A stretch of 35,565 bases of DNA from Pseudomonadota bacterium. GTDB lineage: Bacteria; Pseudomonadota; Gammaproteobacteria; Burkholderiales; Burkholderiaceae_C. This document shows, piece after piece, positions 1 through 35,565 of this stretch (its first letter is position 1; the number at the start of each line of letters is the position of its first letter). The stretch spans positions 1 through 35,565 of the forward strand of contig JAJZTW010000041.1 in assembly GCA_021847345.1 (NCBI GenBank). Reading direction: 5' to 3'. Below the pieces are notes generated by a model. That model saw only the letters and a program-made list of their open reading frames with translations. It did no database searches and was not told the origin of the DNA. Position numbers and translations under genes: made by a program.

Positions 1-473
1 GCGCGCACCTGACCCTGCACGTGGGCGCCGGCACCTTCCAGCCCGTGAAGGTCGACGACCCCGCGCTGCACCACATGCACAGCGAGCGCTTCGAGGTTCC
101 CGGCGCCACGCTGCAGGCCATCGCCGACACCCGCGCCGCCGGCGGGCGCGTGGTGGCGGTGGGAACCACCACGGTGCGCGCGCTGGAGTCGGTGGCGCGC
201 GACCTGGGCGCCGAAGGCCTGGCGTCAGGCGCCGCACAGGACTGGAGCGGCGAGACCGACATCTTCATCGCCCCCGGACACCGCTTCGCATGGATCGACA
301 TGCTGGTGACCAACTTCCACCTGCCCAGATCGACCCTGATGATGCTGGTCAGCGCCTTCGCGGGCATGGAGCCGATCCGCCAGGCGTATGCGCATGCGGT
401 GCGGGAGAGGTATCGGTTTTTCAGTTATGGGGATTCGATGCTTTTGCAGCGCATGGCCACGCCCGCCAGGTAA
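1..473 (+). CDS. queA: QueA, tRNA preQ1 ribosyltransferase-isomerase (3' part)
   Basis: QueA (S-adenosylmethionine:tRNA ribosyltransferase-isomerase) transfers and isomerises the ribosyl part of SAM onto 7-aminomethyl-7-deazaguanine in tRNA, giving epoxyqueuosine; it acts in the cytosol. Only the C-terminal ~157 residues are here: the reading frame is open from base 3 and runs off the left edge, so the start is outside the window. Family hallmarks visible are [12 protein letters not shown] near the edge, HMHSE, the GTTTVRALE segment, the [18 protein letters not shown] block and the terminal [10 protein letters not shown]. The stop is at 471-473. The natural partner gene tgt lies 2.65 kb downstream on the same strand instead of next door, because two glycan-type genes sit between them. 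Identification is very secure; the missing N-terminus cannot be judged. Confidence 0.96.
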
Positions 474-629
474 CCATCACAGGATCTGGGCCCGCACCCC
501 TTTTCGGGGGTATTGCGAGCCAAATCACCCTCGATACCATATGAGGGGCTTCTGGCCCGGCACGACTTGCCCACCACAAGAATAGCCAAGCCCTGTTCCG
601 GCTTGGACAAACCCGAAAAGCGCAGCACG

Positions 630-1973
630 ATGCCCCAACCTTCGTCGGGATTGCAGGTCAGTGTCGCCACGGACACGGCCGGCTTCGATGCCCTCGCGGA
701 AGAATGGGTGCAACTGGAATCCGCGAGCCCGGACAGCGGCATTTTCATGAGCTGGGACTGCCAGCGCCTATGGTGGAAGCATTACGGCGGGCAGCGTCGG
801 TTGCAGATCCTGATCGTGCGCGACGAAGCATTGCTCGTGGGCTTGCTTCCGCTGTACATCGAGCAGCAGCGCTGCCTGCACTTCCTGCCCGGGGTACGCA
901 AGCTTCGACAGGTGGGCATCGGTGGCGATACCGCGCCTGATGACATGGACGCAGTGCTGCGCGCTGGGTACGAGCAGCGCGCAGCAAATGCCCTGGTCGA
1001 ATGGATCGCTCGAATGCTCGGCCACGCTGGATGGCCTGGCGAGAGACGGGAAGCGGCGTGCGATGTGCTTGAGCTCAGCGACCTGCCGGCCGGTTCTCCA
1101 CTGGTCGCGGCACTGCTGGAAGGCCTGCCCCAGGCAGGATTGCGAGTCGACTTCCACGCGGCCGGCCCCATCGTGTCGGGGAAATTGCCGCGGGATCACG
1201 AAACCTACCTGCAAAGCCTGGGCAAGCATCGGCGTCGGATCATCGCGCAGAAGCGCCGGCGCTTCGAGAGCCAGGCGCAGGCGCGTTTCGGCATCGTCGA
1301 GTCAGCCCAGGAGCTGGACTCCGGCTTCGAGGATCTCGCTCGGCTGCACCGGATGCGCTGGAGCGGCCGCACTGAGCATCCTGCCTTCTCGACTCCTGAA
1401 TTCTGCAATTTCCACCGCCAGTGGATGGAACTCCTGCAAGCTCAGGGGCGACTGATGCTACCGGCCCTCGAACTTGACGGCCGACGCATCGCCATGTTGT
1501 ATTGCATGGTCTACAAGAATCGTCTGAGTTTTTTCCAGAGTGGCTTCGACCCCGCCTGCTCGCACCTCAGCCCGGGAGACGTGTTGATCAGCCATGCCGT
1601 CGAACTGGCCATTGCCCGAGGCTGCGAAGTCTTCGACATGCTGAAGGGCGACCATGACTACAAACGGCGCTTTTTCCAGGACGAGCGCAGGAACCTGGAG
1701 ATCCGGGCTTTTCGCCCGGGAATCGTGGATCTGAGCTATCGGGTGCTGGATCGACTCCGCCTCCTGCGAAGAGCGTTGCGCGCGTACTTGAAACCCGGCG
1801 CGACCCGCGTCCACCATGGTGGGCACCCGAGCCAGGGGGGTTCCGAAAGGCGCGCGGCTGTTGATAATGGCACGGCAACGCCAGGTTCCAAGGGGCGCCT
1901 ACCCTATCCACCATCGGCCACCGCTCATGAATATCACGTTCATCGGATGCCCGTTTCAGACATCCTATGGTGA
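630..1973 (+). CDS. FemAB/GNAT-like acyltransferase (Acetyltransf_6, CelD/BioF2-like)
   Basis: About 447 residues. The protein resembles the GNAT-superfamily proteins of the Acetyltransf_6 (CelD/BioF2-like, FemAB-related) group, often found in exopolysaccharide and cellulose loci, where they are thought to acylate sugars or transfer amino acids. Visible support: a basic KHRRRIIAQKRRRF segment in the middle, the LHRMRWSGR region, and the C-terminal fold signature with RIAMLYCMVYKNRLSFFQSGFD followed by FDMLKGDHDYKRRF, which corresponds to the usual 'D-x-x-x-G-x-x-x-YK' element. I chose the ATG at 630, preceded by only a weak purine stretch; the frame is open upstream to 513, but that part overlaps a low-complexity stretch after queA. 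The 3' end overlaps the next gene by 47 bases, implying co-transcription. No signal peptide or membrane span, so it is cytosolic. Substrate unknown. Confidence 0.82.
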   Translation: MPQPSSGLQVSVATDTAGFDALAEEWVQLESASPDSGIFMSWDCQRLWWKHYGGQRRLQILIVRDEALLVGLLPLYIEQQRCLHFLPGVRKLRQVGIGGDTAPDDMDAVLRAGYEQRAANALVEWIARMLGHAGWPGERREAACDVLELSDLPAGSPLVAALLEGLPQAGLRVDFHAAGPIVSGKLPRDHETYLQSLGKHRRRIIAQKRRRFESQAQARFGIVESAQELDSGFEDLARLHRMRWSGRTEHPAFSTPEFCNFHRQWMELLQAQGRLMLPALELDGRRIAMLYCMVYKNRLSFFQSGFDPACSHLSPGDVLISHAVELAIARGCEVFDMLKGDHDYKRRFFQDERRNLEIRAFRPGIVDLSYRVLDRLRLLRRALRAYLKPGATRVHHGGHPSQGGSERRAAVDNGTATPGSKGRLPYPPSATAHEYHVHRMPVSDILW

Positions 1974-3072
1974 CTACATCCAGGACCTCGGACAGGCGCT
2001 GAAAAAGCAAGGCGCCCGGAAGGTCCAATGGATCGGCAGCAAGTGCGGCTGCGGGGATCGCGAGGAACAGATCCGCAATTTCATCACGCGCGACTGTGAC
2101 TATTTCGAGCTCCCCGTGATCTCGCATTACGTCTCCACGCGCCCGATGCGCCGCCGGGTCAAATTCGCCATCAAGCATGTATTCGACGACATGCGAGCCC
2201 GAAAATTCGAAGCCCTGACCGACGGCGAGGCGGACGCGGTCCATTTCCAGCAGACCCTCGGCGCATTTGGCTCGGATGCTGTGTTTCGCTGGCTCAAGAT
2301 TCGAAGCCACGCTCGCAAAGTGGTGACCGTGCATGAACTGGACGCCCCGCAACTCGCGTTCACGCAAGGCAATCGCCTGTACAACCTGGCGCATGCGGTC
2401 CTCGTGCATGACCACAAGATGGGGGAGCGCCTGGTCGAACTGGGCGTGGAGCCGCAGCGCATCCACCCGATCTGCCACGGCGCGCGGATTTCCGACACCC
2501 CGCCCAAGCCGCGAGCCCAGCGCCGTGACATCATGATGTTCGCCGGTCATACGGCGATGCGATCCAAGGGCGTGGATACCGCCATAGCCGCCTATGCAGC
2601 GCTGAAGCGTGAACTGGGCGACGAGGCTCCCCGGCTGCTGATCCACGGCTATTTTCTCGACACCCCTCCGGAAGGCCTCGAGCTCGCAAGGATCCACGGC
2701 GTACAGGACTCGGTCATCTGGCTGAACTGCATCGACATCGGCGAGCTGTACAAGGTGTATGCGCAAGCCCTTTTGTGCATACTTCCGTACACCGGCAGCT
2801 TCGCAGGCTTGGCGTGCTCGGTCGCGGCGGCGCAGGGTGTTCCGGTGGTGGGAACGGACATCGCCGGAATTCCGGAACACCTGGGCGACGACTACACGCG
2901 TGTTGCGCAGCAAAACCCCGAGGAGCTTTGCGCGGGAATGCTTGGCCTTGTGCGCGACGAAGCCGCGTGGAACGCCATGAGCAGTCGCGCATACGCCAGG
3001 GCGAAGCGCGAACTCGACTGGAATGAGGTCGCGCGCCGCACCCTCGCGGTGTATGGCAGGGCCTCCGCCTGA
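1927..3072 (+). CDS. GT-B fold glycosyltransferase (family 4/1 type)
   Basis: A 381-residue retaining-type glycosyltransferase with the GT-B fold, probably adding a sugar from a nucleotide donor to a lipid-linked glycan. The N-terminus (MNITFIGCPFQTSYGDY) starts with the beta-strand and loop of the first Rossmann domain. TVHELDAPQ and AVLVHDHKMGERL are typical of the middle of the acceptor domain. In the donor domain MFAGHTAMRSKGVDT, LLCILPYTGSFAGLACSVAA and GVPVVGTDIAGIPE match the usual GT4 layout, although the E-x7-E motif is not canonical (the region reads TGSFAGLACSVAAAQG). I chose the ATG at 1927 because homology-like sequence begins there; an upstream in-frame start at 1816 would extend deep into the FemAB-like gene. 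The two genes overlap by 47 bases and lie between queA and tgt. Donor and acceptor cannot be read from the sequence. Confidence 0.85.
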   Translation: MNITFIGCPFQTSYGDYIQDLGQALKKQGARKVQWIGSKCGCGDREEQIRNFITRDCDYFELPVISHYVSTRPMRRRVKFAIKHVFDDMRARKFEALTDGEADAVHFQQTLGAFGSDAVFRWLKIRSHARKVVTVHELDAPQLAFTQGNRLYNLAHAVLVHDHKMGERLVELGVEPQRIHPICHGARISDTPPKPRAQRRDIMMFAGHTAMRSKGVDTAIAAYAALKRELGDEAPRLLIHGYFLDTPPEGLELARIHGVQDSVIWLNCIDIGELYKVYAQALLCILPYTGSFAGLACSVAAAQGVPVVGTDIAGIPEHLGDDYTRVAQQNPEELCAGMLGLVRDEAAWNAMSSRAYARAKRELDWNEVARRTLAVYGRASA

Positions 3073-4263
<1,191 letters not shown>

Positions 4264-4286
4264 CGCTCGCTCGCCTCACGATGGAT

Positions 4287-4302
4287 GAGATGTCGACATC
4301 TC
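4287..4302. repeat. 16-bp perfect palindrome between convergent genes
   Basis: GAGATGTCGACATCTC is its own reverse complement. As RNA it would fold into a 6-bp stem with a TCGA loop on either strand. It lies in the 166-base gap between tgt and the leftward glycosyltransferase, 23 bases after the tgt stop. No T-run follows, so a classical intrinsic terminator is not supported; a weak bidirectional terminator or protein-binding site is possible. Confidence 0.4.
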
Positions 4303-4429
4303 CGCCCGTCAGGCTATGCGATGGACGGGGACTGGTGCCGATCGCATCAGCTGGACTGGGTAGACCCTCGCGTTGTAGTGATATCGTCCGCCGTTCGACT
4401 CGACAACGGGCAACGACGTGCGACCAGAC

Positions 4430-5404
4430 TCAGCCCAGGCGCGTCAACATCGCGCCGAATCGTAGGAAGCCAGTGTAGGCGAACCACTTCCAGGTCGGAT
4501 ACAGTACCAGCGCCTGCCTCGCCCACGACGCGGCCGATACCCTGTCCCCTGTGTGAACACGCGAAAGCGCCAAGGCGCGCAGTGCTTGGCCGCCCAACTC
4601 CTTCGCATAGGCTCGCGCCTCGGGCGTCGAGCAGTGAAACATCAAGTGCTCGGCGATCATGGCGAGGTCGAAGGCTTTGCCATCTGCCGAACGACGAGTC
4701 GAGACATTGTTTCGAAGCGCGGGGTTTGGAATGTCGTGGCGCGCGACCGTCGCGCATTGGAAATAGATCTCTCGTGCTCTGTCGGCCATACGGACAAACA
4801 GGTCCATGTCCTCAGCGTAGCGAACCCCCTCCCAATACCCGCCGATCTCATCGAGCAAGGACTTTCTGACCACACAGGTATTGCCATGCGGGAAGTCCCC
4901 GGCCCGGCTGAGACACTCCGCCCGGCGGACGGGAATGATGGAGCCGTCCAAGCCGCGCGCGGCGACGACCTTCGTCGTATACGCTGGCAGCCAGTACTCG
5001 AACAGTACGGCGTCATCGCGCATGGCCCGCTGGTTGGCGAAATAGAGATCAGCCTGGGGCGCGTTCGCCGCGTGCAGCGCCACGCGCGACAGATGCTTCG
5101 GATCGGTCCACGCGTCATCGTCATCGCAGAAGGTTACGAATGTGCCGGTCGCTCGGGCGATCCCGATGTTTCGCGCTCGCCCCGGACCGCTTCCTCCTGG
5201 TCCATGGGCCGCGACATGGACATACTGAAAGGGTCGTGCGCTGGCTTCGAGCAATGCGCGGTTGGCGCGTGCGGCGGCCTCTGACGAGCCATCGTCGACC
5301 AGCACGATCTCCAGATCATCGTGGACCTGCATCGCTACGCCGCGCAGGGTTGCAGCGAGAGACCCAGCACGCTCACGCGTCGGGATGACCACAGAAATCC
5401 GCAT
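4430..5404 (-). CDS. Family 2 glycosyltransferase (GT-A fold)
   Basis: A 324-residue inverting-type GT2 enzyme. The start MRISVVIPTRERAGSL is the classic first strand of the GT-A nucleotide-binding fold, followed by IVLVDDGSS, the GPGRARNIGI loop and TFCDDDDAW, which holds the metal-binding DxD-type acidic cluster. Further on, the GNTCVVRKSLLDEIGGY and YAEDMDLFVRM segments give the acceptor-side ED catalytic-base region seen in GT2. No transmembrane segment is obvious, so it is probably a soluble or peripheral enzyme. I chose the ATG at 5404, which is preceded by a GGGG-rich sequence; an in-frame start at 5449 would add 15 unrelated residues. It stands alone, converging on tgt, next to a gene-free stretch. 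Sugar specificity is unknown. Confidence 0.88.
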   Translation of the reverse strand: MRISVVIPTRERAGSLAATLRGVAMQVHDDLEIVLVDDGSSEAAARANRALLEASARPFQYVHVAAHGPGGSGPGRARNIGIARATGTFVTFCDDDDAWTDPKHLSRVALHAANAPQADLYFANQRAMRDDAVLFEYWLPAYTTKVVAARGLDGSIIPVRRAECLSRAGDFPHGNTCVVRKSLLDEIGGYWEGVRYAEDMDLFVRMADRAREIYFQCATVARHDIPNPALRNNVSTRRSADGKAFDLAMIAEHLMFHCSTPEARAYAKELGGQALRALALSRVHTGDRVSAASWARQALVLYPTWKWFAYTGFLRFGAMLTRLG

Positions 5405-6083
5405 ATCCGGCCCCGCAATTAACGATTGGCAAACGGGCTTTGTCCACACGCTTCAACTTGGCGGCGCCTGGGGGGCACCCCCGTGCGATGCGAAGATTTG
5501 CATCCAATCGGTGAGCTCACCACCGGCAATACCACTGCGCGAGCTGCGTGACGCCTCACGCAAGACGCCCCCCCGAAGCTCGCGGGCAGATCCAAGCCGA
5601 GGTGATCGGGATCGAGCCGTCTGCGAAGCCGCGCCACACGGCGGCTTCGGCACATAACAACCAGCGCACCGCTTTTTATTGAACAAAATCTTTCAAGAGG
5701 CGGCAATTCATGTTTATCTTTGTTACCAATCCTCTGCTTTGACGAAAGTGTGCAATTCAACCGATAAAGTCGAGGCGCCGAGCCCGAAGGAACCGATGCA
5801 TCACGCCTTGTCCGGGGTGCAAGCCCCAGGTGCCGACGATAAAGAGCTGTTTGCGGCCCTGTGCGACACACGCGCTCTTGGGTGTCGCGCCGGGGACGGT
5901 GCCGAGCCTCGCGGGGCTTCAGACCTGGGATCGCGAGCACAAGGCACAACTCGCCGGACGTCCGACGCCAGCCCCAGGCCGGGCCTTGCGACAACGCAAG
6001 CGCCGCTGCAGCCTTCCCCCGAACAAGCCTCGGCCCGCCTTGCCTTCGCTGATGCGGGCCAGGAGAGTCGAACGCTTGCCGAG
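5405..6083. other. 679-base stretch without a recognisable gene
   Basis: No convincing protein is seen in any frame: open frames crossing it translate to low-complexity Arg/Pro/Ala-rich sequence continuing antisense into the neighbouring transporter gene. Features seen: a GGGGGGCACCCCC stretch at about 5470, an imperfect hairpin at 5487-5504 (GATGCGA/TTGCATC around AGAT, one G-T pair), and an AT-rich island at about 5675-5770 that contrasts with the GC-rich surroundings. The island could hold promoters for the leftward glycosyltransferase or for an unseen RNA. The rest may be a gene remnant; I find no match to support one. Confidence 0.5.
5739..5768 (+). promoter_or_regulatory. Possible sigma70-type promoter in AT-rich island
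   Basis: TTGACG (5739-5744) and GATAAA (5763-5768) are separated by 18 bases, a fair match to -35/-10 elements. No credible rightward gene follows, so it may be fortuitous or drive an untranslated RNA. Confidence 0.2.
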
Positions 6084-7427
6084 TCAGGCAGGTCTTGGCT
6101 GGCGCAGCATCCACGACACGAAGCGCCGCCCGTACACCGGCTGGCGCCACACCAGCACGCCGGCGGCCAGCAGGTTGAGCAGCGCCACGCTGAGCAGCAG
6201 GGCCGGCACCGATAGCCCGAAGCCCAGCAGCGCGGCGCAATAGCCTGCGCACACGATCATGTACAGGGCGTTGAGGATGTTGTTGGCGGCGATGACCCGC
6301 GCGCGGTGGCTGGCGGGGGTGTGCTTCTGGATCAGCGCGTACAGCGGCACGCTGTAGATGCCGGCGCTGGCCGACAACAGGAACAGGTCGGCCATCACCC
6401 GCCAGTGCGCGGGCAGCAGCAGGAAGCCGCCGACCCCCTGCAGCGACGGGCCCGCCGGCAGCGCATGCGAAGCCCAGTAGAGGTCCACGCCGAACACGGT
6501 CATGCCCAGCGCGCCCAGCGGCACCAGCCCCGGCTCGACCCGCCCACGAGCCAGCCATTCGCAGGCCAGCGAACCCAGGCCGACCCCGATGGAGAACACC
6601 ACCAGCAGCAACGACGCGACCTGCTCGTCGCCATGCAGCACCTCCTTGGCGAACACCGGGAACTGGGTCAGGAAGGCCACGCCGTAGAACCACATCCAGG
6701 AAATCGCCAGCAGGGCCTGCAGCAGCACCGGGTCGCGTGCCGCGAGGCCCAGATTGCGCAGGGTCTCACGCCAGGGGTTCCAGCACACCCGCAGCCCGGG
6801 CTCCAGCGCCGGCGTGGTCGGAATGCCGCGCGACGCCAGCCACCCGGCCAGTGCCACCAGCAGACACGCCAGCCCGACCAGCAGCGGCCCGGGGCGCAGG
6901 CTCATCAGCAAGCCGCCGACCAGGTTGCCCAGCAGGATGGCGACAAAGGTGCCCATCTCGGTCATGCCGTTGCCGCCGGTGAGCTCGGCGTCGTTCAGGT
7001 GCTGCGGCAGGTAGGCGTACTTGGCAGGGCCGAACAGGGTGGAATGCAGCCCCATGCCGAAGGTGCACGCCAGCAAGGCGGGCAGGTTGCCGGCCAGGAA
7101 ACCCCACAGCGCCAGCGCCATGATGGCGATTTCCAGCAGCTTCACCCGCCGCATCAAGCGTTCCTTGGGCCATTTGTCCGACAACTGCCCGCTGGTGGCA
7201 GAGAACAGCACGAAGGGAAGGATGTACAGCGCGGCGATCAGATTGACCATCAGGCCCGGCGACAACGCGTGCAGGGCCTGCGTGCGGTACGTGACCATCA
7301 CCGTGAAGCCGAACTTGAACAGGTTGTCGTTCGCCGCCCCCCCGAACTGGGTCCAGAAAAACGGCGCGAAGCGGCGCTGGCGCAACAGCGCGAACTGGTT
7401 GGGGCGGGCGGCCGAGGAAGCGGTCAT
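6084..7427 (-). CDS. lplT: LplT-like lysophospholipid transporter (MFS)
   Basis: A 447-residue inner-membrane protein of the major facilitator superfamily with about 12 hydrophobic spans. The N-terminus, NQFALLRQRRFAPFFWTQF then GAANDNLFKFGFTVMV, is characteristic of the LplT group, which flips lysophospholipids inward for re-acylation by Aas. The loop between helices 2 and 3 (ATSGQLSDKWPKERLMRRVK) is the MFS motif A region, and FGPAKYAYLPQHL and GGNGMTEMGTF are further LplT-type blocks. In many proteobacteria lplT is linked or fused to an acyl-ACP synthetase (aas); no such gene or domain is here. The start at 7427 fits the family N-terminus although no ribosome-binding sequence is evident; an alternative ATG lies at 7457. 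It is divergent from thpR, with 68 bases between them. Confidence 0.85.
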   Translation of the reverse strand: MTASSAARPNQFALLRQRRFAPFFWTQFGGAANDNLFKFGFTVMVTYRTQALHALSPGLMVNLIAALYILPFVLFSATSGQLSDKWPKERLMRRVKLLEIAIMALALWGFLAGNLPALLACTFGMGLHSTLFGPAKYAYLPQHLNDAELTGGNGMTEMGTFVAILLGNLVGGLLMSLRPGPLLVGLACLLVALAGWLASRGIPTTPALEPGLRVCWNPWRETLRNLGLAARDPVLLQALLAISWMWFYGVAFLTQFPVFAKEVLHGDEQVASLLLVVFSIGVGLGSLACEWLARGRVEPGLVPLGALGMTVFGVDLYWASHALPAGPSLQGVGGFLLLPAHWRVMADLFLLSASAGIYSVPLYALIQKHTPASHRARVIAANNILNALYMIVCAGYCAALLGFGLSVPALLLSVALLNLLAAGVLVWRQPVYGRRFVSWMLRQPRPA

Positions 7428-7495
7428 GGGGTGGGTGCGGAACGCTGCAGCCGGCATGATGGCACAAGCCGAGGCACCGTCCCTACACTGGCGCG

Positions 7496-8065
7496 GTGAA
7501 CCCGGCCGCAGCCCCCGCCCCCGCGCACGCCCAGGCGCCCGAAGCCTGGCGCCTGTTCTTCGCGCTCGATCCGTCGCCGGCGCTGCGCCGCCGCCTGGCC
7601 GCGCATGCCGCGAGCTGGCGCTGGAACGAACACAGCCGCCCGGTGGCACAGCGCAAGCTGCACCTGACCCTGCTGTTCCTGCCCAAGGTCGATCCGGAAC
7701 TCGTGCCGGCGCTGCTGCGCCTGGGAGCCGCCGCGGCATCGATCCACGCGGGTTGCCTGCTGTGCCTGGATCGCGCCGAAGTCTGGCCCGGAGGCATCGC
7801 TCATCTCGCGCCTTCGCAGGTGCCGGCGCCATTGCAGGCGCTGCACGACACGTTGCTGCGAGGTGCGCGCGAAGCCCGCATGAGCTGCGACACACGCCCC
7901 TGGCACCCCCACCTGACCCTCGCCCGGCGCGCCGAGCCCGGGCAGGCACCGCAGCATTTCGAGGCGCTGCGCTGGCAGGTGCGGGGCCTGTCGCTGCAGC
8001 GCTCGCAGCTGGGCAGCGGGCGCTACGAAGTGCTCGACCGGTGGCCCCTTGCTGGCCGTGCTTGA
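7496..8065 (+). CDS. thpR: RNA 2',3'-cyclic phosphodiesterase (2H family)
   Basis: A 189-residue member of the 2H phosphoesterase / LigT-like family, known as RNA 2',3'-cyclic phosphodiesterase (formerly 2'-5' RNA ligase). The two catalytic HxT motifs are both present: His56-Leu-Thr58 in KLHLTLLFL and His139-Leu-Thr141 in WHPHLTLARR, with the usual spacing of roughly 80 residues. The N-terminal WRLFFALDPSPALRRRL is also typical. The start codon is GTG at 7496, directly before an Ala/Pro-rich lead; the conserved domain begins about residue 17. It is monocistronic, divergent from the LplT gene and convergent with the phosphopantetheinyl transferase gene, whose stop is 19 bases away. Confidence 0.9.
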   Translation: MNPAAAPAPAHAQAPEAWRLFFALDPSPALRRRLAAHAASWRWNEHSRPVAQRKLHLTLLFLPKVDPELVPALLRLGAAAASIHAGCLLCLDRAEVWPGGIAHLAPSQVPAPLQALHDTLLRGAREARMSCDTRPWHPHLTLARRAEPGQAPQHFEALRWQVRGLSLQRSQLGSGRYEVLDRWPLAGRA

Positions 8066-8084
8066 CAGGCTGTTAGCGGGCGGT

Positions 8085-8858
8085 TCAGGCCCCGGACAGA
8101 TCTTCGGTGTCCAACTCGAACAAACGCACGCTGCCCAGGCCGCCGAGCGCGGCCACCGCGGCGCGGTAGCCGCTGCGCGCCGGCAGCGCCTCGACCTCGA
8201 GCTCGCGCCCGCCCACCGTCAATCGCATGCGCGCGGTCTCGAAGCCCACGTGCAGGCTGCGGGGCTCCAGGTTCAGGCCCAGGCCAAGCGCCTTCAGGCA
8301 AGCTTCCTTGCGCGTCCAGCAGGCCACGAAAGGCTGAGCGCGCTCAGCCTCCGCGAAGGCCCCGAGTTGCTCGATCTCGAGCTCGCACAGCACGGCGGAC
8401 GCCAGTTCCTCTCCCGGAAGGTCGTCGCGCACGGCCTCGATATCCACACCGAGTTCGCCGGCCACTCCGAGCGCCAGCAAGGCCATGTCCTTGCTGTGGC
8501 TGAGATTGAAATACCGACCCTGTGGCGCCTGCAGCAAGCGCGGCTTGCCGAGCTCCTGCTCGACGAAGTCGAGCTCGGCGGGGTCCCGCCCCAGGTAGGC
8601 GCCCAGAATCGCACGCAGCGCCACGTGCGCGTGCACGTACCGCCGTGCATCGTCCGCGTACACGAACCGTCGGGCCCGCTCGAGTTCACGCTCGTCGAGC
8701 CATCCGGATGGCCCGGCCGCGGGCGCGGCCAGGTCGATGCTCCAGACATGCACGTCGCGCCCTTCGGGCCATGCATGGGGCCCCGGCACGCGCAGCGCGC
8801 CCGCGGCGCCCGGCTCGGGCACCGGACGGACAGCCATGGGAGCACGGCTCACCGACAT
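8085..8858 (-). CDS. Sfp-type 4'-phosphopantetheinyl transferase
   Basis: Transfers the phosphopantetheine arm of coenzyme A to a serine of carrier proteins. The 257-residue length and motif set are those of the Sfp/Gsp group: FNLSHS at 117-122, the magnesium-binding GVDIEAVR with Asp139 and Glu141, and WTRKEACLKALG with Trp181, Lys184 and Glu185. The start at 8858 is chosen because a perfect AGGAGG lies 8 bases upstream; an in-frame ATG at 8882 would put that site inside the gene. It is 36 bases downstream of the LEA14-like gene and on the same strand. No polyketide or peptide synthetase is in the window, so the only local candidate substrate is the acyl carrier protein at 26778-27023; that link is my inference. 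Confidence 0.92.
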   Translation of the reverse strand: MSVSRAPMAVRPVPEPGAAGALRVPGPHAWPEGRDVHVWSIDLAAPAAGPSGWLDERELERARRFVYADDARRYVHAHVALRAILGAYLGRDPAELDFVEQELGKPRLLQAPQGRYFNLSHSKDMALLALGVAGELGVDIEAVRDDLPGEELASAVLCELEIEQLGAFAEAERAQPFVACWTRKEACLKALGLGLNLEPRSLHVGFETARMRLTVGGRELEVEALPARSGYRAAVAALGGLGSVRLFELDTEDLSGA

Positions 8859-8866
8859 ATGCAGCT

Positions 8867-8872
8867 CCTCCT
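8867..8872 (-). promoter_or_regulatory. Ribosome-binding site of the phosphopantetheinyl transferase gene
   Basis: Reads AGGAGG on the minus strand, 8 bases before the ATG at 8858. It decides between that start and the upstream in-frame ATG at 8882. Confidence 0.75.
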
Positions 8873-8893
8873 GCGATTGCATCGCTTCTCTTT

Positions 8894-9418
8894 TTATCGC
8901 AACACCACGCTGCCCTGCTGATGAAAGGGCACCCGCAGCAGCGTGTCTTCGATCTCGGCGGCACCGTCGAGCACGTAGCTCACGGTGCCGTCCGGCGGCA
9001 GCGTGGCCAGCACCGACAGCAAGGCCTGGCCGTCGATGTCCACGCTCACCGGAACGTCGGCCTGCCCGTGCGCCGGCAGGTCGAGCTCAGCCGTGCTGTG
9101 CCCGACGGCCGTTGCCGTGCCGTTGAAGCTGCAGTGGAACCGGATGTCGTTCAAGGCCAGCTTCCAGGCACCGGGATTTTGCACCCGAAGCAGAAGATTC
9201 ACCCGGGCTTCGTGACCCCGCCAGGACACCCCCCGCACCGCGACGATGCGCACCCGTGGAGCGGACGCGGGCGTCGGAGCCGAAGGCGTGGCCGCAGGTG
9301 CGGACTGTGCCCGAGCCAGCCGCGTCCCCCCCGGCAACACACAGCACAGCGCCAGCCCGAGCCATGCTGCCGACAAGCTGCCGCGGACGCGATGCCGCGA
9401 GAGCTCAATCCTCGGCAT
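8894..9418 (-). CDS. LEA type 2 / WHy-domain protein, exported
   Basis: A 174-residue protein with an N-terminal signal sequence: basic start (RHRVRG), hydrophobic core [17 protein letters not shown] and probable cleavage after ARA around residue 37. An Ala/Pro-rich linker follows. The rest (about 55-174) resembles the water-stress and hypersensitive-response (WHy) domain of LEA14-like proteins: [32 protein letters not shown] with the characteristic 'NP' turn, then [16 protein letters not shown]. These beta-sandwich proteins are linked to desiccation or envelope stress; their exact role is not settled. The Cys-Cys within the hydrophobic core is not a clear lipobox. Its ATG at 9418 lies inside the last codons of apt (14-base overlap), so the two are co-transcribed. 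Confidence 0.75.
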
Positions 9419-9953
9419 CGAAGCCCACCAGCGTGAACAGCTCGAGCCCCGCCGCGCGCAGTGCCGCGGAGCCGCCCAGCTGCGGCAGGTCCACGATCGC
9501 GGCGCCCTCGATGACCTGCGCCCCCAGCTTGCCCAGCAGGCGATGCGCGGCGAGCATGGTGCCCCCGGTGGCGATCAGGTCGTCGATCAGCAGCACGCGC
9601 TGCCCCGGGCGAAGCGCGTCCACGTGCACCTCGACGGTGGCGCTGCCGTACTCGAGTTCGTAGCTCTCGGCCACGGTCTGGAAGGGCAGCTTGCCCTTCT
9701 TGCGCACCGGCACGAAGCCCACGCCGAGTTCGAAGGCCACCACCGAGCCGATGATGAACCCGCGCGCGTCGATACCGGCGACGAGGTCGGGGCGCAGCGC
9801 CGGGTCCATGTAGCGCCAGACGAACTGGTCCACGAGCACGCGCATGGCGCGCGGATCGGCCAGCAGCGGGGTGATGTCGCGAAAGCGCACCCCCGGCTGG
9901 GGCCAGTCGGCAACCGTGCGAATATGAGAGCGAAGGTAGTCCGTCGGGTCCAT
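9405..9953 (-). CDS. apt: Adenine phosphoribosyltransferase
   Basis: Converts adenine and PRPP to AMP in purine salvage; cytosolic. The 182-residue protein is the usual size. Visible motifs are [15 protein letters not shown], the [10 protein letters not shown] block, [10 protein letters not shown] of the flexible region, and the PRPP-binding signature [14 protein letters not shown] chose the ATG at 9953. A TTG at 9992, overlapping the stop of the membrane protein gene upstream, is in frame and would add 13 residues that do not look conserved. The gene sits between the BPSS1780-type gene (35-base gap) and the LEA14-like gene (14-base overlap). Confidence 0.95.
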
Positions 9954-9988
9954 CGGTCGGCCCGCCGCGGGCGCGGCGTCGGTACGCG

Positions 9989-10810
9989 TCAAGTCAACTC
10001 CGGCGCCGCCTCGGGCGAGGCGCCGAACACGTCATCGAACGAAGCATACGAGGCTCCCGACAACACCGGGAGCAAGACCAGCAGCCCCAGGCCCATCGGG
10101 ATCATTGCCAGGATGCCGAAAGGCACGAGCAGCAGCGAAAACATCAGCAGGGCTCCTAGGTTGTGCAGCGCCGCGCGGGTCGACAGGCGGATGGCATCCC
10201 ACGGCCCCACCCCTCCCAACGCCACCAGGGTTCCCACGAACCAGAACACTGCGCTGGCCAGGAACAGCAGCAGCAACACCAGCAGACCCAGGCCCATCAC
10301 CATGCCGATGCGCATGCCCATTCCCGCCATCATCTCACCCGGCGAGCCCTGGAACAGCTGCTCGAAGGCGTGCGGGCTGAACATGCCGAAGCCGAACAAT
10401 GCGCCGAACACCAGCACGAGCAGCACGCCGCCCAGCACGATGAGCAGCAAGACCAGCAACGAAGCCAGCATCAAGGGCCCCAGGCGCGAGCCCCACCTGC
10501 GCGACGACTCGCCGAAAGCCCCTTCGTTGTCCGGCTCGGCGAGCTGCCCAGGCGGAGTGATGCCGCGCTGATCGTTCCAGCGACGCTGCAGCACCGACGC
10601 GAACACGGCGCCCAACGCGAACAGCGGCAGGTTCAGCCACTGGGTCAGCACGCCGCCCAGCGGGAACAGGTGCAGCAGCATGCTGATCACGAACAAGCCC
10701 AGGCTCAGGCCCAGCCAGGCCCATGGGGCACGCAGGAAGCTGTGCCAGCCCTCGCCCCACCAGGCGACGCCTCGGGAAGCCGGGACGTGGCGAAACACTG
10801 GATGGCCCAT
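9989..10810 (-). CDS. BPSS1780-family membrane protein
   Basis: A 273-residue inner-membrane protein of the BPSS1780 family, typical of Burkholderiales and of unknown function. The N-terminal part (residues ~10-40: [25 protein letters not shown]) is the family's recognisable amphipathic start. About six hydrophobic spans follow, with a polar loop at roughly 80-110 and a Gly/Met-rich segment ([20 protein letters not shown]). The [18 protein letters not shown] segment before the last spans is also typical. The ATG at 10810 is preferred over the in-frame TTG at 10825 because GAGGA lies 6 bases before it. It probably heads a unit with apt and the WHy-domain gene, divergent from the ATP-grasp fusion gene. 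Confidence 0.8.
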
Positions 10811-10816
10811 GACATA

Positions 10817-10821
10817 TCCTC
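10817..10821 (-). promoter_or_regulatory. Ribosome-binding site of the BPSS1780-family gene
   Basis: GAGGA on the minus strand, 6 bases before the ATG at 10810. It supports that codon over the TTG at 10825, which would lie upstream of it. Confidence 0.65.
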
Positions 10822-10844
10822 GCAAAATTGGAAACCCGGTTCAC

Positions 10845-10876
10845 GGACAGCCGGGGCAATACCCGGGAAGCTGTCC
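10845..10876. repeat. Imperfect inverted repeat in divergent promoter region
   Basis: GGACAGC-CGGG...CCCG-(GGAA)-GCTGTCC: 7-bp outer and 4-bp inner arms with a 4-base bulge on one side. It lies in the 256-base gap between the divergent BPSS1780-family and ATP-grasp genes. A second pair, ATCACC (10895-10900) and GGTGAT (10917-10922), lies just to the right. Operator or hairpin function is possible but unproven. Confidence 0.3.
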
Positions 10877-11066
10877 ACGCGAAGCCAGCAAATTATCACC
10901 ATCCCCCCGAACAAAGGGTGATGCGCATGATTGTTGGTCTTGCTCTAATGTCTGCGACCACCAAGCTGCCGGTTTGCGCAGCAGTAAATGCCGCGTTCAA
11001 GGCGGCCGCAACGCCGCGTTCGCAAACTTGTCACACCTGGAACTCCCGCAAGCCCGTCCATCAAAG

Positions 11067-12815
11067 ATGCCATCCGCAGCCATACCGACCGGGCCGAGTG
11101 GGGCAGCAGCAAGCTACCGCGGCGCGAAAGTCCTCGTGCTCGACGCGGATGTTCCCGCAGGGCTCGCATGCGTGCAATCCCTGGGCCGTGCCGGCGTGTC
11201 CGTGCATGCCGCGCTTCGCCAGCCGGGGTCGCCAGCCGAGTTCACGCGCTGGGCCGCGGTACGCCACCGCCAACCGCAGTTCGAGCCCGTCGAGCCAGCG
11301 CTCGAATGGCTCCTGGCCCTGGATGGGGAGCACGCGTTCACGCTGGTCATCCCGAGCTCGGAGGGCTCGCTGCGCTGGCTCCGTGCCTTGCCGGAGAACC
11401 ACTCTCTGCGCCTGCGCGCCCAGCTGGCGAGCGACGTCGCGATCGACCAGGCTCTCGACAAGGCACGGACCACCCAGCTTGCTGCCCAGCTTGGCATTCC
11501 GGTTCCCGCCTCGCAGGCGATTCGCCAGAACGAAGTCCTGCCGCCCGCGTTGGGTTTTCCCGCCGTACTCAAGCCCGCTCGCAGCAAGGTCGTGATCGGC
11601 CAGCGTCTTGCATCGCTGTCGGTGGCGATTGCTCGCAGCCCTCGGGACCGACAACGCATCCTGGAATCCTGGCTTCCCTTCACGGACGTGCAGGAACAGG
11701 CCTGGGTGCCTGGGCACGGCATCGGCGTGGAAATGCTGTTCGAGCGGGGTCGCATGATCTGGAGCTTCATGCATGAACGCGTGCATGAATACCCACTGCA
11801 TGGTGGAGGCAGCACGCTGCGCATGTCCATTCCTCCACGCGAGCAGCTCGTGGAATGGTCGAGCCTGCTCATGCGGAAGCTGAACTGGCATGGTGTCGCC
11901 ATGGTCGAATGGCGTGTCGCGGAGGACGGTAGTGCGCACTTGATGGAGATCAATCCCAGGTTCTGGGGCTCGCTGCCGCTGACCATCGCTGCCGGGCGGA
12001 ATGCGCCGCTGGACCTCTTGCGCATGTCGCTCGGACAAGGCGTCCCGGCTCCCGGCCCCTACCGGATCGGTGTCATCGCGCGCAACCCCGCGGCAGACCT
12101 CCGCTGGTTCGTGGCCAACCTGCGCGCCGATCATCGCGACCCCATGCTGCTCGTGGAACCTGTCTGGCGCGCAGCGCTGGGGTGGCTGCGGGTGCTGGCA
12201 GGCCGTGAAACCTGGGATGCGTGGGCCTGGGATGACCCTCGGGTCCTGTTGCACCAGGCCACGAAGCTGGGCGGCACCATTCCACGGGGACTTGCCAAGC
12301 GCGCGACAAGCCTGGTCGCATCCATGCGCCAGCAGCGCCACCACAGGTCGGTGTTGCGTCGCTTGCGTGCACGACATGGGCAGCCACCCCGGGTCCTGAT
12401 CCTTTGCCGCGGGAATATTTGCCGAAGCCCATTCGCGGAGCTCGAACTGCGCCGTCGCCTGCCTCGGCTGGTGGTGGACAGCGCGGGCTTTCACCCCGAG
12501 GCAAACCGATCCACACCGGAGCATGTCGTACATGCCGCGCGGCGCTTCGGCATCGACATGGGTGCGTGCCGCTCACGCGCGCTGGACCAGGCTTGCATCG
12601 CCGCGGCAGACCTGATCCTGGTGATGGATGAATCCAATATGACGGAGTTGAAGCGCCGCTTTCCCGAAGGGGTAATGAAGGCCACGCAATTGGGCATGTT
12701 CATCGCCGACAGCCCCGAGATCGCCGACCCCTACGACATGGACCCCATGGACACGAGTCACGTGCTCGCAACCATCGAACAGGCCATTTCCGGTCTCCTT
12801 CCTTACCTGGCATGA
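11067..12815 (+). CDS. ATP-grasp carboxylate-amine ligase fused to low-molecular-weight tyrosine phosphatase
   Basis: A 582-residue two-domain protein. Residues ~14-410 are an ATP-grasp enzyme: the pre-ATP-grasp Rossmann part starts KVLVLDADVPAG; GFPAVLKPARSK carries the first nucleotide-binding lysine; and HGVAMVEWR and MEINPRFWGSLPL give the metal-binding Glu and Asn. Such enzymes join a carboxylate to an amine through an acyl phosphate. Residues ~440-582 are a low-molecular-weight protein tyrosine phosphatase with the P-loop Cys447-x5-Arg453 (CRGNICRSP) and the DPY general-acid motif near the end. Wzb-type phosphatases of this kind dephosphorylate the BY-kinase of exopolysaccharide export, and one is encoded at 29162-30058. 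The start at 11067 has only a weak AAAG before it. The stop overlaps the next ATG by 4 bases. Substrate of the ATP-grasp half is unknown. Confidence 0.85.
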   Translation: MPSAAIPTGPSGAAASYRGAKVLVLDADVPAGLACVQSLGRAGVSVHAALRQPGSPAEFTRWAAVRHRQPQFEPVEPALEWLLALDGEHAFTLVIPSSEGSLRWLRALPENHSLRLRAQLASDVAIDQALDKARTTQLAAQLGIPVPASQAIRQNEVLPPALGFPAVLKPARSKVVIGQRLASLSVAIARSPRDRQRILESWLPFTDVQEQAWVPGHGIGVEMLFERGRMIWSFMHERVHEYPLHGGGSTLRMSIPPREQLVEWSSLLMRKLNWHGVAMVEWRVAEDGSAHLMEINPRFWGSLPLTIAAGRNAPLDLLRMSLGQGVPAPGPYRIGVIARNPAADLRWFVANLRADHRDPMLLVEPVWRAALGWLRVLAGRETWDAWAWDDPRVLLHQATKLGGTIPRGLAKRATSLVASMRQQRHHRSVLRRLRARHGQPPRVLILCRGNICRSPFAELELRRRLPRLVVDSAGFHPEANRSTPEHVVHAARRFGIDMGACRSRALDQACIAAADLILVMDESNMTELKRRFPEGVMKATQLGMFIADSPEIADPYDMDPMDTSHVLATIEQAISGLLPYLA

Positions 12816-14536
12816 CACTGCAGCTGCGTCATCGAGCAGAGACCCGCCTGGACAGCTCCGAGCCTGACACCATGCCCCACATCCGTATCGGGGTCATTCT
12901 CGATGGACTGGTGGTTCCATCCTGGGTCGCCGAGATGCTGCGCGAAATTCAGGACAGTGCAGGCATTCAGGCCGCGCTGTTCGCGTCTCGGCCAGACCTT
13001 GCAGCCGCGACCCAGGCTGGCGGGCCAGCGCCACGCGAAAGCCTCGCTGCTCGGACCTCTCGGAATTGGCTGGACGGCTATCGCAAGCGCCTGTTCGAAC
13101 GCCACCCACGACTTCGGCCTTCCCGACAGCCTACCCACGTCGAAGACATGCTGGCGGGCATCGAACAACGCCAATTCTCCTGGCGCCTGGACGATGCTGG
13201 ACTGGAGGCCGGAGCCGAGGACCTGGCCTGGTTGGCAGCACAAGAACTGGACGTGCTGATCGACCTTGGGGCAAGCCCCTCTCCGGCGGGCTTGTCCCGG
13301 CTCGCTCGCTGTGGCCTGTGGCAACTGCTCCACGGCGAAGCCGGGTGCACGCGCGCCCAGCAAGCCGGCCTCGTGGAAGTCATGCAGTGGCGACCGACCA
13401 CCTCGGCCTCGCTGCAGATGATCGACCCGCAAACCTTGCGCCCGTTGCTTCTTGCAAGCACCCACGCCTGCACGGTGCCGTTCTCGGTTGTCGACAATGC
13501 TGCGTCGATCCACTGGAACGCCCTGCACCTGCCTGCACGCCAGATCGCGCGGCTGCGCCTGATCGGCAACGAACGCTTCCTCGCCCAGGCTCGCGACTCC
13601 AACCGCGAGCCTCGTATCGACAGCGCGCCATGCCATGGCGAGCCTGACGCCGTTTCCCAGGCCTGGCAGCTGCTGGCACTGACCGTCAGGAAGGCCCGCC
13701 ACATGGCGCGAGGCCGCCTGTTCCTGGACCAGTGGAGCCTGCTCTATCGCTTCAGCTCGACGAACGACCTGGATCTGCGAAGCTTCAGGCGACTGGTACC
13801 GCCACCGGATCGCATCTGGGCCGATCCGTTCCCATACGCTCGCGATGGCCGGTACTACATCTTCTTCGAGGAAATGCCGCTGGACACCTCGCGCGGCCAT
13901 ATCGCAGTCGTTGAAATCTCTCGCGACGGACGGGTCAGCCCCAGTCGCATCGCGCTCCAGAGGCCCTACCACCTTTCCTACCCCTTCCTGTTCGAGTTCG
14001 AAGGAAGCCTTTACATGGTTCCCGAGTCCGCGGAAAGCGGCAAGATCGAGCTCTACCGGTGCACGGGGTTTCCCGATCAATGGGAGTTCGTGCACGCATT
14101 GATGGAGGGCGTTCGCGCCTACGACTCGACCTTGCTGCAGCGCGGCGAGCGCTGGTGGATGTTCGCAACCATGGTGAGCGTGGATGGCGCTTCGTCCTGG
14201 AACGAATTATTCGCATTCTCCGCCGAATCTCCACTGAGCCAGGACTGGGTACCTCACCCCGACAACCCCGTCGTTTCAGACTGCCGCAGCGCGCGCCCGG
14301 GCGGCGCGTTCTTCGAACACGAAGGCGCGCTGTATCGTCCCTCTCAGAACAGTTCGCATCGCTACGGCTACGGGTTCAACATCGCCCGCGTCGATGCTCT
14401 CGACGAGACCTGCTTCGAAGAGCACATCGTGGCGCGTGCCACGCCCCATTGGTGTGACGACGTCGTGGCCACCCACACCTTCAATCGTCATGGTGAGTTG
14501 CAGGTGATCGATGCCCAGATCCGGCGCCGCCGCTGA
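12812..14536 (+). CDS. Putative glycan-modifying protein with GINT1-type beta-propeller domain
   Basis: About 574 residues, no signal peptide. The N-terminal ~270 residues begin like a Rossmann-fold transferase (RIGVILDGLVVPSWVAEML) and are not otherwise recognised; a formyltransferase-like or GT-like role is conceivable. From ~residue 300 comes a region resembling the N-terminal domain of glucosamine inositolphosphorylceramide transferase (GINT1) and five-bladed propellers of the GH43/GH32 kind: WSLLYRFSSTNDL, IWADPFPYARDGRYYIFFEEM, LSYPFLFEFEGSLYMVPES, YDSTLLQRGERWWMFAT and GGAFFEHEGALYRPSQNS, each a blade-like repeat. It is translationally coupled to the ATP-grasp fusion (ATGA overlap at 12812-12815); an alternative start is the ATG at 12872. 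The context is glycan synthesis; the reaction is not known. Confidence 0.65.
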   Translation: MTLQLRHRAETRLDSSEPDTMPHIRIGVILDGLVVPSWVAEMLREIQDSAGIQAALFASRPDLAAATQAGGPAPRESLAARTSRNWLDGYRKRLFERHPRLRPSRQPTHVEDMLAGIEQRQFSWRLDDAGLEAGAEDLAWLAAQELDVLIDLGASPSPAGLSRLARCGLWQLLHGEAGCTRAQQAGLVEVMQWRPTTSASLQMIDPQTLRPLLLASTHACTVPFSVVDNAASIHWNALHLPARQIARLRLIGNERFLAQARDSNREPRIDSAPCHGEPDAVSQAWQLLALTVRKARHMARGRLFLDQWSLLYRFSSTNDLDLRSFRRLVPPPDRIWADPFPYARDGRYYIFFEEMPLDTSRGHIAVVEISRDGRVSPSRIALQRPYHLSYPFLFEFEGSLYMVPESAESGKIELYRCTGFPDQWEFVHALMEGVRAYDSTLLQRGERWWMFATMVSVDGASSWNELFAFSAESPLSQDWVPHPDNPVVSDCRSARPGGAFFEHEGALYRPSQNSSHRYGYGFNIARVDALDETCFEEHIVARATPHWCDDVVATHTFNRHGELQVIDAQIRRRR

Positions 14537-14563
14537 GGCCAGGAATTCATCGGTGCTCAGCCC

Positions 14564-15697
14564 ATGACTCTGGTCGACTGGATCTTCTGGTCCACTGCTT
14601 CGCTGGTGGCCTACACCTACGTGGGCTACCCACTGCTCGTGGGCGCCCTGGCCCTCTTGCGCGCGCCCATTCTTCCACCGGCACTTGGCGACGACGAGCT
14701 GCCGGAGGTCACGGTGCTGATGGCTGCGCACAACGAAGCTCACCGACTTCCCTCCAAGCTGGACAACCTTCTGTCGCAGGACTTCCCGGCCGGACGCGTG
14801 CAGATCCTCATCGTCTCCGATGGGTCCACCGATGACACCGAAGGACTCGCCGCAGCCCGGCCGGACGTTCGCGTCCTCGTCAGTCCGGAACGCAGGGGCA
14901 AGGCGAGCGCCCTGAATCTCGGCATGGCGGCGGTGACGACCGATGTCGTGGTGTTGTGCGACGTGCGACAGGAGTTGGCGCCCTCGGCGCTGCGACATCT
15001 CGTCTCCGACCTCATGGACCCGCGGGTGGGAGCGGTCAGCGGCGAGCTCATGCATCGCAGCGCGGCAACGGCAGCTGCCGGCAATATCGGGCTGTACTGG
15101 CGCTACGAGAAGTTCATCCGCAAGGCGGAGAGCCGCCTGCACTCGACTCCCGGCGCCACCGGGGCCTTGTTCGCCATGCATCGCCGCGACTGGCAGCCTC
15201 TGCCGGCAGGGACGATCCTCGACGATTTCGAGACCCCCATGCATGTGGTTCGCAAGGGCGGGCGGGTGTTGCTCGACCCGCGGGCCGTCGCCTGGGACGA
15301 CCTGCAGGAGCACGCGCAGGGCGAGCGCCGGCGCAAGATCCGCACCCTCGGCGGGAACTACCAGAGTTTCGCGCGCAATCCCTGGCTGTTCGTTCCCTGG
15401 CGGAACCCCTTGTGGTGGCAATTCCTGTCGCACAAGGTGCTGCGCCTGGTTGCGCCCTATGCCTTGCTCGGCTGCTTCCTGTCGAGCCTGCTGGGCGGCG
15501 GGCCTTATCTGACGGTCGCGGCCTGGCTGCAAGGCGCCTTTTATGCCGCGGCCTTGTTCGGCTACCTGTTCCCCGGCGCTCGTCGCTATCGCGTGGTGAG
15601 CTTTGCGCATGTGTTCTGCGACATGAACTTCGCCGCGGTCGTGGCCCTGCTGCGCTTCGCCAGCGGGGGGCTCGATGCCCGCTGGGAGAAGACCTGA
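14564..15697 (+). CDS. Membrane-bound family 2 glycosyltransferase (cellulose synthase/NodC-like)
   Basis: A 377-residue processive-type GT2 protein. One transmembrane helix precedes the catalytic domain (WIFWSTASLVAYTYVGYPLL), and three or so follow it (about 290-365). The GT-A domain shows VTVLMAAHNEA, ILIVSDGSTDDT, GKASALNLGM, then VVVLCDVRQ at the metal-binding position where most relatives have DAD. A GATGALFAMHR block and the DDFETPMHV catalytic region follow, and QGERRRKIRT corresponds to the Q-x-x-RW/RR motif of membrane GT2 enzymes. It lies 27 bases after the propeller gene in the same rightward group. It probably acts on a lipid-linked or polymeric acceptor at the inner face of the cytoplasmic membrane. 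Polymerising activity cannot be claimed from sequence alone. Confidence 0.87.
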   Translation: MTLVDWIFWSTASLVAYTYVGYPLLVGALALLRAPILPPALGDDELPEVTVLMAAHNEAHRLPSKLDNLLSQDFPAGRVQILIVSDGSTDDTEGLAAARPDVRVLVSPERRGKASALNLGMAAVTTDVVVLCDVRQELAPSALRHLVSDLMDPRVGAVSGELMHRSAATAAAGNIGLYWRYEKFIRKAESRLHSTPGATGALFAMHRRDWQPLPAGTILDDFETPMHVVRKGGRVLLDPRAVAWDDLQEHAQGERRRKIRTLGGNYQSFARNPWLFVPWRNPLWWQFLSHKVLRLVAPYALLGCFLSSLLGGGPYLTVAAWLQGAFYAAALFGYLFPGARRYRVVSFAHVFCDMNFAAVVALLRFASGGLDARWEKT

Positions 15698-15797
15698 GCC
15701 CGCAGGCATACCTGCACCATGCTCGCTGCCGATCGCACGGCACACGCGCCGCTTCACGACTTGTCCCGCCGTTTCCTTCGACCACCGATCCTGCCTC

Positions 15798-16985
15798 ATG
15801 GCTTCCACTCGCTTGCCGATCTCCCGGCTGCTGTACCACCATCGCACCCAGGGCAAGGCCGTCGAAGGCGTGCATATCCGGGGCCTGGTCGACGCCTTGC
15901 GCGAGCTCGGCGTGGCGGTCGACATCGTTTCGCTACCCGGAGCGGACCCTTATGCCTCGCCCAAGGCGATGTCGCCGACCGCCCAGGCGACGGGACTGAT
16001 GCGTACCGTCTCACGCCTTCCCGAGCCCTTGTTCGAACTGGCCGAGCTGGCCTACAACCTGGTTGCCGGGCTTCGCCTGCTCGTGCATCTGCGCCGCCGT
16101 CCCGCGCAGGCCATCTACGAACGCTATTCGCTGTTCCTGTTCGTCGGCGTGTGGATCGCGCGCATGGCCGCCATTCCGCTGGTGCTCGAGATCAACGACG
16201 CGGCATTCGTCGAGCGCGTGCGCCCGCTGTACTTCCGGCGGCTTGCGCTCGCCATCGAGCGCTGGAACTTTCGCAACTGCTCGGGGCTGGTGTTCGTCTC
16301 CGGCGCGTTCCGAGCCCGTGCCGAGGCCACGCACGGGCGCATCGCGCCGGCCATCGTCGCGCCCAATGCGGCCGATCTGCGCAAGTTCAGCTTCACGCCG
16401 GAACAACGGGAACAGACACGCGCCCGTCTGGGTCTCCAGCACAGCGTGGTCTGCGGTTACCTCGGCGCCTTCGTGCCATGGCACCGCATCGACCTGTTCA
16501 TCGAAACGATCGCACCGCACCTGGAGCAGCGCCCGGACCTCAAGTTCCTGCTGGTCGGGGATGGAAGCACTTTTCCCAGGGTGCGCGAATTCGTGGAATC
16601 GCGAGGGCTCGGGCATCGCATCGTGCTGGCCGGGCGTGTCAGTCACGACGAGGTCCCGGGTCTGCTGGCGGCGATGGACATGGCCATCCTGCCCAGCGCC
16701 GGGGACTACACCTCGCCCGTGAAGCTGTTCGAATTCATGGCTTGCGCAATTGCGCCTGTCGCTCCCGATTTCGAGCCCATCCAGGAAGTCCTGCGCGAAG
16801 GCGAGACGGGTTGGATGTTCAAGGCGGGAGACATGGACGCCGCGGTGCAGGCGACCCTGCTGCACGCGACGAACCTGGAGCAGTTGCGCGAGGTGGGAGC
16901 GCGGGCCCGCGCGTATGTGGCTCGCGAACGCCAATGGCGCAACAATGCGCAGCAGCTGCTCGATTTCTACGCCGAGGTGCGATAG
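15798..16985 (+). CDS. GT4-family glycosyltransferase
   Basis: A 395-residue GT-B enzyme. The N-terminal domain starts ISRLLYHHRTQGKAVEGVHI, with a loop near HIRGLVDAL as in GT4 acceptor domains; a hydrophobic stretch around 120 (LFLFVGVWIARMAAIPLVLEIN) may help membrane association. The C-terminal donor domain shows VVCGYLGAFVPWHRID, KFLLVGDGSTFPRV, ILPSAGDYTSPVKLFEFMAC (the E-x7-E region) and APDFEPIQEVLREGETG. I chose the ATG at 15798; the frame is open to 15675, but that would overlap the GT2 gene with unconserved residues. It is the last of four rightward genes and its 3' end overlaps the convergent deacetylase-like gene by 19 bases. Sugar specificity unknown. Confidence 0.85.
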   Translation: MASTRLPISRLLYHHRTQGKAVEGVHIRGLVDALRELGVAVDIVSLPGADPYASPKAMSPTAQATGLMRTVSRLPEPLFELAELAYNLVAGLRLLVHLRRRPAQAIYERYSLFLFVGVWIARMAAIPLVLEINDAAFVERVRPLYFRRLALAIERWNFRNCSGLVFVSGAFRARAEATHGRIAPAIVAPNAADLRKFSFTPEQREQTRARLGLQHSVVCGYLGAFVPWHRIDLFIETIAPHLEQRPDLKFLLVGDGSTFPRVREFVESRGLGHRIVLAGRVSHDEVPGLLAAMDMAILPSAGDYTSPVKLFEFMACAIAPVAPDFEPIQEVLREGETGWMFKAGDMDAAVQATLLHATNLEQLREVGARARAYVARERQWRNNAQQLLDFYAEVR

Positions 16986-18145
16986 GACGGGCGCGCCACG
17001 ACGTAGTCGCGGTAGGCATGGGGGTCGCCGCTCATCCCGGCCTCGGCGGCCTTGGCGATGTTGTACATCTCGCGCGCGCTCACGTAGTGCAGCTTCCAGC
17101 GCTTGCCGTCGTTGTAGCGCGTTTCCAGTTCGGTGAAGGCGCGCTGCATCGGGTCGCCGAGCAGGGTTTCGGCGTCGCCATCCTGCGCGCCATGGGTGTG
17201 GATTTTCACGAACACCCATTCCGGGCGGCCGCGCACGTGCACTCCGGTGCGCACCCAGGAGGCGATACGCTCGACGCCGGGCGGGCTGCTGGCACGGATA
17301 TCTCCGTTCTCGATGCGGGGCATGATCCCGAACTTGCGGTTATGCCACTGCAGCCCGAGCGGCCCCTGGATGAGCATCAGGTCGCCGCTGGCGGAGCCGC
17401 CCACGCGCACCTGCTCCCCCTGGTCGTGCGACTTGCAGCGCCCGGGAGCGCTGGCCGCGTAATAGATGCTGTTGATGGTACGGGTCTGGCAAGGGCTGGG
17501 CGCCGACGGCAGCGTGAAGTCCGCGTAGCAACCCTGCTCCCGAAGTATGGCGAGCTCGCCGTTGACCCCGCAGCCTCTGCCGCTGGGATGGGAGTTGTCG
17601 AGCGCCCAATTGCCGTGGATGAACGCCCAGAGCGGCTGCCCGCTCGTCGGGTCGCGCGGCAGTGCGTCATGACGCTCGGCCAGCGTGCGCGTGAAACCGG
17701 CAAGCTTGTCGCGCAAGCCCTCGGCGGTGTCATTGTCGTGGTGCAGATGGATCTCGATCTCGCCCAGTCCCATGCGACACAGTTCGACCAACGCATCCAG
17801 GTGCTCGGGGCGATATTCCTCTTCCGGGTAGAAGAAGCTGTGCACGGGCGGACGTCCGTCGGCATCCCTGTGGCCTTCACACAATTTGGGATATCCCTGG
17901 CGCCAGCGCGCGACTCGCGCGCACTCGGTCTCGTACGACGGCGAGCGCCAGCGCGGCTCGAAATGGTCCACGAAGCAGAACAGCAGGTGGCGGGTCACCC
18001 CTGCCGGTGCCGCCTCGCGCCAGGAGCCGCGCAGGAAGGCTGGCAGCCAGATGTCCATGTGCTTGCCGCGCAGCTCGCGAATCAGCACCATGGCACCGAC
18101 GGCAAGCGCCAGCACGAGCAGGGAAAGGACGATCGGCAGGATCAT
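16967..18145 (-). CDS. Membrane-anchored NodB-like deacetylase-fold protein (putative)
   Basis: A 392-residue protein with an N-terminal transmembrane helix (ILPIVLSLLVLALAVGAMVLI), so probably anchored in the inner membrane with the domain in periplasm or cytosol. The body looks like the glycoside hydrolase/deacetylase superfamily: FCFVDHFEP puts an Asp60-His61 pair at the end of strand 1, EIEIHLHHDND around 130-138 fits the metal-binding histidine pair of NodB-type enzymes, and WAFIHGNWALDNS and FVKIHTHG are later conserved-looking elements. I cannot name a family confidently; carbohydrate esterase 4 activity, such as N-deacetylation of an exopolysaccharide, is the best guess. It is the last gene of the leftward eight-gene group, overlapping the preceding GT4 by 4 bases (ATGA), and its 3' end overlaps the convergent GT4 by 19 bases. 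Confidence 0.62.
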   Translation of the reverse strand: MILPIVLSLLVLALAVGAMVLIRELRGKHMDIWLPAFLRGSWREAAPAGVTRHLLFCFVDHFEPRWRSPSYETECARVARWRQGYPKLCEGHRDADGRPPVHSFFYPEEEYRPEHLDALVELCRMGLGEIEIHLHHDNDTAEGLRDKLAGFTRTLAERHDALPRDPTSGQPLWAFIHGNWALDNSHPSGRGCGVNGELAILREQGCYADFTLPSAPSPCQTRTINSIYYAASAPGRCKSHDQGEQVRVGGSASGDLMLIQGPLGLQWHNRKFGIMPRIENGDIRASSPPGVERIASWVRTGVHVRGRPEWVFVKIHTHGAQDGDAETLLGDPMQRAFTELETRYNDGKRWKLHYVSAREMYNIAKAAEAGMSGDPHAYRDYVVARPSYRTSA

Positions 18146-19350
18146 GGGCGGGTCAGGGATGTCAGGCGGCCGCGGACCTCGCGCTGCTCGCGCGCTGCCC
18201 GGTACAACCGGTCGTGGGAACGGAACATGGCCTCGAGCGACGCATGGTCGGCCACCCAGGCGCGCGCAGCGCGCCCGAGTTGCTCGCCGAGTGCGGGCTG
18301 AACCAGCAGGCTGCGCAGGGCACCGGCCAGGGCGTCGGGGTCACCCGACGCCACCAGCAGCCCGCTGCGCCCATGCTCGATGATTTCGGGGTTGCCACCG
18401 ACTGCGGTGGCGACGATGGCCAGGCCGCTTGCCGCGGCCTCCAGCAAGGCGAGCGACAGCCCTTCGGTGGTCGACGGCAGCGCGAACACGTCGAATGCCG
18501 GCAGCAGCCGGGCGACGTCGGACTGCTCCCCGGCGAAGACCACCTGTCGAGCAACGCCCGACTCGCGGGCTTGCTGCTCGAGGAGTTGGCGCAAGGGCCC
18601 GTCGCCGACCAGAACCAGGCGAAGGTCGGGAAACTCGCGTAGCAGTTGGGGCAGGAGTTCGATCAGGACCCGGTGGTTTTTCAGCTCCACCAGGCGCCCC
18701 ACGCAGCCGATGATCCTCTCATGCGACGCCAGCCCCAGGCGGCGTCGCGCCTGAGCACGCGCCCCGGCGTCCTGCGAGAAACGCTCCAGCGCCACCCCGT
18801 TGAGAATGCGCAGGGTCTTCGCCGTATCGACCACGCCGGCCTCGAGATAGCGCGCATGCACCTGCGCGCCGACCATGACGACGCGGGTCATGCGGGCCAG
18901 TGCCCAGCGCATGATCCAGCGCAGCTTGCGCTGCGCCAGCCGCGTACCCATGTCGTGACAGGTGGCCACGCCTGCCGGGCGCGATCCCCACCCCAGGGTG
19001 GCCGCCGCCACGTAGTAGGTGGGCATGAAGTTGTGGGCATGCACCACGTCCACCTGCCGGTCCCGCACGGCTCGCCGCAGGGCGCGCAGGGTGCGCAAGT
19101 CCGCCGAACTTCGCTTGTCGCCCAGCAGCACGGGAACTCCCGCGCGCTCCAGCTCCTGCGCCAGGGCACCAGGAGCCTTGATGCTGAATACCGCCACGTC
19201 GTAGCCCTGCCGACGCTGCATCACCGCGAGGTCGGTGACCACGCGCTCCAGCCCGCCTCGCTCAAGGGAGTCCACCACGTGCAGGACACGCGGGGTCGAC
19301 TCGTCGGGATAGGCTGGAACAGGCATGCTCGATCGGGGTTGCTGGCGCAT
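18142..19350 (-). CDS. GT4-family glycosyltransferase
   Basis: A GT-B glycosyltransferase of about 402 residues. RVLHVVDSLERGGLERVVTDLA is the textbook GT4 N-terminal strand and glycine-rich loop. VDVVHAHNFMPTYY, GVATCHDMG, LRILNGVALERF, ERIIGCVGRLVELKNH, LRLVLVGDGPLR, ALPSTTEGLSLALLEAAASGL (E-x7-E) and VATAVGGNPEIIEHG follow in the usual order. Such enzymes of exosortase-associated loci are often annotated as sugar transferases for the polymer repeat unit. The ATG at 19350 is one base after the stop of the hydrolase gene and has GGA about 8 bases upstream; a second ATG at 19326 is possible. The stop overlaps the next start by 4 bases. Part of the operon headed by the carrier protein gene. 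Confidence 0.9.
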   Translation of the reverse strand: MRQQPRSSMPVPAYPDESTPRVLHVVDSLERGGLERVVTDLAVMQRRQGYDVAVFSIKAPGALAQELERAGVPVLLGDKRSSADLRTLRALRRAVRDRQVDVVHAHNFMPTYYVAAATLGWGSRPAGVATCHDMGTRLAQRKLRWIMRWALARMTRVVMVGAQVHARYLEAGVVDTAKTLRILNGVALERFSQDAGARAQARRRLGLASHERIIGCVGRLVELKNHRVLIELLPQLLREFPDLRLVLVGDGPLRQLLEQQARESGVARQVVFAGEQSDVARLLPAFDVFALPSTTEGLSLALLEAAASGLAIVATAVGGNPEIIEHGRSGLLVASGDPDALAGALRSLLVQPALGEQLGRAARAWVADHASLEAMFRSHDRLYRAAREQREVRGRLTSLTRP

Positions 19351-19351
19351 C

Positions 19352-21145
19352 CTACATTCCGCGCTCGCGGCCATCCGTGACAAATTCGAGGAGGTCTTGA
19401 AACAACCGTTGCTTCGACAGCTCACTGCCGAAGGTGTGGTCGGCGCCGGGCTGGACGAATACGCGGATGCAGGCGGTCTCCTGGCCGATGCGCGTCTCCT
19501 CGGGGGCCGCCTGGCGCAACATCCACCAACCAGGCTCCGCGTCGCCGACGAACAGGCCCACGCGTACATGCCGCATGCGCAAGCGACGCAGGCCCTGCTC
19601 CACGGCGTTGGCCCGAACGGCACCGAGCCTGTGGCCCAGGCCCCGCAGCGCGGCGCCGACCCTGCCAAGCCCATGATGCAGCATGGTCCGAAGCGCACTG
19701 CGCAGGTGCACCCGAAGGGTGAGCAGTTTTTTCCAGGTGGCCCATTGCAGAACCGCCTTGCGATAGCGCAGGCTTTCGCTGGCCGAGCGCCCCAGGGCGC
19801 GCTGCGACTCGTCGCCCCAATCCAGTATGCGAAGGTTGATCACCGCCACGGCCTCGATGCCCGTGGCGCGCGGGTCCATGGCCGCGCGCAATGCCCAGTG
19901 GGCTCCCGAGCACAGCCCCGCGAGCTGTACGCGATCGAACTCCAGGCGATTGCGGATGTCCTCGACAACGCCCAGCAGATCGTCCACTCCCGAGTCGGGA
20001 TAACAGTCGTTCTCGCCGGGCATGCCTGGCGAGACACTGTCGCCGATCGCGGGCGCGTCGATACGCAAGCTGGAAACCCCGCGGCGCGCGAGTTCGCGTG
20101 CCAGGCGTACATGCAGTCTGCCGGGTCCGATGTGGTGCACGGCACCGGCATTGAGCAACACCAGCAACGGGCGCTGTGCGACGGGCGAGGCGGGCGCGGC
20201 GGGCGTGCACAACACTCCGAACACGTTGCGCGACTCGCCCAGGGCTACCGGCCGCTCCCGGTAATGCGGCGTGGACAGCGTGCCCTGGAGGGCCGGCCCG
20301 TCCACCGGGAGCGTGCCCGCGGGTATTCGTGGCTCGCAGCCCGACTGAGCCGCGCTGCTGGCGAACCATCCACATATGCGTTGAATGGCGCCATCCGGAA
20401 CCAGGGCCCGGTGCGGCTCGTCGAACATCGCGGCCGCCCCGGTGAACGTCATCGCATCCAAGGGCATCCCGGCCGCCTCGAGACATTGGCGCAACGCTGC
20501 GTCGGGGACCGTGTCGTCGCGCTCCAGCCAAAGCGCGCGTCGCAACCCGGCCAGTTGCCAATCCTGGCATTGCAGACGGGCCAGGTCGTCCACGAAGTCG
20601 CGTGCCAGCGCGTGCCCGGCCACCTCGAGCAGGGCACCGGCAGGCTGCGCGCCGGCCCCCAGCGCCGCGACGGCGCGCAGTTCCCGCGCATGACGCCGTC
20701 CGCTGCTCACCGGCGCCCACAACGTCAGCCACTGCGCTTGCGCGCGCGCGCAAGCCAGGCCTGCGATCATGGCTCCGAGGCGCAGGCCCACGAAGCCCAC
20801 GTGGCTGCAGCCCGCCTCCTGGCGCAGGAAGTCGGCGGCGTCGATCGCCGCGGCGACCCAGTCCTCGAGCCGCAGGCCCGAGGAGGTGTCGCCCTCGGAG
20901 TCGCCACAACCCGGGTAGTCGAAGCGCAGCGCACGCATGCCCTGAGCCGCCAGGCCCTCGGCCAGGTACAAGAGGCTGCGATGGGCGCTTTCCTCCTCGG
21001 CGCCGAATGGCGCGCAAAGCACCACCCCCGCCTGCGCGGGCCCTCCATGCAGCCAGCCCGCGCACTGCCTGGGGGCATGTCCGAACAGCACCGGTGAACG
21101 CCGGCGCGGCCACATCGGCGAGGCGTGGGCAGGCTGCTCAGACAT
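19352..21145 (-). CDS. Tandem alpha/beta-hydrolase (exosortase-associated hydrolase-like), nucleophile altered
   Basis: A 597-residue protein made of two alpha/beta-hydrolase domains (about 17-290 and 295-590). Each resembles one of the two hydrolases that accompany exosortase A systems, usually encoded as separate genes. In domain 1 RFDYPGCGDSEGD marks the oxyanion/strand-4 region, but the nucleophile elbow reads Gly120-Leu-Arg122-Leu-Gly124, so the serine is replaced by arginine. In domain 2 LNAGAVHHIGPGRL and RIDAPAIGDS are followed by Gly410-Leu-Cys412-Ser-Gly414, giving a cysteine at the nucleophile position, and PGADHTF supplies the likely catalytic histidine. Domain 2 may therefore be an acyltransferase or thioesterase with a cysteine nucleophile, and domain 1 a non-catalytic partner. 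It overlaps the GH2 gene by 8 bases and is followed by the GT4 one base later. The substrate is unknown; a carrier-protein thioester is an attractive guess. Confidence 0.75.
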   Translation of the reverse strand: MSEQPAHASPMWPRRRSPVLFGHAPRQCAGWLHGGPAQAGVVLCAPFGAEEESAHRSLLYLAEGLAAQGMRALRFDYPGCGDSEGDTSSGLRLEDWVAAAIDAADFLRQEAGCSHVGFVGLRLGAMIAGLACARAQAQWLTLWAPVSSGRRHARELRAVAALGAGAQPAGALLEVAGHALARDFVDDLARLQCQDWQLAGLRRALWLERDDTVPDAALRQCLEAAGMPLDAMTFTGAAAMFDEPHRALVPDGAIQRICGWFASSAAQSGCEPRIPAGTLPVDGPALQGTLSTPHYRERPVALGESRNVFGVLCTPAAPASPVAQRPLLVLLNAGAVHHIGPGRLHVRLARELARRGVSSLRIDAPAIGDSVSPGMPGENDCYPDSGVDDLLGVVEDIRNRLEFDRVQLAGLCSGAHWALRAAMDPRATGIEAVAVINLRILDWGDESQRALGRSASESLRYRKAVLQWATWKKLLTLRVHLRSALRTMLHHGLGRVGAALRGLGHRLGAVRANAVEQGLRRLRMRHVRVGLFVGDAEPGWWMLRQAAPEETRIGQETACIRVFVQPGADHTFGSELSKQRLFQDLLEFVTDGRERGM

Positions 21146-23633
21146 CGCGCAGCGTCACGCCATCGCGCAGGTTCGCCGCGCTGCAACGCACCCGCCCTTG
21201 CGGTGGGATGGAGGTCGGGAGCAGGCGCACCGTACGTTCCCGGCCGGGCACCAGATGAAAGTAGTTGTCGTCGGGCGCCCACCCGGGCGCATCGATCTCC
21301 ACGCCCAGCAGCAGCTCGTCGCACTGCAGGTGCAACAGGCGATCCCCGCCGTCGTCGGTCACACGAAGACGGGGTGCCTGCCCGACCGGCCCGACGCTCA
21401 TCCCCGAGGGGAAATGCAGCGCCTGGGACAACAGCCTGCCGGAGGCATCGACCAGCGTGGCCGCCACCAGGTCGTGCGCGGGCGGCCCGAAGCGATAGGC
21501 CTGGTTGATGTCGACAAAATGCCCGAACATGCCGGCGGTGCCGATACGGGTCGAGGCGCGCGGGCCCAGACGAATCTCCCGGCTTGCGCGCAGGGTCAGG
21601 ATACGTCCGTCTTGCCAGAGCTCGACCGTCAGTTCGGCTCGCAATTCCTGCGATGCATCGTTGCACACGACAAAATCGCAACCCTCGAGTCCACGGTCCT
21701 CGATCAGCACCGCGCACGGCGCCAGGCAACGCCGCAACGCCCAATACACCGGCTTGGGGCACCCGCGCCAGTCGAGCACGCCCCATCCCGCACCGGGCGC
21801 GAGATCCTGCAGCCACCAGACCAGGGCGCCCTGGCATGACGAGCCCGGAGCGCGCCAGGAAGCGAACGCGGTCGACATGACCTCGCCGCTGACCAGCGCG
21901 GACCAGCGCAGATAGCCGCCGGGGTCGACAAGACGCATGTGCCGCGGGTCGGCACGCACGACCGTCGCGAAGTAATGGTCGCGCACGTCCTCGAAGTCCC
22001 AGCCGGCGCCCGCGTCACGCGGCACGCCGGCTTTCCAGCGAGGATCATGCGCTGCCACCCCGGCCAGCTCATCGCGCTCGAGCGACGCCGGCGCGGGTAC
22101 GTTGGAGAACCCCAGGCTCTCGGCGGCGAAGCGCACTCCAGCCAGGCGCGCGTCATCCAGGGGGCGGCGATACGCGCCCACGCCGTAGTAGTGACAGACC
22201 CCCGAGGAGGGATGAAAAGGCAGCGCCCCGCCCGATGGGGACGCTCGCACGTAGGCACTTCCCGGGTGAATCGCGGCGTGGGCCCGGGGCAGCCACTGAT
22301 CGAACAAGGCATGGCTCCAGGCCTCGGGCGGCAAGCCCAGCATCGCCGCCTGCTGCTCGACCTCGCTGTTGCCGCAATACACCGCCACGCAGGCGTGACC
22401 GCTCAGACGTTGCAGGACCTGCTCGGCCTCGGCCTGTGCCTCGGCCGCGAAATCGGGGTCGTCCAGCGGATAGTCCATGCTGGCGAACAGGAAATCCTGC
22501 CACACGAGGATGCCCAGGCGATCACATTCGGACAGCAACAGGTCGCTGGCGTACACCGCGGCACCCACGATGCGCAGCATGTTCATGCCGGCGTCGACCA
22601 CGCGCTCCAGCACGGCGCGCAGGGTGTCGGCGTCTGCGTCGAGCCGTCGCAGGTCTGCCGTCGTCCAGCAGGCACCGCGCAGGAACAGCGCTTCCTGGTT
22701 GCACAGCATGCGCAACGCGCCGTACGGCTCCAGCACCTCGAAGGACTTGAAGCCGAGCTGCCCGCCGTGCACGGTGGCGCCGGCCCCGGCCCCGCGCAGA
22801 TGCAGCTCGCAACGGTAGGTCACCGGGCGCCCGTGCGTGTGCGGCCACCAGGGCTCCAGACCGTCGAACTCCAGGTCGTGGCCCTCGATTCCGGTGGCGT
22901 TCAGGTAACGCGCATCGATCTCCCGGCAAACGTCTCCGACCTGCAAGGTGGCCGCGTTCCACGGACCCGCGCCGAGATCCCTCCAGGTGGCGGCGATGCG
23001 CACCACGGCCTTGCCGTCGCGCAGCCTGGGGCACAGCTGCAGGCGCTCCAACTCCAGCGCACGCACCCGCTCCAGATACACCGGACGCCATGCTCCCACG
23101 GCGTCCACCTGCGGGAGCCAGCTGCTCGCCCGCCCAAGCAGCGTGGTGCGCCACCAGCGCAGATTCTGGGACGGAACCAGCGCGGTCTTCCAGCGCGGCC
23201 GCGGGCGGCGTTGCCGCAGGCGCGGCGACAAGGCCGAGAAGCGCAGCACCAGGCTGCGAGCCCCCGCGGGCAAGGGCAGCACGAAGCAGCGGTGCATGTT
23301 GCATGCGCTCATCACGTGCCGACCGTCGACCCAGATGTCGACCCAGGTGGCGAGGCCTTCGAAGCGCAGCCTCGGCTCGCCGTCCGCGGCAGTCGAAGCC
23401 GGCAACTCGCGACGAAGCCACCAGTCGAACGCATCCAGCCCCTGCCGTTGCCAGGTATCGCTGCCCAGCCAGTGCGCCACGGTGCCGGGCAGCGACACCG
23501 TACGCCACCCCTGTTCGGGCAGGTCGGCGGGTTCGGCCCAGGCATCCACGGGGGACTGCAGCAGGCCCCAACCTTCGGCCAGTTCCTGGCTGTGGTGAAG
23601 GTCGATGCGGCGACTCGGTACGGGCACCGTCAT
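21138..23633 (-). CDS. Glycoside hydrolase family 2 protein, beta-mannosidase-like
   Basis: An 831-residue protein with the GH2 layout: an N-terminal jelly-roll sugar-binding domain (about 15-190; LPGTVAHWLG, then LRFEGLATWVDIWVDGRHV), an immunoglobulin-like domain (~190-290), a TIM barrel (~290-600) and C-terminal beta domains. LFLRGACWTTADL starts the barrel. Glu424 in YCGNSEVEQQ fits the acid/base position (compare WSGNNE of beta-mannosidases), and Glu505 in FAAESLGFSNVP fits the nucleophile. The protein lacks a signal peptide, so it should be cytosolic, unusual for an enzyme that would trim exported polymer; it may process lipid-linked precursors or work as a transglycosylase. It lies 6 bases after the DUF1839 gene and overlaps the hydrolase gene by 8 bases. 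The beta-mannosidase label reflects general resemblance only. Confidence 0.82.
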   Translation of the reverse strand: MTVPVPSRRIDLHHSQELAEGWGLLQSPVDAWAEPADLPEQGWRTVSLPGTVAHWLGSDTWQRQGLDAFDWWLRRELPASTAADGEPRLRFEGLATWVDIWVDGRHVMSACNMHRCFVLPLPAGARSLVLRFSALSPRLRQRRPRPRWKTALVPSQNLRWWRTTLLGRASSWLPQVDAVGAWRPVYLERVRALELERLQLCPRLRDGKAVVRIAATWRDLGAGPWNAATLQVGDVCREIDARYLNATGIEGHDLEFDGLEPWWPHTHGRPVTYRCELHLRGAGAGATVHGGQLGFKSFEVLEPYGALRMLCNQEALFLRGACWTTADLRRLDADADTLRAVLERVVDAGMNMLRIVGAAVYASDLLLSECDRLGILVWQDFLFASMDYPLDDPDFAAEAQAEAEQVLQRLSGHACVAVYCGNSEVEQQAAMLGLPPEAWSHALFDQWLPRAHAAIHPGSAYVRASPSGGALPFHPSSGVCHYYGVGAYRRPLDDARLAGVRFAAESLGFSNVPAPASLERDELAGVAAHDPRWKAGVPRDAGAGWDFEDVRDHYFATVVRADPRHMRLVDPGGYLRWSALVSGEVMSTAFASWRAPGSSCQGALVWWLQDLAPGAGWGVLDWRGCPKPVYWALRRCLAPCAVLIEDRGLEGCDFVVCNDASQELRAELTVELWQDGRILTLRASREIRLGPRASTRIGTAGMFGHFVDINQAYRFGPPAHDLVAATLVDASGRLLSQALHFPSGMSVGPVGQAPRLRVTDDGGDRLLHLQCDELLLGVEIDAPGWAPDDNYFHLVPGRERTVRLLPTSIPPQGRVRCSAANLRDGVTLRDV

Positions 23634-23639
23634 GGGCGG

Positions 23640-24614
23640 TCAGGCGTAGCGGGAACGCAAGGTGCCCATCGCCCGCTCCCATCCCGCAGCCATCTGTTCG
23701 ATCACGTCGAGCTCGGGACGCCGCCTGCGTGCCATGGCCCGGGCCAGCTGGAATTGATAAGCCTTGCTGGATTCGGAAATCGCGCGCAGCTCGCGTGCCG
23801 CGTCGTCCAGCCCCGGCACCCCCTGTCCGCACAGCCAATCCAGGTAGGTGTGGGCCAGCTCATAACAGGCTCCGAACTGGCGCCAGGTCACGAACGAATA
23901 GGTGTGGAAGGTGTCGATGTCGCCCTGCAGCAGCCAGTCGAGGTCGCCTGCGAAACGCTGCCCGAAGACGACGAAGGGATTGCGTTCCGGCAGGCTGTGC
24001 AGTTGGGCGCGCAGCAGATCCAGCGAAGCATCGCGCAGCGCGCTTCCGGACAGGGGCTCACCGCGTCGCTTGACGAACTCGATGTAGGGCGGAAGCATGC
24101 GCTCGTGCACCTGCTGCGGCGGCTGGAACAAGGCGCGGAAGTCCTCGCCGCCGAGTTCGTGGTAGCCCTGGTTGTGAAAATACCCCATGCGCAGCTGGTC
24201 GCGGTCCAGCAGGTTCACCGCCACGGTCGACTTGACATGGGCCAGGCGATAGGCGGTGCCCTGCGTGTCCGGCAGGAAGTAGGAATCCAGCTCCACCAGC
24301 ACGGGCCGCCCCTGGCGCAGTTGCTCTTCGACATGTTCCACCAGGGGCCGCCAAGGCGCCAGTTCCTCGACCACCCAACCGTACAGGCGTTGCAGGTCGG
24401 CATCGCGAAACTTGAAAAACGTCCACTCGTCGCCCTCGAAATCGATGCCCAGCGTGAACGCCAGGGCGGCACGGGGCTCGCAACCGAGTCCGTGCAGCAA
24501 CTCGATGAGCACGTCGCTGTAGCAGTTGGTCTCGGCCCAGATGCGGTCGCCGCCGTGGATGGCATGCCGCCGGTAGGCGGCGGGGTCCAGGGCCGTGACC
24601 TGAAACGTCGGCAT
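23640..24614 (-). CDS. DUF1839 family protein, possible cysteine acyltransferase
   Basis: A 324-residue cytosolic protein recognised as DUF1839, a family with no established function that I know of. Visible landmarks are WAETNCYSDVLIELLHGLG with Cys31, TFFKFRDADLQRLYGW, VLVELDSYFLPDTQGTAYRLAHVKST with Asp110 and His126, and GYFHNQGYHEL. This order (early Cys; 'hydrophobic-D-x-Y-x-LP'; His about 15 residues later; then a Gly-Tyr strand) resembles the N-terminal domain of BtrH, which moves an acyl group from a carrier protein to an aminoglycoside. That comparison is mine, made by eye. The ATG at 24614 has AGGAGG 6 bases before it. It sits 28 bases after the amino acid:[carrier protein] ligase gene and 6 before GH2, consistent with a transfer step after loading. 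Confidence 0.8.
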   Translation of the reverse strand: MPTFQVTALDPAAYRRHAIHGGDRIWAETNCYSDVLIELLHGLGCEPRAALAFTLGIDFEGDEWTFFKFRDADLQRLYGWVVEELAPWRPLVEHVEEQLRQGRPVLVELDSYFLPDTQGTAYRLAHVKSTVAVNLLDRDQLRMGYFHNQGYHELGGEDFRALFQPPQQVHERMLPPYIEFVKRRGEPLSGSALRDASLDLLRAQLHSLPERNPFVVFGQRFAGDLDWLLQGDIDTFHTYSFVTWRQFGACYELAHTYLDWLCGQGVPGLDDAARELRAISESSKAYQFQLARAMARRRRPELDVIEQMAAGWERAMGTLRSRYA

Positions 24615-24620
24615 GCGCAC

Positions 24621-24626
24621 CCTCCT
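24621..24626 (-). promoter_or_regulatory. Ribosome-binding site of the DUF1839 gene
   Basis: Perfect AGGAGG on the minus strand, 6 bases before the ATG at 24614. It rules out the longer reading frame that starts inside the ligase gene. Confidence 0.8.
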
Positions 24627-24642
24627 GCTGCGTGGGGTCGGG

Positions 24643-25584
24643 TCAGCGCAGACCCAGGCGCTCGCGCACGGGCGCCGGCCAGGCCCATGGGTCCAGTCCA
24701 TGGGTCTTGAGCAGCGCCAGTGTGATGCGCTCGACACCGAAGCCCACGCAGGAGGTATGCGCGGGCTCACCTCCGACGCCGTGGATGTCGAACAACTGCC
24801 CGAAATGGTCCAGGTGGCAATTGCAGGAAGTCACGGCGGTCGGGTGCTGCTCGGAGCAGATGGGCACCACGAGTTCGTACTTCAGCTCCTGCTCCCGCTG
24901 CGTGGCTTTCATGACCTTGCCGCCGCGCCCGAAGAACGGATCGTTGGCCAGCACGCGCGCGACCGGCAGGTGCAAGGATTCCAGCAACGCCTGCCCGAGG
25001 TCCAGCCAGCGGTCGCGGTGCTCCAGGGCCTGTTCGGCGCTGCCCAGGCGCACGTACTCACGCTGCCGGAACATCTGCATGCGCGCCGGATCGTCCGACG
25101 GCTCATGCCGGAACACGAAGGTCTCGAGATCGACGATGCGCCCCTGCGCCGGCAGGGTCGAACCCGCCGCCGTGGGATACAGGGGATAGCAGGCCGCGGG
25201 CACGAGCATGCAATCACAGGCATGCAGGTGCGCCGTCCAGTCCTGGCCGCCCTCGAAGTCGGCGAGCATCGCACGGTGCGCGCGTTCGTCGCCGGCGAAC
25301 GCATGCACCGAGCCGAGCAGGTCCGGGAAGTTCGCGATGTGGTCGAGGCGCTCGTAGTGCGTACGGGCGAACAGCGGAGGGAAACGCATCACCTCGGCCT
25401 GCTGCCAGTCTCCCGCTCGATCCACCAGAGCCTCGATGCCCTGCACGATGCGCTCGAACGTTCCGCTGCGCGCGTACAGGCCGCGCACCTGCAGCGGAAT
25501 CAACAGCCCGGCCCGGAACAGCTGCTCCTGGAACGCCCGCTGGGCCTCCTGCGGATTTTCGGGGGATGCGGAATGGTCAGGCAT
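24643..25584 (-). CDS. Amino acid:[acyl-carrier-protein] ligase (class II seryl-tRNA synthetase-like)
   Basis: A 313-residue homologue of the truncated seryl-tRNA-synthetase-like enzymes first described in Bradyrhizobium, which activate small amino acids (glycine, alanine) with ATP and load them on the phosphopantetheine of a small carrier protein, not on tRNA. The tRNA-binding arm of SerRS is absent. Class II motif 2 is seen as FVFRHEPSDDPARMQMFRQREYV, motif 3 as GFGVERITLALL. The metal ligands of the family, Cys-Glu-Cys, are Cys132 (AACYPLY), Glu176 (RQREYV) and Cys279 (HTSCVGFG). The HDHFG-like segment CNCHLDHFGQLFDI precedes motif 3. The start overlaps the end of the dehydrogenase-like gene by 8 bases. 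The carrier protein gene two places upstream is the expected partner. The amino acid used cannot be read from sequence. Confidence 0.92.
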   Translation of the reverse strand: MPDHSASPENPQEAQRAFQEQLFRAGLLIPLQVRGLYARSGTFERIVQGIEALVDRAGDWQQAEVMRFPPLFARTHYERLDHIANFPDLLGSVHAFAGDERAHRAMLADFEGGQDWTAHLHACDCMLVPAACYPLYPTAAGSTLPAQGRIVDLETFVFRHEPSDDPARMQMFRQREYVRLGSAEQALEHRDRWLDLGQALLESLHLPVARVLANDPFFGRGGKVMKATQREQELKYELVVPICSEQHPTAVTSCNCHLDHFGQLFDIHGVGGEPAHTSCVGFGVERITLALLKTHGLDPWAWPAPVRERLGLR

Positions 25585-26770
25585 CGCGTTGCACGATTTG
25601 CATGGCTGCGTTGAGCCCCAGCAGGCGGTCGTTGTTGACCATCAACATGGTGCCGTAGGCGTCCCGCAGGTTGCGGCAAAGGCTGACCTCGGAATCGTTC
25701 CGGTAGGCGTTGATGCCGCCGATGATCATGGCCCGCCCCACGAGATCGACCAGCAGGGTCGACGTATTGAGCTTGAGGTTGTTGACCCGGATGTTGAAGC
25801 CGAAATTGCCGAAGTCCCCGCCCGGGCCGTGCGCCAGCAGGTCCCGGTACTCGGCCAGCACCTGCGCCAGCCCGGCGCGCATGGTCTGCAGCACCATGTC
25901 GGCCTCGCCAAGGCGAGTCGCGGCAATGGGCATCGCGTCCGGGGTCTTGCGCGCCTGAGCGCGCACCACGCTGCGGGCCCGGTTCATGGAATCGATGCCG
26001 ATGCCGATCCACAAGGCCGCCCACACCAGATGCGCCACGGGGTGCATGGTGCGGGCGTGGATGTCCGCGTACGGCACGGGCAGGATCTGTTCGCGCACGC
26101 CACGCCCGTGCACGGTGAACCCGGAACTGCAGGTGCCGCGAAACCCCATGGTGTCCCAACCACACATGGGCTCCAGGGTCAGGTGCTCCTTGAGCAGCAG
26201 CACCTGCACCTGGTCCCCGGCGGCGCTTTCCGGGGCGCGCCGGGCCGTCAGCAACAAGGCGTCGGCGGCATCCATGTAGGAAATCACCGGCGCCTTCTTG
26301 GTCACGCTGAATCCGTCGCCTTCGAGCTGCACGGCGCAGATACTCGAGCGCAGGTCGCCTCCGATGCCCACCTCGGTGGTGGCCGAGGCCAGCAGCAGTT
26401 GCTGCTCGCACAGCCTGCGCACGAAAGCCTGGAAATACCTCGACTCCAGTGCATGATGCACCAGGCAGGCGACCTGGATCTGATGCATCGCGTACACCAT
26501 CGCCGTCGCCGAGCAGTACTGCCCGAAGATCTCGCACAAGCGGACGACGTCTTCCAGGCTGCGCCCCATCCCCCCGTACTCACGGGGCACGTACGCACCG
26601 AGCAACCCGGCGCGCTTCAATTCGGCGAAGGCCTCCGCGGGAAATCGCGCGTCGCGGTCGACGGCAGCGGAATGGGGCGCCAGAGCGTGGCGGCCGATGT
26701 CGTGGGCGAGCTCGAACAATCCGGCGCGCTCGGCCGCGTCGGCGGCCTCCGGGGTGACGTGCGTATCCAT
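25577..26770 (-). CDS. Acyl-CoA-dehydrogenase-like flavoprotein
   Basis: A 397-residue member of the acyl-CoA dehydrogenase fold: N-terminal helical domain (GLLGAYVPREYGGMGRSLEDVV), middle beta domain (ASATTEVGIGGDLRSS, then GFSVTKKAPVISYMDAADALLL and GWDTMGFRGTCSSGF) and C-terminal helical domain. It should bind FAD. The catalytic Glu of the medium-chain enzyme, in 'YEGTSQ', aligns by eye with Val378 in RDAYGTMLMVNND, so the canonical base is missing at that place; some relatives carry it elsewhere. Placed between a carrier protein (7-base gap) and an amino acid:carrier ligase (8-base overlap), it may oxidise the tethered aminoacyl group, as prolyl-carrier-protein oxidases do in pyrrole synthesis. 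That role is inference; oxidation of another acyl group, or an oxygenase-type reaction, is also possible. Confidence 0.88.
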   Translation of the reverse strand: MDTHVTPEAADAAERAGLFELAHDIGRHALAPHSAAVDRDARFPAEAFAELKRAGLLGAYVPREYGGMGRSLEDVVRLCEIFGQYCSATAMVYAMHQIQVACLVHHALESRYFQAFVRRLCEQQLLLASATTEVGIGGDLRSSICAVQLEGDGFSVTKKAPVISYMDAADALLLTARRAPESAAGDQVQVLLLKEHLTLEPMCGWDTMGFRGTCSSGFTVHGRGVREQILPVPYADIHARTMHPVAHLVWAALWIGIGIDSMNRARSVVRAQARKTPDAMPIAATRLGEADMVLQTMRAGLAQVLAEYRDLLAHGPGGDFGNFGFNIRVNNLKLNTSTLLVDLVGRAMIIGGINAYRNDSEVSLCRNLRDAYGTMLMVNNDRLLGLNAAMQIVQRDA

Positions 26771-26777
26771 GGGGTCT

Positions 26778-27023
26778 TCAGTCGCCAGGCCGCAGTTCCG
26801 CGATCGATTCGGCGAGCGAACGAATGCTCTCGAAAGTCTTGCGACTCAGCATGTGCTGCGGGAACTCGACGTCGAAATGTTCCTCGAGCGCGAGCATCAG
26901 GTTGACCGTGGTCAGCGAAGTCAACCCGAGCTCGTACAGATTCGCATCGCTGGTGACCTTGGCGGGTTCGCAGGACAGGCGCGCGTGCTGGAGAACAAGG
27001 TCACGGATCGGGTCGACGTACAT
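26778..27023 (-). CDS. Acyl carrier protein (aminoacyl carrier protein candidate)
   Basis: An 81-residue acidic four-helix carrier protein. The phosphopantetheine site is Ser36 in YELGLTSLTTVNLM, with Thr in place of the usual Asp before the serine ('DSL' to 'TSL'). Helix 2 (LTTVNLMLALEEHFDVEFP) and the following FPQHMLSRKTFESIRSLAESIA fit the family. It is the first gene of the leftward group: 7 bases separate it from the dehydrogenase-like gene, and upstream lies a divergent glycosyltransferase. It is the probable partner of the amino acid:[carrier protein] ligase and probably needs the Sfp-type transferase at 8085-8858, or a housekeeping AcpS, for activation. No clear ribosome-binding sequence precedes the ATG. 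Confidence 0.92.
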   Translation of the reverse strand: MYVDPIRDLVLQHARLSCEPAKVTSDANLYELGLTSLTTVNLMLALEEHFDVEFPQHMLSRKTFESIRSLAESIAELRPGD

Positions 27024-27055
27024 GGCAGTGGGATTTTTTCGAAGCAGCGCCTGAG

Positions 27056-27086
27056 TTTATGAATAGAAGGTCTCGACGGCTGCCAA
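27056..27086 (-). promoter_or_regulatory. Possible promoter of the carrier-protein operon
   Basis: On the minus strand TTGGCA (27086-27081, five of six bases of the -35 consensus) is followed by the AT-rich segment CTATTCATAAACT, within which CATAAA (27061-27056, spacer 19) or TATTCA could act as a weak -10. It lies 33-63 bases upstream of the carrier protein ATG. The spacing is not ideal. Confidence 0.25.
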
Positions 27087-27164
27087 ATTTCTCACGGATC
27101 CGCGCTGCATTCACAGCCGATTCGAGTTGGTATGCTTGATCGACCATCCAGCGCACGATCTCGC

Positions 27165-28340
27165 ATGACACGCATCGCCATCGTCACTCCCATCCTGCCG
27201 GTCCCCTTCGATATCGCGCGGGGTCGGTTCATTCACGAACAGGCGAAAGCCCTGGCAAGGATTGCGACGATTCGAATCTTCCTGCAGACCGCGCGCTACC
27301 CCGCGATCGGGTGGTTGAAGCCGCAGAGCTATGTCGACGGCAGGGTCGAGGCCGGGCATGATCTGTGGCAGGGCCTGGATGTCGACGCCTACTCCTACCC
27401 TGCGCTGCCCTGGGTCTCCAGACCCTTCAACGGGGCGAGCGGCGCGCGGCGCCTGCTGCCGCGCCTGCGCCTGTTCAAGCCGGATGTGGTGGTCGCCTAC
27501 TGGGCCTATCCGGAGGGGCTGTCCGGGGTGCGCGCGGCGCACGCATTGGGCAAGCCCTGCGTCGTCGGCGTGCTGGGCAGCGACGTGCTGACGCGCAGCG
27601 GCTGGCTGGCGCGCATGACACGCTCCGCGCTGCAAGAGGCGGACGCGGTCGCCGTGGTCAGCGAACACCTCGCGCGAACCGTGACCACGCGCTACGGCAT
27701 CGATTCGAAGCATGTGTACACCATCATCAACGGCTACAACACCTCGGTGTTCCACCCCCGCGCCCAGCCGGCCTGCCGGGCTGAACTGGGCCTGCCCGCC
27801 GATGCACGGCTGATCGTGTTCGTCGGCCGCTTGATCGAGGCCAAGGGCCTGCGCGAGTTGCTGCGCGCTTTCGACGCCCTGGCGGCAAACGACCCGCTCA
27901 TCCATCTGGCGCTGGTGGGCGACGGGGTCATGCGCCACGAACTGGAGGCATTGGTGGGCGCCAGTCCGATGGCGGCGCGTATCCACATGCCGGGGGCCCT
28001 GGCGCCCGAGCAGGTCGCGACGTGGATCAATGCAGCCGATGTGTTCACGCTGCCGTCTTGGTCGGAGGGCTATCCGAACGTCGTCGTCGAATCACTGGCC
28101 TGCGGCCGACCGGTGGTGGCCAGCAACGTCGGGGGGCTGCCCGAGATCGTGAACGCGCAAAACGGCATCCTGGTGCCGGCGCGCGACCCCGGCGCACTGG
28201 CTGGGGCATTGCGCGACGCGCTGGACCGGGCTTGGGACCACGAGCGTATCGCGGCCGGCATGCAGCGCAGCTGGGACGATGTAGCGCGGGAAACCCTCGC
28301 GCTGTGCGAAGCTGTGCGCAAGACGGTCGCACTCGCGTAG
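27165..28340 (+). CDS. GT4-family glycosyltransferase
   Basis: A 391-residue GT-B glycosyltransferase. TRIAIVTPILPVPFDIARGRFIHEQAKAL is the N-terminal GT4 strand and loop. DVVVAYWAYPEGL, CVVGVLGSDVL, AVAVVSEHLARTV, TIINGYNTSVFHP, LIVFVGRLIEAKGLRELL, LALVGDGVMRHEL, LPSWSEGYPNVVVESLACGRPVVASNVGGLPEIV complete the set, with a canonical E-x7-E (Glu in SEGYPNVVVES). I chose the ATG at 27165 because the family start begins there; an ATG at 27132 in the same frame has slightly better upstream context and would add 11 residues. It is a single rightward gene, divergent from the carrier-protein operon and convergent with the YdcF gene (30 bases between stops). Probably adds a hexose during repeat-unit assembly; specificity unknown. 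Confidence 0.9.
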   Translation: MTRIAIVTPILPVPFDIARGRFIHEQAKALARIATIRIFLQTARYPAIGWLKPQSYVDGRVEAGHDLWQGLDVDAYSYPALPWVSRPFNGASGARRLLPRLRLFKPDVVVAYWAYPEGLSGVRAAHALGKPCVVGVLGSDVLTRSGWLARMTRSALQEADAVAVVSEHLARTVTTRYGIDSKHVYTIINGYNTSVFHPRAQPACRAELGLPADARLIVFVGRLIEAKGLRELLRAFDALAANDPLIHLALVGDGVMRHELEALVGASPMAARIHMPGALAPEQVATWINAADVFTLPSWSEGYPNVVVESLACGRPVVASNVGGLPEIVNAQNGILVPARDPGALAGALRDALDRAWDHERIAAGMQRSWDDVARETLALCEAVRKTVALA

Positions 28341-28370
28341 CCAGGCCACGAGCCCGGCGCGGACTGCGAG

Positions 28371-29135
28371 TCAGCGGCGAAGCACGCCGGCGAACTTCAG
28401 CCGGTAATACGGGATCCCCAGGTATTCATGCAGCGCGCGCGACATCATCGCGAAGGCACCACTACTCGGGAACCATTGCTCGAGGTCATTCGAGCGTGAT
28501 GCCTCGAAGTCCACCGGAAACGCGCACACAGGCAGGCCGCTGTCACGAAACGCCAGGTAGGCGCGGGGCATGTGGTACGCGGAGGTCACCAGGTACAGCG
28601 GCGGATGGCTGGCCGCGCCGAGGCGCCGCGCGAGGTTGCGGGCGCTTTCATACGTGGTCCGCGAAACGTCGTCGGTCTGGATACGCGCCGCGGGAAAGCC
28701 CAGACGCAAGGCAAGCGCACGCATCAGGTCCGCCTCGGTGACGGCCCCGCCATGTCCGCCCGAGAACAACAGCCGACTGTCGGGTACGCTGCGGGCCAGT
28801 TGCTCGGCGGCCAGGGTCCTGCGCAGGCTGGCGGCACTCAGGGAGATCACGGGATCCGCGGACGCGTCGGTTTCACGAATTCCGCCGGCGAGCACGATGA
28901 ACAGGCTGCCGGGCGGCGGCGGCGTGCATCGCTTTGCCTCACGCCGGGCCATCGATTCCAGGTGCCCAAGCACCCGGTCCGCCACGACCGGGGCGGAAAC
29001 GCCCCACCAAAGCACCAGCGCGAAGACCAGCCCCGCGCGCAGCCACCAACGGCGCTGCGACAGCAGGCTGAGCAGCAGCAGGAACAAAAAGATCCAGCCA
29101 AATCCCCATAGGGGGGACAGCAGCGTATCGCGCAT
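28371..29135 (-). CDS. YdcF/ElyC family protein (DUF218)
   Basis: A 254-residue protein with two N-terminal hydrophobic helices (WGFGWIFLFLLLLSLL and WWLRAGLVFALVLWWGVSAPVV) and a DUF218 domain from ~85 on. The domain shows SLFIVLAGGIRETD, SRLLFSGGHGGAVTEADLM, VSRTTYESARNLARRL and PLYLVTSAYHMPRAYLAF, the four conserved blocks of the SanA/YdcF/ElyC group. ElyC is implicated in envelope and lipid-carrier metabolism; members in exopolysaccharide loci are common but their chemistry is not settled. I chose the ATG at 29135 over an in-frame start at 29240 that would overlap the kinase gene. It follows the tyrosine autokinase gene by 26 bases and ends the right-hand leftward group. Confidence 0.86.
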   Translation of the reverse strand: MRDTLLSPLWGFGWIFLFLLLLSLLSQRRWWLRAGLVFALVLWWGVSAPVVADRVLGHLESMARREAKRCTPPPPGSLFIVLAGGIRETDASADPVISLSAASLRRTLAAEQLARSVPDSRLLFSGGHGGAVTEADLMRALALRLGFPAARIQTDDVSRTTYESARNLARRLGAASHPPLYLVTSAYHMPRAYLAFRDSGLPVCAFPVDFEASRSNDLEQWFPSSGAFAMMSRALHEYLGIPYYRLKFAGVLRR

Positions 29136-29161
29136 CGGCAGGATAGGGGCCCCGCTGTGAC

Positions 29162-30058
29162 TCAGTACGCGTAATAGCCGTACGGTGACGAAGCAACCGG
29201 AGTGCGCGACTGGTTGAGCAAGGTCATCACCAGCGGACATTCCTGCAGCAACGACAGCGCGTGCTGCACGGAGCCCCGCGGCGTCGACCCCGCTTGCACG
29301 ACCAGCACCACCTGCCCCATCTGCGGAGCCAGGGCACGCGCCTCCGCCGCGTGCAGCATCGGCGGCGCGTCGAACACCACGATTCGCTGCTCCGGGTACG
29401 CTGCCAGCCGGTCCAGCAAGGCATGCATTTCGCGGCTGCCCAGGACCTCGGTGGCCAGGTCGTTCGGCGCTCCCGCCGGCAGAAAGGACAGTTTGTCGAT
29501 GTTGGTGGAAAGCTCGACCTCCTCCAGCGGCAACGCGGGCTGGGTCAACAGGTCGAGCAGCCCCGCGCGCTGGGCGACGCCAAGACGCTGCGACGAGACG
29601 CGGCGCGTGGGGTCGGCATCGACCAGCAACACGCGGTAATTCATTTCCATCGCCAGGCTGATCGCCAGGTTCAGCGCCACGAAGGACTTGCCCTCGCCCG
29701 GCAAGCTGCTGGTGACCATGATCAGGTTTCCCCGCTCGACGCGCTCTCGCCCCTGGGTGCCCACGGCGTTGCCCAGCAGCGGACGCTTGACCGCGCGGAA
29801 TTCATCCACCAGCCTGGTGCGGGCCGTTCCGGGGATCATGAAGCCTTCGCTGCCCAGTTGCTGCAACGGCAACTCGACAGCATGCCGAGGCTCCGCCAGC
29901 GGGGTCGGGCGCGCGCCCACGTCGCGCAGCGCCCCGGCCAGCGCCGCGGGCTGCTCGGATGCCGCGCCGACAGCGGGTGCCGCCGCGGTCCACGGAAGCT
30001 CCACGCCGGCCTGCTTGAGTTGCTGCAGGCGCTGGCTGGCTTGTTCGATCGTGCCCAT
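29162..30058 (-). CDS. Exopolysaccharide tyrosine autokinase (BY-kinase, XrtA-associated/EpsG type)
   Basis: A 298-residue cytoplasmic BY-kinase, the separate ATPase half of a Wzc-type copolymerase. It shows Walker A SLPGEGKSFVALN (Lys124), Walker A' LLVDADPTRR (144-153) and Walker B VVFDAPP (227-233), plus a C-terminal tyrosine cluster, YGYYAY, where autophosphorylation normally occurs. Residues ~75-95 (IPGTARTRLVDEFRAVKRPLL) match the linker segment of this family, with its E-F-R-x-x-K/R element. The N-terminal ~70 residues are a variable Ala-rich lead. Its partner, the membrane chain-length determinant, is encoded 10 bases upstream. Cycling of phosphorylation controls polymer length; the phosphatase domain at 11067-12815 is a candidate antagonist. 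Confidence 0.93.
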   Translation of the reverse strand: MGTIEQASQRLQQLKQAGVELPWTAAAPAVGAASEQPAALAGALRDVGARPTPLAEPRHAVELPLQQLGSEGFMIPGTARTRLVDEFRAVKRPLLGNAVGTQGRERVERGNLIMVTSSLPGEGKSFVALNLAISLAMEMNYRVLLVDADPTRRVSSQRLGVAQRAGLLDLLTQPALPLEEVELSTNIDKLSFLPAGAPNDLATEVLGSREMHALLDRLAAYPEQRIVVFDAPPMLHAAEARALAPQMGQVVLVVQAGSTPRGSVQHALSLLQECPLVMTLLNQSRTPVASSPYGYYAY

Positions 30059-30068
30059 GGAGGTTCCT

Positions 30069-31640
30069 TCAGTGAAACAGGTGGAGCACGCTCAACACAG
30101 CCCCGCCGGCGAACAGCAGGACCAAGGCGCCGGAACCGAACCAGAACAAGCCCTGGTCACGCCGCTCCCGCGCGACCCGGGCCGGGGTCATGACCAGCGA
30201 GATCGACCCCAGAACGGGGCGATCGCTGGTTTCCCGCAACTGGCGCGCTGTGTGGTAGGTCGGCAGCAACAGCACATAGGCATAGGCCGTCCCCACACCG
30301 GCAGCGAGGGACAACAGCAGAACCGCAGCAACCAGCAGGGATCTGTGCGGCGGCAGCGGCGAGGGTGCGAGGCGAGGCGGATCCACCACATGGAAATAGT
30401 CCTTGCGCCGGCTGTCTTCCTGGTTCAGCGACAACATCGCCGCCTCGCGGCGTTGCATCAGCTTCTGGTAGGTGTCGTTGAGCACCCCGAAGTTGCGCGT
30501 CAGCTGCACGTAGCGCTCGTCCAGCCCGGGCATCTGTCGCTCCCGCTGCTCGAGCTGCTGCAGCCGCGCATGCAGCTCCGAGAGCTGGGTCTGCAACGAG
30601 GCCACGTTGGCATTGGCCTGGGCCAGGCTGACCCGCAGCTGCTGGTACACGGGGTTGGTGGCGTCGGAATAATCGTGGCTGGCGGCCGGATGGGTGGCCG
30701 CCTGGCGTTGCTCGCGCGCGCGCTCGGCTTCCAGCTGCGCCAGACTCTGCCGCGTGGCGATCACGTCCGGATACGCGTCGGTGTAGCGCTGCAACAGATC
30801 CGACAGGCGGTTGCGCAGCACGACGATGCGTTGGTCGATCGCGCTGGGCTGCGCCGCCTGTCCACCCATCATGCCGGGAACCAGGTCGGGAGAGAGCGTG
30901 GGACGCACACTGGCCAGCTGCCCCTGCAACGCGTCGCGCGAACTCGTTGCCGCGGCGAGCTGGGCTTGCAAGGTGATCACCTGATCCTGCAACTGGCCTT
31001 GTTGCGCGGCCAGGTTGTTCGCACCGGGTACCGAATACCCGGGGTGCTCGGAACGAAACTCGCGCAGCCGGGTTTCCATGTCCTGCAGCTTGCCCGCGTA
31101 CAGCGCGATCTGGCTGTCGATGAACTTCAAGGCCTGCTTGGAATCCTGCTGGTTGGTGGACAGGCCATGCTTGACGAACAGGGCCATCAGCACCTTGACC
31201 ACGCCCAGCGTGCGCTCAGGATCATGGCCGATGTAGCTGACCTCGTAGATGTTGTTGCTCGACGCGCCGCCACTGATCTTGACCTTGACGGTCTTGGCGA
31301 GTTGCTGGCGAAGCTGCTCGCGCCGGGCCTGCGAAGCGCCCGCGGGCAGCAAATGGTTGGCGTCGATCACTGCGTCCAGGTTGGTTCGCGACAACAGGGT
31401 ACGCGCCAGCATGCTGACCTGATCGCCGACGTTCGGCTCCACGGCGAGCCCCTGCAACAACGGGCGCAGCGTGGATTGCGCATCGACATAGACCGTCGCG
31501 CTGGCCTCGTAGCGGGCCTTGTAGAGGGAAACCCCGGCCAGGCCGACGACGGCCACGGCCCAGGCCGCGGCCAGACCCCACCAGCGCTTGTGCCACATCG
31601 CGGGCAGCAGATTGAACAAGGGGCTCAGCAGGTCGTTCAT
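30069..31640 (-). CDS. Polysaccharide chain-length determinant (Wzz/GumC type, XrtA-associated)
   Basis: A 523-residue inner-membrane copolymerase component. The N-terminal Wzz domain follows a transmembrane helix (WWGLAAAWAVAVVGLAGVSLY, about 19-40) and continues with YEASATVYVDAQSTLRPLLQGLAVEPN. Two long coiled-coil stretches occupy about 175-260 and 320-405 in the periplasm. Near the end VDPPRLAPSPLPPHRSLL is the Pro-rich motif that precedes the second transmembrane helix (~435-460), and a third span lies at the extreme C-terminus. Length and organisation fit the XrtA-system chain-length family rather than the short O-antigen Wzz. No kinase domain is fused; the kinase is the next gene. The ATG at 31640 is 13 bases after the ATPase gene. 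Expected to set polymer length and link synthesis with the outer-membrane channel. Confidence 0.92.
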   Translation of the reverse strand: MNDLLSPLFNLLPAMWHKRWWGLAAAWAVAVVGLAGVSLYKARYEASATVYVDAQSTLRPLLQGLAVEPNVGDQVSMLARTLLSRTNLDAVIDANHLLPAGASQARREQLRQQLAKTVKVKISGGASSNNIYEVSYIGHDPERTLGVVKVLMALFVKHGLSTNQQDSKQALKFIDSQIALYAGKLQDMETRLREFRSEHPGYSVPGANNLAAQQGQLQDQVITLQAQLAAATSSRDALQGQLASVRPTLSPDLVPGMMGGQAAQPSAIDQRIVVLRNRLSDLLQRYTDAYPDVIATRQSLAQLEAERAREQRQAATHPAASHDYSDATNPVYQQLRVSLAQANANVASLQTQLSELHARLQQLEQRERQMPGLDERYVQLTRNFGVLNDTYQKLMQRREAAMLSLNQEDSRRKDYFHVVDPPRLAPSPLPPHRSLLVAAVLLLSLAAGVGTAYAYVLLLPTYHTARQLRETSDRPVLGSISLVMTPARVARERRDQGLFWFGSGALVLLFAGGAVLSVLHLFH

Positions 31641-31653
31641 CGTCCGTGCGCCC

Positions 31654-33615
31654 TCAGGCGCGGTCCAGGAATTGTTGGTACCGGCTGTCGTGCCGCCCGA
31701 GCAGCCAGTCGGACAGGTTCGTCGCGACGCGCTCGGCGGCGCGGCCGTCAAACCCCTCGGGAAGCACCACGCGCCGCCCTCCGCCGGAAATGATATCCGC
31801 CAGCTCGCGCGCGAGGCGCTTCACACTGAGAGCGTCGGGCGCGAGCGTGGGCAGGCCCAGGCCCGCGGCCTCGTCCCAGAGCCAGGCATCGTCGGTCACC
31901 ACGCACCGCGCATGGCGCATCAGGCCGAGCAATTCCGCGTGCGAAAATGCTCCGACGACCCGCACCTCGGCGGCCATATGCTGAGACAGATGCTCGGCAA
32001 GCGACTGGCGCCGACCCCTGTCCACCGGGCACAGCAGCCAGACCCTCCACCCCAGCCTGCGCAGCTCGGTGTCGAGTTGCACCAGCAACTCCGCCGCGGC
32101 GGCCTGCTCGGGGTGCCGCAGACACACGAGCACATAGCCCGCCGGATCGGCAAGCAGGGAGACGGGAAGATTCTCCCGCCGCAGGGTCTGCTCCGGGTTC
32201 ACGCTGTGCGGCAGCAGCAGGCGCATCGCGTCCAGTGCCAGACTGCCCACCGGCACGACGTCCGGACGGGCGGCGTCGGGGCCACTTGCCTGCTCGGCAG
32301 CCATGAACAACAAGTCCGTGACTTGCCCGAGCAGCGCACGGTACCGCCTTGCGGCGATATCGGCCGGCGCATCGGAGCCACCGCACCGCACCGAGATCAA
32401 GGGCACGCCGGCGACCGAAGCCACCATGGCGCAGGCAGCCTCCACCCAACCGTCGCCGACCAGAAGCATGGCCGACGGCGGTTGGGCCTGCAACTGCGCC
32501 GCGAGCGCGGCGCAGACCTCGGCAACCCCCTGCGCGCCTGTCTCCGTGTGCGCCAGCACGCATACGCCAGGGTCGCGAATCCCCAGGGAACGCAAATCGT
32601 CGGTTGCCGCGGCGTCGTCTTCGATGGCGCCGGGCGCCACCACGCGTAACAAGGTGACCTGCGGCAGGTCCTCGCGCGACTCGAACGCGCGCAGCAAGAC
32701 GCCGATGCCCAGTAATGCGTGCGCCGAGCCTGCCACGCACAGCAGGGGCGCGAGCACTGGACCGCCACTGCGTTCGGCCGCCGGGTCCGTTGCAGGCAGG
32801 CCGCTGACCTCGGCGCGCAGCTCCAGGTCCACTCGGCGCACACGCGCGGCGTCGATGTGCTGAGCCTCATCCAGAAAGGCAGACAACAGCACGCGGTTGC
32901 ACAGCGTATTGACACGTCTCGGCAAGCCGCCCGCGGCCAGGTGAATGGCGTCGAACGCAGCGCTGTCGAAATGCGGGCGCTGCTGCCACCCCACATGACG
33001 CAGCCGGTGCTCGACATAGCCGCGCGTCTCGGCCGGCTCCATCGGCCCCAGGTGGCAGCTCGCCAGCACTCGCTGCCGCAACTGCTCCAGTCGCGGCTGC
33101 AGCAGCAGGTCGCGCAGGTTCGGCTGGCCCACCAGGAAACTCTGCAGCAGCGCCTTGTTGCCGAACTGGAAATTCGACAGCATGCGCAGCTCCTCGATCG
33201 CGTCCAGCGACAGGTTCTGCGCCTCGTCGATGATCAGCAGCGCGCGCCGGTTGGAAGTCGCCAGCGTCGCGAGGAAGGCTTCCAGGGTCACCAGCAACTT
33301 GGCCTTGCTCTGTCCGTCGACGCGAATTCCGAAGGCCAGCGCGACCGCGGACAACAAGTCATCGGAGGCCAGCTGCGTGCTCACGAGTTGTGCCGCGACG
33401 ACCTTGTCCGGGTCCAGCTCGGCCAGCAAGGCTCGCAGCAGGGTGGTCTTGCCGGCCCCGATCTCACCGGTGACGACGATGAACCCCTCGCCCTGGAACG
33501 CCCCGAAACGCAGGTATTGGTAGGCGCGCCCGTGCCCCTTGGTCTCGAAATAGAACCCGGGGTCGGGATGGATCTGAAACGGCGGCGCGCTCAGGCCGTA
33601 GTACTGCTCGTACAT
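31654..33615 (-). CDS. XrtA-associated ExeA-like ATPase fused to a degenerate UDP-GlcNAc 2-epimerase-like domain
   Basis: A 653-residue protein, roughly twice the length of the usual ATPase of these loci. Residues 1-270 are the ExeA/GspA-type AAA ATPase: MYEQYYGLSAPPFQ start, FGAFQGEGFIVVTGEIGAGKTTLLRAL with Lys56 in Walker A, and ALLIIDEAQNLS as Walker B. Residues ~285-653 look like the two Rossmann halves of UDP-GlcNAc 2-epimerase (WecB-like): the VCVLAHTETGAQGVAEV region, MLLVGDGWVEAACAMVASVAGVPLISVRCGG, VVPVGSLALDAM, and CVVTDDAWLWDEAAGLGLPTLAP. The catalytic 'HVEAGLR', 'DSGGxQEE' and 'TERPE' residues are replaced, so activity is unlikely; a nucleotide-sugar-sensing role is possible. The ATG at 33615 is 16 bases after the outer-membrane protein gene; earlier in-frame starts would overlap it. 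Confidence 0.87.
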   Translation of the reverse strand: MYEQYYGLSAPPFQIHPDPGFYFETKGHGRAYQYLRFGAFQGEGFIVVTGEIGAGKTTLLRALLAELDPDKVVAAQLVSTQLASDDLLSAVALAFGIRVDGQSKAKLLVTLEAFLATLATSNRRALLIIDEAQNLSLDAIEELRMLSNFQFGNKALLQSFLVGQPNLRDLLLQPRLEQLRQRVLASCHLGPMEPAETRGYVEHRLRHVGWQQRPHFDSAAFDAIHLAAGGLPRRVNTLCNRVLLSAFLDEAQHIDAARVRRVDLELRAEVSGLPATDPAAERSGGPVLAPLLCVAGSAHALLGIGVLLRAFESREDLPQVTLLRVVAPGAIEDDAAATDDLRSLGIRDPGVCVLAHTETGAQGVAEVCAALAAQLQAQPPSAMLLVGDGWVEAACAMVASVAGVPLISVRCGGSDAPADIAARRYRALLGQVTDLLFMAAEQASGPDAARPDVVPVGSLALDAMRLLLPHSVNPEQTLRRENLPVSLLADPAGYVLVCLRHPEQAAAAELLVQLDTELRRLGWRVWLLCPVDRGRRQSLAEHLSQHMAAEVRVVGAFSHAELLGLMRHARCVVTDDAWLWDEAAGLGLPTLAPDALSVKRLARELADIISGGGRRVVLPEGFDGRAAERVATNLSDWLLGRHDSRYQQFLDRA

Positions 33616-33631
33616 GACTGCGCAAACGCCC

Positions 33632-35260
33632 TCAGAAACGGTGCACCAGTCCGACGAACACCGCGGTTTCTTTACCCCCGGCAACCTGCGTGGAGTTCAG
33701 CAGTCGCCGACGCAGGCCCACCAGGCCACTGGTACGCGGCGACAACCTGCGGTCGACCTGAACGATCAACGCGCGGTTCACCGCGCTCAGACCCTGGCTG
33801 GAGGCGAATCCGGTGTCGACCTCGCGCTGCAAGGTGATGTTCAGGTTGGCCAGAGGCGTCAAGCGGTGTCCGTAGTTCAGCGCCCATCCGGTCTGCACGG
33901 TGTTGATCAGTTGGGCCTGCAGCACCTGGAGGATCTGCTGGCCCGGCAGGATCAGGCTCTCGACCCTGTCGTGATAGACCGAGAGCGCCAGGCTATCGCG
34001 CTCGCGCAACACCAGTCCGGTCAGCACCAGATTGTTCTGGAGAACCGTGGTGCCGATGTAGAAGCTGCCCGACGTGGCAAGCCCGGCCGGCAGCCCGGCG
34101 CTGCCGAGCAGGCTTTGCACGGCACGTGCACGCTCCAGCGGGTTGGGATACTGGGTGACCAGCAGGCTGTTGAGCAACTCGCCGATATTGGCTGTCGGGT
34201 TGATGCCTCCGGTGCCGCTGCCGGTCAACGGCGCCAGCGAACTGGTGGCGTCGCGTTGCCAGTTCACGCTCAGGCGCGACTGCGCGGTACCAGCAGCCGC
34301 GGAAGCCCTCCACCCCGTTCCGAAAAACCGGTGCTCGACCGTCGCGCCCACGTTGGCGTACGCCCCCGGGTTCCACGCCACACGCGCGCCGTAGATCGCG
34401 GAATCGACGTTGCTGCTGGCGGCCTGCATTTTCTCCCGCCCGCCGATCAGACCGAATACGGTGTGGGTCCCGACTGCCACGTCCCCGATGACGCGCAGGC
34501 TTGTGTTGCGCGTCCACCCGTACGGGTTTCCATCGTAGGTGGCGTAGCTCTGCCGAGCCTCGAGACCATAACCGAAACGCTGGGGGCGTTGCTCCAGCAG
34601 CAGCGATTGCTGGAGGTAGCGCCCCCCGCCCACCGCGCTCTGGCTGGAGGCATTGCTGGTCTGGCTCCAGGTGTCGTCGCTGCGCGCCAGGAGGTGCAAG
34701 CCGGACTGCAGGCGCCGATCGATGTAGGGGCTGATGCGCCACTGCGAGTTGGTGTAACTGGTCCCCTGCAAGGCCCCGCCCTGGCCGGCATAGGGACTGA
34801 CCGAGTATTGGCTTGCGGTGTAGTTGGCGTCCAGGAACAGGAAATTCTTCACCCACTCCGAGTGCAGTCCCGCAGTTCCCACGGGCGCCACCACGTCCGG
34901 GTTGGTCCCCCGCACAAAATAGGTGCCGTGCACGCTGAGATCGCCCTGGAACTGCCAGCGCGCGTGATGGGACTGCAGGAACACCCGAGGCGTCACATCC
35001 AGCAAGGTGTCGGAGCGCGAATTCGTTCCCCCCGCACCCAACCCGGCGTTGCTGCTTTGGGTAGCGAGCACTGCCACCGAAGGCATCACGTAGGTCGTCG
35101 GCACCGGGGCAGAGGCCGATGCCACGTCAGGAACCTGGGGCAGCGTCTGCCCCAGGGCGGGCGACGCAGCCGGCAGCAGCAACGCCGCGGTCGTTGCCGT
35201 TGCCATTGCACACGCGACCCGTCCAGCGCTCATGCGCGCCCCCCCGCTTTCCATGGTCAT
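33632..35260 (-). CDS. Outer-membrane beta-barrel protein of the exopolysaccharide/PEP-CTERM type
   Basis: A 542-residue exported protein resembling the PEP-CTERM system-associated outer-membrane family and the EpsL-like proteins of methanolan-type loci. The signal peptide is clear: ACAMATATTAALLLPAASPALG, probable cleavage before QTLP. The mature part has alternating amphipathic strands rich in aromatic and polar residues (for example FLFLDANYTASQYSVSPY and GLHLLARSDDTW) and ends in Phe (VGLVHRF), as expected for BAM-inserted barrels. The start may be 35260, 35254 or 35233; the last has a G-rich sequence upstream and gives a shorter signal peptide n-region. It is 10 bases after the export protein gene and 16 before the ATPase gene. 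Possibly an outer-membrane component for polymer passage or anchoring. Confidence 0.82.
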   Translation of the reverse strand: MTMESGGARMSAGRVACAMATATTAALLLPAASPALGQTLPQVPDVASASAPVPTTYVMPSVAVLATQSSNAGLGAGGTNSRSDTLLDVTPRVFLQSHHARWQFQGDLSVHGTYFVRGTNPDVVAPVGTAGLHSEWVKNFLFLDANYTASQYSVSPYAGQGGALQGTSYTNSQWRISPYIDRRLQSGLHLLARSDDTWSQTSNASSQSAVGGGRYLQQSLLLEQRPQRFGYGLEARQSYATYDGNPYGWTRNTSLRVIGDVAVGTHTVFGLIGGREKMQAASSNVDSAIYGARVAWNPGAYANVGATVEHRFFGTGWRASAAAGTAQSRLSVNWQRDATSSLAPLTGSGTGGINPTANIGELLNSLLVTQYPNPLERARAVQSLLGSAGLPAGLATSGSFYIGTTVLQNNLVLTGLVLRERDSLALSVYHDRVESLILPGQQILQVLQAQLINTVQTGWALNYGHRLTPLANLNITLQREVDTGFASSQGLSAVNRALIVQVDRRLSPRTSGLVGLRRRLLNSTQVAGGKETAVFVGLVHRF

Positions 35261-35270
35261 GGCATGCTCA

Positions 35271-35565
35271 TCAGAACCAGCCCTGGGGAATCACGATCGT
35301 GTCCCCGGGAAGCAGCGGCACGTTGTCTTTCATTGCGCCGCGATGCAAGAGATCGTCGAGATGCAGGCTGTAGGACTTGCCGCCGCGCACGAGCACCGCG
35401 GCGTTGCCGTCCGCGTAAGGAGTGAGCCCACCGACCGCGATCATCGCATCCAGCACGGTCATCTTGTCCTGGTACGGAAGGCCCTGGGGCTTGGCGGCGG
35501 CACCCACGATGGACACCTGCTGATTCAGCGCACCGTGGAAATTGCTGACCACGACGGTGACCACC
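35271..35565 (-). CDS. Polysaccharide export protein, Wza/EpsE type (C-terminal part)
   Basis: Only the last ~97 residues are in the window; the gene continues past the right edge. The segment is a SLBB domain of the outer-membrane polysaccharide export family: QVSIVGAAAKPQGLPYQDKMTVLDAMIAVGGLTPYADG, then AVLVRGGKSYSLHLDDLLHRG and VPLLPGDTIVIPQGWF, with the conserved 'T-V-L-D-A-I-x-x-A-G-G-L' and 'L-x-P-G-D-x-I-x-V-P' elements. The protein should form the octameric outer-membrane channel through which the polymer leaves. It is the first visible gene of the leftward export operon, 10 bases before the beta-barrel gene. The N-terminal export domain and lipoprotein signal lie outside the window. 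Confidence 0.9.
   Translation of the reverse strand, partial: VVTVVVSNFHGALNQQVSIVGAAAKPQGLPYQDKMTVLDAMIAVGGLTPYADGNAAVLVRGGKSYSLHLDDLLHRGAMKDNVPLLPGDTIVIPQGWF

Follow-up and report, generated by a model that had tools for sequence, protein, structure and literature searches.

A conserved six-gene cassette proposed to transfer a carrier-protein-bound amino acid, probably to a surface glycan

The proposed pathway and its antecedents

The window, meaning the whole 35,565-nucleotide contig JAJZTW010000041.1 (assembly GCA_021847345.1, Burkholderiaceae_C) analysed here, contains a conserved unit of six genes for a carrier protein (CP), an acyl-CoA-dehydrogenase-fold flavoprotein, an amino acid:[carrier protein] ligase, a DUF1839 protein, a GH2 protein and a tandem alpha/beta hydrolase. 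We regard it as fairly probable that this unit is an amino-acid transfer cassette with a CcbD-like amide-forming step and a product that probably enters a surface glycan. A phosphopantetheinyl transferase would arm the CP, and the SerRS-like ligase would, judging from its family, adenylate an amino acid and load it on the CP. From its fold and conserved residues, DUF1839 would receive the aminoacyl group from the CP on Cys31 and pass it to an amine, most likely that of an amino sugar, forming an amide as CcbD does. The flavoprotein would oxidise or oxygenate either the amino acid on the CP or the product. More weakly suggested are two further steps: a second thioester reaction, transfer or release, by the Cys-type half of the hydrolase, and trimming or transfer of the glycan by GH2. 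In this genome, a surface glycan would probably take up the product. More tentatively, and rather doubtfully as a whole, the same machine may operate across phyla, delivering a CP-borne, possibly oxidised amino acid to a surface-glycan amino sugar. Its loaders, a tRNA-synthetase relative and an NRPS-type adenylation protein, would be repeatedly exchanged around a papain-like condensing enzyme, while a Cys hydrolase would catalyse a further acyl step and GH2 would act in the cytosol on the sugar conjugate. The scheme would give a long-orphaned ligase a testable job. If DUF1839 is what receives the aminoacyl group, as is likely, then the question of what follows loading becomes assayable, since the protein has a conserved Cys and a functional analogue of solved structure.

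The first-pass annotation had already proposed that an amino acid is activated, tethered and transferred, and this logic is backed by the fixed gene order and by the CP-dependent-enzyme fold of DUF1839. The idea can no longer be offered as new, as the same prediction was printed in 2010 in a note added in proof (Biol Direct; PMC2922099, accessible part). The gene set named there comprises the ligase, an ACP, a monooxygenase/dehydrogenase, the uncharacterised conserved ORF Atu2574, a glycosidase and liposaccharide genes; Atu2574, which we infer to be DUF1839, was proposed to link the amino acid to a cell-surface sugar through the amino group of that sugar, and the redox enzyme to modify the aminoacyl group. 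The same text recounts, after Mocibob et al. 2010, that ligase homologues adenylate an amino acid and load it on a CP. In contrast to the present analysis, its accessible part gives no fold evidence for Atu2574 and mentions neither a loader swap nor a tandem hydrolase. As far as we found, four points are new: the match of DUF1839 to CcbD-type enzymes, the swapping of loaders on repeated occasions, the hydrolase of Cys type, and a difference in position within the genus.

Gene order and conservation of the cassette

All genes of the unit lie on the reverse strand: CP (26778..27023; NF005480 and PF00550), flavoprotein (25577..26770; PF02771), ligase (24643..25584; NF005479), DUF1839 (23640..24614; PF08893), GH2 (21138..23633; beta-mannosidase-like, PF22666 and PF17753, each barely above cut-off) and tandem hydrolase (19352..21145; N half TIGR03101-like and C half TIGR03100-like, each below cut-off). 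They are followed on the same strand by a GT4 glycosyltransferase gene (18142..19350; PF00534, 138 bits) and a last ORF without family match (16967..18145). The junctions given earlier for these eight leftward genes (+7, -8, +28, +6, -8, +1 and -4) were reproduced from the ORFs of the window, those of +28 and +1 presupposing starts at 24614 and 19350 that are internal to longer ORFs and fit the Pfam limits. Judged by spacing, the eight genes are likely to share one transcript; a promoter and terminator scan gave a result no better than shuffled sequence. The eight genes were dropped as a conserved unit, the order that is constant across loci being that of the first six.

DUF1839 was found in 16 of 398 genomes of the phylum, with the ligase adjacent in all 16, and the ligase was above its cut-off in 28 of the 398 (hypergeometric P for co-occurrence 2e-21, valid if the genomes are independent); below-cut-off ligase matches in this survey numbered 17, of which 13 were retrieved. 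The cassette order repeats in records whose titles name nine phyla; Thiomonas sp. FB-6 and Azospirillum sp. B510 are among the carriers. A pattern scan yielded at least 568 confirmed loci, the best 80 of which (L072-L151) were compared; one of its two patterns includes the Cys motif, so that conservation of C31 is partly selected. Among these best 80 of at least 568 loci, the ligase is present in 70, absent from nine and cut by a contig end in one, and the flavoprotein adjoins DUF1839 in 79, the remaining locus being at a contig end. GH2 occurs in 74 and is absent from four (L117, L118, L130 and L148) of the 78 with sequence on that side; no hydrolase relative was found in 17 of the 80 stretches, several of them cut by a contig end. 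The neighbourhood survey that the first-pass annotation had suggested thus finds DUF1839, flavoprotein, CP and ligase together, in a fixed order, in many genomes.

Carrier protein and exchange of two unrelated loaders

The ligase belongs to a well-known group of tRNA-synthetase relatives that have taken on a second role, and the 2010 work of Mocibob and colleagues on members such as Bll0957 reportedly ends at the loaded CP; neither functional follow-up past loading nor a test of the 2010 prediction was found in the literature searched, in which subscription journals are thinly covered. The window ligase scored 439 bits against NF005479 (cut-off 357), and its residues 31-312 align to residues 51-332 of the Bll0957 structures 3mey and 4h2w. 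The CP scored 96.6 bits against NF005480 (cut-off 72), and among solved chains it matches 4h2w_C, an aminoacyl carrier protein, and Atu2571 (2jq4_A) best, with tied scores; the ligase and CP families are common to the cassette and to the Bll0957-type systems. The Ser of the GLTS motif is the presumed phosphopantetheine site of the CP, and GL[TS]S is found in 66 of 77 CP ORFs from the best 80 of at least 568 loci and missing from 11. The product of an Sfp-type phosphopantetheinyl transferase gene at 8085..8882 on the reverse strand (PF01648 and PF22624) is the likely activator of the CP.

Searched genome-wide, the nine ligase-less relatives contained no ligase gene. A related stand-alone adenylation protein is encoded in eight of them (56-100% identity, L083's own protein included) and a fragment (51% identity) in the ninth; no comparable protein was found in eight ligase-bearing control genomes, where identity peaked at 35% for full-length matches and at 38% for partial ones. 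In five of the nine cases (L083, L100, L113, L115 from Reinekea sp. G2M2-21 and, in the genome of L099, L187), the adenylation gene adjoins the CP of the cassette or lies within 4 kb of the cassette. On a DUF1839 tree of the 54-row alignment described below plus L104, the swap between ligase and adenylation protein takes at least five changes, and the CP-bound amino acid is therefore probably a conserved intermediate of the pathway. Repeated exchange of two unrelated loaders is natural evidence that the pathway needs the aminoacyl thioester itself.

The adenylation code, read by eye at ten positions that we take to correspond to those of GrsA, is D-N-F-C-I-A-M-V-D-K in L083, L100 and L113 and D-N-F-C-L-A-M-V-D-K in L115, and the Asp in first position suggests an alpha-amino acid as the predicted substrate. 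We know of no code equal to either, and naming the amino acid was dropped for want of a matching code.

DUF1839 as a candidate aminoacyl transferase

The window DUF1839 protein scored 395 bits against PF08893 (cut-off 22.5). Its predicted structure (pLDDT 92.5), a papain-like N domain and a helical C domain, matched AziU2-U3, CtaG and CcbD across both domains in Foldseek, with E-values of 1.5e-8 to 8.5e-5 over 319-363 columns and moderate TM-scores of 0.53-0.63. Every one of the 19 PDB matches at E<=0.001 (331 at E<=10) is AziU2-U3, CtaG or CcbD. No sequence similarity to CcbD, CtaG or AziU3 was seen, a profile from an alignment of the window and 15 loci finding none of them in the PDB at E<=1; PF08893 is the sole Pfam family at E<=0.01, and the butirosin BtrH family PF14399 did not match. 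Membership of DUF1839 in the CcbD or BtrH family was dropped for lack of a sequence match, the likeness being one in presumed way of working.

In the accessible parts of PMC12945683 and PMC4351081, CcbD is described as attaching CP-bound Pro, by way of its own Cys, to a thiosugar at the amino group of that sugar, as binding acids of the CP with a C-terminal Arg, and as having a Cys-His-Glu triad. In an alignment of the window DUF1839 and 53 of the 80 loci, C31 (partly selected by the scan), H126, H147 and R292 are present in all 54 rows, E108 and E179 are invariant, and the basic residues near the C-terminus include, besides R292, R/K298 in 54 and R/K296 in 50 of the 54. C31 is also present in 15 of the 16 rows of the smaller alignment; in L036, the DUF1839 copy adjoining the ligase has lost the Cys. 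The window protein holds C31, T130, H126 and H147, the choice of site Thr and His being our own reading; the triad published for DUF1839 is C(T/S)H, against Cys-His-Glu for CcbD. On the basis of this model, we propose DUF1839 as a putative aminoacyl-CP:amine transferase.

The lincosamide system and the cassette are alike in having a loader, a CP and a Cys enzyme; the acceptor of CcbD/LmbD is an amino sugar, and the three-part layout of adenylation protein (CcbC/LmbC), CP (CcbZ/LmbN) and CcbD/LmbD, as far as it is described in the accessible text, is that of the adenylation variants found here. The cassette differs in showing no sequence similarity, in triad order and in the SerRS-like loader of the window, and it adds the flavoprotein, GH2 and tandem hydrolase. 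CtaG of closthioamide biosynthesis is proposed to move an acyl group from one CP to a peptide amine on another (PMC6772006, accessible part); its fold matches DUF1839, whereas its donor is an aromatic acyl group and its product a peptide, with no sugar. DUF1839 itself was described in JBC in 2023 as papain-like with a C(T/S)H active site, in a superfamily that holds many peptidases, and was guessed to act in acyl-CoA-dependent cell-wall glycan processing (PMC10318531, accessible part); none of its three main-text mentions of DUF1839 matches the family to CP-dependent transferases.

The fold leaves the reaction of DUF1839 unfixed, because AziU2-U3, the top match by E-value, makes no sugar amide to our knowledge. 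DUF1839 might accordingly be another thioester enzyme, one that hydrolyses the thioester, modifies a protein by transfer or forms a ring as AziU2-U3 does, a reading to which the peptidases of its superfamily also lend something. We consider it distinctly unlikely, as DUF1839 keeps to the ligase in all 16 phylum genomes and to the flavoprotein in 79 of the best 80 of at least 568 loci, and ordinary papain-like proteases match the model only at E 2e-2 or worse, over shorter alignments.

Flavoprotein, GH2 and tandem hydrolase

PF02771 is the sole Pfam match of the flavoprotein, and its model (pLDDT 92.2) has the whole acyl-CoA dehydrogenase fold, with PDB matches that mix dehydrogenases with TdsC/DszC monooxygenases. 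In an alignment of the window model and 39 of the 80 loci, H96, S129, E133, S164, H247 and D381 are present in all 40 rows. The catalytic Glu is missing from what we take to be the two usual base positions, occupied in the profile alignment by V/I378 and S/A246; invariant D381 lies three residues off a base position, and another residue may serve as the base. The flavoprotein presumably acts on the tethered amino acid. In 12 of 12 sister loci that have no DUF1839, it still accompanies the ligase, and its fold matches include ColB1, whose title describes dehydrogenation of a cysteine tethered to an assembly line. Both observations would suit a pathway in which the flavoprotein is the key enzyme, making an oxidised amino acid block for another assembly line, and DUF1839 merely releases that block; this we hold to be improbable, no recurring neighbour cluster having been identified as a polyketide or multi-module peptide synthetase; long ORFs with adenylation-type matches do lie near the cassette in L072, L073 and L121.

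The profile of GH2 matched 5n6u, 2je8 and other PDB entries at E-values down to 1e-86. By alignment, the window protein has E424 and E505, which we take to be the catalytic Glu pair of GH2 beta-mannosidases; in a set of the window protein and 69 ORFs scoring >700, E424 is found in 66 and E505 in all 70. Inspection by eye showed no signal peptide. XrtA/PEP-CTERM loci have hydrolases 1 and 2, whereas the tandem hydrolase here fuses relatives of both (TIGR03101 and TIGR03100). In the window protein and 60 ORFs scoring >240, the N half has Arg in the place of the nucleophile (GxRxG; R122 in 56 of 61), and the C half has Cys412 (GxCSG) in 61 of 61 and His570 in 59 of 61.

Polysaccharide setting and genomic position

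That the cassette sits inside an exopolysaccharide locus holds for the window, where XrtA/PEP-CTERM-type genes at 28371..35260 on the reverse strand encode DUF218, tyrosine kinase, chain-length, ATPase and outer membrane proteins (TIGR03007, TIGR03015 and TIGR03016 above cut-off, TIGR03018 barely below); across loci, such a setting is common, not universal. In the genome, of which the assembly is 93% complete, exosortase A (XrtA) had no match at E<=0.001 and the TIGR03098 ligase none above cut-off. The GT4 protein has TIGR03088 as its best NCBIfam match, below cut-off. GT4 genes stand outside the constant order; their cluster lies near the cassette in 21 stretches of the best 80 of at least 568 loci, and on a Rhizobium plasmid GT4 is directly behind GH2. 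The last gene had been called NodB-like, an assignment that found no backing in Pfam (E<=5), NCBIfam (0.01) or any meaningful PDB match; no homologue at E<=1e-6 was found in L072-L151 (best 80 of at least 568), and none in L175-L184. The unit lies in an exopolysaccharide locus with GT4, and its product is therefore probably part of a surface glycan, a sugar polymer being a plausible acceptor.

Among 124 first neighbours, Bac_transf occurs 7 times, Polysacc_synt 6, GT4 6 and Wzz 3, some of these stemming from closely related loci. The sample was drawn from 133 such neighbours with a length of 120 aa or more in simple gene calls and was capped below 50,000 residues; the nine left out include the L083 and L113 adenylation proteins. 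The control consists of 68 of 71 neighbours of sister ligases without DUF1839, the three left-out ORFs overlapping CP calls; the four families are absent from the 25 listed of its 58 families, a list that may hide rarer polysaccharide ones.

Around two plasmid copies, one in Azospirillum B510 and one in Caballeronia SL2Y3, no polysaccharide gene is annotated within 14 kb, and in three same-genus genomes the cassette lies between MFS and LigT genes. Together with the small-molecule pathways to which CcbD and CtaG belong, these cases fit a small diffusible aminoacyl-sugar or -amine metabolite of the lincosamide, butirosin or mycothiol type, to which the polysaccharide setting would be incidental or local. 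The polysaccharide families that repeat among the 124 first neighbours and are absent from the listed control families speak against such a metabolite, which we judge rather unlikely.

In the three same-genus genomes, the MFS gene is directly behind the hydrolase, and an orthologue of the phosphopantetheinyl transferase lies upstream of the CP with the LigT gene alone intervening. In the window, the MFS gene (6084 to about 7436, reverse strand) and the LigT gene (7496-8065, forward strand) adjoin each other; this site (6084..8065) is empty, and the cassette sits elsewhere than in the three same-genus genomes.

Operon structure and conservation of the gene set

The eight-gene operon (16967-27023, minus strand) is real: an ORF check confirmed the gene coordinates and the seven junction lengths of the first-pass annotation, the start codons of DUF1839 and GT4 being picked via profile limits. 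Gene families were tested against Pfam and NCBIfam. The label NodB-like for the last gene (16967-18145) was dropped, as searches with its product gave nothing in Pfam at E ≤ 5 and no informative match in the PDB. The core of the operon, a six-gene cassette of carrier protein (CP), acyl-CoA-dehydrogenase-like flavoprotein, amino acid:[CP] ligase, DUF1839, GH2 and tandem hydrolase, recurs widely and probably encodes an uncharacterised system for amino-acid transfer. Its conservation, predicted fold and loader exchange are computational results; amide formation, a sugar acceptor, oxidation and the parts played by GH2 and hydrolase are inferred from them. The first-pass proposal, that an amino acid is activated, tethered, possibly oxidised and moved onto a sugar of the polymer or its precursor, is printed in a 2010 note added in proof (PMC2922099) and is therefore re-derived, not new; added here are the fold match, loader swap, hydrolase, breadth and change of place. 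The Bradyrhizobium ligase bll0957 and the neighbouring acd gene bll0958 are both tabulated, with a fold change of 3.0, in a phaR mutant study (PMC10888616).

Ligase-family matches at E ≤ 0.001 were found in 44 of 398 genomes of the phylum and exceeded the cut-off in 28. DUF1839 was found in 16 of the 398, all among those 28, and comparison of coordinates placed it next to the ligase in all 16; the chance of this overlap is 2e-21 assuming independent genomes, which these in fact are not. The remaining 12 genomes, whose ligases are termed sister ligases, carried the flavoprotein (12/12) and CP (10/12), with DUF1839 absent and no GH2 in the stretch of up to 10 kb on either side of the ligase. Among weaker ligase matches, 13 of 17 were fetched (L059-L071), and their stretches contained no other cassette gene.

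Scanning public genomes for DUF1839 yielded at least 568 confirmed relatives, of which the best 80 loci were kept. By record title or taxonomy these 80 span nine phyla (Pseudomonadota, Planctomycetota, Acidobacteriota, Verrucomicrobiota, Chloroflexota, Gemmatimonadota, Actinomycetota, Myxococcota and Abditibacteriota), with the proviso that titles of metagenome-assembled genomes may be wrong, two being titled Klebsiella pneumoniae. The ligase was present in 70 of the 80 and absent in nine, and L140 is cut by a contig end; GH2 was present in 74, contig ends accounting for two of the six misses. Of the 80 stretches, 51 have a hydrolase relative close by on the same strand and a further 12 have one at another position. 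The commonest order was CP, flavoprotein, ligase, DUF1839, GH2, hydrolase, with the hydrolase first or on the opposite strand in some loci. DUF1839 also occurred in 59 plasmid records. In the three regions read, the Azospirillum B510 plasmid carries all six cassette genes in order, the Rhizobium NLR16a plasmid has a GT4 gene between GH2 and hydrolase, and the Caballeronia SL2Y3 plasmid carries the first five genes and lacks the hydrolase. On a Rhizobium plasmid (L191, 8540-11366), genes for Elongation factor P, EpmA and a lysine 2,3-aminomutase-like protein directly precede the cassette.

Exchange of the amino acid loader

In the nine ligase-less loci, the ligase is missing between flavoprotein and DUF1839, and a ligase-family search of the nine whole genomes found none (0/9; controls positive 3/3). 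Two of them, L083 and L113, have a stand-alone protein for amino acid adenylation next to the cassette, scoring over the TIGR01733 cut-off. When the L083 protein was used as query against 17 whole genomes (the nine, and eight ligase-bearing controls), a relative of 56-100% identity was found in eight of the nine, counting L083's own, and the ninth has a fragment of 51% identity lying at the end of a contig; the best relatives in the controls were 35% whole-length (L096's genome) and 38% partial (8/9 versus 0/8, Fisher P = 4e-4). The gene is found less than 4 kb from the cassette at L083, L100, L113 and L115; in L099's genome it immediately precedes a CP and a flavoprotein truncated at the contig's end (L187). 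It is on the cassette's contig adjoining a second CP in L086's genome (L185), and on contigs other than the cassette's in L097's and L104's genomes. Genes hidden by draft assembly would hardly explain nine absences together with eight replacements and a fragment. On the DUF1839 tree (55 rows), the loader label changes at least five times, all forced by well supported branches, and the sister pairs L096/L104 and L112/L097 differ in loader; the loader types nevertheless group together more than expected by chance (1/500 shuffles as low). As two unrelated loaders replace each other, their common product, aminoacyl-CP, is likely the constant of the pathway. L072, L073, L096 and L121 carry the ligase plus a weaker adenylation-type ORF nearby. 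At L115 (Reinekea, 15405-18741), a second hydrolase relative and an FkbH-domain protein, a loader of glyceryl-ACP type, lie beside the cassette.

Predicted fold and residues of DUF1839

The DUF1839 model, computed from a 54-row alignment (the window and 53 of the 80 loci), had pLDDT 92.5 and pTM 0.91. It generated 331 PDB fold matches at E ≤ 10 and 19 at E ≤ 0.001, all 19 being chains of AziU2-U3, CtaG or CcbD (319-363 columns aligned, 9-17% identity, TM-scores 0.53-0.63); ordinary papain-like proteases first appeared at E 2e-2. A DUF1839 profile search of PDB sequences did not find AziU2-U3, CtaG or CcbD. DUF1839 had already been assigned to the papain-like proteins in PMC10318531, its C(T/S)H site being permuted. 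According to a 2025 review (PMC12945683), proline bound to the CP is transferred to the Cys of CcbD and from there to a thiosugar amino group; CcbD contacts the CP with C-terminal arginines, with which Arg292 of DUF1839 and the basic stretch C-terminal to it may be compared. DUF1839 may likewise form an amide, with a sugar as putative acceptor. His126, His147 and Arg292 were kept in 54/54 rows, as was Cys31, whose motif was part of one of the two scan patterns; in the set drawn by ligase (window plus 15 loci), the Cys was missing in 1 of 16 DUF1839 copies (L036). Two genomes each carry two DUF1839 genes (L036, 10910-11896; G255:C159; G328:C2:2215276-2216190): in G255 the ligase-adjoining copy (L036) has lost the Cys, and in G328 the extra copy (L045, 15750-16727) retains it.

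Accessory enzymes

GH2 is closest to beta-mannosidases and retains both catalytic Glu residues, and it may process the glycan. In the tandem hydrolase, the N half has Arg at the nucleophile place in 56/61 and the C half has Cys in 61/61, which fits a possible role in thioester chemistry; at L096 the halves form a separate pair with both motifs present. The flavoprotein has an acyl-CoA dehydrogenase fold with matches including TdsC/DszC monooxygenases, ColB1 and KijD3; its alignment has Glu at neither usual base position and an invariant Asp close by, and it may oxidise the tethered amino acid. A phosphopantetheinyl transferase is encoded at 8085-8882, and its family accounts for 4 of 124 first neighbours at other loci. 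In two cassette-less genomes of the same genus (L183, 8160-10157; L184, 8340-10238), the phosphopantetheinyl transferase gene is flanked by a pair of matches to the tandem hydrolase (36-41%), with a DUF218 gene close by; these genes may represent an XrtA-type acyl-CP system running in parallel.

Genomic place and polysaccharide setting

Of 28 genomes from the genus, four have DUF1839. In three same-genus carriers the cassette lies between MFS and LigT genes (L179, L180, and L181 with L182 on two contigs). Among six non-carriers, L175 and L177 have an MFS-LigT gap of about 100 bases, like the window, 3.9 kb of other sequence separates the pair in L176, and the pair was not seen in L178, L183 and L184. 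In the window, the whole cassette lies inside the exopolysaccharide locus, about 11 kb from the MFS/LigT place. From the differing places and the empty sites, the cassette appears to relocate or disappear as one unit.

GT4, Bac_transf, Wzz-kinase or deacetylase clusters occurred in 26 of the 80 stretches (union of cluster counts), and polysaccharide families recurred among the 124 first neighbours of cassettes; they were not among the 25 families listed, of 58, around sister ligases. Polysaccharide neighbours recur but are not universal, the Azospirillum B510 and Caballeronia SL2Y3 copies being without any so annotated. The window locus holds XrtA-type genes, and no exosortase A was found in its genome (3.66 Mb, 117 contigs, 93% complete). 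A protein with a GINT1_N domain, named after glucosamine inositolphosphorylceramide transferase (12812-14536), has relatives near two sister-clade ligases (L054, L055). One open frame (31654-33684) combines a TIGR03015 ATPase region with a UDP-GlcNAc 2-epimerase match (residues 366-614), and another (10680-12815) fuses ATP-grasp-type matches to a low-molecular-weight tyrosine phosphatase domain.
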